From positions 89,732,991 to 89,796,990 of the forward strand of contig CM037595.1 in the NCBI GenBank assembly GCA_021018995.1: 64,000 nucleotides of DNA. Direction: 5' to 3'. Of this stretch, positions 1 to 64,000 are shown one piece after another. This DNA is from Chloranthus sessilifolius. Taxonomy: Eukaryota > Streptophyta > Magnoliopsida > Chloranthales > Chloranthaceae. The notes beneath the pieces are model-generated. The model saw only the letters and a program-made list of their open reading frames with translations, was not told where the DNA came from and made no database searches. Every line of letters begins with the position of its first letter. The first letter of the stretch is position 1. A program made the position numbers and the translations under genes.

Positions 1-34
1 TAAGGACACAAGGGTCATTGTCGAAGCCTTTCAT

Positions 35-1250
35 ATGCAGATCGAAGACCTGCCGGCAAAGGTCAATGTCCTAATGAGGGCTATAGGTTCTGGGGAGGTG
101 CTCCAACCCGAGGCCCCGCAAAAGATGAAAATACTAGAGCCGCGATGCTTTGGGGGAGCTCGTGATGCTAAAGAGTTGAAAATTTTCTTGTGGGACATGG
201 AGCACTATTTTCATATCGTTCCACCTACCATAAAATCCATGAAGGTGGTCACAACGACCATATATCTCGAGGGAGATGCTAAATTATGGTGGCGTACGAG
301 ATACGAGGATATGCAGTGTGGACGCTGCGTCGTCGACACATGGAAAGATATGAAGAGAGAGTTAAAAGCTCAGTTCTTGCTCGAAAATGTCGAGTTTATC
401 GCCCTACACAAACTACGGAAGCTGTAGCACACAAATACGGTGCGAGAATACATGAAGCAGTTTTCTGCCTTGATGTTGGACATCAAGGACATGCCCGAAA
501 AGGACAAGTTCTTATCCTTCCTCGAAGGTCTGAGGCCATGGGCACAGACAGAATTGCAGCAAAGAGGGGTACAGGATCTGGCAGTCGCGCAAGCTGCAGC
601 GGATCAATTGATCGATTTTGGACTGATGGGCTAGAATGACAAGAAGCCACAGGAGAATAAAGATGTTTAGAAGAACCCGATCGGAGACAACAAAGGAGGC
701 AAGAATGGATCATACGATAAGAAGTCGCGTGGTAAAGAGTCTTATGCTAAGTCATCCGAGTCGTCCAACAAAGCGCCAGAGTCAGGTTGCTTTCTATGTG
801 GAGGGCCACATTGGGTGACAGATAGCTCGCAGAAACAGTCCTTGAATACTCTTCAAATCTCTACAAGTGCTTCATCTACTGCCACAATGGAACCAAGAAT
901 AGAGGCATGCAGGCTACTGAATGCCATCGCGGGACAAGTTGTGGAGGGGAACACAGCTAACCCCAAAGGTTTGATGTATGTCGACATGTGCATCAACGAG
1001 CATAATACTCGTGCCATGGTTGACACGGGCGCGACACATAACTTCATCTAGGGTAGTGAAGCAAGTTGCTTGGGACTAAAACTAGAGCAAGATTCCAGCC
1101 AAATGAAGGCCATGAATTCCGAAGCACGTCCCATTACTGAGATAGCAAACGTCGTATTTGCGAAGTTCAGATTGTGGACAAGAACGTCTAACTTCATGGT
1201 CATGCCAATGGACGGTTGTTAGGTGATCACTGGGCTAGAACTATAACAAC
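35..1250 (+). pseudogene. Decayed Ty3/gypsy gag-protease
   Basis: Remains of a retrotransposon polyprotein, all in one frame. The gag capsid-like part (35-634) has motifs such as AKLWWRTRYED and TWKDMKRELKAQF. A zinc knuckle (CFLCGGPHWVTDS, about 790-830) has its last Cys replaced by Ser. A retropepsin follows with the active-site motif DTGATHNFI near 1022-1048 and a readable C-terminal part to about 1240 (MVMPMD, VITGLEL). In-frame stops lie at 425, 632, 668, 1049 and about 1220, so no full product can be made. Gag makes the particle shell and the protease cuts the polyprotein in an intact relative. The single-frame gag-pol layout without an intron differs from the Tekay-like elements further right. 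I am sure it is a gypsy remnant, less sure of the lineage. Confidence 0.85.
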
Positions 1251-1541
1251 TCGCGAGAGTTATACTCATGCTGTACCTCGGTTCTGTGTGTATTCTTAGG
1301 GAGGAGCCCCTTTGCATGACTTCCAGTCCCTTTACAGATGAGGCATGACGGTAGCCTTAGGTTACTGATTTTGGGGCAAGCTCACCGTCAAATAACAAGT
1401 ATCCAGTGTCCGAAAGACAGTGCGAGATACTTTGCTAGCTAGATTGGAAATTTGGCTACTATTAGGTTAGAGCAGTCGAAAGAGATGAAGGTGAGACTAC
1501 TTGCATGATGATAGACACATTCTACACCCCGATGAAATAAG

Positions 1542-1736
1542 TTGTTCCAGGTCTACCTCGACGGGTTCGTGGTGGGATATCAGAGGGATATTTTTGTGTA
1601 CAACATGTTGAAAGAACATCTCATCCACCTTCAGACCGTCTTCAGTGTAGTGCGAGCGGATCGGCTTAATGCGAAGAAGGAAGTGCTCTCATTTTGTGAT
1701 TCGAGCACCATGTTGGGGGAGGAAATATCAACATAG
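1542..1736 (+). pseudogene. Reverse transcriptase scrap of the same gypsy element
   Basis: A 64-codon open stretch matches the part of gypsy RT around the catalytic YLDD box, here mutated to YLDG, followed by EHLIHLQTVFSVVRADRL, the usual region downstream of the active site, and a degraded FLGH-like end. Only about 545 bases separate it from the presumed LTR, so most of RNase H and integrase has been deleted. It belongs with the gag-protease remnant upstream. The broken YLDD box and the deletion show it is dead. Confidence 0.7.
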
Positions 1737-2280
1737 ATTTGTTGAAAGTTCGTGCAATCCAGGGTTAGACAGTTGCAGGATGGTTGATCGAGCAATGGTC
1801 AATTTTTGGAGTTTGGTCAACTATTACAGGTAGATCATCTTAAGGCAATCGAAGATATGAAAATGGTGGTCATGGGTAACCACGTGTTGAAGCTACGCAA
1901 CCACTCCGTGCCGTTTAGTATACCGAGTGACAGTATACAGTTCAAGAAACGGAGATAACAACGACAGTGCCAACACAACTGAGGGAAAGCGACTCCCTTG
2001 ATTCCATCTCTGTTTAGCCAAAAGTTGGAAAGTTCAGGAACTTTCTTTCAAGCAGCTGAGGGAATTGAATTATGCTCGATGCTTGTTGGCTACGAAGGCC
2101 TCACATTGAGATAGAGGGTCGATCTGAGGTGGATGAACGCTAGTGACTTCCGACATGAAACGTTAGGGGTCACATCAGTGCTGGGCAACATGGCCATTTT
2201 TATACCTTCCTTCCAAGTAGCTTTAAGAGGTGCTTGAAGCGCGTCGACGGGGGCGTCGACAGAACTAAGTGAGGGAGGAT

Positions 2281-3074
2281 GTGTTGGGGGCTCGCAGCAC
2301 AGCCATCCGGGCGAACCGCAGGGCCACTTGTGTCACTAGTGCATCAAACATTAGTGGGTTGAAGCTGGAACATCACAGACGCGTCACCAAAATCATGAGG
2401 GCTTCGTCATAGGTACTCCGAGAACTTTGGTCGTGAGCCACGAGGGTAGGCGACATGGTGGCACGTTGGGTCACAACACTGTGCCAATAGGGCATGCGAT
2501 GCGGTTGTGACACGGTAATATGGGGAGATATGGGGCGTCATGGGTATATTGGTGCGGGTGATGTGTGCCATGTGGGCAGTATGTCAAACCAATATATTTG
2601 ACATCCTCCCGTTATTTTGCCTATATTACTGTTTTACCTTTATATAGGGGGACATGAGCTCAAGTCCCCCGACCCAACACGTGCATTAGCCTTGTGGGCT
2701 TGAGTATGTACATTCAGGCATTGCTTGGTACTTGGTTGCTCTAGTTACATCGTGTACTAGGGTCATCGTATTTGGGGTGGCTTCCAACCACCCTCGCGGT
2801 GCGGGTCTTTGTCCAGAGGGGGCTAACCATATAATTATCACTGCCTATCACATTCTCCGTCATTATCGCCGTCCCTGCCCTGTTGTGTTGTTTTGCAGGT
2901 GAAGTACTAACGCAGGGGTCGAGTTGAAGCTTGAACATGCCAAGCATTATACTTTTCATAATATCCGGGAATCCGTACTGCGTTGCTCAGTTGTGAGTTG
3001 AATTAGGTTGACTTAGCGCATCGAGCGTTAGGTGCCGCACAGGCTGATACTGCTGGACGAGTGATCCCGTGACA
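2281..3074 (+). repeat. LTR of the decayed gypsy element (3' LTR)
   Basis: A purine-rich tract (GTGAGGGAGGATG) ends just before TGTTGGGGGC, the usual polypurine tract to LTR junction. A TATATAGGGGGAC promoter-like motif lies near 2641. The right end is placed at GTGACA (3074) only because it is a plausible CA terminus; no second LTR or target-site duplication is available to confirm it. Confidence 0.5.
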
Positions 3075-4426
3075 GGAGGTCGAAGTGAATTATCCATTAG
3101 GAGTGAGCTCTCAGATATTCTTGTCTTCACCATCAGTTCAGGGTTTGCTATTGATAATGGTGGCACCCATAAACGCCCTAGCTATTCTGACAACTTCATC
3201 GACATTCTAATTTCCACCAATGATGCAACATTTAATAGTTTTGTCTAAGGGAACATTTTGTGACACCAATGTTATAAGGGGATCAGAAGAACACCACGGG
3301 TCTAGTAGAAGCATTATTTTCTGGCCATTTTCAATACACCAGAAGGATTTTTGCATAGTGAATTGGATGGTAAGCCCATCTCTTCAGTGCATTTCTCATA
3401 TACCCTGTTTTGGCACGACTTTTCAGGATTCCACTTTTGGGCATGAAAAGTAGAAGGAATACTTGGAGAAGAGACTTTTTTGTTTTATTTTTTTAATTAA
3501 TTAATTAATTTTTATTTTAAAATTCTCAGTAATTTAAGTAATTAAGATAATAGTTTATAACTTCATATATTAAATTACAATGGGCTCGAAAATCACATAG
3601 ATAGATATAAACAGCCTAATCTGTACCCTGAAAATGAGACATTACATTTTTAGGATAATGGCTCCAGACCAGCATTTAAATGGTGTTTAAGTGATCTTCC
3701 ACCATTAAAATGTCGCTTTTCATCTCACACTATTAAAGTATGATTTATCATTATCCCATGTGGCACATATTTATGATCAATCTAAATATCTTAAGTGACA
3801 ATCCAATGTTGGAACATGTCCCAACCAAAGGATCATGCTTATAAGTAGATGTAAACCATTCGATCGGTGAACTTTAATATCAGCCATTAAATTTAAAAAC
3901 AACCATTGATATTGTAGTATATTGACCGGATGGTTGGAATATCTCAAAAAGTGTGATTTTTTTTACCTATAGCTTTTCAATTGATGATAAATCACTTTGC
4001 CAGTATAGAGATTTCGAAGATCATAAACAATAAAATAAATGATGTAAGATCTTTAGCAATCTATTTGAAGGCGTGATGGTAGGAGACGCTCCCAACAGGG
4101 CCCATCTTTGTTGCCATTGCCACTTAACACATAAAATGTCTTGATTAGATCAAATGGGTTTGACCATTTCTAATGTTATCTTAACCAGTTAGATCAGATG
4201 GGTTTATGTAATTCTCTCTTTTATAATTATGCCCTTTAAGACCATCTGCGTGTATGCTAACGCTGAATAACAGCTAAGAGACTAATTTAAATGAGAAAAT
4301 TGTAAAAAAGAAGGGATAATTACCAGACAATGTGTAGTTAGGAAATATATTACCTCATATCGTAATTACCAAAGAAATTACTCCATGATGCGTAGTTATG
4401 CATAATTATAAACCCAAAAAATTTTG
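3075..4426. other. Intergenic, no gene recognised
   Basis: AT-rich DNA. A protein-like open stretch without a usable start (about 3102-3242, + strand, ending in TAA) is not assignable to a family. A T-rich tract with an AATT repeat lies at about 3480-3530. A short direct duplication around a GATCARATGGGTTT motif occurs near 4148 and 4192. No RNA gene seen. Confidence 0.6.
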
Positions 4427-4955
4427 AAATCCGAAAACCGAGCCTTCCCAAATCAGTCCGAAACTGATTGGAAACCGACACCAAACCTAACCAATTCGGC
4501 CCGGTTCAGTTTCAGTTTTGATCACTGAAAACCGAAAATTGGTCCAGTAGGATGAGAAAACTGATCATAAATAGAAAAAACTGAAAAAAATATGAAGAAT
4601 AAAAAACCAAACCAAACCAACCAAAACAAAAATCGGATCGGTTTGGTGCGGTTTGCGTGGGTGAAAAGTTCGGTTAACTGAACCCTAACCGAAATATTTC
4701 GGTTTCGGTGAACCAAACTTTTCACCCACCCAAACCGAACCGAACAGAACCGATCCGATCCGATTTTGGGTCGGTTTTCGATTTTTCTTCATATTTTTCT
4801 AGTTTTTTTCATTTTTTGGTTCTTTTTCGGTTTTCTCATCCTACCTGACTAGTCTTTGGTTTCCAGTCATCGAAACCGAATCGGGCCAAATCAGGTCAGT
4901 TCTTGGTCAGTTTTCAGTCCGTTTGAAAGGCTCGGTTTTCGGATTTCATTTTTTT
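4427..4955. repeat. Foldback (long inverted repeat) element
   Basis: The left end TGAAATCCGAAAACCGAGCC (about 4428) is matched in reverse complement by the right end GGCTCGGTTTTCGGATTTCA (about 4929-4948). Internal blocks pair too: the AGGATGAGAAAACTGA block near 4548 with the GGTTTTCTCATCCTACC block near 4832, and GGGTGAAAAGTTCGG (about 4660) with CAAACTTTTCACCC (about 4717). The element folds on itself around 4695. It is rich in AACCGAAC/GGTTCGGTT units. There is no coding capacity, so it is a non-autonomous foldback or MITE-type repeat. Confidence 0.75.
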
Positions 4956-5061
4956 CTACCCTGAGGAGATGACAACTGCAATAAATTGTGGCTTTTAGAT
5001 TTGATCTGATCAAGGCGATGATAGATCTAATCCTTTGTGGCCCTTGGATTTGGTCGTCACC

Positions 5062-5141
5062 AAGGTGTCAAACTTGGAATCAGTATCGGGTATCGGTCCA
5101 TAGAGAACCGATATGAATCGGCCGATGTTGATACTTATCGG

Positions 5142-5231
<90 letters not shown>

Positions 5232-5342
5232 TTTTTTTAAACTCCAAAACTCAGCTCAAACAAGTACTTATCGGCCGATACGTATAGATAAATCGAGTTG
5301 CAAAACCGATACGTATCGGTGTCGACCGAGTTTTGATACCTT
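5062..5342. mobile_element. Mutator-like MITE with 10-bp target-site duplication
   Basis: The element starts AAGGTGTCAAACTTGG and ends CCGAGTTTTGATACCTT, imperfect terminal inverted repeats. It is flanked by the perfect 10-bp direct repeat GGTCGTCACC (5052-5061 and 5343-5352), the duplication length expected of Mutator-like transposons. Subterminal GATACTTATCGGCC/GGCCGATACGTAT blocks are also inverted. The centre holds a TA/TTA microsatellite. It has no ORF of its own, so it must have been moved in trans. Confidence 0.75.
5146..5230. repeat. Compound (TA)n-(TTA)n microsatellite
   Basis: An unbroken TA run of about 54 bases turns directly into about ten TTA triplets and then a T tract. It lies inside the MITE and produces artificial Ile-Tyr and Leu/Tyr-rich open frames that are not genes. 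Confidence 0.95.
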
Positions 5343-5773
5343 GGTCGTCACCAACTCATATTTTTCACTTGTAATAAAAAAAAATGCAAATCGAGATGGT
5401 ACCGTTACATAAAAAAAAAGTGTAAAAGAACCATTATTAGCCGAATTAATTACTATTAACTAGTTGCCTATTGTTCCAAACGCCACTGAAGTACTTGGCC
5501 GACCAATTACCTTTGCTTTAAATGGACCATTAGTCTCATATGTTTATTTTTTATGATGCCATAGGGCACAGCCAACCAAATGAGAGAGAGTATGACAGGT
5601 GAGGAGGAACACTTTGAAAATAAATTCCAAAGAACAAAACATTCACATAAATTGAAACATAGGGTAATAAATCTCACCCACCAATCGTCACCTTATTAAT
5701 TCAAGGGAGGAAGCAGACGTAAAGTATGAAATCAATAGAAGGTCACTGTAGGGATTTTAATGAGGAAGAATTC

Positions 5774-6363
5774 CTTGCTCAAATCCAAATATATGGAGAT
5801 GGATCGCTCAAGATAGCAGGAGGATCAAGGTTAATATGGATGGATCATTCATCAATAAAAGTGCAGGTATAGGAGACATTTTTAGAGATCATCACAATAA
5901 TGTGGTCAAATGTTTCTTTAGACCATCTGATCTCAATAACATCCTCGGTATTGAATTAGAAGCAATTCTCTAAGCATTCAGAAATGCGAAAGATCTCAAT
6001 ATTATGAAGCTTATCAGTGAATTTGATTCTCTTGGGGCAATTAAAATCCTCAAAGGAGATTGGGCTAATCCTTGTAAATATTCTATTCTGGTGACTAACA
6101 TTGTTCATTTGCTAAATAGGCTTGATTGCCAGTTTCCTCATGTGTGGAGGGAATGCAATAAGTGTGCGGATTACTTGGCACATAATGGAGCGCGCTGATG
6201 CAAGTAATGTTGTCAGGTGGAGTCTTTTCGAAGTTCCTAGTCCTCTAATTTGTTTTTCTTTAAAAGATTTACATTGTAATTTCTATCATATGTAATATTT
6301 TTTGTTTGGGCTGAAATAGGGTAGGGGTCCCTCCAACTCCGCTTTTCTATTTAAAAAAAAAAA
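5774..6363 (+). mobile_element. 5'-truncated LINE with poly-A tail
   Basis: The insert ends in a short A tract (about 6350-6363) and is flanked by a diverged 20-bp direct repeat, GATTTTAATGAGGAAGAATT (5753-5772) and GATTTTAGTGAGAAAGAATT (6364-6383), two mismatches. It contains a LINE-type RNase H domain and a 3' UTR. This is the classic shape of a target-primed non-LTR retrotransposon copy that lost its 5' end. Confidence 0.8.
5821..6198 (+). pseudogene. LINE-derived RNase H-like domain
   Basis: The frame reads RRIKVNMDGSFINKSAGIGD near 5824, the typical opening of the plant LINE RNase H domain, then an Asp/Glu-containing core (GIELEAIL) and ends ECNKCADYLAHNGAR, matching the usual 'RN..AD.LA..G' C-terminus. 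A TAA stop at about 5971 interrupts it, and the endonuclease and RT domains are missing upstream. In an active element this domain removes RNA from the RNA/DNA hybrid during insertion. Here it is a fragment. Confidence 0.8.
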
Positions 6364-6720
6364 GATTTTAGTGAGAAAGAATTTGTGGTGCTTTATATAA
6401 CACCTGAATTTTCAATATATTACTAATCAATCTCTTCTAATGCCTAGGTTGAATGGTGCCATAATTGAAAACTGCCACAATAGATTGGGCTTTGCGACCA
6501 CTCTAAGGCGATGAATTTTTAAAATTGAGGTGGAGGCATTGAAAATTTGGAATCAATTTTATATTGTGTTGAAGATCGTCTTCTATGGTTGTGCGGGGCA
6601 ACAAGGTAGTCCATTCCGAGAAAAAATCTGTTTTATAAGCCATAAACTTTTAATAATTTTGTGGTAAATTGTGGACTATGTTACTTGATCAGACTATGCT
6701 TAAATTTTATACTATGAATG

Positions 6721-6814
6721 TGATTAATGAGTATGCTGAATATTTAGATGTGATTGGATATCAAACATGATTAATGAGTATGCTGAATATTTTGATGTGA
6801 TTGGATGTCAAACA
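6721..6814. repeat. Tandem duplication, 2 x 47 bp
   Basis: Two adjacent copies beginning TGATTAATGAGTATGCTGAA (6721 and 6768) differ at two positions. Non-coding. Confidence 0.9.
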
Positions 6815-6841
6815 CTCAGAAAAGTATTAGAGATAACGGAA

Positions 6842-6843
<2 letters not shown>

Positions 6844-6896
<53 letters not shown>
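6844..6896. repeat. (AT)n microsatellite
   Basis: An uninterrupted AT dinucleotide run of about 26 units. A similar but short run is at about 8351-8369. Confidence 0.95.
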
Positions 6897-6898
<2 letters not shown>

Positions 6899-7550
6899 TG
6901 CACGTTACATAGACTATGGACTTGAACAGTTAATGGATAGCTTCGATACTAGATACCTGTGAAAAAGTGGGAATGTTTCTCGAAGAGTAAAGAGTTTATA
7001 TATTGAATACTGACCTGTTTTAATCAACTATAGCCATAGAAATTTAATATAATTGGGCTAAACTATTGTTGTTGTTAACAAGGTAAAAAATTCGTCAGAG
7101 CGTGAAAATCTAATTGTAAATTACCTCAGAATATCTTTATAGCTATCTATTCGCTGAATCTACCGATAATATTGAGTCTTATTTTGATCAATTGATTTTA
7201 AAAAGTATATAAGAGATACAAGGATCAGCGACCAATAGAGGTTTTTGTATTTAGCTCAGCTTGAATCTCATTTCTTTGGAGTGCCAAAAAGTAGCTAACA
7301 ATGTCATGATCAAGCGCCTAATATGAATATAGTCAATTAGCTAATACAATTGTTGAGATTTCTTGAGGAATAAAGATATAGAAATTCTACCTCGGATTAT
7401 GTTCTCTCATTTGGAGTTATTGGGGGTTTTGTTTCCTCAATTGCTCAAGAAATTGACTCTCGGGACTATTATGAGATACCTTTTTATGTTGTTTAGATAA
7501 AACACTTCATAAAGATTTGAAATTTTGAAATAACTGACGGACTTGTATGC
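6897..7550. other. Intergenic, no gene recognised
   Basis: AT-rich sequence downstream of the FRO gene. No open frame or RNA gene is convincing. Possibly old retroelement debris. Confidence 0.5.
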
Positions 7551-7818
7551 GTAACATTTTTTAGAAGTATGATTGAAATTCGATCCATTATGGATTTGAT
7601 GTTTTAATGATAAGCATATAAATGTGAAGTACTACATCTAAGATTTAAGTAAGAAATTTAAAGGTAGATCATTTACCTTCGATTTTTCCTTTTTGTTAAA
7701 GAGAGTACATGCAGAAATTATTTCATGCATTATAGTTTATTGGGACTTGGGGACGCCTAAGTCAAATAATTTTAAGCACTTAATTTTTATCATGGATGAT
7801 TAACTTAGCGTGTAAATA
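7551..7818. repeat. Segment duplicated at the right end of the window
   Basis: Begins ACTTGTATGCGTAACATT and runs through TTATTGGGACTTGGGGACGC to TAACTTAGCGTGTAAATA. The same sequence, roughly 90% similar with small indels, occupies 63720-64000 in the same orientation. The right-hand copy runs off the window and abuts a fragment of FRO exon 5, so the pair marks a segmental or tandem duplication including FRO. Confidence 0.85.
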
Positions 7819-7844
7819 TCTACAAAAATAAGGTGTTTTAGCAA

Positions 7845-7971
7845 CACTTACTGTTAAGGCAAAATTTTGGTAGCGGTAAGACTAATAGCAGCAGTTTTTG
7901 GTAGCGATAGAACTAATAGCAGCAATTTTTTTAACAAAAAACTGCCGCTAATAGTCTTATTTTTTGTAGTG
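7845..7971. mobile_element. CACTA-like MITE, right end intact
   Basis: The right end reads CCGCTAATAGTCTTATTTTTTGTAGTG, the reverse complement of the CACTACAAAAAATAAG terminus seen at 12782. Internal GGTAGCGGTAAGACTAATAGC repeats resemble the 12.8 kb element. The left terminus is degraded, so its start is approximate. Confidence 0.6.
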
Positions 7972-9083
7972 ACGATCATAGGTGTTTTTATTCCAAACTA
8001 ATGAATGGGTTTGTATATTGGTGGAAGAAGATAGTACATATAAAGGGTTCGAACGTGTGCAAACTACATAGTAATATAGTGTATAAGATCTTATTATACA
8101 AAAATTGTCATGATGGATAAATCCGTTTTGGCGTGCAAAACCTCACGATTGAGATAATTTTATTGTGATGGACAAATCCGCTTTAGCGTGTAAAACCTTA
8201 ATACTGCAATATGTTCATAATGAGTGAATCCTGAAATAATAAAACCGTATGACATTGATTCGACCCTCATGACCAAGTGAGAGGTGTTGGTACATGTTTT
8301 CATGGAACCTCATCAATGAAGATTCAATACTCATTGAATATTAGTCGGAAATATATATATATATATATAATCACCCATCGTTACGTGATTAAAGAGGGTC
8401 ATTCCTCCTTCAACATTGATGGGTATATCCAAGCATTCTCTATATATAGGCTTAACATCCAATTTGTATATAGGGATTTAAGGTGTGGTTAAACTCCTAC
8501 AAGGGATCCAAAGGCATTAAATTCAAAGATCAAGTAATAGATGCTTGTGGAAAAACCTCAATGAATCAAGCGATCACCAACCTAATGGCGCTTCCCTCGG
8601 CGATCAAGTGGCGATAAGAAAACGATCAATGATTTAAATTCTTCGGACCCAACATGTGACTTAGGGATGAGGTTTTTCTTTAAGTTTTGGGTAATAGTTT
8701 CTCTAGGTTCTCTGCTAGTACCTTTCTGGCTTTTTCTCTGGCTGTGTTTTTTTATTCTGTTTAATAATAATTTCTAATTATCGATAAAAAAAAAAGAAAA
8801 CTATTGCCTCAAAGGATTGATTAATGAAACCCAAATCTCTAACTTCCTTCTTTCCATTAATCATTAATTTTACATATTACAACAAATGGAGAACATTTTT
8901 TCTGTAGGATCATATACCCCATTGAGCTACTACTCTGACCAAAATCAATTGGTGATGGAAGAAGTACAACTCAATGTTTTAAGGTGTTGAGAGAGCGTTT
9001 TGAGTGTGGTGCCACCTCGGGCCCACGTTGTAAAGGGATCTAACACTTTCAATATCAACCAATGAGGATAGGCCGTGAGACCA
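7972..9083. other. Intergenic region downstream of FRO
   Basis: Two diverged direct copies of a motif ATGGAYAAATCCGYTTTRGCGTG lie near 8113 and 8169. Sequence at about 8375-8480 resembles 12550-12660 in FRO intron 1 (old repeat). The part 8500-8797 ends in a poly-A tract after a T-rich stretch and may be a LINE 3' end. No host gene seen. FRO 3' UTR sequence should lie immediately below 9084. Confidence 0.45.
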
Positions 9084-12000
9084 TCACAAGCTAAAGCTGA
9101 AGGACTCAAAGTGTAGGTTATTTGTTAAACATGATGAACAAATGGTTGCAACATCATCAACCAGTGTCCTCGGCCCGCTAGCAAAAACTCCGACGCTTGA
9201 TCCTTCAATCTCTGATAACATCTCTGTAACGAAAACATGCCCATGTGAGTTCTCTAATCAAAATGCTAGAAAACACAATTCATTTGAATATGGCTAGTAA
9301 AATATGTCATAAAGAAGAGAAAGATGAATAAGCTTACTTTTTAGATCAGGCCTTGTACCATAGTGAACATTAGTAGATTGGACAATGGACTGATGAGGGA
9401 GGCTCTCGAGCTGTTGATCTTCATTTTCGAACAAAGCATTAAGTGAATTTGTTGGTATTGCCTCATCGAGGTTTTGAATTTTTTGTTCTTCCTCTGTACT
9501 ATGCCTCTTGTTCCAGAGAGTAGCTATGCTAGCTATCGCGACAATACAAAATAATAACACTAGCATGTTTATGAGAGATCTCAAGGAATATGGGTATATC
9601 TTATTGGTGTTGTGGTCGATTGGGTATATGTAGTAGTGAGTGAGAATGCTTAAGAGTAACAGGAACATGATGAAGGAAGTGAAGATAATCGCCCCAAGGA
9701 AGATCCAACTATTTGGGCCCAAGACCGCCGAGACAGGGGTGTCCCATGGGCAGTACTTGAACCATACACTTTGAATGCGCTTTTGGCTCTCAATGGTGGG
9801 CTCTTTCTCTCGGGTAACGAAGGCCTCAATTTGAAGATCCAAGCGGGACATGTCAACTATAGTGCTGACGACGGGGAGGAGAAAGTCGAGCATGCGTAGC
9901 TCTACAGAGTTTTTGAAGGAACAAATCATGACAACTTTTGGTGTCGGGTAGCTCGTAGTGCCACTCTGGAAGATGAGCTCTCGTATTATCGAGATGAAGG
10001 GAGTAATTCCGCTGCCTCCACACACCAAAACTAGCAAATCATGCCTGTAGTTGTAGGTACCAGATTTACGGTTAGTTCTGTTTAAATGATTTCGTACTTT
10101 GCTACATTTCTAACATACTTAGGAAACCCAATTTCATACCTTATGAAGTTTGCTGAAATAGGTCCATAAGGCCCTTCGAGGGAAACATCTAGGTGATCAA
10201 TTGGAGATGGGGATGAAAGCGTTTGATAAAGCTTTCGCGTCCAACTTCCTTCACTCTTGATAATGACAGTAAGCTTCGTTGGGTCCATGTTGCAGTTGGA
10301 GGTCACAGTGAAAGGGTGCCATTGCAAAGCGGAAATGGTCGACACTTTGATGAACACGATGCTTGATGGAGCATAAATCAACCCTGTGAAATGAAATATC
10401 AGATGTTGTCCTTTTCATAATTTGTATGAGATATAATATTCAGAGATGTTTTATGATTCTAGCCTCACCAGGGCTCTTGGCGAAGTTCAACTCGACAGTT
10501 TCACAAGGTAAAAGACGTGCTGAAACCACTCGAACCCTTCGTCGGGATTGTAAAAATCGCAAGAATCGATCGACCAAGAAGAGGTAGATTCCAGGAAGAA
10601 CAATGTAGAAGGTGTTCACTCCTACATGTAATACAAAGAAGAAGACGAATAGGAGGTAGAGGTAATGAGTGTAAAAGAAGAGCTCAAACATCCGACGCCT
10701 TATACGTGGATAGCTTGTCACCCACATTGCTAGTCCAGCGAGTAAAGCAAGCTCTCCGGCGACATTTGAAACCCCTATTTTATCCCATTTTAGCATCTGC
10801 AGCACAACCGAGCAACCAGAAATTCTTTAGTTCAAATATTTTTTCGGAAAATTCTCAAGCTGTTCGACCTAATTAGTTGATTGTGATGTCCATAGCGCCA
10901 AAATTGCACCAATTTTACGATCCTAAGCATAAAATTAGTGCACATCTTTGATGCGGCTATTACGTATATGTAGAGCCCATGTAAGGTACCCCAATGTAAT
11001 ACAATGATTGTATCATTACGTCCACGTGGACCTTCAGTGGCGCCCGAAACATTGTTTTGGTGTCATAAGGAGCTCGAGTGCATTATTGAGATCAATTCAA
11101 AAAAGTAATCAAAAAGATAGAAATCCGACATTAATTGATTTCAATATTCTAGATTTCAAGCGTCAAAAAACATATGGTGAACATGAATCTTTGAAAAATT
11201 TCTGTTTTTGGAAGATGATCTAAAACAATGAGTTGGGTGCCACATGGAGCTCCAAGTGTATGTACCTCTATATATATAAAATTCAGTACTATTAGAATGC
11301 ACTAAATCTACATAATTGGTGAGTACCTCATAAATCTGATTCGTCATAACCCAGTAAATAATATAGCCTATGCCGTGCGCCGTGAAGAGGGTCATTACGA
11401 TATTTCCAAGCCATATGTGGTACTTGATGCTGGCTTCGAATGTCAGCCCAATAAGTGGGAAGATCGATGATCCCCTAGCGACAGGGAAGAAGAGAAAGGC
11501 TAAACCGATGTTTCCGATCACTCCAAATCTATGAGCTACACTTTCAAGCTTTGCTTCCCACCTGCATTTCCCCGCCCCCTTGGATTAATTGGACTCTAAC
11601 AAGATGCAAGAAAATCATATGATATGAATATTGCATAAAAGAAGAATCGCTTACACTGTCTCGCCATTCTCCTGCGCAGATTGCACTGTGATTTTGGAGA
11701 AACTATTGAGTAAATATATCAAGAAAGACCAGATCAAGAGTGCAATGAACATGAATAAAAAGGCGACTTCGGTTGCGGAGACAATGCCTAAAGGTCCTTT
11801 CATGAGCATGGGCCGTCTCCATAAAGTCCGATGTTGATTTTTACCGTTGCTGCCATCAAACAATGCAACAAAATCATTTCAACCAATCTCTTCATCATTT
11901 CAAACAACGCAAATATATTTGTGTGTGTGTGTATGTTAGAGCAAACAGATGCCAGGTGGGGTTCAGATTAGGATTGGAGCTAACTTGAACCGGACTTGTT

Positions 12001-13274
12001 TATGTATCAGGTTAAGATTTTCGACCAGAACCTGACCCTTAGCAGGTCGGGTCTGAAAAATCCACCAGGTCGACGCAACCTGTTTGCACATTTATCATGT
12101 ATCAGAATTGACTCAATTTTTTTGTCTCCCATCCGAATGGACTCAGTTTTGGCCATAGATGCGTCTCCGGCACTTGCTGGGTTCCCATTATATACTTATG
12201 CCATGGAAAAATCAATAGCCACTTACGATTCATTGTAATCATCTCCTTTATTCTTTCCCAAATGAAGGTACAAGCAGCCCAAGATTGTAGTAAGAAGAAT
12301 TGGGAATGTGAAGATCAAAAGGTTTGTGCCTGCAGCAGCAACAACAACAACGACCACAAAATTAAGAAAAAAGTTCAAAATCAAATGGAACACTGATTTA
12401 TTATTATAAATAAAAGTAAATCTGAAAATGCAACTGTTGGTACATGTGGCATGATGCCCCGTCAATAGATAGTTAAAGTATTCATAAAAAAAAAGAAAAA
12501 AAAGATAGTTAAAGTCACAGCCAAATACATGCATGGTTTATTACAGGAATAATCACCGACCATTTAGTGATTAATGAGCACCATTTTTCCTTGAGCATTA
12601 ATGGAAAAATCCAAACCCTCTAGATATATGGGCTTGATGTACGCATTTGATGTATACAAAAACACAATGGTGCACAAGGATCCAATAGTGAAAAATCACG
12701 GATCAAGACCGGCGGGAGAAAATCATGGCTCAAGGCATGACGAATGGTTATTGGTCGTATCGAATGATACATACTAAGACACACTACAAAAAATAAGACT
12801 ATTAGCGGCAGCCAAAACTACCGCTATTAACAAAAAAACTGTCGCTAATACCCTCGTCGCTAATAGTCTTAATAGCCTTTAATAAATTTTTTTATTAATA
12901 GCGACGGTTTTTAGCCACTGTTAGTTGTCTTATTTTTTGTAATGACAGTCCGTATCAACATTGACCAGACGATACAAACTCATGTATATTGCAATGAAGA
13001 AATATGGGCTTTGATCGAAGTTCTAAGCCTCGCCTAAAACATACAAACTACATATATAGCTAGAAAAACCTGAACCTTCTATACAGAAGTATGTTGAATT
13101 AGTCCCAGCATGGAGTTTCGGCATCCACGAACTCCGGTAAGTACTAGTTGGCTTCATTATCCAGAGCATCACCCACCCAAGAACCATTAATCCAATTAGA
13201 AATTGCAATGATGCTCTAACAATCCTTTTTCCTCCATGATGAGGAGGAGGAAACCTCTCAACCATTGAATCCAT
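9084..13274 (-). CDS. FRO: Ferric-chelate reductase (FRO family), 8 exons
   Basis: Plasma-membrane flavocytochrome that passes electrons from NADPH through FAD and two hemes to reduce Fe(III) chelates. Exons on the minus strand: 13274-13076, 12329-12227, 11849-11655, 11561-11327, 10796-10469, 10383-10140, 10044-9338, 9223-9084. Every junction is GT-AG, phases agree, no internal stop; 716 aa, close to the usual ~700-740. Seen: N-terminal membrane segment (IGLMVLGWVMLWIMKPT); heme His at about 214 and 228 (KYHIWLG, TAHGIGY) and 288 and 301 (FYTHYLY, VLHVG), with bis-heme spacing; FAD motif HPFT (376-379); GPYG (424-427); NADPH-binding CGGSGITPF (443-451); YYIYPIDHNTNKIY near the C-terminal membrane segments. 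Odd: the usual CGP motif near the end is SGP (Ser686), and the last residue is Leu716, where relatives I know end in Trp. Upstream in-frame Met codons at 13349 and 13331 are alternative starts. Intron 1 holds a MITE. Confidence 0.93.
12782..12944. mobile_element. CACTA-type MITE in FRO intron 1
   Basis: Terminal inverted repeats CACTACAAAAAATAAGAC and GTCTTATTTTTTGTAATG, flanked by the 3-bp duplication ACA on both sides (12779-12781, 12945-12947), as for CACTA transposons. The inside is made of TAGCGGCAG/AACCGTCGCTA-like inverted blocks. It lies in the largest FRO intron, oriented independently of the gene, and is not expected to disturb splice sites. Confidence 0.85.
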
Positions 13275-13866
13275 CAGTGGTATGTGGGGCTTGAGAGGAA
13301 TATAAGTAGTTTGAGAGCAATGCACCTTCATATTTATGATTTGGTACAACTATGGGCTATGGATTGGTGATCTGGTACAGCTTGTACACAACGATTTTAA
13401 CAACAGAAGCTTGGGTGTTTTGAAAAAGAGTTGGTAACAATTTTTTTCTGTTTTTGTTCAGACTTGTAAAACGATACCGTTATCACCACATTAGGGAGTG
13501 CATGGATAGTTCTATATTTAGAGATTTCATAAGAGGGTTAAAAAAATAAAATCATTTAACCACCTCCTTGTTTTCTTTAGAATTAATGGTAACAAGATTA
13601 CACCAAATAATAAGAGATTAATAGACATTTTGGAAATATTACAAAAATATTATCCATATCATTGTTATCCGCAATGGTGAGGTTTGAGTTCAACCACAAT
13701 TGCAACCCTTGGTAATGAGAGAATTTTGACTGCACGTCATCCTATAAACAGTGAAGATCACGAAAGTCCAAATTTTCCCATAAAAAGTGAATATTGGTTG
13801 GACTCAAAATCCGATTCAACCTGATTGGACCTAACCATTGCCCGCATTGTTAGTGATATTGCCAAG
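13275..13866. other. FRO 5' flank
   Basis: Immediate upstream region of FRO (read on the minus strand). Weak TATA-like motifs (CATAAATATG near 13330, CTTATATTCC near 13305) are visible, but no iron-response element can be assigned with confidence. Remaining sequence is AT-rich and non-coding. Confidence 0.35.
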
Positions 13867-14108
13867 TACTCCTTGAAATAATTGTGATTTCTTAGTCTAT
13901 TGATTTAATCACGACTTAAAAAGGATTTTCAAAAAGTAAAATTACGATATATTCAAGACTGTTTAAATAAACCGTTACTTTTTATATTACTCCTTGAAAT
14001 AATCTTGATTTCTTAGTCTATTGATTTAATCACGACTTAAAATGGATTTTCAAAAAGTACAATTATGATATATTCAAAGACTGTTTAAATAAATCGTTAC
14101 TTTTCATA
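13867..14108. repeat. Tandem duplication, 2 x 121 bp, upstream of FRO
   Basis: Copies start TACTCCTTGAAATAATNNTG at 13867 and 13988 and differ at only a few positions. They lie about 600-830 bp upstream of the FRO start codon, so they could duplicate regulatory sites. No coding frame. Confidence 0.9.
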
Positions 14109-15017
14109 TTTTTGTACTTTCTAATCGAGGGCTGTTACGTGCACATGCAAAAAGTCTTCATGCACGCCATTTGAATAAATTTTTTAAAGCACACCAAACT
14201 TTGCTAAATGCACACCAATAAATGAAATGATTAAATTTATCTTTGTTAGAGGGAGGTTACGTGTAATGACCCAGAAAATTTGAACCAGAAACTAACCGCA
14301 TCGATGTACGTGTTCGGCACGGAAATCGAGACAGAAAATTTAAAACTTTGGAATTAATATTAATGGAAATAGTATTAGCCTATAAGTAGGTTAGTTCACG
14401 TATGAAAACTCGTTTCGATCCGAGTCGAGTACGATGTCGAGACGGTACACTACGCCGCATCGACGTGTTGGTGTTTCACACCGAATTAAAGATTTGAGAA
14501 GCAACTGAAATATCTAAGATATTTCAGTTGGTAGCTTATAAGAGAAGGAAGGGAGAGGTAGAGGAAGTCCTTCTTCTTCTTCTTCTTCTCCTTGCCCTAG
14601 TTACTCTAACAGCTACGGAGTCTTTAGCTAGGTGGGTTTGCAAGGGGGTTTTTGTATAAAAACAGGGTTAGCAAGATTGAAAGGTGAGTTTCCTAAGCTA
14701 GGGTATGTAGAGACCAATGGATTAAGCTTAGGTATGGGTTGTGTGTGTGCATGCTGAACCAGAGCTAAAAGGTTGCTCGTCGAACTCGGATCGGTGATAA
14801 ACTCCGAGAGCTTGATCCGAAACCCTCATCCGGAGTGTTTGCCGAAACCCCGAAAGGGCCCACATAGAGGTGAGCTCTCTTGTTTAAAAATGGGTAGTTG
14901 GATGCCCTAAGTATAGGTTCTATAAGAACAGTTAAGATTTTTATGAATTTTTGGAAGAAAAATAAGTTAGAAAAATTTGGTTGGTGAACTCCATTAATGA
15001 CTGAAAATTCGTCATTG

Positions 15018-15422
15018 TTGATCGATCAACAAGGTGTTGATCGATCACTGGGTATGGAATTGATCGATCAACAAGGTGTTGATCGATCACTGAGTGTGGC
15101 ATTGATCGATCAACCAACATGGTGATCGATCAATTTGTATACACAGTAAAGTAACCTTAATGGCAGAGAGTTGAGGAATTTTGGGTTAATATTGGTGATC
15201 GATCAACAAGGTATTGATCGATCAATCAACAAGGTATTGATCGATCAACAGTGGTGGTGATCGATCAATACAGAACCCATTGATCGATCAACCAACATGG
15301 TGATCGATCAATGGTGTACAAAATATACAAGCAGTGGGTGCTTTGGTGATCGATCAACAAGGGTGTTGATCGATCAATGAAGAGTTCATTGATCGATCAA
15401 CAAGGTATTGATCGATCAATAA
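15018..15422. repeat. Array of TTGATCGATCAA palindromes (family D)
   Basis: About fifteen copies of a palindrome with core GATCGATC, usually extended to TTGATCGATCAA, separated by short variable spacers such as CAAGGTG. Spacing and orientation suggest paired sites. It follows the LTR splice donor, the position where families A and B also carry palindrome arrays of other sequence. Confidence 0.95.
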
Positions 15423-16192
15423 ACCCTGTTTTCAGACAGTTAGAAAATGTCTATGTAAGAACCACTGGACATTGTGCCAGTTCACTGTCTCCCTAGAGTA
15501 ACATGTTTATGGTCTAGGATCAGACTAAGATGCCTTGAAAAAGCTTTGGATTTACTTAGAAGGAGCTTGATCCGAGGTAGGGGAATTCAACCGAAATTGT
15601 ATTTATTTTTGATCTCATGGATTACATCTGTCATGCATATCTCAGCATAGTTTAGTTCTGTTTTAAAAAGCATGTTTAGCATATGTATGAGTATTCTTTT
15701 ATGAACGTGATCCGACATTTGATATCCGTATCCGAAATCTGAATTCTGTTAAGTATGATAAGTATTCATGTGATTTGAGGTTTGATATTCAAGAAAATCC
15801 CACCGACTCGGGCGTATATCCGCTTCAGCACACTTGTGCATTTGCTTTGTAATCCTCGGCACAATTGCACTCCATGTGTGGGGCATTGTTGCAAATTCCG
15901 AAATTGTTCATGTGAACGACGATGGTTGGGATTATCCATCGGACCAAATCTGGCTACCACGTGCTATACTCACGGGAGTTACTTAAGTATACTACACTAA
16001 GTCATTATATGTTGTATTCATCAATTCTGTACTGTTTTGGATAAATGTCTCATGTTTTATACGTCTGTTGCATATCTTCAGTTTTGTTCTTTGATGACCA
16101 TGTTATACAATTAGAATGCAATTTTATTTGAAATTCTTCTATTGAGCTAGGATGTAGCTCACCCTGTTTTGTAAACATTTAGGTTCTGAGGC

Positions 16193-16291
16193 GGTAGCTC
16201 CCGGTTACGAGCGACCTGCACTATCGGCTGATCCACGAGTGAGGTTGAGGACGAGGAGACGGACACCCCAGCTGACGACTTTTACCCATAG
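16193..16291 (+). other. Acidic mini-exon in LTR D (frameshifted)
   Basis: Follows the 3' splice-like ACATTTAG. The end of the frame encodes EVEDEETDTPADDFYP then TAG, matching the acidic C-terminus found in LTR families A, B, C and E. Upstream, the frame opened by the conserved phase needs a one-base shift to reach it, so this copy is damaged. Confidence 0.5.
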
Positions 16292-16789
16292 ACTGGGTAT
16301 AGTTTGGACATTTTTGGGATTGTATGTTGTTTGGAGACTTTGGATTATGTGTGCCTGGTGGCCACTTTTGTATTAATTTTTGTATATATTTTATTTCTTT
16401 TATAGTGTTATTATACATTCTATCGGAACCATCATTGGGAACCATTGTTTGGGTGATGGATGGCTGTCACCGATGGTTCTTTTTGGTTCCTTTTTGAGAA
16501 TGTATACTTTTTACATTTATAAATGAAGATTTCTCTATTGTTCTTACTATTAGATTGATTCATTAGATGACTCTGCTTGCCGCTGTGGGATTGTATCTGT
16601 ATAATTCCGCTTTATATACAGATATTGTGTGATTTGTCCTAGGGATCATCCAGTGTATGATTCTGATGGCACGGATTTCTGAGCACAGAAGTCCGGGCTG
16701 TCACATTACGTTTAGGTAACATTTTCTAATTAAGTGGGGTAGGTAAATACTTTTTGTGTGTGTGAGCTTAACAACCCTATCTTTTTTTT

Positions 16790-17276
16790 ATTTAAAAGTT
16801 TTAAGATATTATTCTCACTTTTCTCGAACTTTTTTCTACTGAGTTTAGATTATTAGCTCACCATAACACTATGTGTCACAGGCGCAGACATTGATCAGGA
16901 CCGCGTGCTTGGGAGCCAATCATGACTTCATACCAGAAGAAGATCTTCCGCCCGAAGAATAATTTTCGTAGTGCATTGCCTTTAGATTCGGTTTAGTGTG
17001 AAATTTTATACTTTAGACTTGGTGCATCTTTAGGATTAGATCTCTGTATATATTTTATAGTTTATACCACTGTTTAGGTGACGATTGGCAGTCACCGGTG
17101 GCTTATTTGGGTTCTAGTTCTATGTTATGTATAGAATGAAATCGTATTATTGCCATATGATATATGTTCTTCTGATTTCCTTCCATCTGTATATATGAAA
17201 CAAAAATTTTTCTGATGTTCCGAATGACAGATCGATTTTCCCTAGAAATTGGTGTGGGGAAAATCGGGCCGTCACA
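16790..17276 (+). mobile_element. LTR fragment, family F (3' part)
   Basis: Retains the 3' end of a Tekay-like LTR: TAGCTCACC, acceptor GTCACAG at 16881, a frameshifted acidic exon ending CCGCCCGAAGAATAA (16882-16962), hairpin ACCACTG...GTCACCGGTGG (17066-17102), and terminus GGGCCGTCACA at 17276. The 5' part and any left target duplication are missing, so the start is approximate. Confidence 0.65.
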
Positions 17277-18229
17277 GCTAGGGTGACTATGGACAACGCA
17301 AAGTCACTTGACATTGAATTCAGGGTGAAAGGGGGACATGAAGTCAAGAAAGAGACACAAAGATCACCTTAGTTACAAGACGAACGCAAAGTTAGGAAAG
17401 TGACAGAACGATGACGGAAATTTCAAAGATAAAAAAGAGGCAGAATCTTATCAAATTACTACTTTTCATATGGAATACACAATTTCGTTACAAAGAAGAA
17501 GAATGATAAGTATGAGCATGATAAGTATGAGGAGACACAAAGACCACCTGGTAGCTAAGGACACAATTTTGAAAGGAGACGCAAAGACCACCTGGTAGGT
17601 ATGAGGAGGAATATCTTTCACGAAGAAGAATGTTTCAATTTCAACTTTCGACAACTTTCTTCTAGAATTTGCATGAGCATGACCCACCTCAGAGAGCCAG
17701 CATTATGTATCCTTTGTAACGCAGACCGCAGCTCACAATAACTAGGAGATCTAGATCCCTCAAATTCTGCTACTAAGGCTGTGTTTGGGAACGTGGATTC
17801 GGATCTCCTAAATCCAAATCCACCGTTTGGCTCCACCTTTTTGTGTTTAGATTTGGATTTGGTAAATCCACCGGAATTTAAAAATTCATGTCTGTATTGT
17901 AAAAAAGTGGATTTATAAATAACATCTCCTAGGCGTTATTTGAAAATCCAAATCTTACACCAACATATAATTGACTATGTTTTGTGAATAAAAAGTTGTT
18001 ACTCAGTGCTATCATAGGTACGGTTCGACCTCATACTCGACCTGCCTGAGCAGAGTATTTTTAAGCTTGATCAATCTGGTTAGGTTGGGCATGAGGCAAC
18101 CTGAATTAAGCCGAACCAAATCGGGCTGAACCGGTGTTAAATGGGTCGGATTGAACTGGTATCAGACCAAATCAGACCTGACTTGACCCAAACTGACCCA
18201 ACCCAAGCTTAAGTAGTTACGCACCGAAA
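17277..18229. other. Repeat-rich intergenic DNA
   Basis: A short duplicated motif GGAGACRCAAAGACCACCTGGTAG (17532, 17576). From about 17779 a GGCTGTGTTTGGGAACGTGG opening with CCAAATCC repeats resembles the end of a hAT-type MITE, but no partner end is identified. From 18020 degenerate GGTTCGACC/AACCTG units. No gene seen. Confidence 0.4.
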
Positions 18230-18795
18230 CCCGACACAAACCAAACCGAACCGAACCGAACAGAACCCCAATTCGGTTCGGTTTGGATGGCTTGAAACCG
18301 CAAATCGAGGGAGTTGGTTGAGTAAATCGAAAAAACTCATGAAAAAACCATAAAAAATTGAAAAAATTGAAAAAATTACCTTAAAAATAGGTATTTTACT
18401 TAAACCGAACCGAACCTAATCGGTTTCGGTTTTAGAAAAAAAAATTGAACCGAACTGAATGGGTTTCGTTTATGTTTGGGGTGTACCAAACCAAAAAAAT
18501 CGGGTTCGGTTCGGTTCGGTACACCGAACCTGCATCCCTAGTTTGGGTTCAAGAATTTTTTTTTGAAAAAATAGAAAATGGGCGCAACTAGGAAATTGCT
18601 GGTTGCACCCATTTTTGATTTTTTTTCCCATTGAACCCAAACCGATGCAAACCGAACACTGAAAAATTCGGTTTCGGTTCCGGTTCCGGAACGAATTTTG
18701 TGGTTGAGGAATTTGGTGTACCGAAACGGATATATTTTGATTCGATTTTGATTTGTAGTGTACTGAACTGAATCGGTACACCGAACTTGCATCCC
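18230..18795. repeat. AACCGAACCG-rich inverted repeat cluster
   Basis: Runs of CCGAACCGAACCGAA on one side and GGTTCGGTTCGGTT on the other. Two blocks end with nearly the same sequence, GGTACACCGAACCTGCATCCCTA (about 18520) and GGTACACCGAACTTGCATCCCTA (about 18775), suggesting nested copies of one MITE family. A GGGCGCAACTAG...CTGGTTGCACCC hairpin lies at about 18578-18612. Confidence 0.6.
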
Positions 18796-19735
18796 TATTT
18801 ATCTTACTGTACTTCAAAAGGTTAAAATAGAGTTACTTATATGGATATATGCATATATGATATCTATTTGTTCCAAGTCCCTTTTTACTTATTAATCTTA
18901 TTCGTTGCAATCTTCAATTCGATATCTCAGATCATGGGCCATGTTGGCACACACCTTGAGAATCACTTGGAACAGTGTATCATGTCTAATTAACATCCCA
19001 GATGTATGATGGTGCACTCATGGTTAAGTTCAGAACAAGGATTTCAATCCCCATTTTTATAATTAAGTTCAGAACAGAAATATCCAATAATCATTCATGC
19101 GTAAAAGCTCACTTTTTCAGCTTTGGTGATATTTGTACATCTAATCAGCTCCTACATTTTAGATGTGATTATATTGGCATGTGAATATGAGCTGCCCTAA
19201 CAATTATGATTCACCCTTCACTTATATCAAGCCAGCTTTCTGCTTAATTAAAATGGCCACTCTGATTATGGGGCCAACTTTCTGCTTAATTAAAAAGGCC
19301 ACTCTGATCTCTGAGTATGGGGCTAGCTTTCTGCTTAAGTAACAAAGCTTCGCTGCTTATTTAACATTGCTTAACACACATTAGAAGGGGCCAACTTTCA
19401 AAATAATTAACTTAAATTAACTACCTCTAATGTGTATTAGCTTAAGTTACAGCTTGGTAGTCATGAGATTTGAATCACGATATGGGCACACTGCACATTT
19501 AGTGTGAAAAAAGGCCACTGGTTACTCTGTGGTTGACTATTAGAAAGTTAATGACGAAATAACATGAACACATTTATGGTGCTAGCAGAGCTTTGCCTCC
19601 ATCGGATTTGGATGAAAACAGTGGGTACCATCTCTGATGCAAAGTACACAGAGAGAATCTGTGTTACATCTGTGAGATGTCCTGCCATTATGTCCAATCC
19701 AATTATGAAGCGAGGAAGTGACGTTCATAGATCAA
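18796..19735. other. Intergenic, no gene recognised
   Basis: Imperfect repeats of CTTTCTGCTTAATTAAAAWGGCCACTCTGAT at 19229-19346. An inverted repeat (TTAACACACATTAGAAG / CTCTAATGTGTATTAGC) spans about 19370-19442. No ORF with protein features. Confidence 0.5.
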
Positions 19736-20292
19736 TGTGACGACCCAACTTTTCCAATCTTTAAGGTATAGGAAAGGCCGATTCATCAACTTATTGATTT
19801 CTCAATAAGCCGTAAATCAAACAGAAGCCGTAAAATGGCTCCAATAAAATTCACAAAAGCTTTAATCCAAGCAGGTACAATCTTCATCAGCTGCAGAAAT
19901 TGAAACTAATCTAAACTAGAATTAGGAAAATGCAAGAACAAAACTTGAAAAATGGAAGAAGGAACTGGAAGAAAGCTGAAAATTCTTAGAAAAAGAAAAA
20001 AAAAGCTAAGATAAAAGTCCCTTAAAATCAATTCTCTAGTTTGCTTACATAGGGTTTTAGCTCTAGATTTGAAATTCAAAAATCAAATTTGAATTTTAAA
20101 TTTCAAGGACCATTAACTCCTTTGCTCCAAATTTCATACATTTATTGTTCTTATGCTCTTTTATGCTTCCAAATGCATCCAATGGTCAAATCTTCCTGAA
20201 ACAATTAGAACTTCACAAATATGTCAGATTACCCTCATCGAATGGCTAAATGTAGGCTTAAAGGGTAAAATATGATCATATTTTATTACTCA
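19736..20292 (-). mobile_element. Minus-strand gypsy LTR end fragment
   Basis: Begins TGTGACGACCCAACTTTTCC, the reverse complement of the family B LTR terminus, and stays similar to B for about 100 bp (including AAGGTATAGGAAAGGC and CTTATTGATTTCTCAATAAG). The rest is unlike any LTR in the window. It abuts the copia LTR. Truncated or a related family. Confidence 0.5.
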
Positions 20293-21204
20293 TCAGAGGC
20301 ACCGATCTGTCACATACTACGTTGCACTGTAATGTGCGACCCAACGAAACGAAGACACAGAATGCTCTGTTTAGCACACAAATTCTGAGGGCTCAGATGT
20401 AGGATTCGAAATTGCAAGTGATTGGAATCCCTCCTCTAGCCTCCATTTTTAACTTTCGAAGACTCTTTTCAGGGGCGGTTGTACCTGTCGGTTGCTTGCA
20501 ATCGAGGGCCCTGATCGATCCGATCAACGGTTGCAACGATCCAACAATCACATTTGAACAGTTACAACTTTTGGTGTTTCAACAGTCATTAACTGACTTT
20601 TCCGAATCCGACCGTTTCCATGAATGGTCGGAAACTACCACGGGCACACATGCACTGCAATGCCCGATCAACAAGTCAATCGATTGGCACATGCGATGCA
20701 CATGTGTGGAGGCAATCCATGCCAGATCAACAGGTCAACTAATCGGACCATCTTAGATCAAATAGGAAAAGCTCCTCAAGCTCCTCGCGATAAAGTACAA
20801 AGTGCGCCTTACAAGCACCAATTGCGTCATTCGCACATCGCACACGTGCGTGTGTACGGCGGTGAACAATCGCTATGAGTTATGTTTCTTTCATTAAGGC
20901 AAACAATATGAAAGATAAGTTTTCATATATAAGCCATGAATATTTCTTATAAAATAGTGAGGTGGGACAAAATATTTGTAACACTTATAAACTTATGGTG
21001 GGAAAAGTTTCCCTCTAATATTAATTCAAAATTCAAGTCATTTTGACTTGAAGGTTGAAGGTTCAAGTATTGACAACATCTTTCATTCATGGAACCAATA
21101 AATATATAGGAACCATTTAAAGATAAGCAAACTAATAAATAAACTAATAATTAAATATTATTAAATTAATAATAATAAATATTTATTTTATTAAATATCC
21201 AACA
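20293..21204 (-). repeat. Copia 3' LTR
   Basis: Read on the minus strand it starts TGTTGGATATTTAA at 21204 and ends near CAGATCGGTGCCTC. The tract just before the start (AGGGGTGGAA on the minus strand, 21205-21214) is the polypurine tract. It matches 59814-60736 throughout, with scattered differences. The outer end near 20293 has lost the exact CA terminus. Confidence 0.85.
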
Positions 21205-21536
21205 TTCCACCCCTATTTATAAAATAAATATCAACATTCCTCTATTTTTTAAATAGGTCAATCTGAAATCTGATAATCAAAGACAGTATATATATGTATA
21301 AATGAAGGCGTTTTAAGAATTTGAACCTTCACTTAGTGACAATACATCAAAGTTGATAAAGAACTTTAGTGATCTAAATTCTTGAACTAATTTTCTTGTA
21401 TAATCAATTGGATATATCATACACATAAGTAATCTAAATTTTATTTCATTTTAACAGCCAGCACGTTTTATGGCCTTGTGCATATACATCGGTATTCATG
21501 AGTTGTATTCAAGAAGAGCCTTTATCTATCTTCGAA
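21205..21536 (-). other. Copia 3' untranslated remnant
   Basis: AT-rich sequence between the copia 3' LTR and the gypsy A insertion. It holds the polypurine tract next to the LTR. No RNase H motif is readable, so coding sequence up to here has been lost. Confidence 0.55.
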
Positions 21537-22057
21537 GCGGTCAAACAGGGGGTACTCGTGAAGGGATAAACTGATGTGATGTCAATGTGACCTAAGTGTA
21601 GTGTATAGTGTGAGTTAGTGGTCATGTACACCTATCTCTGGTGTATGTGTTTAATACACAAGCTGGAAGGAGGATTAAAGGGTTTTAATAAACCTAGGTT
21701 GCTTTTATTTGGTTGGTGAAAGAGAGTTAAGAAGAGAGAGAGAGGGAGAAACCAAGATGAGTTATTGAGCTAGGAGTTAATGCAAATCAAGAGGAGATTA
21801 GAACATTGAATGCTGGATTCAACGCATGAGGTGCCGTTGAAGCGAAAAGCTGGAACCCTAGCCATCAAACCCAACGAATTAATCCTTTAAGGGATTTATT
21901 GAGGTGAGTTTTGTTAGATTTAAATACCTAAAGATTTGATGAATTAAATTCAATCAAGTATAGTTAAAATGATAGATTAAAGACCTAGAAAAGAAAGAAA
22001 ATAGAAAAAGAAAGGGATTTGAGAAGAACAACCCGAAAAGGGGCTGAGTCTGGCCAA

Positions 22058-22450
22058 ATCGATTAATCGATTTTGGTCTAGAAGTTGAAAAAGCAAGGAT
22101 GCCCAATTTCGATTAATCGATCTGGAAATCGATTAATCGATTTTGAAATTCGATTAATCGATTTGGAAATCGACTAATCGACTGGGTACCTCTAGTGGCT
22201 GGAGAGAAAAGACTTGGGAAAATCGACTAATCGATTTGGGAAATCGATTAATCAATTTTTGATTTCGATTAATCGATTTGGGATCGACTAATAGATTTCA
22301 GACTTTCGACTACTCGATTTGAGAATCGACTTTTCCATTTTGGGGATTTCGATTAATCGATTTGGGATCGATTAATCGATTTTAGATTTTGATTAATCGA
22401 TTTTGGGAATCGATTAATCGATTTTGGGAATTGATTAATCGATTTTGGCA
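22058..22450. repeat. Array of TCGA-N4-TCGA palindromes in LTR A
   Basis: About eighteen sites of the form TCGATTAATCGA, with variants TCGACTAATCGA and TCGACTACTCGA, separated mostly by TTTTGG or TTTGG. The same array is in the 3' LTR at about 44278-44690, and the same motif is arrayed upstream of the extra ORF at 41196-41690. Confidence 0.95.
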
Positions 22451-23545
22451 GTTTCACTTGACTTTTTAATTGGACCTTGAGGTTCATGGAGGGTCTAGGA
22501 CCTTCTCTAATGCATCTTTAGTGATATGTTGCATGTGTTATGGTGTACCATAGGTGGTACGTGTGAGAGCAAGCATAAGGAGCCGCGTGTGACCTTGATG
22601 CTTGGACCTTCAGAGACCTGAGGTAGGAAACACCTTGAACATGTACTTTAATTGCAAGAGCATGTATGTAGTTATATAGAACTCAAATTTGAAAATATTT
22701 TAACTGAGTAAATCTTTGTAAAAAGGGTGCGTGTGTAACACCAAGAAAGTAAATGAGAAAGAGACATCCCCAGGGGATGAGAAAGTGATAAAGGCGTCTG
22801 TGTGATGCGAGTAACTGAGACCAAGTAATCTAATGAAAATGAGGCATCCCCAGGGGATGAAAAAGTTATAAAGGCATCAGTGTGATGCGAGTAATTTAGA
22901 CATCCCAGGGATATAAGTAAGATTGAATAACTATTGATAAGGCCTAGCTGATATAAAGTAGCACTTTTACACGGTGAATAACTATATGTAAAGCACATGT
23001 TATTTTTGTTATTTAAGGTTTGAATAGAATACCCCACTGACGTGGTGGGATACCCACGACTGACTCGGCAGGATATCTGTGACCAGTACGACGGCCAATC
23101 CGTACACCGGCGCGGAGGTTTATTTGTACACAGTAAGCACATCCCAGGGATGTTGAGATGAGATTTAACCCCGCCGCCTATTGAGAAAGGGGCTTGGGTA
23201 GTATTCCCAGGGAATACATGTATCAACTATCTATTTATACGACGATGGTGGGTATTCCATCGGGGCTCGATGCTATATTGCTCGGGGACTACTTAAGTTG
23301 AAAATTTAAGTTTTGCTTTTGGCCTAACCAGTGTAATTCATGAACAGTTGAAAATAAATGAAATATGTAAACCACCAGTAAACTTCAAGGCATAATCATC
23401 ATCTTTTAAACTGTTTTACTGCAAATGCATAGACACATCATGCTTAGAATATTATAGAATATATGTGAGATTTTGACTTATATATTCATTGTGTTGTTCC
23501 CTATTGAGCTAGGATGTAGCTCACCCTTTAGACTATACGTCGCAG

Positions 23546-23649
23546 GTCCAGTATTAGCAGCGACCGAGGCTTCGAGAGACGTTGATCTGGGTGATTCGGA
23601 TTACGTGCTTGGGGACGAGTTGGATCCCCCTCCTGAGGACTTCTTCTAG
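23546..23649 (+). CDS. Acidic mini-exon in LTR A
   Basis: Starts after the acceptor-like GTCGCAG with GT and then in-frame codons, encoding PVLAATEASRDVDLGDSDYV, then an acidic Pro-rich tail (LDPPPEDFF) and TAG at 23647-23649. The same phase, the (S/P)DYV-type motif and the acidic end occur in families B, C and E. The 3' LTR copy at 45788 has one internal TAG. No start codon lies inside, so it would need splicing to an upstream exon. Function unknown. Confidence 0.45.
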
Positions 23650-23872
23650 GAGACCCTGCTGAGCACTTTGATAGAGTGAGTTTTGAGAGCTTGTTGTGTG
23701 GCTTGGTATGTCAAGCCTTATTTTTTGGGAAATGTAATTAAATTGATATAATTCTTTTGGTGAACCATCTGGGGTGATCTGTTTATCACTGATGGTTTGA
23801 ATCAGTTCTCTTTTCGTGCAATGGCATGAAAGTAAAACTGTCTTTTGAGTTTACACTTAGAATAGAAAGTAA

Positions 23873-24167
23873 AATTGAGAGCCCTGCTATTACTACTGAA
23901 GCTATGGTTACACAGGGGTTCTCACGAGTAGCTTCTTTCACATCTGGTGAGACTTGTGCCAAGTGTGGCAAGTCTCACAAGACAACGGATTGTAGGATGG
24001 GTACTCGGGATTGTTTTTGATGCGGCAAGGTGGGCCACTTGATCAAAGATTGCCCCGACGTGAACAAAGGGAAGACGGCTTCAGCTCCTATACCACGACC
24101 GATACAAGCAAGGAAGTTGATCGTCTAAGGGAGAGCCTACGCAGTCACAACTCAGGAGGCTTAAAAT
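23873..24167 (+). pseudogene. Element A gag C-terminus (zinc knuckles)
   Basis: Contains two nucleic-acid-binding zinc knuckles, CAKCGKSHKTTDC and a second ending CGKVGHLIKDC whose first part carries a TGA in place of CGA. It then reads GRAYAVTTQEA and stops. In family B the same stretch continues to the gag-protease intron. Here the sequence jumps from LTR directly into gag at 23873 and from gag into an LTR fragment at 24168, so most of gag has been deleted. Non-functional. Confidence 0.8.
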
Positions 24168-24712
24168 TTGAGCGTTAAGTAGTGACCTCGGGATCTGTGC
24201 CTGACTGGTCGTAGGTTTGACCAAGTGATGGTCAAACAAGGGGGACTCATGAAGGGATAAACTGATGTGATGTCAATGTGACCTAAGTGTAGTATATAGT
24301 GTGAGTTAGTGGTCATGTACACTTATATCTGGTGTATGTGTTTAACACACAAGCTGGAAAGCGGATAAAAGGATTTTAATAAACCTAGGTTGCTTTTATT
24401 TGGTTGGTGAAAGAGAGTTTTTAAGAGAGAGAGAGAGGGAGAAACCAAGATGAGTTATTGAGCTAGGAGTTAATGCAAATCAAGAGGAGATTAGAGTATT
24501 GAATGCTGGATTCAATGCATGAGGTGCTGTTGAAACGAAAAGCTGGAACCCTAGCCATCAAACCCAACGAATCAATCCTTTAAGGGATTTATTGAGGTGA
24601 GTTTTGTTAGATTTAAATACCTAAAGATTTGATGAATTAAATTCAGTCAAGTATAGTTAAAATGATAGATTAAAGACCTAGAAAAGAAAGAAAATAGAAA
24701 AGAAACTGCATA
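24168..24712 (+). repeat. LTR A start fragment embedded between gag and protease
   Basis: Matches 43694-44228, the beginning of the A LTR from AAAATTTTGAGCGTTAAG on, lacking TGTAATATCCC. It ends within an AGAAAATAGAAAA tract shared with the target. It lies exactly where family B and C elements have the gag-protease intron. No target duplication, which suggests template switching or recombination rather than insertion. Confidence 0.85.
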
Positions 24713-24767
24713 TAATAATTTCTAGTATGATGATAAACACTATATATATATGTGTATGTATGATTAG

Positions 24768-25989
24768 GTACATTATAAATCTATAAGAAGGGAAGCGATG
24801 TGACATGTGAAGCTCGAGTGTTGATAGACCCGGGGTCTATCCACTCATTTGTTACCCCTCGCTTCACAAAGAGGATGAAAGTTAACCCAGAGGAGTTAGA
24901 CTTTGTGTTAATCGTGACTATTCCTACTGGGAAATCGGTTGATATCGAAAAGGGTTGCAACTCTGTGATCGTGAGAATCATGGATGGAGACGTCTTTGAA
25001 CTACCGGCGAACCTAATTTTGTTAGACATGCAAGGATTCAACGTGATCCTTGGCATGGATTGGCTGTCAACTCACTGTGCGACGGTAGATTGCAAGAACA
25101 AGGTCGTTATTTTCAGACCCAACACGAGGAGATCATTTCGATTTCGAGGAGAGAGGTCGACGCATATGCCACTTATCTCGGCAGTCAGAGCCGAACGGTT
25201 GATCAGAAAAGGGTGTAGTGAATACTTGGCATTCTTAAAGAAGCATAAAGAAGCGAAGAATGTTATCTCCGAGATAGCCGTGGTGTGAGAATTTGAAGAT
25301 GTATTTTCGGAGGAATTACCCGGATTACCTCCAGAAAGGGAAGTGGAATTCACCATCAATTTAGCACCAGGAACGGAGCCTGTATCTAAAGCACCATATA
25401 GAATGGCTCCTGCTGAGTTGAAGGAATTGAAGGAGCAGCTACAAGAGCTAATTGACAAGGGGTTTGTTAGATCAAGCGTGTCTCCATTGGGAGCACCGGT
25501 CTTGTTTGTAAAGAAAAAGGATGGGTCAATGCGGCTATGCATTGACTATCGGTAATTGAACAAACTCACTATTAAGAATCGATATCCTTTACCTAGGATA
25601 GATGACTTATTTGATCAACTGTAAGGAGTGAGGTACTTTTCCAAGATCGATCTGAGATCTGGATACCATCAGTTGAGAGTCAAGGCAGACGATATTCAGA
25701 AGACTGCATTCAGGACTCGGTACAGATACTATGAATTCTTAGTGATGCCGTTTGGATTGACAAATGCCCTGGCGTCATTCATGGATCTGATGAATAGGGT
25801 GTTTAAACCACACCTAGACTCTTGTGTCGTAGTGTTTATTGACGACATCTTGATCTATTCAAAATCAGAGGAAGAGAATGAGAAGCACTTTAGAATAGCC
25901 CTACAGACTCTACGTGAACACCAATTGTACGCCAAGCTCAGCAAGTGCGAGTTTTGGTTAGAAGAAGTTAGCTTTTTGGGACATGTCGT
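24768..25989 (+). pseudogene. Element A protease and N-terminal RT
   Basis: Begins after an acceptor-like ATTAG at 24767. The protease shows ARVLIDPGSIHSFVTP (active site D-P-G) and VILGMDWLS. RT follows with [55 protein letters not shown] and the catalytic [11 protein letters not shown]. It runs in one frame to FLGHV, where element B is inserted at 25989; the frame resumes at 38747. In-frame stops at about 25286, 25553 and 25621 replace Gln or Trp-type codons. Such an enzyme would copy element RNA into DNA; this copy is dead. Confidence 0.9.
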
Positions 25990-26745
25990 GTAATATCCCT
26001 GATATTTTGACCTATTTTTATTTACCTCGGTAAGCGTGTTCAGGAAATATTGTGGAATATTTTTAGATTTTTGGTGAGCTAAGGATATGATAAGAATAAT
26101 GGCAAAAGGAAATTGTCGGAAGATGTGTGTAAGTCACGTAAGCAATGACTTACACAATAAGGTTGGTGTTTGTGTTTAGCACCGGATAGGTTTTCAACTC
26201 TTGTGGATAAGTTAAAAGTATAAAAATCTAGATATTTTTATTATTAGCTTTTGGTTATAAGAGAGAGTGAAAGAGAAGTTTCACTTCTCTCACTCATTAG
26301 AAATTTAAGCTCTAAGGCTTTGCCTCATTTGATCCTTGATCTAGAGAGTTTGAGAATTCCTCTCCCCATCTCAACCAATAGTTAGCCTTGTATTTGATTT
26401 CGGATCAGTTTGAACTATTGAAAGAGAAGAGAGATGTGGAGAGTGAGCAGCTCTATATAATTTTGTTGTGGCTGAGGCAGTGACAACCTCATTTGAATGA
26501 TGAACTGTTTTGGAGATTTAAGCCGTTGAACTTCGAAGATTGGTTCCGGTGCGTGCTTTGGTATAACGGAGGCAACGGCTTAAACTACAAGAGGTAGGCC
26601 TTTAAACATCCTTTTGTCTTTTGAATTCAATTTATGTTTAGAATGGTGTGTGGTGTTTTATTTTTGGATAAGAAGGCTGTGGTGGAAAAATGAGGAAAAG
26701 AGCCCGGACTTGAAAAAGTTAGCAGCCACAGACCCTGAGAAATTC

Positions 26746-27027
26746 GACTGTCGATTTGAAAATCGACTGTCGAATTTGGAATTCGACCATCGATTTGAAA
26801 ATCGACAGTCGAAATATGTTTTTTTGTGGCTGAAGCCAATTTGTGGAATTCGAGGGTCGATTTCCAATTCGATGGTCGAATTTGGAAATCGATCATCGAA
26901 TTGAAAATCGAGGGTCGATTTTTATATTTTGTGACTGATGAACAGTTTTGAAATTCGACGGTCAAATTTGAAATCGACCATCGAATTTCAAATTCGACCA
27001 ACGAATTTGATTTCGATGGTCAAATTC
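26746..27027. repeat. Array of TCGA-N3-TCGA palindromes in LTR B
   Basis: About ten 13-bp sites of the form WTCGA-NNN-TCGAW (for example TTCGACTGTCGAT, TTCGACCATCGAT, TTCGATGGTCGAA, ATCGAGGGTCGAT). The three central bases vary and the TCGA halves are kept. The same array is in the 3' LTR (about 37117-37412) and sites of the same form precede the extra ORF (33950-34105). Apparent ORFs across it on both strands are artefacts of the repeat. Confidence 0.93.
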
Positions 27028-27911
27028 TGTCCTGTATTTGGCATTCGAAAATTTTCAGATTATTTTTCTCAGCAAGCTTTTGGGTTGAAATTCTTGTTCT
27101 ATATTAACACTGAGAGTGTTAATATATGTAGGTTTTGATTGTTGGAAGTCCTTGGTGAGGACTGCTAGTGCATGGTTTTGAATACTCCTTGTTAAGGTAG
27201 GGGAACCCTATTTGTTATTTGCATCAATTTATAAGCATAAACTGTTCCGACTATTCCTTTTAAGAAGCATTAGTTTTGGAATTCTGTCATACACAGCATA
27301 AATAAAACCTAAAAGATATGATACAAATATGAAAATTTGGAACCTTATTATGACTAAGAACTTTGCAATTTGAACCTCAGAACCTCAGTTAATCTTTGAA
27401 TCAGAACTTCGAATCAGAACTTTGAAAAATCAAAATTATGTTATGAATAATAAGCTTTGATATGTGTTTGCATTTGCATTTGATTTAGGGTTCATAAGTA
27501 CGATGCCCTAGATTCTACCAACCGTGTTGACGGTATTACTTTGGCGCAAGTTTCCCTCATAGCGTAGGGGCTTGTTGCACTTTAGAAATGGGTTCATGAA
27601 TGACGATGGTCAATAGGGTTTTCCCATCGGTCACGTAGTCCGCTCTTATGCTATAGGAAATTTGGGAGATAAAATTAAGTTATAAATTTAAGACAAGAAG
27701 CATGCTAAATCAGAACATTTTGAACACTTTAGATTATATTATCAGTTTTGACTCAAGATTAGAACTGGAGATTTACTTTGAAAAGCATCATTGAAAAACC
27801 ATATTTGATTCGATTCCGTCTTTTGAAAACCTTTACTTATAAAGAAATGCAAATAGATCTGTTTTCTCTATTGAGCTTGGCTGTTAGCTCACCCTCGACT
27901 ATACGTCACAG

Positions 27912-28006
27912 GTATTGAGACTGACCTTGGGTCAGAGGATCCGCAGGACTCCGATTATATTCTCGAGGAGGATTTGGATATACCAGCTGAGGAGTTCTTT
28001 CCGTGA
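27912..28006 (+). CDS. Acidic mini-exon in LTR B (5' LTR)
   Basis: After acceptor CGTCACAG at 27911, GT then codons encoding IETDLGSEDPQDSDYILEED, continuing to an acidic end IPAEEFFP and TGA at 28004-28006. The 3' LTR copy (38298-38392) keeps the frame with a few substitutions, one of them Gln to Glu. Phase and the DSDY...PAEEFF pattern match families A, C and E. The upstream exon that would supply a start codon is not established; the obvious exon 1 frame that fits the phase has a stop. Confidence 0.45.
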
Positions 28007-28357
28007 TCTTAGATCCTGTGTTTTCTTTTTGGTATGTTTGTCTGGATATTATTTTGGAATATTGGGCCCTAGGCCTTTATTTTGGTTTTTTTGATATCAC
28101 TCGAGGAACCATTATTGTGAACCACTATTTTAGGTGATCGGATTGGTCATCACCGGTGGTTCTTCTTGGTTCCTCACAGTGATATATTCATTTTGTTATA
28201 TGAAGCTTTTATTTTTGGATTACTATATGTTGCCTCTGTCTTTAGATCTTTGTTTATGTTGCCGGCTTCTGTTTGTTACGGCTTATTGAGAAATCAATAA
28301 GTTGATGAACCAGCCTTTCCTATACCTTAGGGATTGGAAAAGTCGGGTCGTCACAGT

Positions 28358-28369
28358 TGGTATCAGAGC
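28358..28369 (+). promoter_or_regulatory. Primer-binding site of element B
   Basis: TGGTATCAGAGC, complementary to the 3' end of initiator tRNA-Met, starts two bases after the 5' LTR. This is where minus-strand DNA synthesis starts in gypsy elements. Confidence 0.95.
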
Positions 28370-28470
28370 AAGGCTCTAGATTCAGAGTCTTAGGACTAGG
28401 GGTTAGATTATTTCTAACAATTCATTACTGATCTATGGTTATTGTTTTTATTTAGCAATGACAGATCAGC

Positions 28471-29766
28471 ATGCCTCCACGGTTTAGCGGCAGAGGCTGA
28501 GGTATAGAGGGACCTCGTACAGCTCGCATTGAGGAGATAGATGAGGGCGTAGGCACCTCATATGGTAGAGGGCGAGTTGCTTCTGGCCCTAATGCAGATC
28601 CTTTGGGAGCTGCTAGGTAAGACAGAGGGAATGTGGACGAGGTGTTGGCAGCCTTGGCTACTAACATGGCCCAATGAGCGCCCATTGGCCAAGCAGACCG
28701 AGATGCTGGCTGCTAGACATCAGCTAGGAGGATTCGTAGAGTTTAGGAGGATGAGACCTCCTACATTCTCAGGGCAGACGGATCCTATGGAATCCGAGGC
28801 ATGGCTGGATGAGATAGAGAAAATATTTGAAGTGTTGCAGTGTACCGATGTCGAGAAAGTACGCTGGGCATCTTTCAAACTTTTGGGCGAGGCCAGCCCA
28901 TGGTGGAAGTCTGTTTCCTGAATGAGAGAGCAGGACTACCCCAATACTCCATGGACTTGGGCAGAGTTCGTGGAGACATTCAACGATCAGTACTTCCCAA
29001 AGATCGTACGTAATCAGTGGGAGGTCTAATTTATTGAATTGAAACAGAATGAGATGTCGGTGCGCGAGTATGGCTCAGAATTTGAGACTTTCCCGATTTG
29101 CACCTCTACACGTGGCCACTGAGCTGATGAGAGCTCAGAAATTTCAGAGAGGTTTGAGGCCGAACATTCAGGAGAGGGTGTCGATGTGGGAAATGGAGAC
29201 GTATGCTGGCGTCATGTCCAAGGCCCTCATTACAGAGGAAGATATTCAAAAACAATACTTGAGGCGAGAGCAGGGTAATAAAAATAGGTTTGGCCAGGGA
29301 CAACAGAGTGCTTCAGAGCAGGTGAACAAAAAGCTGAGGTTCTCTAAACCTCCTCCTTACCCTAGTCAGCCATCATATTCTAGACCGGCTGTTGTTTCAG
29401 GACCAGTGACGTCTTCCTATCAGAGACCGTAGAGTTCGTCACTAGGACGACCTTTCAGAGCCGGGAGCACTACTGCGAGTGGAGCTTCTGTGGCTCAGGG
29501 TTCTACGAGTGGATCAGCTGTTACTCATGTTTCTACCCCAGTGTGTGCAAGATGTGGGAAACCACATAAGACAGAGGATTGCAGGCGGAACACTGGAGGA
29601 TGCTTCAGGTGTGGACAGGTTGGTCACATGATCAAGGATTGTCTTGTTGTTGAGAAAGGACGAACTACGACAGTCTCTACGCAGAAGTCGACGCGACCTA
29701 CAGTTCAAGGTCGGGCTTATGCGGTGACTGCACAGGATGCCCAAACGTCGAATGACGTCATCCAAG
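28471..29766 (+). pseudogene. Element B gag
   Basis: Starts at ATGCCTCCACGG, matching the gag start of element C. The capsid region shows RPPTFSGQTDPMESEAWLDE, EKVRWASFKL, WTWAEFVETFNDQYFP and REYGSEF. The nucleocapsid has zinc knuckles CARCGKPHKTEDC and CFRCGQVGHMIKDC. It ends AQTSNDVIQ at the intron donor; if the intron is retained, gag would end a few codons later at TGA near 29800. Several in-frame stops (about 28489, 28919, 29026, 29430) and at least one shift near the N-terminus make it defective. Gag would package element RNA into cytoplasmic particles. Confidence 0.9.
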
Positions 29767-29893
29767 ATATCATTAAAGTTGAGATGTCATTTATGCATTG
29801 ATTCAATTATTATTGTTTAAATTTAAATTCAAGCCAATTATGTTAAACCACATAGGAATTATTGCATATAATTAACAAACTTTTTAACTAAAG
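29767..29893 (+). other. Intron between gag and protease, element B
   Basis: 127 AT-rich bases between CATCCAAG and GTACCCTTATG. The acceptor CTAAAG|GTACCC is intact; the donor is AT instead of GT (CCAAG|ATATCA), a likely G-to-A mutation, because element C has CCAAG|GTATTA at the same place. Removing it joins NDVIQ to GTL, giving the canonical gag-pro junction upstream of ARVLIDPGSTHSF. Confidence 0.7.
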
Positions 29894-32800
29894 GTACCCT
29901 TATGATGAGTAGTCAAGACGACATGGATAAAATTGAAGCGCGAGTACTTATAGACCCTGGGTCTACACACTCGTTTATTACTCCTTCCTTCTCAGAGAAG
30001 TTGGGAATTACTCCTGAATCTCTTGCTTTCATTTTGGACGTCAAGATTCCTACGGGAAGTTCAGTATGCACTGATACAGCATGTCAGTCAGTCATCGTGA
30101 TGATTGATGAGCACGAGACATTGACCGACATGATTACGTTGAGCATGGAAGGTTTCAACGTCATTCTCGGAATGGATTGATTGGCAGCTTATCACGCGAG
30201 CGTGGACTGTCTGCGGAAGATAGTGACCTTCCAACCGCCAAAGCGAAAATCCTTCCGATTATGTGGAGTAAAATCCAAGGTTGCGCCGATGGTTTCAGCC
30301 ATTAAAGCTGAGCGCATGATGAAGAATGGTTGCAGTGGGTATTTGGCCTATTTGTAAGATTCTTCAGAGAAGAAGAATGTCTTGGCTCTTATCAAGGTGG
30401 TCTGCGATTATCCTGATGTCTTTCCAGAGGACTTGCCTGGATTACCACCTGACCGAGAGATTGAGTTCGCGATTGAGCTAGCGTCGGGTACCGAACCGTT
30501 ATCTAAAGCTCCATATCAGATGGCGCTTGCTGAGTTGAAGGAACTCAAGGAACAGCTTCAGGAGCTGTTGGACAAAGGCTTCATTCGACCGAGTGTTTCT
30601 CCTTGGGGTGCACCGGTTCTTTTTGTGAAAAAGAAGGATGGATCGATGCGTCTGTGTATCGATTATAGGCAGCTCAACAAGATGACGATTAAGAATCGTT
30701 ATCCACTTCCGTGGATAGATGACCTATTTGATCAGTTGCAAGGTGCAAAGTTCTTTTCGAAGATTGATTTGAGGTCAGGCTATCACCAGCTCAAGATCAA
30801 GGCGGAAGATATATCCAAGACTGCGTTTCGGACGCGTTATGGCCACTATGAGTTTTTAGTGATGCCATTTGGATTGACGAATGCGCCTGCATCTTTCATG
30901 GACCTGATGAACAGGGTGTTCAAACCACATCTTGATAAATCTATGGTAGTTTTCGTAGATGACATCCTCATCTATTCGAAAACCAGAGAGGAGCATGTGA
31001 TCAAGATGGCTCTTCAAACACTCAGGGACCATCAGTTGTATGCCAAACTCAGTAAGTGTGAGTTTTGGCTTGAGCAGGTCAGTTTCTTAGGCCACGTAGT
31101 CTCTGAAGCGGGTATCTCAGTGGATCCTACAAAGATAGATTCTGTGGTGACATGAGAACAACCTACGACAGTTACAGAGGTCCGAAGTTTCCTTGGTTTG
31201 GCAGGGTACTATCGGCGATTTGTCGAGGGTTTCTCGAAGATATCGGGTCCACTTACACAGCTCACAAGAAAGAATGCTAAGTTCAATTGGACAGAGCAGT
31301 GTGAGTAGAGCTTTCAGGAGCTAAAATGTCGCTTGACTATGGCACCAGTGCTTGCTATACCTTCCGGCAGTGGAGGTTTCGCAGTATATAGTGATGATTC
31401 TTATGGCGGATTAGGCTGTGTGCTTAATTAACACGAGCGGATCATTGCGTATGGTTTTAGGCAATTGAAGGACCATGAAAGAAACTATCCGACGCATGAC
31501 TTAGAGCTAGCAGTAGTTATATTCACCTTGAAGATCTGGCGACATTACCTCTACGGTGAAATCTTTGATATATTCACCGATTACAAGAGTCTCAAGTACC
31601 TCTTCACTCAAAAGGACTTGAATATGAGGCAGCGACGATGGATGGAGTTCTTGAAGGACTACGATTGCTCGATTCAGTACCATCTGGGAAAGGCAAATAT
31701 CGTTGCTGATGCTCTTAGTAGGAGGTCTTCAGCACAGTTGTCACATCTTGTTAGTCGGATTCAGAGATGGAAGCTTTTGGAGGATATGGCCTTGGGCAGC
31801 TCACGATTCGATGTAAAAGGCTCGGGAGCATTGATGGCTACACTTGTATTATGTCCTACGCTCTTCGAGAACATTCGGAAGCTTCAGATGACCGATGATG
31901 AGCTGATGGCAATCAGACGAGATGTCGAGAATGGCAGCAAGAAGGATTTCTCCATCCGAGCAGATGGGACCTTCCTATTTCACAACCGGGTATGCGTACC
32001 GTCGAGTACCGAGCTTCGGGACAACATTCTAGAAGAGGCTCACAAATCCATGTATGCCATACATCTTGGTAGCACCAAGATGTATCAGGACTTGATGAAG
32101 AGTTTCTGGTGGCGAGGTTTGAAACGTGACGTCGCTGAGTATGTATCGCGGTGCTTGGTTTGTCAATAGGTTAAGGTTGATCATCAGAATCCTGCAGGCC
32201 TATTGCAGCCTTTACCTGTGCCTGAGTGGAAATGGGAAGCCATTTCGATGGATTTCATACTCGAGTTGCCGAAGACACTGAGGAAGAACAATGCCATATG
32301 GGTCATTGTCGATCGGCTAACCAAGTCTGCTCATTTCTTGCCATACAATACCACGTATACCTCCAGTAGACTTACAGAGTTATACCTGAAGGAGATTGTT
32401 AGACTGCATGGGATACCGGCTAGTATTGTGTCTGATCGATACCCGTTGTTTACTTCACATGTTTGGCAGAGATTTCAGGAGGGCATGGGTTCTTGTCTTG
32501 ACTTTAGTTCGGCATTTCACCCACAGACGGATGGCCAGACCGAGCGCGTGAACCAGATCATTGAGGGCATGTTGAGAGCATGTATGTTGGATTTTCACGG
32601 GTCATGGGACCAACACTTGCCTCTGATCGAGTTCGCCTACAACAATAGCTTTCAGGCTAGCATTGGTATGGCTCCGTTCGAGGCTTTATATGGACGGCGG
32701 TGTTGATCACCGTTGAATTGGGAAGAAGTGGGTGAGAAGCTCATTATTGGACCTGAGATAGTTGAGCGCACTACCGAGACGGTTCGGCTAATACGCGAGC

Positions 32801-33370
32801 GACTACGAGTAGCTCAGAGTCATCAAAAGAGCTACGCCGATCTCAAACGGAGACACGTGGATTTTCAGGTAGCTTTTGATATGTCAATGAGTATTTCTTC
32901 ACTTGGTATAAATTCCATGTGAAATCGGGCCCTAATAATTGATTTTTCAGGTTGGCGAGAATGTCTTTGTTCGGATTTCGCCTACCAACGGCGTTATGCG
33001 GTTCAGAAAACGAGGGAAACTGAGTCCTCGGTACGTTGGGCCTTTTGAGGTATTAGGCCGAATCGGCGAGGTTGCATATCGTGTGGCGCTACCACCGCAA
33101 TTATCTAGCATGCACAATGTCTTTCATGTGTCGATGCTGCGTCGATACATCCGTGACCCGACTCACGTGCTTGATTACCAACCCATCGAGCTTCAGGATG
33201 GTTTGAAGGTGGTCGAGGACCCGATTCGGATTTTGGATCGCAAGGAGCAGATCCTACGCTCTAAAAGCATTCCTTTGGTTCTCGTGCAATAGCGGAATCA
33301 TACACCGGAGGAAGCCACTTGGGAGCGTGAAGCTGAGCTCCGAGACCAATTTCCGACCCTTTTTGATTAA
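29894..33370 (+). pseudogene. Element B pol: protease-RT-RNase H-integrase
   Basis: Protease: [69 protein letters not shown] (about 30940-30980), FLGHVV. RNase [34 protein letters not shown]. Integrase: CLVC zinc site, SMDFILELP, SDRYPLFTS, FHPQTDGQTERVN (catalytic D, D and E regions), then a chromodomain-like tail after VFHVSMLRRY ending FPTLFD. Stops at about 30178, 30355, 31153, 31306, 31428, 32167, 32704 and 33290 and the integrase intron interrupt it. It would make cDNA and insert it; this copy cannot. Confidence 0.92.
32869..32950 (+). other. 82-bp GT-AG intron inside integrase, element B
   Basis: Exactly between the codons for DFQ and VGENVF lies GTAGCTTTTGATATG...TTGATTTTTCAG. Elements A and C read straight through at this point (TTTAAGGTGGG). 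The insert has a consensus donor (CAG|GTAGCT), a T-rich tract and TTTTTCAG acceptor, is not a multiple of three and holds an in-frame stop, so the integrase needs it removed. Confidence 0.8.
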
Positions 33371-34377
33371 ATTTTGAGAAATTATGTGTTCAATGTATGA
33401 TCCCTTGAATTTTGATGTAATTACTGATTTTATACAAATAATTTGGCGAGTAATTTTTGGCGGTCCAATATACAAATTAATTTGTGCATATTTAAAGGTC
33501 TCTACATTATGGAAAATTCAATAATTTTGGGCCTAAACCTGGTATGTTCCACACTACTGGCCATGTGAAATAAAATTGGACCTATAGTTAGCTACTTCCT
33601 TAAATTTCACTGAGCCATTTGGCCTTGATACTGATGTCATGGCCCTATATATATATTATTTTGTACATACTTAACAGTTTTTGTTTTTATGTTGCGTTGT
33701 GGAAATCTTGAAAATTTTGCGAGCCCGACCAGACCCGGACTTGTTATTTTTCGAATGACTATATGAAGTAGTTTGGCCAAAATTGCTTAGCCTGTTCTTT
33801 AACTTTTCTACACAAATTTCGGCTGTGATATTGCGGTCATGGTCAGATAAGGTGATGGGAATGAAATGGGATCAAAGAAGGTCCATTTAGACCCAATGGT
33901 ATGGTTTGAATTCCAAAAATTTTGAAAAATTTTAAAGGCCACAGTATGACAAAATTCGACTGTCGAAAATGAAATTCGATGGTCGAATTTTTATAAAAGG
34001 TCACAAGCAATTTTCAGCCAAAACAGGACCTGAGGTGTTTCTGAGAAAATCGACTGTCGATTTTCAAATCGACCATCGAATTTGAAATCGATGGTCGAAT
34101 TTCTCGATTTAAGTGTGGGCTTTTAATTTCTTTTGTCATTTCGGGTTCCAACTTAGAGGGTTGAGCTTAGGGTTTTGGGGGTTTTTGGCGATTTTAGGGT
34201 TTTTCATCAATGATGACCGAAATCTAAGGGTGTTTCACTTGGATTGCACAAAGACCTTTGGTTTTCAATCATTGGAAAACCCGATTTGGGGCTCTTCACA
34301 AGGTAACCCTTGATCCATTTCTCTTGAGCAGTTCTGTTTTTCTTGTCTTCTGTGGAGATTTTTTTTATTATTGTAAA
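33371..34377 (+). promoter_or_regulatory. Region upstream of element B extra ORF, with TCGA-N3-TCGA sites
   Basis: Non-coding. From 33950 to 34105 it has five sites of the LTR B palindrome type (TTCGACTGTCGAA, TTCGATGGTCGAA, ATCGACTGTCGAT, ATCGACCATCGAA, ATCGATGGTCGAA) with a TATAAAA motif at 33992-33998. A plant-like leader (TTAGGGTTTTGGGGGTTTTT) and AAGGTAACCCTTGATCC follow; the latter is shared with element A's leader (AAGGTAAACCCTAGATCC). This looks like a separate promoter and 5' UTR. Confidence 0.55.
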
Positions 34378-35736
34378 ATGGGACCTAAGAAACAAGCTCC
34401 AATTCGAAACCCTACCTCTAAGAGGCCTGCTTCCAAAGCGGGTTCCTCAAGCCGATCACCACAATCAGCCCCACAGGCCGACTAGCCTACACATTCGGCT
34501 CCACCACCCCCAAAGCCCATACCACCCTCTATTTCTCCAATGCCTGAACAACCCAATGAATTTTGGAGCATTAAAGGCTTCACCACTGAGTATATTTTTC
34601 ACCCGGAGTTGTTTGATCAGCAAACAACCACTCAATGGGCGGGTGAATACCTCGAAAAAGCCCAGTTGACCTCCCTATGCACCTCATTTAGTGATCACTT
34701 TTATCCCCGTCTCGTGCGCCTGTTTTATCAGCATATGCGCCTCGAGGACGGGAAGAAAATTTACACGGAAATTGATGGCCTAGATTATACATTTGATCTC
34801 GACGACATGGCTGTGGCACTGCACTGCCCTTTAAATCACTCCAAAACCATGGGGTTAGGTCTTCCTTTCCCCAAACCAGTCCGCTTTGAGGACGTGATTG
34901 CCCAAATGACGTAAGGTCGTCATGGGTTCGGTAAATCCATTGTCACGGTCTATATGCCAGAGTCCATGTGGATATTGGACAAAATTTTAAAGGCCACCCT
35001 TTACCCTTTTGGTCATCAGTCTGAGCGCACAGGTCCCCTACAACAAATTTTATTTGTTGCTTATAAGGAGCGCTGGTTTAGTGCTCCTGCAGTCCTTTTA
35101 AAAAGGATTGTAAAGGCACGGGAGAAAATGGGTAAACATGTGAAGAAACCGATGAAGAGTATGCCATATGCTCGATTAATTTCGGTGATGATTGAGAACT
35201 ACCAAGCGGGCCCCGCCTATGACATCCCTCCTACTGAACCCAAATCCACCGCAGGTCGAAAAATGTATAACCTGGTCAATTGGGGTCAAACTTACAGTCT
35301 ACTTGTGAAGACTCCAAAAGATGCAGCGGTACCTGATGCAGCTAGCGATGATGATGAGGACCCTACTCATTCTGCCCCTGACACAGCTGCCCCTGCACCT
35401 CCTCAGCCCCCACAGAGCGACATCCTTACGCTCTCAGAGTTCACCCGACAGATGACCGCCATGAGCCACCAGATTCAGGAGCTCACCCAGCATACCAGCT
35501 CTATGCGTCAGGAGTTGAATGTCCATGGCGGCACTCTCTCTTACCTGATGCAGCACGCGTTTCTCGAGGATTACACGACCTATATGGCGGACATACGTGC
35601 TTCAGCATATTGCCCTTCGACATCGGGCGCTGGTACTAGTATGCCTCCTACGGCTGGCGAGGATGCGGGTGACGGTGTTGGTGAGCGCATTGATGATCCG
35701 GATCAGGCGGGTCCCTCTACAGTGGGGGCTTTTTGA
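34378..35736 (+). pseudogene. Element B extra ORF downstream of pol
   Basis: One frame of about 452 codons from ATG at 34378 to TGA at 35734-35736, with two internal stops (TAG 34483, TAA 34912). A basic Pro/Ser-rich start is followed by a folded-looking core (FYPRLVRLFYQHM, YTEIDGLDYTFDLDDMAVAL, PESMWILDKILKATLYP, MPYARLISVMIENY, NLVNWGQTYSLL) and an acidic Pro-rich tail with a possible coiled coil (TRQMTAMSHQIQELTQHTSS). It is homologous over the core to the intact ORF of element A at 41878. The core recalls the 'putative plant transposon protein' domain family. It is not gag, pol or a typical envelope. Function unknown; a DNA-binding or anti-silencing role is a guess from context. Confidence 0.75.
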
Positions 35737-36328
35737 GTATTACGTTGGGGGGGGGTACTGGTTTATTTTGGATGTTATGGGTCTGTATTATTTTTTTTAC
35801 AGCATGGATTATTCAGGACCTGGTGGTCCTTCTTTTGTTATCTTTTATATTTCTGTTTTTGCGATGTGGTTGGATACTATCTCTGTTTGGCTTGTATATA
35901 TCTCTTCTATGGATTTGACATACTTTGTGGGTTTTCATTTCTTCTATATTCTCTATTGTGCTATTTTTTTTATGTTGTGGTTATGTTTATTCTTCTTGTG
36001 TCCTCCCTATGTGGATTAGCTTTTGTTCTGTTGTCATGTACTATCGGTGTGCTTTTGACTCTCTCTATCGTTTTGTTTTCCTTGTTTGTTATGGTGGGTT
36101 TTGATTCTCTATCTGGCTTTCATGCGTCATTGTGCATCGGTCTCCTGGCACGTGACCCTTGGAGTGTGGACGTCCATGTACGGATGTAATTCACTATGGC
36201 CTTTTGATGCCACATGCAGTACATCCATGTTACTACGGATCCCATCCCTTGGCTTGCGTGCCCTGCGGGATCGGCCCATGGTGACCCATGTTTTCTTTTC
36301 GTTTTGTTGTATGGCGACTCTTCCTTCC
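35737..36328 (+). other. T-rich 3' non-coding region of element B
   Basis: Long T-rich stretch giving hydrophobic open frames in several frames at once, therefore not taken as coding. From about 36145 it is similar to element C near 50490-50640 (CACGTGAC, CATGTACGGATG, TTACTACGGATCCC), so this is a conserved non-coding block before the polypurine tract. Confidence 0.6.
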
Positions 36329-36363
36329 ATTTTCGCGGACGAAAATTCCTAAGGAGGGGTGAA
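36329..36363 (+). promoter_or_regulatory. Polypurine tract and TTTTCG hairpin, element B
   Basis: TTTTCGCGGACGAAAA (a 6-bp stem, 4-base loop) then ATTCCTAAGGAGGGGTGAA directly before the 3' LTR. Elements A (43648-43682) and C (50360-50394) have the same arrangement. The purine tract primes plus-strand DNA synthesis. Confidence 0.85.
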
Positions 36364-38741
36364 TGTAATATCCCTGATATTTTGACCTATTTTCATTTAC
36401 CTCGGTAAGCGTGTTCGAGAAATATTGTAGAATATTTTTAGATTTTTGGTGAGCTAAGGATATGATAAGAATAATGGCAAAAGGAAATTGTCGGAAGATG
36501 TGTGTAAGTCACGTAAGCAATGACTTACACAATAACGTTGGTGTTTGTGTTTAGCACCGGATAGGTTTTCAACTCTTGTGGATAAGTTAAAAGTATAAAA
36601 ATCTAGATATTTTTATTACTAGCTTTTGGTTATAAGAGAGAGTGAAAGAGAAGTTTCACTTCTCTCACTCGTTAGAAATTTAAGCTCTAAGGCTTTGCCT
36701 CATTTGATCCTTGATCTAGAGAGTTTGAGAATTCCTCTCCCCATCTCAACCAATAGTTAGCCTTGTATTTGATTTCGGATCAGTTTGAACTATTGAAAGA
36801 GAAGAGAGATGTGGAGAGTGAGCAGTTCTATATAATTTTGTTGTGGCTGAGGCAGTGACAACCTCATTTGAATGATGAACTGTTTTGGAGATTTAAGCCT
36901 TTGAACTTCGAAGATTGGTTCCGGTGCGTGCTTTGGTACAACGGAGGCAACAGCTTAAACTACAAGAGGTAGGCCTTTAAACATCCTTTTGTCTTTTGGA
37001 TTCGATTTATGTTTAGAATGGTGTGTGGTGTTTTATTTTTGGATAAGAAGGCTTTGGTGGAAAAATGAGGAAAAGAGCCCGGACTTGAAAAAGTTAGCAG
37101 CCAGAGACCCTGAGAAATTCGACTGTTGATTTGAAAATCGACTGTCAAATTTGGAATTCGACCATCGATTTGAAAAAGTCAGTCGAAATATGTTTTTTTG
37201 TGCCTGAAGCCAGTTTGTGGAATTCGAGGGTCGATTTCCAATTCGATGGTCGAATTTGGAAATCGACCATCGAATTGAAAATCGAGGGTCGATTTTTATA
37301 TTTTGTGACTGATGAACAGTTTTGAAATTCGATGGTCGAATTTGAAATCGACCATCGAATTTCAAATTCGACCATCGAATTTCAAATTCGACCAACGAAT
37401 TTGAATTCGATGGTTGAATTCTGTCCTGTATTTGGCATTCGAAATTTTTCAGATTATTTTTCTCAGCAAGCTTTTGGGTTGAAATTCTTGTTCTATATTA
37501 ACACTGAGAGTGTTAATATATGTAGGTTTTGATTGTTGGAAGTCCTTGTTGAGGACTGCTAGTGCATGGTTTTGAATACTCCTTGTTAAGGTAGGGGAAC
37601 CCTATTTGTTATTTGCATCAATTTATAAGCATAAATTGTTCCGACTATTCCTTTTAAGAAGCATTAGTTTTGGAATTCACAGCATAAATAAAACCTAAAA
37701 GATATGATACAAATATGAAAATTTGGAACCTTATTATGACTAAGAACTTTGCAATTTGAACCTCAGAACCTCAGTTAATCTTTGAATCAGAACTTCGAAT
37801 CAGAACTTTAAAAAAATCAGAATTATGTTATGAATAATAAGCTTTGATATGTGTTAGCATTTGCATTTGATTTAGGGTTCATAAGTACGATGCCCTAGAT
37901 TCTACCAACTGTGTTGACGGTATTACTTTGGCGCAAGTTTCCCTCATAGCGTAGGGGCTTGTTGCACTTTAGAAACGGGTTCATGAACGACGATGGTCAG
38001 TAGGGTTTTCCCATCGGTCACGTAGTCCGCTCTCATGCTATAGGAAATTTGGGAGATAAAATTAAGTTATAAATTTAAGACAAGAAGCATGCTAAATCAG
38101 AACATTTTGAATACTTTAGATTATATTATCAGTTTTGACTCAGGATTAGAACTGGAGATTTACTTTGAAAAGCATCATTGAAAAACCATATTTGATCCGA
38201 TTCCGTCTTTTGAAAACCTTTACTTATAAAGAAATGCAAATAAATCTGTTTTCTCTATTGAGCTTGGCTGTTAGCATCCCTCGACTATACGTCACAGGTA
38301 CTGAGACTGACCTTGGGTCAGAGGATCCGGAGGAGTCCGATTATATTCTCGAGGAGGATTTGGATATACCAGCTGAGGAGTTCTTTCCGTGATCTTAGAT
38401 CCTGTGTTTTCTTTTTGGTATTTTTGTTTGGATATTATTTTGGAATATTGGGCCCTAGGCCTTAATTTTGGTTCTTTTGATATCACTCGAGGAACCATTA
38501 TTGTGAACCACTATTTTAGGTGATCGGATTGGCCATCACCGGTGGTTCTTCTTGGTTCCTCACAGTGATATATTCATTTTGTTATATGAAGCTTTTATTA
38601 TTGGATTACTATATGTTGCCTCTGTCTTTAGATCTTTGTTTATGTTGCCGGCTTCTGTTTGTTACGGCTTATTGAGAAATCAATAAGTTGATGAACCGGC
38701 CTTTCCTATACCTTAGGGATTAGAAAAGTCGGGTCGTCACA
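36364..38741 (+). repeat. Element B 3' LTR
   Basis: 2,378 bp, TGTAATATCCC to GGGTCGTCACA, nearly identical to 25989-28355. TATAAAA at 36594-36600. Array near 37117-37412. Acceptor at 38297. The acidic exon is open from well upstream here because of a 3-base difference near 38276. Followed by the second TGTCG. Confidence 0.95.
38298..38392 (+). CDS. Acidic mini-exon in LTR B (3' LTR)
   Basis: Second copy of the exon at 27912-28006: after GTCACAG, GT then TETDLGSEDPEESDYILEED and an acidic end PAEEFFP, TGA at 38390-38392. Compared with the 5' LTR copy it differs at few sites and keeps the frame. In a genomic transcript this copy could be reached from upstream donors in the element, including any in the extra-ORF transcript. 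Confidence 0.45.
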
Positions 38742-40938
38742 TGTCGTCTCAAAGCATGGTGTCACTGTAGATCCAGCAAAAATAGAAGCAGTGGTCAATT
38801 GGGAGCAACCAAAGACCGTGACCAACATCTGTAGTTTCCTTGGATTAGCGGGTTACTATCGACATTTTGTTGAGGGGTTTTCAAAGATATCAGGACCTCT
38901 TACGAGGCTTACAAGGAAGGATTCAAGATTCGAATGGAGTGAGGCATGCGAGAAGAGTTTTTAAGAACTCAAGAAGAGACTCACTTCAGCTCCAGTATTA
39001 GCGATTCCTTCAGGCGGTGGAGGGTTCGCAGTATATAGTGATGCTTCATATAATGGTTTGGGCTGCGTGCTTAATCAACACAGAAAGGTTATAGCATATG
39101 GGTCGAGACAGTTGAAAGAGCATGAGAAGAATTATCCGACGCATGACCTGAAATTAGCAGCGGTCATTTTTGTGCTGAATATTTGGAGACATTACTTGTA
39201 TGGTGAGACTTTTGAGATTTTTACCGATCATAAAAGCCTCAGATATCTGTTTACACAGAAAGATCTAAACATGAGGCAGCGCAGATGGATGGAGTTCCTC
39301 AAGGACTATGACTGTTTCATACAGTACCATCCAGTCAAGGCTAATGTAGTGGCCGATGCCTTGAGTCAGAAGGGTTCAACTCAATTGGCTAGTTTGATTT
39401 TGGGTATGCACCGATGAAAGTTGTTTGAAGATCTGGCACTGTATGATGTGAATATTGAGTCGCAAGCCATAGGAGCCTTCTTGGCTAATATATTAGTGAG
39501 ACCGATGATATTTGAGCATATCCACGAGCTACAGATAAAAGACCCGACGCTAACCAAGATTCGTCAAGATGTAACTGAAGGCATTAGATCTGAGTTCTCG
39601 GTCAAGGAGGATGGTTCCTTATTATTCAAGGGTAGTCTCTGCATTCCGGACAATGTCGATCTACGGTGAATAATTCTTGATGAATCTCACAAATCCAACT
39701 ATGCGATTCACCTAGGTAGCACAAAGATGTACTAAGACTTGAAAAAGAATGACTGGTGGAGAGGCTTGAAGCAAGACGTGGCAGAGTACGTGCCACGATG
39801 TTTGACGTGCGAACAAGTGAAGATCGATCATAGACACCCTGCGGGATTATTGCAGCCTCTACCAATACCGCAATGGAAGTGGGAATCGATCTCTTGGACT
39901 TCATCGTTGGGCTATCGCGTACTACAAAGATGTACAATGCCATTTGGGTAGTGGTCGATTGATTGACCAAGTCAACGCACTTCTTGCCTTACAACATGAT
40001 GTACACGACGGGAAGACTTGCAGAGCTATATATGAAAGAGATCGTTCGTTTCCATGAGATTTCGAGTAGCATTATTTCCGACTGTGACCCATTATATACA
40101 TCAAAGTTTTGGAAGAAATTTCAAGAAGGAATGGAAATAAGACTAGATTTCAGTTCAGCATTCCATCTATAAACCGATGGGCAGACGGAGAGGGTCAATC
40201 AGATCATCGAGGACATGCTTAGGGCGTGCATGTTAGAACTGCAAGGATCATGGGATCAACACCTACCGTTGATTGAGTTTGCATACAACAACAGTTTTCA
40301 GACGAGCATTGGGATGGCACCGTATGAAGCTCTTTATGGATGGCGATGTAGATCGCCCATCAATTGGGAAGAAACCGATGAGAAATTTTTTTTGGGACCC
40401 GAAATACTTAAAGATAATGCCACCTATGTTCGTATGAAGGGCAAAACTCAAAGCAGCTCAGAGCAGACAGAAAAGCTATGCTGATATCAAGCGAACGAGT
40501 GTAGACTTTAAGGTGGGTAAACATGTGTTCGTGAAAGTGTCACCTATGAAGGGGGTGATGAGATTTGGAAAGAGAGGGAAGTTGAGTCCCTGCTATCTTG
40601 GACCATTTGAGGTTCTGGGTCGAGTAGGGGAAGTTGCATACCACATTAGATTGCCACCGTTATTTGATCAAGTACACAATGTGTTCCACGTATCTATGCT
40701 TAGGAAGTATCTTAATGGCCCTGATCACGTATTGAGCGGCCAATCATTTGAGATGCATGAGGATATGAGCATGATCGAAGAACCGGCGGAGATTTTGGAT
40801 CGAAAGGAACAAGTGTTGCGGGCAAAAGTGATTCCATTAGTGCTTGTTCGATGGAAGAATCATCCGATCGAAGAAGCTATGTGGGAACGAGAGGCCGACA
40901 TGAAAGAACAGTATCCGGACTTGTTTGCGACAGCTTGA
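38742..40938 (+). pseudogene. Element A pol, second part: RT end, RNase H, integrase
   Basis: Continues the RT interrupted at 25989 ([35 protein letters not shown]). RNase [48 protein letters not shown]. Integrase: CLTC zinc site, SDCDPLYTS, TDGQTERVNQIIE (catalytic Glu kept), NVFHVSMLRKY and a chromodomain-like RWKNHPIEEAMWERE tail ending YPDLFATA. Stops at about 38962, 39415, 39667, 39733 and 40170 and frameshifts near 39895 and 40440 disable it. Most stops look like C-to-T changes in Gln or Arg codons. Confidence 0.92.
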
Positions 40939-41195
40939 GAGTCAAAATTGTATTACCGCAAGTATGTTTGCGGATGTAAACCATGTGTTGTAATTCAATG
41001 TGGACCTTTGATCAATATATTCAGTAGAGAGAATTTTGATCAACACCGTGTTCCTCATTACAGTGTTGAATGCGTAGTTGAGATCCATCGTTGCCACGAA
41101 ATGGCTGTGAAGTCATGCTTCACAAAATCAGTAACCAACTGGTCATATTTTACCAAGAAAACAAAAGAGACATAAAAGTAAGAAAATTGTGAACT
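40939..41195 (+). other. Element A spacer after pol
   Basis: Non-coding sequence between the integrase stop and the palindrome array. A short open frame here has no family features. Confidence 0.5.
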
Positions 41196-41877
41196 TCTGA
41201 TGAAAACTAATTAATTGATTTTCAAATCGATTAATTGATTTGGAAATTCGATTAATTGATTTTTGGTCAACTAATCGACTGGCATACGCTAGTCAGTAAA
41301 GATTGAGTGGAGGTTCAGAAAATTACTTAAGTGTGATTTCGATTAATCGATTTGGGGATCGATTAATCGATTTTGGATTTCGATTAATCGAGATTGGGAT
41401 TCGATTAATCGACTAAAACATGTCAGTGACTTGAGAATTTTAGAAAAATTTAAGGACTTTGCGATTTCGATTAATCGAAGTGAAATTCGATTAATCGATT
41501 TTGGTAAATCGATTAATTGACTGGCACACGCCAGTGAACTGGAAAGCCTAGAAATTTAAGTGACCACGATTTCGATTAATCGATTTTGGAAATCGATTAA
41601 TCGATTTTGGAAATCGATTAATCGATTTTGGAAATCGATTAATCGATTTTGGAAATCGATTAATCGATTTTAGAAATCGATTAATCGAATCAGGCCTGTA
41701 TATATAAAACGAGGGGGATTTCTCCCCATTTGAAAATTTTAGGGTTTTGTGGTTTAGGATTGATTTTAGATCGAAGTCGTTGCCGTTTGAGATCGAATAC
41801 CTAAGGTAAACCCTAGATCCGAGCTTTTTCTTCAATTTGAGCCATTAAACCCTAGTTTTTATTGATTTTTCACCAAT
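41196..41877 (+). promoter_or_regulatory. Palindrome array, TATA box and leader of the element A extra ORF
   Basis: About sixteen TCGATTAATCGA-type sites (41196-41690), the last seven in near-perfect 20-bp periodicity, are followed at once by TATATATAAAA (41699-41709) and a ~170-nt leader with TTTAGGGTTTTG and AAGGTAAACCCTAGATCC. The same palindrome is arrayed in the A LTRs. This has the layout of an internal promoter with operator-like sites dedicated to the downstream ORF. Confidence 0.7.
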
Positions 41878-43320
41878 ATGCCACCTCGAACTCGCTTGAC
41901 CACGAAGCAAGCAGCTTCGAAGCTCCCGGTCTGGTGTAAGAACGCCGCACCACCACCACCAACACCATCGCCCGTAAGAACCCCATCATCGTCGTCATTG
42001 GATACCACATCCGGTTTGACGAGCGCATCTTCGCGCGAGTCTTCACCGACACCGTCACCACCCGTAAACTTGCCCCAATCAAATGAATGGTGGGCGCCAA
42101 AGAGCTTTGAAAATGAATACATTATTGATGAAAATTTGTTTACCGACCCCGACGTCGAAGGCGAGACCAAATGGGCTAGGAACTATTTGGTCAAAGCGGG
42201 CCTCGGCAACCTGTTAAAGCCACTCCATGGATGCTATTGCCGTAGGCTAGTACGGCTATTTTACCAGGGCTTGGAGGAGGGCCCGACCGATGACATAGTT
42301 ACGACCAAGATTGATGGTCGTGACTACACCTTCACCCATTGCCACGTTCACGAAGCCCTCGAGTGTTATTTGGACTTCGTGCCTGAGACCACCCTCTTCC
42401 CACCATTTGCGGAAGAGGTGAGGTTTGAGGAAATTATGACCGAGATGACCAATGGAAAGAAGGGGTCCGGATCGTCAATTCGGAGGGTCGATTTGCCCCA
42501 ATACATGTGGATGCTTGATTTTATAATCAAGTGCAATCTCTACCCGATGCGTCACGATACCGAGAGGGTGGAGTTGGTTCAACAGGCCCTATACGCGGCA
42601 TTCTACGGCCGTTGGTTCGACGCCACCATGATCATTTTGGAGGGGATGAGATATATAAAAGGGAAGTTGATGAAGAGCAATTTGAGGCCTAAGGAGAAGA
42701 TGCCGTACGCTCGCCTCATTTCGAGCATGCTGGAGTGCTATTCTAACTCTCCAGGGTATGCCATCTCGCCTCTTGAGGAAAGGGCTACGGACCGCGTGAA
42801 GCACTACTCCATCGCTTTATGGGGTCGTAGCTATAGGTTGTTGAAGAGGGCCTTACTAATTAATGGGCCAGCAGTAGCACCACCACCAACCCCACCACCA
42901 CAGCAGGACCCTCCAGTAGGGGGAGCACCACTTGTCATTCCACCCGCTGAGGGAGCCCCATCTCAAACCTCAGTGCCAGCTAGGAGGCAGCCCATAGTGC
43001 CGCCTCCTACAACATCCGCTACGCCACCCTCGCAGTCAGCGGCTGCCACACCTACATCATCATACCGTCGCCGGGTAGCTCACCCTGTGCCTACGATCGA
43101 GGACGTGTTGATGGAGGCCAACAACCAGATGATGAACCGGCGGATGGACTTCTTGATGTACCACACCATGCGGTACATCTATCCGTTGGACTATCAGCAG
43201 CGCCTCACGCAGGAGGAGGCGTGGACTACGGGCCGGACCGCTTTTCACTCAGGTGCAGCTTTTCACATGAGTACCTCTCATCGCTGCATCCGCCTCTGCA
43301 CCACCACGCCAGTGAGATGA
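41878..43320 (+). CDS. Element A extra ORF (aORF), intact 480 aa
   Basis: A complete open frame starting MPPRTRLTTKQAASK and ending in TGA, downstream of pol and in the same direction. Layout: basic, Pro/Ser/Thr-rich N-terminus (1-65); globular core (about 70-330) with KWARNYLVKAGLGNLL, CRRLVRLFYQGL, TKIDGRDYTFTHCHVHEALE, LPQYMWMLDFIIKCNLYP, KMPYARLISSMLECY and HYSIALWGRSYRLL; Pro-rich linker (about 345-400); a C-terminal MMNRRMDFLMYHTMRYIYP region. Homologous to the broken ORF of element B. The core recalls a 'putative plant transposon protein' family; no envelope-like transmembrane segment or known catalytic motif is visible. It has its own TATA box and an upstream palindrome array. It remains open although pol in the same element has many stops. 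Role unknown. Confidence 0.8.
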   Translation: MPPRTRLTTKQAASKLPVWCKNAAPPPPTPSPVRTPSSSSLDTTSGLTSASSRESSPTPSPPVNLPQSNEWWAPKSFENEYIIDENLFTDPDVEGETKWARNYLVKAGLGNLLKPLHGCYCRRLVRLFYQGLEEGPTDDIVTTKIDGRDYTFTHCHVHEALECYLDFVPETTLFPPFAEEVRFEEIMTEMTNGKKGSGSSIRRVDLPQYMWMLDFIIKCNLYPMRHDTERVELVQQALYAAFYGRWFDATMIILEGMRYIKGKLMKSNLRPKEKMPYARLISSMLECYSNSPGYAISPLEERATDRVKHYSIALWGRSYRLLKRALLINGPAVAPPPTPPPQQDPPVGGAPLVIPPAEGAPSQTSVPARRQPIVPPPTTSATPPSQSAAATPTSSYRRRVAHPVPTIEDVLMEANNQMMNRRMDFLMYHTMRYIYPLDYQQRLTQEEAWTTGRTAFHSGAAFHMSTSHRCIRLCTTTPVR

Positions 43321-43647
43321 GTCACCACCACCGCTTTCGAGTCACAACACCGGACTCAGTACCACTTGATCGAGAGGGAGCTTGAGCTGGAGTCCATATT
43401 TTAGGTTTTGTCGATGACTTTCTGATTAAGTTCATATTGTAATTAAGTGTGTGTTTTGTAATTAATGAGACATGAACAACATTGTAAACTTTTTGGAATC
43501 GATGAAATGAAAATTGAAATTTTACATTCGCTTGCGCTATTGTTTTCCTTCTTGCATCGTGTAGTGACCTAGTTAATTTTTCACGAGCGGGTATCTACGC
43601 TCAACTGCGTGTGATGGGGGGGGACCCATAGACACACCGTCGAGTTC
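43321..43647 (+). other. Element A 3' non-coding region
   Basis: Between the extra ORF and the polypurine tract. AT-rich with a GGGGGGGACCCATAG stretch near 43616. No coding signal. Confidence 0.6.
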
Positions 43648-43682
43648 ATTTTCGAGGATGAAAATTCCTAAGGTGGGGAGAA
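43648..43682 (+). promoter_or_regulatory. Polypurine tract and TTTTCG hairpin, element A
   Basis: TTTTCGAGGATGAAAA then ATTCCTAAGGTGGGGAGAA, ending directly before the 3' LTR. Same design as elements B and C. Confidence 0.85.
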
Positions 43683-46253
43683 TGTAATATCCCAAAATTT
43701 TGAGCGTTAAGCAGTGACCTCGGGATCTGTGCTTGACTGGTCGTAGGTTTGACCAAGTGATGGCCAAACAGGGGGGAGTCATGAAGGGATAAACTGATGT
43801 GAGGTCAATGTGACCTAAGTGTAGTGTATAGTGTGAGTTAGTTGTCATGTACACCTATCTCTGGTGTATGCGTTTAACACACAAGTTGGAAAGAGGATAA
43901 AAGGGTTTAATAAACCTAGGTTGCTTTTATTTGGTTGGTAAAAGAGAGTTAAGAAGAGAGAGAGAGGGAAAAACCAAGATGAGTTATTAAGCTAGGAGTT
44001 AATGCAAATCAAGAGGAGATTAGATGATTGAATGCTGGATTCAACGCATGAGGTGCCGTTGAAGCAAAAAGCTGGAACCCTAGCCATTAAACCCAACGAA
44101 TCAATCCTTTAAGAGATTTATTGAGGTGAGTTTTGTTAGATTTAAATACCTAAAGATTTGATGAATTAAATTTAGTCAAGTATAGTTAAAATGATAGATT
44201 AAAGACCTAGAAAAGAAAGAAAATAGAAAAAGAAAGGGATTTGGGAAGAACAGCTCGAAAAGGGGCTGAGTCTGGCCAAATCGATTAATCGATTTTGAAA
44301 ATTGATTAATCGATTTTGGTCTAGAAGTTGAAAAAACAAGGATGCCCGATTTCGATTAATCGATCTGGAAATCGATTAATCGATTTTGAAATTCGATTAA
44401 TCGATTTGGAAACCGACTAATCGACTGGGTACCTCTAGTGGCTGGAGAGAAAATACTTGGGGAAATCGACTAATCGATTTGGGAAATCGATTAATCGATT
44501 TTGGATTTCGATTAATCGATTAGGGATCGACTAATCGATTTCGGACTTTCGACTACTCGATTTGAGAATCAACTTTACCATTTTGGGGATTTCGATTAAT
44601 TGATTTGGGATCGATTAATCGATTTTGGATTTCGATTAGTCGATTTAGGGTTCGATTAATCGATTTTGGGAATCGATTAATCGATTTTGGCAGTTTCACT
44701 TGAATTTTTAATTGGACCTTGAGGTTCATGGAGGGTCTAGGACCTTCTCTATTGCATCTTTAGTGATATATTGCATTTGTTATAGTGTACCATAGGTGGT
44801 ACGTGTGGGAGCAAGCATAAGGAGCCGCGTGGGACCTTGATGCTTGGACCTTCAGAGACTTGAGGTAGGGAATACCTTGAACATGTACTTTAATTGCAAG
44901 AGCATGTATGTAGTGATATAGAACTCAAATTTGAAAATATTTTAATTGAGTAAATCTTTGTAAAACGGGTGCGTGTGTGACACCAAGAAAGTAAATGAGA
45001 AAGAGACATCCCCAGGGGATGAGAAAGTGATAAAGGCGTCTGTGTGATGCGAGTAACTGAGACCAAGTAATCTAATGAAAATGAGGCATCCCCAGGGGAT
45101 GAGAAAGTGATAAAGGCATCAGTGTGATGTGAGTAATTTAGACATCACAGGGATGTAAGTAAGATCGAATAACTACTGATAAGGCCTAACTGATATAAAG
45201 TAGCACTTTTATATGGTGAATAACTATATGTAAAGCACATGTTATTTTTGTTATTTAAGGTTTGAATAGAATACCCCACTGACGTGGTGGGATACCCACG
45301 ACTGACTCGGCAGGATATCCGTGACCGGTACGACGGGAAATCCGTACACTGGTGCGGAGGTTTATCCGTACACAGTAAGCACATCCCAGGGATATTGAGA
45401 TGAGATTTAACCCCGCCGCCTATTGAGATAGGGGCTTGGGTAGTATTCCCAGGGAATACATGTATCAACTATCCATTTAGACAACGATGGTGGGTATTCC
45501 ATCGGGGCTCTATGGTATATTGCTCGGGGACTACTTAAGTTGAAGATTTAAGTTTTTCGTTAGGCCTAACTAGTGTAATTCTTGAACAGTTGAAAATAAA
45601 TGAAACATGTAAACCACCAGTAAACTTCAAGGCATAATCATCATCTTTTAAACTATTTTACTGCAAATGTATAGATATATCATGCTTAGAATATCATGGA
45701 ATATATGTGAGATTTTGACTTATATGTTCATTGTGTTGTTCCCTATTGAGCTAGGATGTAGCTCACCCTTTAGACTATACGTCGCAGGTCCAGTATTAGC
45801 AGCGGCCAAGGCTTTAGGAGACGTTTAGCCGGGTGATTCGGATTACGTGCCTGGAGACGAGTTGGAGCCCCCTCCTGAGGACTTCTTCTAGGAGACCCTG
45901 CTGAGCACTTTGATAGAGTGAGTTTTGAGAGCTTGCTATGCGGCTTGGTATGTCAAACCTTATTTTTGGGAAATGTAATTAAATTGATATAAATATTTTG
46001 GCGAACCATCTGGGGTGATCTGTTTATCACTGATGGTTCGGATCGGTTCTCTTTTCATGCAGTGGCATGAAAGTAGAACTGTCTTTTGAGTTTACACTTA
46101 GAATAGAAAGTTACTTCCACATCGTATAGTATTTGTTCCATTTTATCTTAATATTACTTGTTATACCAATATTCTGTACATAGTCTTGGGGCACGGCCTA
46201 AAGGATCGTGCTGATGGCACGGGTTTCTGGGTGTCGAAATCTGGGCTGTCACA
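43683..46253 (+). repeat. Element A 3' LTR (complete)
   Basis: 2,571 bp, TGTAATATCCC to TGGGCTGTCACA. Donor TTGAG|GTGAGT at 44126; palindrome array about 44278-44690; CGATGG hairpin about 45483-45503; acceptor GTCGCAG at 45787; the acidic exon has one internal TAG; hairpin GAACCATC...GATGGTTC about 46003-46039. The terminal ~150 bp missing from the 5' copy are present here. Confidence 0.95.
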
Positions 46254-47908
46254 TAAGAGGTCATCTATATATAGACAAATTATTATACCTTTAACGTTTA
46301 ATATTTTACTATAAATACATTTATCTGATTCATTAATTTTGAATCCATATGATAAAATAATATTATCAAAATTTTTATGCCACTCTTTAGGAGCCTGTTT
46401 TAGACCATATAGAGACCCCATAAGTTTATAAAGTTTATTTTCATGTCCCTGCATGATAAAACCCTCTGATTGATTCATATATACTTCCTCTTCAAATTCA
46501 CCATTTAAAAAGGCGATCTTAACATCCATTTGATGAACTTGAAGTTTATATATAAAAATAAGATCAAATAATATCTAGACGGAAGAAATCCTAGCCACTG
46601 GAGTATAGGTCTCAAAATAATCAATACCATATTTTTATCTAAAACCTTTGGCAACAAGTCTAGCCGTAAATTTATTTATAGTGCCACGAGGATTAAGTTT
46701 TCTTTTAAATATCCACTTACAACCTACAGGTTTAGATCCCTATGGTCAATCTACTAATTCTAGAGTATTATTGGACATGATAGAATCCATTTAATCATTT
46801 ATGCTTTCTTCCCAAAATGCAGAATCAATAGACTTAATAGCTTCATCAAATGTTTGAGGATCTTTATCGATATTAAAAATAAACTTCATTTTCTTAGTTT
46901 TCTCAATTCTGATTCATTCTACAAGATACACATAAAAATCTGAATCAAAATCGGTGGCTTTCCTAAGTCTCTTACTTCTTCTAAGTTCCATCTTTTCATC
47001 TTCACTACTAAAGAGATGAGGAGAATTAGAAGATTCATTTAAGTTAGAGGATGCAAGAGGTTTAGGAATAGTAGAGAAACTATTCTCATAAAATACTGCA
47101 TCTCTTGATTCAAAAATTAAATCCTTTTTAAAAATATTATTACACTCACATACTAAAAATCTGTAAATAGGATTATTAATAGAATATCCCACAAAAATAC
47201 ATTCAATGGCTTTAGGACCTAATTTTGTATGTTTATAACTAAGTACCCTAACTAATGCTCTACAATCTTATACTTTTAAATAATATAATTTAGGAGGTTT
47301 GTTCTTTCAAATTTTATATGGAGTTTTAGAAGATTTTTTGAAAGGTATCTGATTTAAAATATAACATGCAGTTAGTAAAGCTTCTCCCCATAAATTAGAA
47401 TTCAAACAAGAATTTGTTAACATAGAATTTACCATTTCTACTAGAGTCCGATTTTTCCTTTCAACAATACCATTGGATTGAGGAGAATATAGAGCGATGA
47501 CTTCATGAATAATTCTATACTTGTCATAAAAATCTGAAAATTCATGTGACATGTATTCACCTCCCCTATCCGATCATAATACCTTAATTTTAAAATCTAA
47601 CGGATTTTCCATTACGGCCTTATAAGAGATAAATTTACTAAATGTTTCCTCTTTTAATTGAAGAAGGAAAACATATATAAATCTAGAATAATCATCAATG
47701 AAAGTGATGAAATATCTTTTTCCTCCTCTAGTAGTAATGTTATTCAAACTACACAAATCAGTATGAATTAAAACTAATAGTTTAGATTGTCTTTCAATAC
47801 TTTTAAATGGCTTCTTAGTCATTTTAGATTGGATACAAATACTTCATCTATCTGTAATATAATTTATATGTATTTTAGGAAGAAGTCCTAATTTAACCAT
47901 ATTATATA
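46254..47908 (-). pseudogene. Copia integrase and RT (minus strand)
   Basis: Reading on the minus strand from 47908: integrase core with HTDLC, GGKRYFITFIDDYSRFIYVF (catalytic Asp region) and VIALYSPQSNGIVERKNRTL (catalytic Glu region), a spacer ending ELRRSKRLRKATDF, then RT with MDVKIAFLNGEFEEEVYMNQ, LYKLMGSLYGLKQAPKEWHK and the catalytic YIDDLL, cut off at 46254 by element A. Stops and frame breaks separate the pieces. In a working element these enzymes would copy and insert copia cDNA. The split is caused by gypsy C on one side and gypsy A on the other. Confidence 0.9.
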
Positions 47909-48204
47909 TGTGACGACTCGACTTCTCCAGTCCCTCAGGTATAGGAAAGGCCGGTTCGCCAACCTATCGAATAAACGATAAGCCGGACAAACAGGGCACA
48001 TATCAGAGTAAAGCGCAATAAATATCCATAGCTAAAATAAATGCGGAAGCAATTAAAAGTAAAGAACCACCGATGATGGCCGACCATCATCGAAACATGG
48101 CTCATAACAGAAATCAATGTCAAATATAAAACTATGGTATCCAACTAAAATGGGCCCACAAATTCAAGTCTAACTCTCACCACAAATAAGAAAATCAGTA
48201 AGTT

Positions 48205-48305
48205 CTATATTGGGAAAAACTCCTCAGGAGGAACCTCAAGCTCTTCCTCAGGCACGTAGTCAGGATCAGTCTCACAGCCCTGAATAGCCACGTCAATTCC
48301 TGAAC
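48205..48305 (-). CDS. Acidic mini-exon in LTR C
   Basis: After acceptor CGTCACAG, GT then codons for SGIDVAIQGCETDPDYVPEE, continuing LEVPPEEFFPI and TAG (48207-48205). The same phase and acidic pattern as LTR A, B and E, despite low nucleotide similarity elsewhere. The matching part of the other LTR (about 56166-56260) is scrambled by small indels. Function unknown. Confidence 0.5.
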
Positions 48306-49359
48306 CTGTGACGTATAGTCGGAGTGAGCTAACCAACAAAGCTCAGTAGAAGAAAGACATCTACGGCATTTTACTTTAACTAACATGGTTTTAAAATAAA
48401 TATCGGAATATAGCTTGTCAAACATATAAGCAGATAATAAACTGAATATAGGTGCGGAAATCATATGTAAGATTTATTTCTAAATGTGTGAAAACAGTTT
48501 CAAGAACAGATGCAGTGTTTCAGTGTCTTAGTTTCTCTAACTTCTATATGCAAAGTTCAGTAATTCATGACTTAATCCTCAACTTAAAATACCTCCCGAG
48601 TAAACTATATCTCGAGAGCAGGAATATAGCCGATGGGAACCCCTACCTACCATCGTCGTTCATGAACCCATTTTCAGGATGCAACAAGCCCCTGCGTAAT
48701 GAGGGAAACTTGTGCCAGAAAGTTGTTCAGGAATTTTTGAGGGGTTGTTCAGGTCAATCATAAAATAAATGCAGATACTAATATAATCAGATGGAAGTCT
48801 CTTATACATAGTTCAGGTTCTTGATTTCAGATCTTCAGAGCTTAAGCGATCAGTTTCGTGATTCGTGTAGATTTAGATTTTTAGTCATTCATATCAATTT
48901 CAATCTACAGATGTGATTTCAATGGCATATGCAAGTTCAAAGATTTTAATTCAAAATATCCATGCGAATTAAAATAAAATACTGTAAAGATGAGATTCTC
49001 CTACCTAAAACTCGGAGTTATGCGAAGTCAAGCAAGGTCCTATTGATGGCCTCTCGCCCTCAATCTACATCACAATATACGTTCATGCATTAAGATAAAC
49101 TCTAATTACTAATAATATAGACCTATTTAAGCGTTTCCTCAAAAACAAGTCAAAACAGGCAAGTTGCGCCAATCCTAGAATTTGACGTAATATTCTCATA
49201 TTTTTTTGACTATCAAGACGATTGATTCATGTGTTGATCAAAACATGAAAGTTGTAGATTTTTATATTAGCTTTCCAACGCAAAATGAATCGTCTCAATC
49301 GGAGTTCGAGATAAAACGTTATGACTAAAATACTAAGGCAATGCCGGAGTTCGGTGATA

Positions 49360-49812
49360 CCTCGCTCGAGCGATGATAATAGCTCGCTCGAGCGATTTGA
49401 TGTAACATTCTCATATTTTTTTGACCATTAAGACGATTGATGCATGAGTTGGTCAAAACATGAAAGTTGTAGATTTTTCTATTAGCTTTCCAACGCAAAA
49501 AGAATCATCTTAATCAGACTTCGGGATAAAAAGGTATAACTAAACTACTAAGGTAATGTCGGAGTTCGGTGATACCTCGCTCGAGCGATGATAATAGCTC
49601 GCTCGAGCGATTTGACGTAACATTCTTATATTTTTTTAACCATCAAGACGATTGATTCATGAGTTGGTCAAAATATTAAAGTTGTAGCTTTTTCTATTAG
49701 CTTTCCAACGCAAAATGAATCGTCTTAATCAGAGTTCGGAATAAAAAGTTATGACTAAAATACTAAGGCAATGTCGGAGTTCGGTGATACCTTGCTTGAG
49801 CGATGATAAAAA
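49360..49812. repeat. Repeat block with CTCGCTCGAGCGAT palindromes (LTR C)
   Basis: About three units of roughly 205 bp, each with one or two TCGCTCGAGCGA palindromes around a GATAATAG spacer plus a conserved segment (TTGACCATCAAGACGATTGA). The same block is in the 5' LTR at about 57300-57750. Confidence 0.92.
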
Positions 49813-50359
49813 CCGACGGGTTTCCTCAACGATTCGCGCCGCGATCGATCCCACGAGTTCACAGAGACAACTCTAACACGCCACCAATGATCTCAACCTC
49901 TCCCAATAGCCAACTACGAATCCAAGGTTGATTCAAGTTCTTTCTAAGGTTTAAGTGTTTTCAACAAAGAGGGTTCTAGAGAAGGAGGTTTTCTAAACCG
50001 ATCTCCTACGATGATTGAAGAAGAGAGAAGAAGAAGTTTCACACGGTTGGGTAACTATCCTCTCTTAACAAAACCTAGTATAATACGGGAATGCAATTCC
50101 TTCTTATAATAGGATTGCTCACAAAGTAAAACACACACACACATCTTATGTATTATACACTTCTAATTTTAAAACTCAAGTCCGGTGTTGAGCGGCTACA
50201 CCGAGGTCGGTGCACAACTTTCGCACGTGGGTCCAAATGGGCTCTAAATTCATATCTGTCCGGACAATCACATCTAGATAGAAATACGTAACAAATGGTG
50301 ACGCGGTTGCCGGCGAATACACACTCAGTCTAACTCGGGTTCAAAATCGGGTCTTTACA

Positions 50360-50394
50360 TTCTACCCTCCTTAGGAATTTTCGTCCTCGAAAAT
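50360..50394 (-). promoter_or_regulatory. Polypurine tract and TTTTCG hairpin, element C
   Basis: On the minus strand TTTTCGAGGACGAAAA then ATTCCTAAGGAGGGTAGAA, directly before the 3' LTR start at 50359. Confidence 0.85.
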
Positions 50395-50905
50395 ATATGG
50401 ATAGCTAAACCGAATCTGGTAAGTCCTTATCCTAACACCAAAGATAAAGCAAAATCAAACAGTCTAAAGTCAAAGAACTTTGATCGCGATGCGGTAGGCT
50501 TCACCAAGCACGCTTTCAAGGGTCGGGATCCGTAGTAACGGATGTCTGCGTGTGGCATCCCATCGCCATAGAGGATTTCATCCGTACATGGATGCATACC
50601 TTCCCAAGTGTCACGTGCTGAAATATACTTCACCATGACACAAACCTAGCACACACACCTACCTCACCCTTTTGGTAATTATTTGAGCAGTAAATTTCGG
50701 ATGTCGAATCGAACACTTATTCAAAAGCATGATCACGTGCACTGGTAACATGTTCTAGCGATGACACGGGTTCCAACAGACATACGGTTCTAACCGAGAA
50801 TGAATAAATATGACATTTAAGATTTTATTGTGTGATCGTTATAGATATATATGTAAAGCATCGATGTTATGAACCAATTTAACATTGAAAAATTTGAAGA
50901 AATTC

Positions 50906-50939
<34 letters not shown>

Positions 50940-50982
50940 GCAAATTCAAGAATTTAAAGGTACGTATGGTTTTCTTACATAA
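50395..50982 (-). other. Element C 3' non-coding region
   Basis: Includes the block shared with element B (about 50490-50640) and a 25-base A run on the minus strand (50911-50935 reads T on the + strand). No extra ORF is present, unlike A and B. Confidence 0.6.
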
Positions 50983-52431
50983 CTATAGTTTACAATATAC
51001 CTTCACTCGAAAAGTTGTGGAAATTTCTCGCGAATCCGCTTCACGCTCCCATGTGGCTTCCTCTGAAGAATGGTTCCGCCACTTCACGAGTACTAAGGGA
51101 ATGTTCTTTGTCCGTAAGATTTGTTCTTTACGATCCAAAATTCGTATCGGTTCCTCAACCAAGGATAGGTCTTCTTGGAGCTCAATGGGCTGGTAGTCCA
51201 ATACGTGAGTCGGGTCCTTAACATATCTTCGTAACATGGACACATGAAACATGTTGTGCATTTCCGATAGCTGCGGTGGCAAGGCTACTCGATAGGCAAC
51301 CTCGCCGACTTGGCCCAATACCTCGAAAGGTCCAACATAGCGCGGACTCAGCTTCCCACGCTTCCCAAAATGCATCACGCCTTTTGTAGGAGAGATTTTG
51401 ACAAATACGTTATCTCCCACCTTAAACTCAACATGGTTTCTTTTCAGATCAACGTAGCTCTTCTGATGACTTTGAGCAATTCGTAGTCTCTCACGGATTA
51501 ACCGAACTGTCTTGGTTGTATTCTCCACGATCTCGGGACCTAAAATGAGTTTCTCACCCACTTCTTCCCAATTAAGCGGAGACCTGCATCGTCTTCCATA
51601 CAAAGCTTCGTACGGTGCCATGCCGATGCTAGCTAACAATGTATTATTGTAGGCAAACTCGATCAATGTTGGTCCCATGACCTGAAAATCCAACATGCAA
51701 GCACGTAACATATCTTCTATAATCGATTCACCCTCTCGATGCCCATCGGTCTGAGGATGGAATGCTGTACTATAATCGAGCCTAGAGCCCATTCCTTCTT
51801 GAAATCGTTGCCAAAATTGAGATGTGTACATCGGGTCTCTATCGGAGACGATACTGACCGGTATACCATGCAACCTAACTATCTCCTTGATGTATAATTC
51901 TGCGAGCTTGTTGGCGGTATACGACGTATTATAAGGAAGGAAGTGTGCGGACTTAGTCAATCGATCCACAATGACCCAGATGGCATTGTATTTTCTTAAT
52001 GTTCTTGGCAATCCCAAAATAAAGTCCATAGAAATAGCCTCCCATTTCCACTCAGGTATCGGTAGTGGTTGCAACAGTCCTGCCAGATTTTGATGATCTA
52101 CCTTTACTTGTTGACACACAAGACATCTCGAGACATACACAGCGACATCTTTCTTTAAACCTCTCCACCAGAAGCTTTTCTTTAAGTCTTGGTACATCTT
52201 GGTACTGCTAGGGTGAATAGCGTACATAGACTTATAAGCCTCTTCCAAAATAGTGTCCCGAAGCTCAGTACTAGTTGGTACGCATACCCGGTTTCTAAAC
52301 AATAAAGTGCCATCATCTTTGATAGAAAAATTTATTTTGCTTCCCCCAATCACATCCCGTCTGATAGCCATAAGTTCATCATCCGTCATCTGAAGTCTGC
52401 GAATGTTCTCATAGAGGGTCGAACGAATCAC
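50983..52431 (-). pseudogene. Element C integrase with chromodomain-like tail
   Basis: A 482-codon open frame on the minus strand. It starts within the spacer after RNase H and has a zinc site ([13 protein letters not shown] ... CLVCQQVK), core motifs SMDFILGLP (first Asp) and VSDRDPMYTS (second Asp), then TDGHREGESIIE where relatives have TDGQTERVNQIIE, so the catalytic Glu region is altered by a small local shift. It continues through GVMHFGKRGKLSPRYVGPFE and NMFHVSMLRRY to a chromodomain-like RWRNHSSEEATWERE. No intron is present at the site where element B has one. Integrase joins element cDNA to the chromosome, and the tail is thought to target chromatin in chromoviruses. Longest open pol piece in element C but probably inactive. 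Confidence 0.88.
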
Positions 52432-54300
52432 CGGTAATAGCCATTAATGCACGAACCTTTTACGTCAAATCTCATGCTACTTAGAGCCATATCTTCCAAA
52501 AGATGTCATCGTTGCACCCTTGTGGTGAGATGTGATAATGCGAAAGCGAAGAACTTTTGACTTAACGCGCCATACCACGTTTGCTTTCCGGGGTGGTCTT
52601 GGATGGTACAATCATAATCTTTCAAGAAGTCCATCCATCGACTGTCTCATATTCAACTCCTTTTGTGAGAAGAGATACTTGAGGCTCTTATGATCGGTAA
52701 ATATCGAAGGTCTCCCCATAAAGGTAATGCCTCCGGATCTTGAGCAAAAATCATGCCAACTCAAGATCATGCGTCGGTAATTCTTCTCATGGTCTTTTTC
52801 ATTTGTCTAGACCCATAAGCAATGACTCTCTCATTACGGTTAAGCACTACCTAAACCCCATATGATGCATCACCGTATATTGCAAAGCCTCCCTCGATGG
52901 TATAGCAAATCTTGGCGCATAGTCTATCGTTTCTTGAGTTCTGAAAACTTTGCTCACCTTTGCTCGGCCCAATCAAATTTAGTATTCTTCTTCGTAAGTT
53001 GTGTAAGAGGACTGATATCTTGGAGAAGCCCTCCACAAACCTTCTAGTATCCTCGCCAAACCGAGGAAACTACGAACCTCAGAATGGTCTTTGGCTGTTC
53101 CCAATTCATCACTGACTCAATCTTTGCTGGGTCAACTGTAATACCGGTCTCAGAGATAACATGGCCTAGGAAACTGACTTGCTCAAGCCAAAACTCACAC
53201 TTACTAAGTTTTGCATATAACTGATGGTCTCTAAGGGTTTGTAGAGCCACTCGTTCTTGCGTCTTTGAATAGATGAGGATGTCATCTACAAAAACTACTA
53301 CAGACTTGTCCAAATGTGACTTGAATATCCGGTTCATCAAGTCCATAAATGGCGCGGGTGCGTTTGTCAACCCAAATGGCATGACCAAGAACTCGTAGTG
53401 CCCATATCGGGTTACGAATGTCTTCACTTAACTTTCAACTTATGGTAGCACGACCTCAAGTCGATCTTGAGAAGAACCTTGCTCCTTATGGATCGAGCAG
53501 ATCATCAATTCTTGGAAGTGGATAACGGTTCTTAATTGTCAACTTATTTAGCTGGCGGAAATCGATGTAAAGCCGCATTGAGCCGTCTTTCTTCTTTAAA
53601 AATAGAACCGGTGCTCCCCAGGGTGACACACTCGGTCTGATAAAGCCCTTATCTAGCAGTCCTGAAGTCGTTCCTTCAACTCTTTCAATTTTGCAGCGCC
53701 ATTCGATACTTGAAGCTTTTGACATCGGGTTCAAGACTCACTTAACTCAATCGCAAACTCAATCTCCCCGTGGTAATCCTAGATCTTCGTGAAAACATCC
53801 AATACTCGCAAGCAATGTAATATTTGTAATATTTTCTTCTCCTCCTTATGATCTTGCAAGTAGGCCGATAACCATAACACCTGCCTCTCATCATACGGCC
53901 TCGAATGGCGTAGATAAACGGTATCACACAAGATTTGACTCAAAAAATCGAAAAGATTTTCTTCTCGGAATGTTACAATCTTTTGAAGACAATCCACGCC
54001 GCATGGTAAGTAGATAACCAATCCATCCCTAGTATCACGTCAACCTTCCATGCTCAAAATGATCAAATCAGCCACTGTCTCGTGGTCTTCGATCATCACA
54101 ATCATTGATTGATACATGGTATCGGTGCTCACTGAGTTGCCCGTAGGAATTGACACTGCCAAGATGAAATCAAGGGCCTTGGGAATGATTCCCAACTTCA
54201 AATAACAATGGAGTAACAAAAGAATGTGTAGACCCAGGGTCTATCAACACTCGCGCTTCGGTTTTGCTTACATCGCTCCCCCGATGCATAAAAAGGGTAC
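52432..54300 (-). pseudogene. Element C protease, RT and RNase H (indel-ridden)
   Basis: From 54300 on the minus strand: GTLFMHRGSDVSKTEARV then LIDPG protease start, RT pieces [16 protein letters not shown] and [20 protein letters not shown] (53734-53486), [17 protein letters not shown] and [11 protein letters not shown] (53427-53044), then a badly broken RNase H (52440-53040) where only scraps such as a YGDAS-like motif remain. Frame changes every 100-250 bases because of 1-6 base deletions, many at CAG, CTG or CCG sites. Confidence 0.85.
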
Positions 54301-54437
54301 CTTAGTTTAGACAAGCGTTTCAATTAAAAGTTTCTAAGCATGTGTATTCATCCATAACTTATTAACAAAATTTATTAAATATCAAGCAATTATATATAAC
54401 ACATAAAATAAGAAGACATCTCAACTTTTAATAATAC
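54301..54437 (-). other. Intron between gag and protease, element C
   Basis: 137 AT-rich bases with donor CCAAG|GTATTA and acceptor ACTAAG|GTACCC on the minus strand. If spliced, NDVIQ is joined in frame to GTLFMHRGSDVSKTEARV of the protease. If retained, translation stops at TAA three codons into the intron. Position and flanks match element B 29767-29893. Confidence 0.8.
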
Positions 54438-55705
54438 CTTGGATCACGTCGTTCGACGTTTCGGCTTCTTGAGCCATCACGGCATAAGCTCGACCTTGAA
54501 CAGTAGGTCGGGTCGATCTTTGAGTAGAAGCTGAACTAGTTCTTCCCTTGTCCTCCTGAGGACAATCCTTAACCATGTGTCCGATTGCGCCACACCGAAA
54601 ACACGCTCCAGTGTTCCTCCTACAATCCTCGGTCTTGTGTGGTTTCCACCTTTAGGCACATAGTGACCAAAACAAAAGATGGTGCACTAGAGGATCCTCA
54701 CCATCAAGCTCTACTAGCATTAGAACTCACCGGTCGACGGATTGCACTGATGATGTCGCCAATCTGATAAGGGGTCGGTCCGTAAGAAAATGTTGGTCTA
54801 GAAAATGGTTGAGTAAGGTTCATTTGGCGGCTTTGTAAACTTGGCCCTCTTATTTTCATAAGTACTGATCGCCTTTGTACAACCCCCATCCTTGTTCGGC
54901 CGACCGCTTCTCAAAAACCGCTTTTGAATTTCTTCCTCGCTATGAGGGCCTTTGACAAGATACTCCTCCATATATTTCCATTTCCCACATAGCCACGCTT
55001 CTCAGATACTCGGCCTAAGACCCAAATTTGAAAATTTCTCGCCTTCATCATATCGGTGGCCACATGTTGAGGTGCAAACCTTGAAAATCGCGTGAACTCA
55101 TCTCCATACTCACGCACGACCGACATTGTCCCCTCGCTCACCGATGAACTGAACTTCCATCCGATTCCTAACGATCTTGGGAAAGCATCGATCGTTGAAC
55201 GCCTCGATAAACTCAGCCCATGTCCAAGGAGTATTGGGAAACTCCTCGCTCCTGTTCAGCCACGGACTTCCACCATGGTCCAAATGTCCATCCGGTTTGA
55301 AGGTTGCCCATCTAACCTTCTCGACATCGTGAATCAAGCACCTCAAGATCTTTTTCCATCTCATCCAACCAACCTTCGACTTCCATCGGTCGGTCTGTCA
55401 CAAGAAAAATTTGGAGGTCTCATCCTCCCGAATTCGCAAACTCGATGATTGTTGTTGTTGTCCGCAGAAATCAGCTTGTCGGCGATTAGTGATCACGAGC
55501 CATAGATGCGATCTGTTTGAGCAATGTTGGTGGCAGACTTTCCAACACTTGTTCCATTCTTTCACCCCGACCTCTATCAACTCCGGCTCCTATAGGGACC
55601 GTGATTAGAACCGGATGAAGGCAACTCCTTGATGTACCGACACCTTCAGAATGTCCTCTAAAGGCACCGCCCTACCGCCTCCTCGCCTCTAAATCTTGGG
55701 GCCAT
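54438..55705 (-). pseudogene. Element C gag
   Basis: Starts at ATGGCCCCAAGATTTAG (55705). Recognisable parts include EKVRWATFK, WTWAEFIEAFNDRCFPKIVR, VREYGDEFTRFSRFAPQHVA and a zinc-knuckle region near 54560-54660, spread over several frames. It ends ETSNDVIQ at the intron donor. Like the neighbouring pol it carries many short deletions relative to element B gag. Confidence 0.82.
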
Positions 55706-55857
55706 ATCGATCGTTATTGTGAACACCACAACATCACCAACATTGATTGTAAAGACAATTACAAAACAAGATTAGTGATTCTCGGACCTAACGACATGAC
55801 TCGATGCTAATGCATCGGGTCACGTAGTTCTCATGGGTCCTTAGAGAATCTAAAACC

Positions 55858-55871
55858 ATGGCTCGATACCA
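55858..55871 (-). promoter_or_regulatory. Primer-binding site of element C
   Basis: On the minus strand the 5' LTR ends CACA and is followed by GTTGGTATCGAGCC, a degraded TGGTATCAGAGC initiator tRNA-Met site. Confidence 0.85.
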
Positions 55872-55873
55872 AC

Positions 55874-58312
55874 TGTGATAACGACTTTTCCAATCCTCGG
55901 TATAGAAAGGCGGTTCGCCAACCTATCGAATAAACGATAAGCGGACAAACAAGGCACATATCAGAGTAAAGCGCAATAAATATCCATAGCTAAAATAAAT
56001 GCGAAAGCAATTAAAAGTAAAGAACCACCGACGATGGCCGACCATCATCGAAACATGGCTCATAACAGAAATCAACGTCAAATATAAAACTATGGTATCC
56101 AACTAAAATGGGCCCACAAATTCAAGTCTAAGTCTTACCACAGATAACAAAATCAAGAAGTTCTATATCGAAAAACTCCTCGAGGAACCTCAAGCTCTTC
56201 CTCGAAGCGTAGTTGGATCACCTCACACACGAATAGCCACGCCAATTCTCGAACACATGACGATATAGTCGGAGTGAGCTAACCAACAAAGCTCGATGAA
56301 GAAAGACATCTGGCATTTTACTTTAACTAACATGCTTTCAAAACTAATATCGAAATATAGCTTGTCAAACATATTAGCAGATTATAAACTGAAGTTAGGT
56401 GCGGAAATCATATGTAAGATTTTTTTCTAAATGTGTGAAACAGATTTCAAGAATGTATGCGTGTTTGTTGTCTTAGTTTCTCTAACTTCTATATGCAAAG
56501 TTCAGTAATTCATGACTTAATCCTCAACTTAAAATACCTCCCGAGTAAACTATATCTCGAGAGCAGGAATATAGCCGATGGGAACCTACCTACCATCGTC
56601 GTTCATGAACCCATTTTCAGGATGCAACAAGCCCCTGCGTAATGAGGGAAACTTGTGCCAGAAAGTTGTTCAGAAATTTTTGAGGGGTCGTTCAGGTCAA
56701 TCATAAAACAAATGCAGATACTAATATAATCAGATGGAAGTCTCTTATACATAGTTCAGGTTCTTGATTTCAGATCTTCAGAGCTTAAGCGTATTCGTTT
56801 CGTGGATTCGTAGATTTAGATTTTTAGTCATTCATATCAATTTCAATCTACAGATGTGATTTCAATGGCATATGCAAGTTCAAAGATTTTAATTTAAAAT
56901 ATCCATGCGAATTAAAATAAAATACTGTAAAGATGAGATTCTCCTACCTAAAACTCGGAGTTATGCGAAGTCAAGCAAGGTCCTATTGATGGCCTCTCGC
57001 CCTCAATCTACATCACAATATATGTTCATGTATTAAGATAAACTCTAATTACTAATAATATAGACCTATTTAAGCGTTTCCTCAAAAACAAGTCAAAACA
57101 GGCAAGTTGCGCCAATCCTAGAATTTGACGTAACATTCTCATATTTTTTTGACTATCAAGACGATTGATTCATATGTTGGTCAAAACATGAAAGTTGTAG
57201 AGTTTTATATTAGATTTCCAACGCAAAAAGAATCGTCTCAATCGGAGTTCGAGATAAAAAGTTATAACTAAAATACTAAGGCAATGCCGGAGTTCGGTGA
57301 TACCTCGCTCGAGCGATGATAATAGCTCGCTCAAGCGATTTGACGTAACATTCTCATATTTTTTTGACCATCAAGACGATTGATTCATGAGTTGGTCAAA
57401 ACATGAAAGTTGTAGCTTTTTCTATTAGCTTTCCAACGCAAAACGAATCGTCTTAATCGGAGTTTGGGATAAAACGTTATGACTAAACGACTAAGGTAAT
57501 GTCGGAGTTCGGTGATACCTCGCTCGAGCGATGATAATAGCTCGCTCGAGCGATTTGACGTAACATTCTCATATTTTTTTAACCATCAATACGATTGATT
57601 CATGAGTTGGTCAAAATATGAAAGTTGTAGCTTTTTCTGTTAGCTTTTCAACGCAAAAAGAATCGTCTTAATCAGAGTTCGGAATAAAAAGTTATGACTA
57701 AAATACTAAGGCAATGTCGGAGTTCGGTGATACCTTGCTCGAGCGATGATAAAAACCGACGGGTTTCCTCAACGATTCGCGCCGCGATCGATCCCACGAG
57801 TTCACAGAGACAACTCCAACACGCCACCAATGATCTCAACCTCTCCTAATAGCCAACTACGAATCCAAGGTTGATTCAAGTTCTTTCTAAGGTTTAAGTG
57901 TTTTCAACAAAGAAGGTTCTAGAGAAGGAGGTTTTCTAAACCGATCTCCTACGATGATTGAAGAAGAGAGAAGAAGGAGTTTCACACGGTTGAGTAACTA
58001 TCCTCTCTTAACAAAACCTAGTATAATACGGGAATGCAATTCCTTCTTATAATAGGATTGCTCACAAAGTAAAACACACACACACATCTTATGTATTATA
58101 CACTTCTAATTTTAAAACTCAAGTCCGGTGTTGAGCGGCTACACCGAGGTCAGTGCACAATTTTCGCACGAGGGTCCAAATGGGCTCTAAATTAAAATCT
58201 GTCCGCACAATCACATCTAGATAAAAATCCAAAACAAATGGTGACGTCGGTTGCCGAGCCGAGTACACACACAGGGTCAGTCTAACTCGGGTTCAAAATA
58301 CGGGTCTTTACA
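55874..58312 (-). repeat. Element C 5' LTR
   Basis: 2,439 bp matching 47909-50359. From about 56480 to 58312 the two LTRs are nearly identical. From 55874 to 56480 this copy shows many small deletions and substitutions, continuing the pattern of adjacent gag-pol. Confidence 0.93.
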
Positions 58313-59813
58313 ATATATCCATAGAACGTAAATTTAAATGCCTTAATCATTATGTTATAAATAAATTGAGTCACACATATAAACCGACGAAGTAGATTTC
58401 TCATTGATATTAAACTTAAACATTCCATAAGAAACATATCCCTTGCCTACAAGCATTCCTTTCTTAGAAAGTATAATGGAATCGAATTCGATCATAATTT
58501 TGAGTACATATTTATTTAGAATACATGCCGATACAAGATTTTTTCGGATTTCAGGAATATAAACTACATCATTTTGGATAACAGATTTTTCCGAAGTAAA
58601 GTTTAGAACAACTTTGCAGTGGCCTACCACTTTGGCAGTAGTAAAATTTCTCATAAACAATTCATGTCCATCATGAGCCTTCTCATAGGATATAAAATTA
58701 TTCCTATCAGAGGTCACATGCTTAGTAGCTCCAGAATCGAGCCACCATTCATTTCCACCATCTACTATATTAACTTCGGAGATCACCGCAATGAGATCTT
58801 CTTCACCCACAATATTTACCTAATTTTTATTCTTCAAGAATTCTCAGCAATCACGTTTGAAATGATCGGGTTTCTTGTAATAAAAATAAGTACCATTCTT
58901 TGCCTTTTCCTTGTATTGTCCTCTCTAGAAATTCTTCTTATTCAGCTTAAGTTTGAAGTTCTTTCCTTCGTTCTTCTTATTCGATATGGATACATCTTCA
59001 ACAATGTAAGCATTGGAGACAAGTTCGATTTTCTCTTCCTCCTTGTCACATAGACGAGCCTCTTCTTCTATGCGAAGATGAGTCAAGAGTTTCTCCATAG
59101 TATGATCTTTTTCGTATATTTCAAACTCTTACGGTAATCTTTTCATCATAACGGTAATTTTTAAATAATCGCGGAGACTTGAAAACCTTCATCTATTGTG
59201 TTTCCTTCCGCCACAAGATTATTGAAAATAATCTGCATCTAGTGCACTTGCTATAAAATAGGTTAGAATCATATAGCTTAAAATTAAATAACTCACTTAT
59301 TAAGTATGTGCGCACGTTAGCTTCTTCTACTTTGTACTTCCGTTCAAGAGCCTTCCATATCTCCTTTAATTGCAGTTTTGTAAATTTGATAAACATCAAA
59401 AAGAAAATCGGTAAGAGCGATGAGAATATAGCCTTTGCATGTGTAATTATCGCTTTTCCATTTCATACGAATTCTACCTTCTTCAAGTATTTCATCTTCA
59501 TGTTCCGATGGTGGTGAGTCCATAGTGAGAACGTATGCGACTTTTAAGGTTGTGAGTAGGAAATGTACTTTTGATTGTCATTATTTGAAATTTGTGCTAT
59601 TAAAGCATTCGAGTTTCGTGATCTTCGTGTTGGAGAGTTCTATCATCTTTTGTGTCATAAAATATTATTTAAAAATTGTTAGAGAGTTGCACAAAAATTG
59701 ATAGAAAAATGATCAGAAAATTAGCTTCAAGGCACGATTAGATCGTTGTCTTTAAGACAATATTTGCCCCCTATATGCAACGGGATTATGGCAAATTCAC
59801 CTTTAAGATACAA
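58313..59813 (-). pseudogene. Copia gag and protease (minus strand)
   Basis: Gag near 59520-59050 has LQLKEIWKALERKYKVEEAN, the copia gag helix region, and a degraded zinc knuckle (YFYYKKPDHFKRDC, first Cys pair lost) near 58830-58880. The protease (58810-58355) has the copia active-site motif WWLDSGATKHVTSD and continues VVYIPEIRKNLVSACIL. The sequence next to the LTR (59780-59813) holds TTGTATCTTAAAGG, probably a non-standard primer-binding region. Interrupted by element C at 58312; the remaining domains resume at 47908. Confidence 0.85.
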
Positions 59814-60736
59814 TGAAGCACCGATCTGTCACACACTACGTTGCACTGTAGTGTGCGACCCAACGAAACGAAGAGACAAAATACTCTGGTTGGCACACGA
59901 ATTCTAAGAGCTCAGATGTACGATTCGAAATTGCAAGTGATTGGAATCCCTCCTCTAGCATCTATTTATAGCTTTTGGAGCCTCTTTTCAAGGGCGATTG
60001 TGCCTGTCGGTTGCTTGCAATCGAGGGCCCTGATCGATCCGATCAATGATTGCAAAGATCCAACGATCACAATTGAATAGTTACAATTTTTTGTGTTTCA
60101 ACAGTCATTAACTGACATGTCCGAATCCGACTGTTTCCATGAACGGTCGGGAACTACCATGGGCACACATGCGTTGCACGTGCTCAGTCAACAAGTCAAC
60201 CGATTGCCACATGCGATGCACATGTGTGGAGCCAATCCGTGCCCAGTCAATAAGTCAACCGATTGGACCATCTCAGATAAAATAGGAAAGGCTCCTCAAG
60301 CACCTTGCGACTATGCGGTCGTGTGAAGTGCAAAGTGCGCTTGAAAAGCGTCAATTGTGTCATTCGCACATCACACACACACGCATGCACAGCGGTGAAC
60401 CGCCGCTATGAGCTATGTTTTCTCATCAAGCCAAACAATATGGAAGGTATGTTTTTATGTATAAGCCATAAATATTTCTTGTAAAATAGTGAGGTGAGAC
60501 AAAACATTTGTAACACTTTTAAATTTATGGTGGAAAAAGTTTCTCTCCAATATTAATTCAAAATTCAAGTCATTTTGACTTGAAGGTTGAAGGTTCAAGT
60601 ATTGACAGCATCTTTTATTCATGAAACCAATAAATATAAGGAACCATTTAAAGATAAACAAACTAATAAATAAACTAATAAATAAATATTATTAAATTAA
60701 TAATAATAAATATTTTTATTTGTTAAATATCCAACA
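59814..60736 (-). repeat. Copia 5' LTR
   Basis: 923 bp. On the minus strand TGTTGGATATTTAAC to GATCGGTGCTTCA. Matches 20293-21204 along its length. Open frames inside it on the + strand are repeat artefacts. Confidence 0.88.
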
Positions 60737-61738
60737 AAATAGACTTGTAAGAAAATAATCAAGTTATCACTTTTTCTCTGGACTGTATTTTCAGGAAGCA
60801 AGTTTACTACGTTTTTTGGTTGATATGCAGGGTAAAACTTTAATGTTGATGATCGACATGTAAAACTTTAATGTTTCTCAATGGTGATATCTAAGCACTC
60901 CTGGAAGATTTCAGGGTAAAATTAGGTTTTCTGATTCCTATTTGTGCTCCTCATATGATGGGTTTTCTCTGATAGCCTCTTACAACTTTTTTTATTTTAA
61001 TTTTATTTATTTATTTTTATAGTTTAGAGATGATCTGATGACTATGCTTATTGCTGGACAACAGCTGCAGTTCTTACCTGGGTTATTTTTCTACTTGCCC
61101 AAGTATGTATTTCCATGACTAATATTTAGAAATTGCCCAATTAATTTCATATAGATTCATATAGATGCACTGTCCTTGTTTTAATGGCAGACATTTTTTC
61201 ACAAATTGAGCTTCATTCTAAAACTTATTGTGAGCTGTTATAATGCAGAACCCCTCCAAAATGAAAAAGGCCCAAGGAGAGATTGATACTGGTCATAAAG
61301 TCTATTCTGTTTCGAAAACTTGCACTGAAAAGTTTCAACTAATATCAAACAATTGATTGATAAAGGATACACCATTTTTTTCAGAATAATATAATATCAA
61401 TAATAATCTATCAATTTGATATAATTTTGGTAATGGTCTTTTTGTATTTTTCTAAAATTTGTTGAAATATTGAAACATTTGATGATATAGGTTGTCTCAA
61501 ATAAGAATATTTCATGGTAACATGCTTAGTTTGTTATTTATGAAACTAATTACTTTTTATTTAAGGGATTTTGAAGTGCTTAATTGAGGGTTCTAGTTAG
61601 TTACTTTTGATTTAAGGGATTTTGAAGTGCTTAATTGAGGGTTCTTGTGAGCAAATGCATTTTCGTTTCTGTTCTTCTATCATCTTGACTCATTAACATT
61701 TTAGTGTGCTTGATTTCTTATTGTTGTTTGCATTTTCA
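60737..61738 (+). other. Intron-like DNA upstream of the chaperonin fragment
   Basis: AT-rich, with TTTTCAG|G-type acceptors near 60795 and 61738 but no earlier chaperonin exon recognisable. It includes a tandem duplication at 61550-61652. Confidence 0.5.
61550..61652. repeat. Tandem duplication, 2 x ~52 bp
   Basis: Two copies of ATTTAAGGGATTTTGAAGTG...GAGGGTTCT side by side. Non-coding. Confidence 0.85.
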
Positions 61739-62036
61739 GGTACGGTTGCAGCTTGGTGTGGCAAGTAAGGTGACCATTACCAAGGACACCACCACCATTA
61801 TAGCTGATGCAACAACTAAAGACGAGATTCGGGCTAGAATTGCACATAGAAAGAAAGAGCTGGTTGAGATCGACTCTGTTTACGATTTCAAGAAGCCGGC
61901 TGAGAGAATCGCTAAGCTTTCTAGTAGAGTTGTCGTTATAAAGGTTGGGGCCACAACGGAGACGGAACTCGAGGATTGCAAGCTTCAGATTCAAAATGCT
62001 ACTTTTGTTGCCATAGAAGAGAGGATTGATTCATGA
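61739..62036 (+). pseudogene. CPN60A: Plastid chaperonin-60 alpha exon fragment
   Basis: After the acceptor GCATTTTCAG, the frame reads [20 protein letters not shown], then [44 protein letters not shown] and [10 protein letters not shown], clearly the apical-to-intermediate region of the plastid Cpn60 alpha subunit (Rubisco-binding protein), which folds proteins in the chloroplast stroma. The family's GGVAVIKVG has become SRVVVIKVG, residues before NATF are deleted, and the frame ends in TGA where the invariant GIVPGGG should begin. No other exons are nearby. It is a dispersed gene fragment with its intron edge, not a processed copy. The copia element lies immediately to its left. Confidence 0.88.
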
Positions 62037-62349
62037 AATAAATTTGATTTGAGTTCTTTCAATGCAATGTCCAATGAAAGGGTAAAAAAAATCATATGGC
62101 TGTAAAACTGAAAAACAACAGAGAAGGCTTAGGACAAAGGACTCATTGCTCTTTGAGATTGTCCAACGAAAAAGCAGGCATTTATACATTGTTACAAAGT
62201 AAAACTATTTTTATTTATTGATGTGTAGTTACTAACAATTGGTGAGTTATAAGGAAATTCATCAAGTGGTGTGCGCCAATAAAATATTGGTGTGCGCGTA
62301 GCATCCCTATATTGGCAAGTAGTACTTGAATATGTTAGAAGGCAATTTA
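62037..62349. other. Intergenic, no gene recognised
   Basis: AT-rich flank of the chaperonin fragment. A small inverted repeat around GTGTGCGCCAATAAAATATTGGTGTGCGC lies near 62268-62296. Confidence 0.5.
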
Positions 62350-62649
62350 CCACATTAAAAAAATTACATAAAAATGGTCGGCGTAAATTTTTTTTTTATT
62401 AAAATATAGTATTTTTTTTTTTAATTTGTATAAAATAATGACTACCCAAATTAGTCGTTTTTTTTTCTATGACTGTTAAGAGCACTCATTGTTGAAGTTC
62501 ATAAATGACTGTCGTGTACAGTAGTACTATTTTTTTTACAACTAGTTAAGGCAGTCGTTTTTTTTAAAAAAACAACTGTCAAGGATAGTCATTTTTTCGA
62601 AAAAATTAATTGTTTAAGGCAGTCGTTTTTTTGGTTTTCTCACGTAGTG
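62350..62649. mobile_element. CACTA-like MITE, right end
   Basis: Ends GGTTTTCTCACGTAGTG at 62649, whose reverse complement starts CACTACGTGAG, a CACTA-type terminus. Internal repeats of GGCAGTCGTTTTTT and its inverse AACAACTGTC fit a non-autonomous element. The left terminus is not identified. Confidence 0.5.
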
Positions 62650-62739
62650 GGCAAGGCAAGTCAAGAATTATAAATATATGTACGATAAAAACAAACAATC
62701 ATTATACATGTATGATTTTCGATTTTAAATAGGATCCCA

Positions 62740-63671
62740 TCATGTCATGTCACGACACAGACCAAGCACGAGCCACCTCGATGAGTAGGGGCTACGGCTA
62801 ATCGTGAATAATTTTCATGGGCGACGATGGACAAGATCCCCATCGGTGTAATAATTACTTTAGTTTTTTGCACCTATGTGTGCGAAAATTACCTTAAGTA
62901 TTTAAGTCATGCAAGAAATACAAGACATGTATTACTGATATTAGTCAATTTCTCACGGGTATGTTTCACGAAATATGAAGGCACTCTAATTTTATAATAA
63001 ATAAATTATGTGTAGAATTTTGGACACATAACCTTTGAAGATCTTTATCTCATAATCATAAAATTTGCTAGGTTTCCCATATCTTAAGATATATCTATCT
63101 CTAAATTATCGTCACATTGATTCGATAGATGTTGTGCATACTAGTTAATTAAATGTTTCAAGTCCTGCATGAAGGGTAATTAACTCCTCCCTACTAAGCA
63201 CCGGGAAATTTTTTGCTCACCCCGACACTATATGTTGCAGGTACAAACGTTGACAAGGATCTTGAGTTAGAAGATCCCGATTTCATGCATGAAGACGAGA
63301 AAGATCTCCCACCTGAAGAATTTTATCCTTACTGGGAATTCTTTGATTAAGACTTGATACGACTCAATAAATTTTCGTTAGAATATTTATTCATTGCTTT
63401 TCACGTTTATTAATATAAGTACCACTGTTTGTGTGACGTACGACCGTCATCGGTGGTATTTTTGGATTAATATTTTCATTTATGGATGTTAAAATTATTT
63501 ATTTCAGTTTAATAAATAACTTGATTAATATTTTTATAATATTATTTTTTAAAACAAAAATGGCTCATATTTTCTCAAATAATTTATCATCATATTAGGA
63601 TTTAAGCATTGCTGCTTATGACACGAATGTTAATGGCACGGATTTTCATGTAGAAAATTTGGGTCGTTACA
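62740..63671 (+). mobile_element. LTR fragment, family E
   Basis: Contains the ordered marks of the Tekay-like LTRs: CGACGATGG...CCCATCGG hairpin (62821-62845), TGCTCACCC, acceptor TGTTGCAG at 63240, acidic exon (63241-63350), ACCACTG...CGGTGGT hairpin (63420-63458), ATGGCACGGATTTTC, and terminus GGGTCGTTACA at 63671. The 5' part is missing, so the start is approximate. Confidence 0.7.
63241..63350 (+). CDS. Acidic mini-exon in LTR E
   Basis: After TGTTGCAG, GT then codons for TNVDKDLELEDPDFMHEDEK, DLPPEEFYP, a short extension YWEFFD and TAA. Same phase and pattern (DPDF, PPEEFYP) as the exons in LTR A, B and C although the surrounding DNA is strongly diverged. No start codon in the right place; needs an upstream exon. 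Confidence 0.45.
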
Positions 63672-63672
63672 T

Positions 63673-63719
63673 GGGCTCTTGGCACAGTTCAACTTGACAG
63701 GTTCACATGGTAAAAGACG
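63673..63719 (-). pseudogene. FRO exon 5 fragment
   Basis: 47 bp matching 10471-10517 (end of FRO exon 5 plus strand GGGCTCTTGG...GGTAAAAGACG) with five mismatches. It abuts LTR E on the left and the duplicated FRO downstream flank on the right. It is far too short to function. Confidence 0.85.
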
Positions 63720-64000
63720 AACCTGTATGCATAATTTTTTTTAGAAGTATGATTGAAAATCGATTGATTATGGATTTGATACTTTAATGATAAGCACATA
63801 AATGTGAAGTATTACATCTAAGATGTAAGTAAGAAATTTAAAGGTAGGCCATTTACCTTCTATTTTCCCTTTTCGTTTAAAGAGAGTACGTGCAAAAATT
63901 ATTTTCATGCATTATAATTTATTGGGACTTGGGGACGCCTAAGTCAAATAATTTCAAACACTTAATTTTTATCATGGATGATTAACTTAGCATGTAAATA
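63720..64000. repeat. Copy of the FRO downstream flank, running off the window
   Basis: Matches 7551-7818 in the same orientation. In the first locus this flank leads after about 1.3 kb into the FRO stop codon. Confidence 0.85.

Follow-up and report, generated by a model that had tools for sequence, protein, structure and literature searches.

Extra open reading frames and matching palindrome arrays in plant retrotransposons

Reviews and surveys describe the function of the extra open reading frames (ORFs) carried by plant LTR retrotransposons as unknown. In the VANDAL (Mutator-like) transposons of Arabidopsis, the available parts of two accounts describe VANC as an anti-silencing protein that binds a motif and removes methylation (PMC5735166, PMC10398659). 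Among LTR retrotransposons, the Retand account, in the part available, presents an extra ORF located after pol and predicted there to be DNA-binding, accompanied in that region by family-specific tandem arrays (PMC11963269), an arrangement close to the one described here. Retand nevertheless differs in being a non-chromovirus with an antisense TRP28 ORF and another domain, and the same part of that account describes neither palindromes nor any correspondence with arrays in the LTRs. The 3′ ORF of sunflower Athila, which shows similarity to Transposase_32, shares the Pfam family, a similar position and the sense strand with the ORF studied here; however, it lies in an Athila element, no link to palindrome arrays is described for it in the available section, and the extra ORF that this account gives for Tekay is 5′ with an unrelated domain (PMC11728184).

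The present analysis concerns a window of 64,000 nt, meaning the whole stretch of DNA analyzed, from Chloranthus sessilifolius (CM037595.1, assembly GCA_021018995.1, positions 89,732,991-89,796,990, forward strand), with wider sampling of loci in the 2.17-Gb genome. Two of its elements combine an extra ORF with palindrome arrays that match the arrays of their own LTRs, which suggests the extra protein as a candidate recognizer and regulator of its own element.

Two Tekay-type elements with matching arrays

The label Tekay-type is based on the chromodomain, the LTR start and the assignment made in an earlier, sequence-only reading of this DNA. A chromodomain (Pfam Chromo) is recognized at the integrase end of element A (25.5 bits; cutoff 25.1) and of element C (25.9 bits); it was not found in the piece of element B examined, a region that has one stop and aligns at 81% with C. 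The end of A's pol (40513-40935, + strand) encodes a Tf2-1-type SH3 and chromodomain, as in chromoviruses. The chromodomain, the LTRs of about 2.4 kb beginning with TGTAA and the tRNA-Met type primer site of B all resemble Tekay (Del) chromoviruses, although the available part of the Tekay account mentions no 3′ sense ORF of the Transposase_32 type (PMC6317226).

Both elements carry an ORF after pol, as the sequence-only reading had stated. In the case of A, it is a single open frame of 480 aa (41878-43320, +), whose intactness is not significant evidence of selection since insertion given the age of the LTRs (P about 0.12). The ORF of B, which is nested in A, spans 34378-35736 (+) and has two in-frame stops; its core is homologous to that of A (tblastn, 37% over 324 aa, E 3e-56). 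Homology between the leaders of the two ORFs is unsupported (score 29 against a shuffle maximum of 33).

The same reading had claimed that each ORF is preceded by the palindrome type found in its own LTRs, and the counts bear this out. The internal array of A (41339-41688, +) contains 12 exact copies of TCGATTAATCGA (TCGA-N4-TCGA), or 16 sites starting at 41200 when up to 2 mismatches are allowed. Its 5′ LTR copy (21539-23870, +; initial ~80 bp unmatched) holds 11 exact N4 sites at 22059-22421, and its 3′ LTR (43683-46111, +), which begins with TGTAATATCCC after a purine tract, holds 13 at 44281-44684. In B, exact TCGA-N3-TCGA sites number five in the array 5′ of the ORF (33956-34098, +), nine at 26744-26984 in the 5′ LTR (25989-28373, +) and eight at 37158-37378 in the 3′ LTR (36364-38759, +). 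The N3 form is absent from A's three arrays, and the N4 form from B's three. Dinucleotide shuffles of these array stretches (300 per stretch) averaged no more than 0.09 sites and never gave more than 2. The TATA box reported directly after A's array is indeed there (41699-41709, +), 10 bp past the last palindrome; no TATA match was found within 200 bp 3′ of B's last internal site, and a TATAAAA lies at 33992, inside B's internal array.

Arrays in elements without a detected ORF

An unbiased scan of the whole window for perfect 12-bp palindromes found only three that recur at least 4 times: TCGATTAATCGA (n=29, element A), TTGATCGATCAA (n=9, element D) and TCGCTCGAGCGA (n=7, element C). Perfect 12-bp palindromes with two copies within 500 bp numbered 12, and none occurred in 200 of 200 shuffled windows. 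Element C (− strand) has a 5′ LTR at 55882-58312 and a 3′ LTR at 47919-50359, both with 215-bp repeats that contain TCGCTCGAGCGA. The sequence-only reading had given C LTR palindromes and no extra ORF; the present analysis agrees on both points, with the correction that the palindrome is a different one and lies inside these repeats. Element D is a solo LTR (14262-16704, +) flanked on either side by the target duplication TTACG, and its array (15018-15419) comprises 16 TGATCGATCA sites, nine of which are TTGATCGATCAA. This fourth array was absent from the earlier reading. The palindromes of C and D differ from those of A and B, and the offset within the LTR is similar. No extra ORF was found in C or in D. 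A further family, defined by TCGATCGATCGA, has arrays at seven distinct places in the genome, and no ORF relative was found in the stretches covering them, of which four measured 3 kb and three 10 kb. A TCGA core is common to different families.

These arrays, for which no ORF was found, keep alive an explanation in which the palindromes are dimer sites of one or more host transcription factors of a single family, the LTR and the ORF promoter requiring the same activation, and differences between families reflecting the preferences of paralogous host factors or drift. The TCGA core shared across families agrees with it, and the TATA-proximal sites of the ORF promoters resemble ordinary upstream activation sites. 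A single host factor, however, would not predict four LTRs with four different palindromes in one 64-kb window, and we regard this explanation as rather unlikely.

Further loci and covariation with the ORF

Relatives of the extra ORF were present in 17 of 22 stretches around N4-TTAA sites. The pairing of palindrome and ORF is wider than first reported. All additional loci were picked via the N4 pattern and B is the sole N3 case, so these figures give no unbiased rate. Six more Tekay-type loci share the order pol, array, TATA box, ORF, second array, with N4-TTAA in both arrays in 6/6; at each of them, one of the two arrays had played no role in selecting the locus. In a second family, in which no Tekay-type pol was detected, a TCGA-N4-TCGA array precedes the ORF in all seven loci examined. 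A second array of the same type, in an LTR or presumed LTR, accompanies the ORF in eight Tekay-type elements (A, B and the six loci) and in the seven second-family loci. In the ORF tree, a split with support 0.90 sets the N4 Tekay group apart from both B and the second family.

The flanking bases also tend to agree between the arrays of one element. At position −1, A is A-rich (72% and 76% in the LTRs, 58% in the ORF array), and its six Tekay relatives are T-rich (LTR 60-72%, ORF array 55-67%); B is mixed A/T, and the second family has G or G/C. The departure of A from its close relatives in both arrays alike is again something that a single host factor would not predict. The covariation of ORF clade and palindrome proposed in the sequence-only reading gains agreement of both arrays in 15 loci and the split in the tree, but its statistical weight is modest, since B is the only N3 element, the other loci were N4-picked and about four independent families are represented.

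Matching arrays could also arise by concerted evolution without function, in which slippage generates the units and template switching during reverse transcription, or conversion, homogenizes the LTR and internal copies. The palindromic sites do sit in 19-23-bp tandem units, spaced at about 20 bp, with like linkers in A and B; helical phasing of the longer inter-site gaps found no support (R 0.2, 17 gaps). With the sites masked, the inter-site stretches of three of the six Tekay loci were still more alike than most shuffles (fractions 0.000, 0.015 and 0.030), which fits copying between arrays, and Retand, in the available part of its account, too has family-specific tandem repeats between pol and the 3′ LTR (PMC11963269). 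Against such copying, the longer sequences that separate clusters of sites are unrelated in the other three loci, and A's internal and LTR arrays, with sites and 4-bp flanks masked, are no more similar than shuffles (fractions 0.86 and 0.52). Every recurrent array unit in the window is, moreover, a palindrome with a CpG core, and position also argues against a purely passive origin: a TATA box lies 5-65 bp 3′ of the ORF array in 7/8 Tekay ORFs, TATTTAAA lies 35-40 bp 3′ of it in 7/7 second-family loci, and the internal array stands just ahead of the TATA box in 14 of the 15 ORF promoters examined. Concerted evolution alone is in our judgment unlikely.

The extra-ORF protein

The protein of A matches Transposase_32 (PF20167) at 22.2 bits (E 1.4e-4), and its core alone at 24.2, below the gathering cutoff of 45 bits. 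Among eight relatives in the genome, one, L031 of the second family, passes that cutoff (52.8 bits); L025 (36.1), L036 (33.0), L023 (31.8), L030 (18.2) and L024 (15.3 bits) fall below it, and the pieces L027 and L028 gave no match. The protein of A, below the cutoff with a relative above it, is therefore filed as a divergent relative of the family and not as a member. Pfam recognized no known DNA-binding domain in the extra-ORF protein, and AlphaFold2 models were uninformative (pLDDT 33.5 and 35.9). The core of the ORF is under purifying selection (pN 0.39-0.40 vs pS 0.87-0.88) and evolves more rapidly than do RNase H and INT, with dN at 0.55-0.58 vs 0.27-0.28.

An envelope-like or structural role, once proposed for Athila-type ORFs, would make the arrays mere drivers of the ORF's transcription. 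The maximum mean hydropathy (Kyte-Doolittle, 19 residues) is 0.80 in A and 0.81 in the B pieces, below transmembrane strength, and such a role by itself leaves the match to the LTRs unexplained; we consider it very improbable.

Searches of a protein database found no relative with A's ORF as query (7984 candidates, E 1e-3) or with a three-piece alignment (5777 candidates, E 1), and the PDB gave no match by sequence. Searches of viral_contigs with the extra ORF, C's integrase and B's RT gave no relative of any of them, and the N3 pattern had no match there; the single palindrome match (L001) was judged unrelated from its sequence. B's RT retrieved eight retrotransposon pieces in bacterial records of genome_contigs, which we read as plant or fern contamination; neither an ORF relative nor a palindrome array was found in them, and part of an LTR was seen only in L003 (~1.7 kb) and L002 (~0.45 kb).

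Proposed self-regulation and comparison with known systems

We infer from the arrays that the ORF product may be a palindrome binder, and our main reading, to which we assign a probability of roughly 0.45, is that the extra ORF encodes a putative dimeric DNA-binding self-regulator, similar to VANC in its working and not in its sequence. The internal array would then supply the regulatory portion of the ORF promoter, and the LTR array would serve as an internal enhancer or anti-silencing region. The product, as a dimer, would bind the palindromes and activate, or hold unsilenced, its own gene and element. Should the protein's preference for spacing or flank drift, the arrays at both places would follow, and a subfamily-specific site would result. 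The interpretation given in the sequence-only reading is, overall, partly supported.

If the ORF product recognizes its own promoter and LTR array, there would be a testable function for these extra proteins, and the arrays would form a readable code predicting the copies on which a given protein can act. Sequence-specific self-regulation would also have arisen beyond the only group of transposons known to have it, and the elements would be a source of new DNA-binding domains whose sites are short and well defined.

The parallel with VANC drawn in the earlier reading holds in part. As far as the available parts of the VANDAL accounts extend (PMC5735166, PMC10398659), both systems have a fast-evolving, element-encoded extra protein and short motifs in tandem arrays within the element's own non-coding DNA, differing between related families. 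The present elements, in contrast, are LTR retrotransposons and not MULEs, their sites are palindromic and their protein is related to Transposase_32. Kinship finds no support, as Pfam detected neither DUF1985 nor DUF287 in the A protein or the B pieces, so that VANC serves as an analogy of mechanism only. Binding and demethylation are features of VANC; for the present protein both are putative. A wider proposition, which we hold as possible though somewhat doubtful, is that the Transposase_32-related proteins found in plant LTR retrotransposons make up a widespread group of element-encoded, dimeric and sequence-specific regulators, recognizing TCGA-Nx-TCGA palindromes in the LTRs and promoter of their own element; several lineages would then each have a private code of self-recognition, as an LTR-retrotransposon counterpart to VANDAL and VANC.

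Elements and palindrome arrays in the window

The window holds three LTR retrotransposons (A, B and C) and one solo LTR (D). Element A (LTRs 21539-23870 and 43683-46111) hosts element B (LTRs 25989-28373 and 36364-38759), which is nested in its RT region; element C (LTRs 47919-50359 and 55882-58312) lies on the minus strand, and D (14262-16704) has a TTACG target duplication at both sides. A chromodomain follows a Tf2-1-type SH3 domain in both A and C. A third, partial copy of A's LTR start (24163-24705, about 540 bp, 94% to 43695-44235) separates a gag fragment from the protease of A, indicating that the 5' half of A is rearranged.

Exact TCGA-N4-TCGA palindromes, mostly with a TTAA spacer, are found in the 5' LTR of A (11), in the promoter of the extra ORF behind its pol (12) and in the 3' LTR (13), and exact TCGA-N3-TCGA palindromes occupy the corresponding parts of B (9, 5 and 8); the arrays of A contain no N3 and those of B no N4 site. 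The palindromes of C are TCGCTCGAGCGA and those of D are TGATCGATCA, with 16 sites. The sequence-only reading is confirmed in its arrays for A, B and C, and lacked the fourth palindrome type, that of D. Shuffle controls on window stretches do not yield such arrays. The spacing of sites within a cluster is 19-22 bp for A, 19-20 bp for B, 22 bp for C and 19-23 bp for D, and the arrays start at a similar offset in all four LTRs, about 560-760 bp into an LTR of about 2.4 kb, the array ends of C and D having been placed by hand for this comparison. Since TATA-like and splice-donor-like motifs were read by eye upstream of the LTR arrays, these may lie within a leader intron. The CpG observed/expected ratio is 2.0-2.6 in the A and B arrays versus 0.56-0.67 in the remainder of their LTRs, in part because of CpGs within the site itself. 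Not far from position 63671, where an LTR may end, looser inverted repeats cluster at 62439-62600 (YRACT-N-AGTYR, three of the window's eight) and may represent a fifth array type.

Extra ORFs and their matching arrays

The extra ORF of A is an open frame of 480 aa, and that of B carries two stops. Their cores share 41-45% identity, with pS of 0.87-0.88 versus pN of 0.39-0.40, so that synonymous change is saturated and the amino acids are constrained; dN is 0.27-0.28 in the RNase H and INT/chromodomain pieces and 0.12 in an RT piece. The protein of A matches Transposase_32 (Pfam PF20167) weakly, at 22.2 bits, below the cutoff of 45.

A regulator encoded by the element would be expected to have the same sites in LTR and ORF promoter, changing in step in both. 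To judge from sequence, we give an element-encoded self-regulator acting through its own palindromes a probability of roughly 45%. Template switching could also produce matching LTR and ORF arrays, without any function, and seems quite unlikely. When sites plus 4 bp on each side were masked and similarity was scored against shuffles, LTR and internal arrays of A were alike only within the shuffle range (fractions 0.86 and 0.52), those of B gave fractions of 0.057 and 0.307, and three of six further Tekay-type loci had excess likeness (0.030, 0.000, 0.015) and three had none. With the sites alone masked, the arrays of A were still alike (score reached by 0 of 300 shuffles), owing to similar linkers in the 21-bp unit. 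Taken together, the masked arrays indicate that the common part is mainly a unit of site and short flanks, and some longer pieces may have been exchanged.

Relatives in the source genome

Across the genome (2.17 Gb, 32 contigs), TCGA-N4-TCGA-N5-TCGA occurs 1527 + 1470 times versus 501 + 406 for the reversed control. A relative of the extra ORF is present in 17 of 22 roughly 10-kb stretches surrounding TTAA-spacer places (L021-L042, two overlapping), all chosen by the N4-TTAA pattern among the first places listed and all from contig 1; none was found in the other five (L026, L032, L034, L041, L042). These relatives fall into six Tekay-type loci (L021, L022, L025, L030, L036, L037), ten loci of a second family (L023, L024, L027, L028, L031, L033, L035, L038, L039, L040) and one distant case (L029:8600-9500; 23-27% identity, near an N4-TTAA array). 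Ty3-type retrotransposon pieces inside records labelled as bacterial (L002-L009) are probably plant or fern contamination.

All six Tekay-type loci show the order pol, N4 array, ORF and a second N4 array at the expected LTR position, the LTR being presumed from that position. The second array had led to the selection of five of these loci and the ORF array to that of L021; in 6/6, the array that had no role in this selection is N4-TTAA (9-20 sites, no N3). TATATA lies 5-65 bp downstream of the ORF array in seven of the eight Tekay ORFs examined (the six loci and A), with none in B; palindromes two turns apart before a TATA box look like activator dimer sites.

The second family has a gag-like frame with a zinc knuckle, and Tekay pol pieces had no match in the nine stretches examined; it is possibly non-autonomous. 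One copy (L031) has an ORF above the Transposase_32 cutoff, at 52.8 bits, and kinship to Athila is a guess from this domain. The ORF is preceded by 12-19 TCGA-N4-TCGA sites with a TTAA or TGCA spacer (seven of ten loci examined), and TATTTAAA lies 35-40 bp past the last site of the ORF array in 7/7 loci examined. The end arrays, with only 3-4 sites each within the measured cluster, are presumed to be LTRs because some loci show them repeated at a distance of about 8 kb. In L023, L024, L027, L028, L031, L038 and L040, arrays stand before the gag-like frame and both before and after the Transposase_32-type ORF.

Covariation and the host-factor alternative

The proposal that ORF clade tracks palindrome type has partial support: flanks agree within elements and the tree sets the N4 Tekay ORFs apart, but only about four families provide independent contrasts, a single one being N3. 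At flank position -1, LTR and ORF arrays alike are A-rich in A and T-rich in the six Tekay-type relatives; both array kinds are mixed in B and show G or G/C in the second family. Among 11 ORF cores, seven N4 Tekay ORFs separate from B, the second family and L029 with support of 0.904, in a tree whose rows were query-anchored on A, a bias favouring A.

Binding of the arrays by a host transcription factor is somewhat unlikely, yet it would account more simply for arrays in elements where no extra ORF was found, namely C, D and the TCGATCGATCGA family (L012-L016, L018-L020). No ORF relative was found at seven distinct places of this family, four of the stretches being only 3 kb long. Gag-like matches lie downstream in L012-L014, and L019 has a chromodomain integrase.

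Comparison with known systems

We found no description of palindrome arrays matched between LTR and extra ORF in the titles and abstract openings of the open-access papers listed by our literature searches. Extra ORFs are common in Ty3/gypsy elements, their function being open (PMC6317226, PMC7264820); in sunflower, Tekay extra ORFs lie 5', and Transposase_32 similarity occurs in an Athila element (PMC11728184). Retand elements combine tandem repeats with TRP28 ORFs, supposed DNA binders (PMC11963269). The VANC anti-silencing proteins of Arabidopsis VANDAL transposons bind tandem-repeat motifs that differ among related VANDALs, and the proteins contain DUF1985 and DUF287 (PMC5735166).
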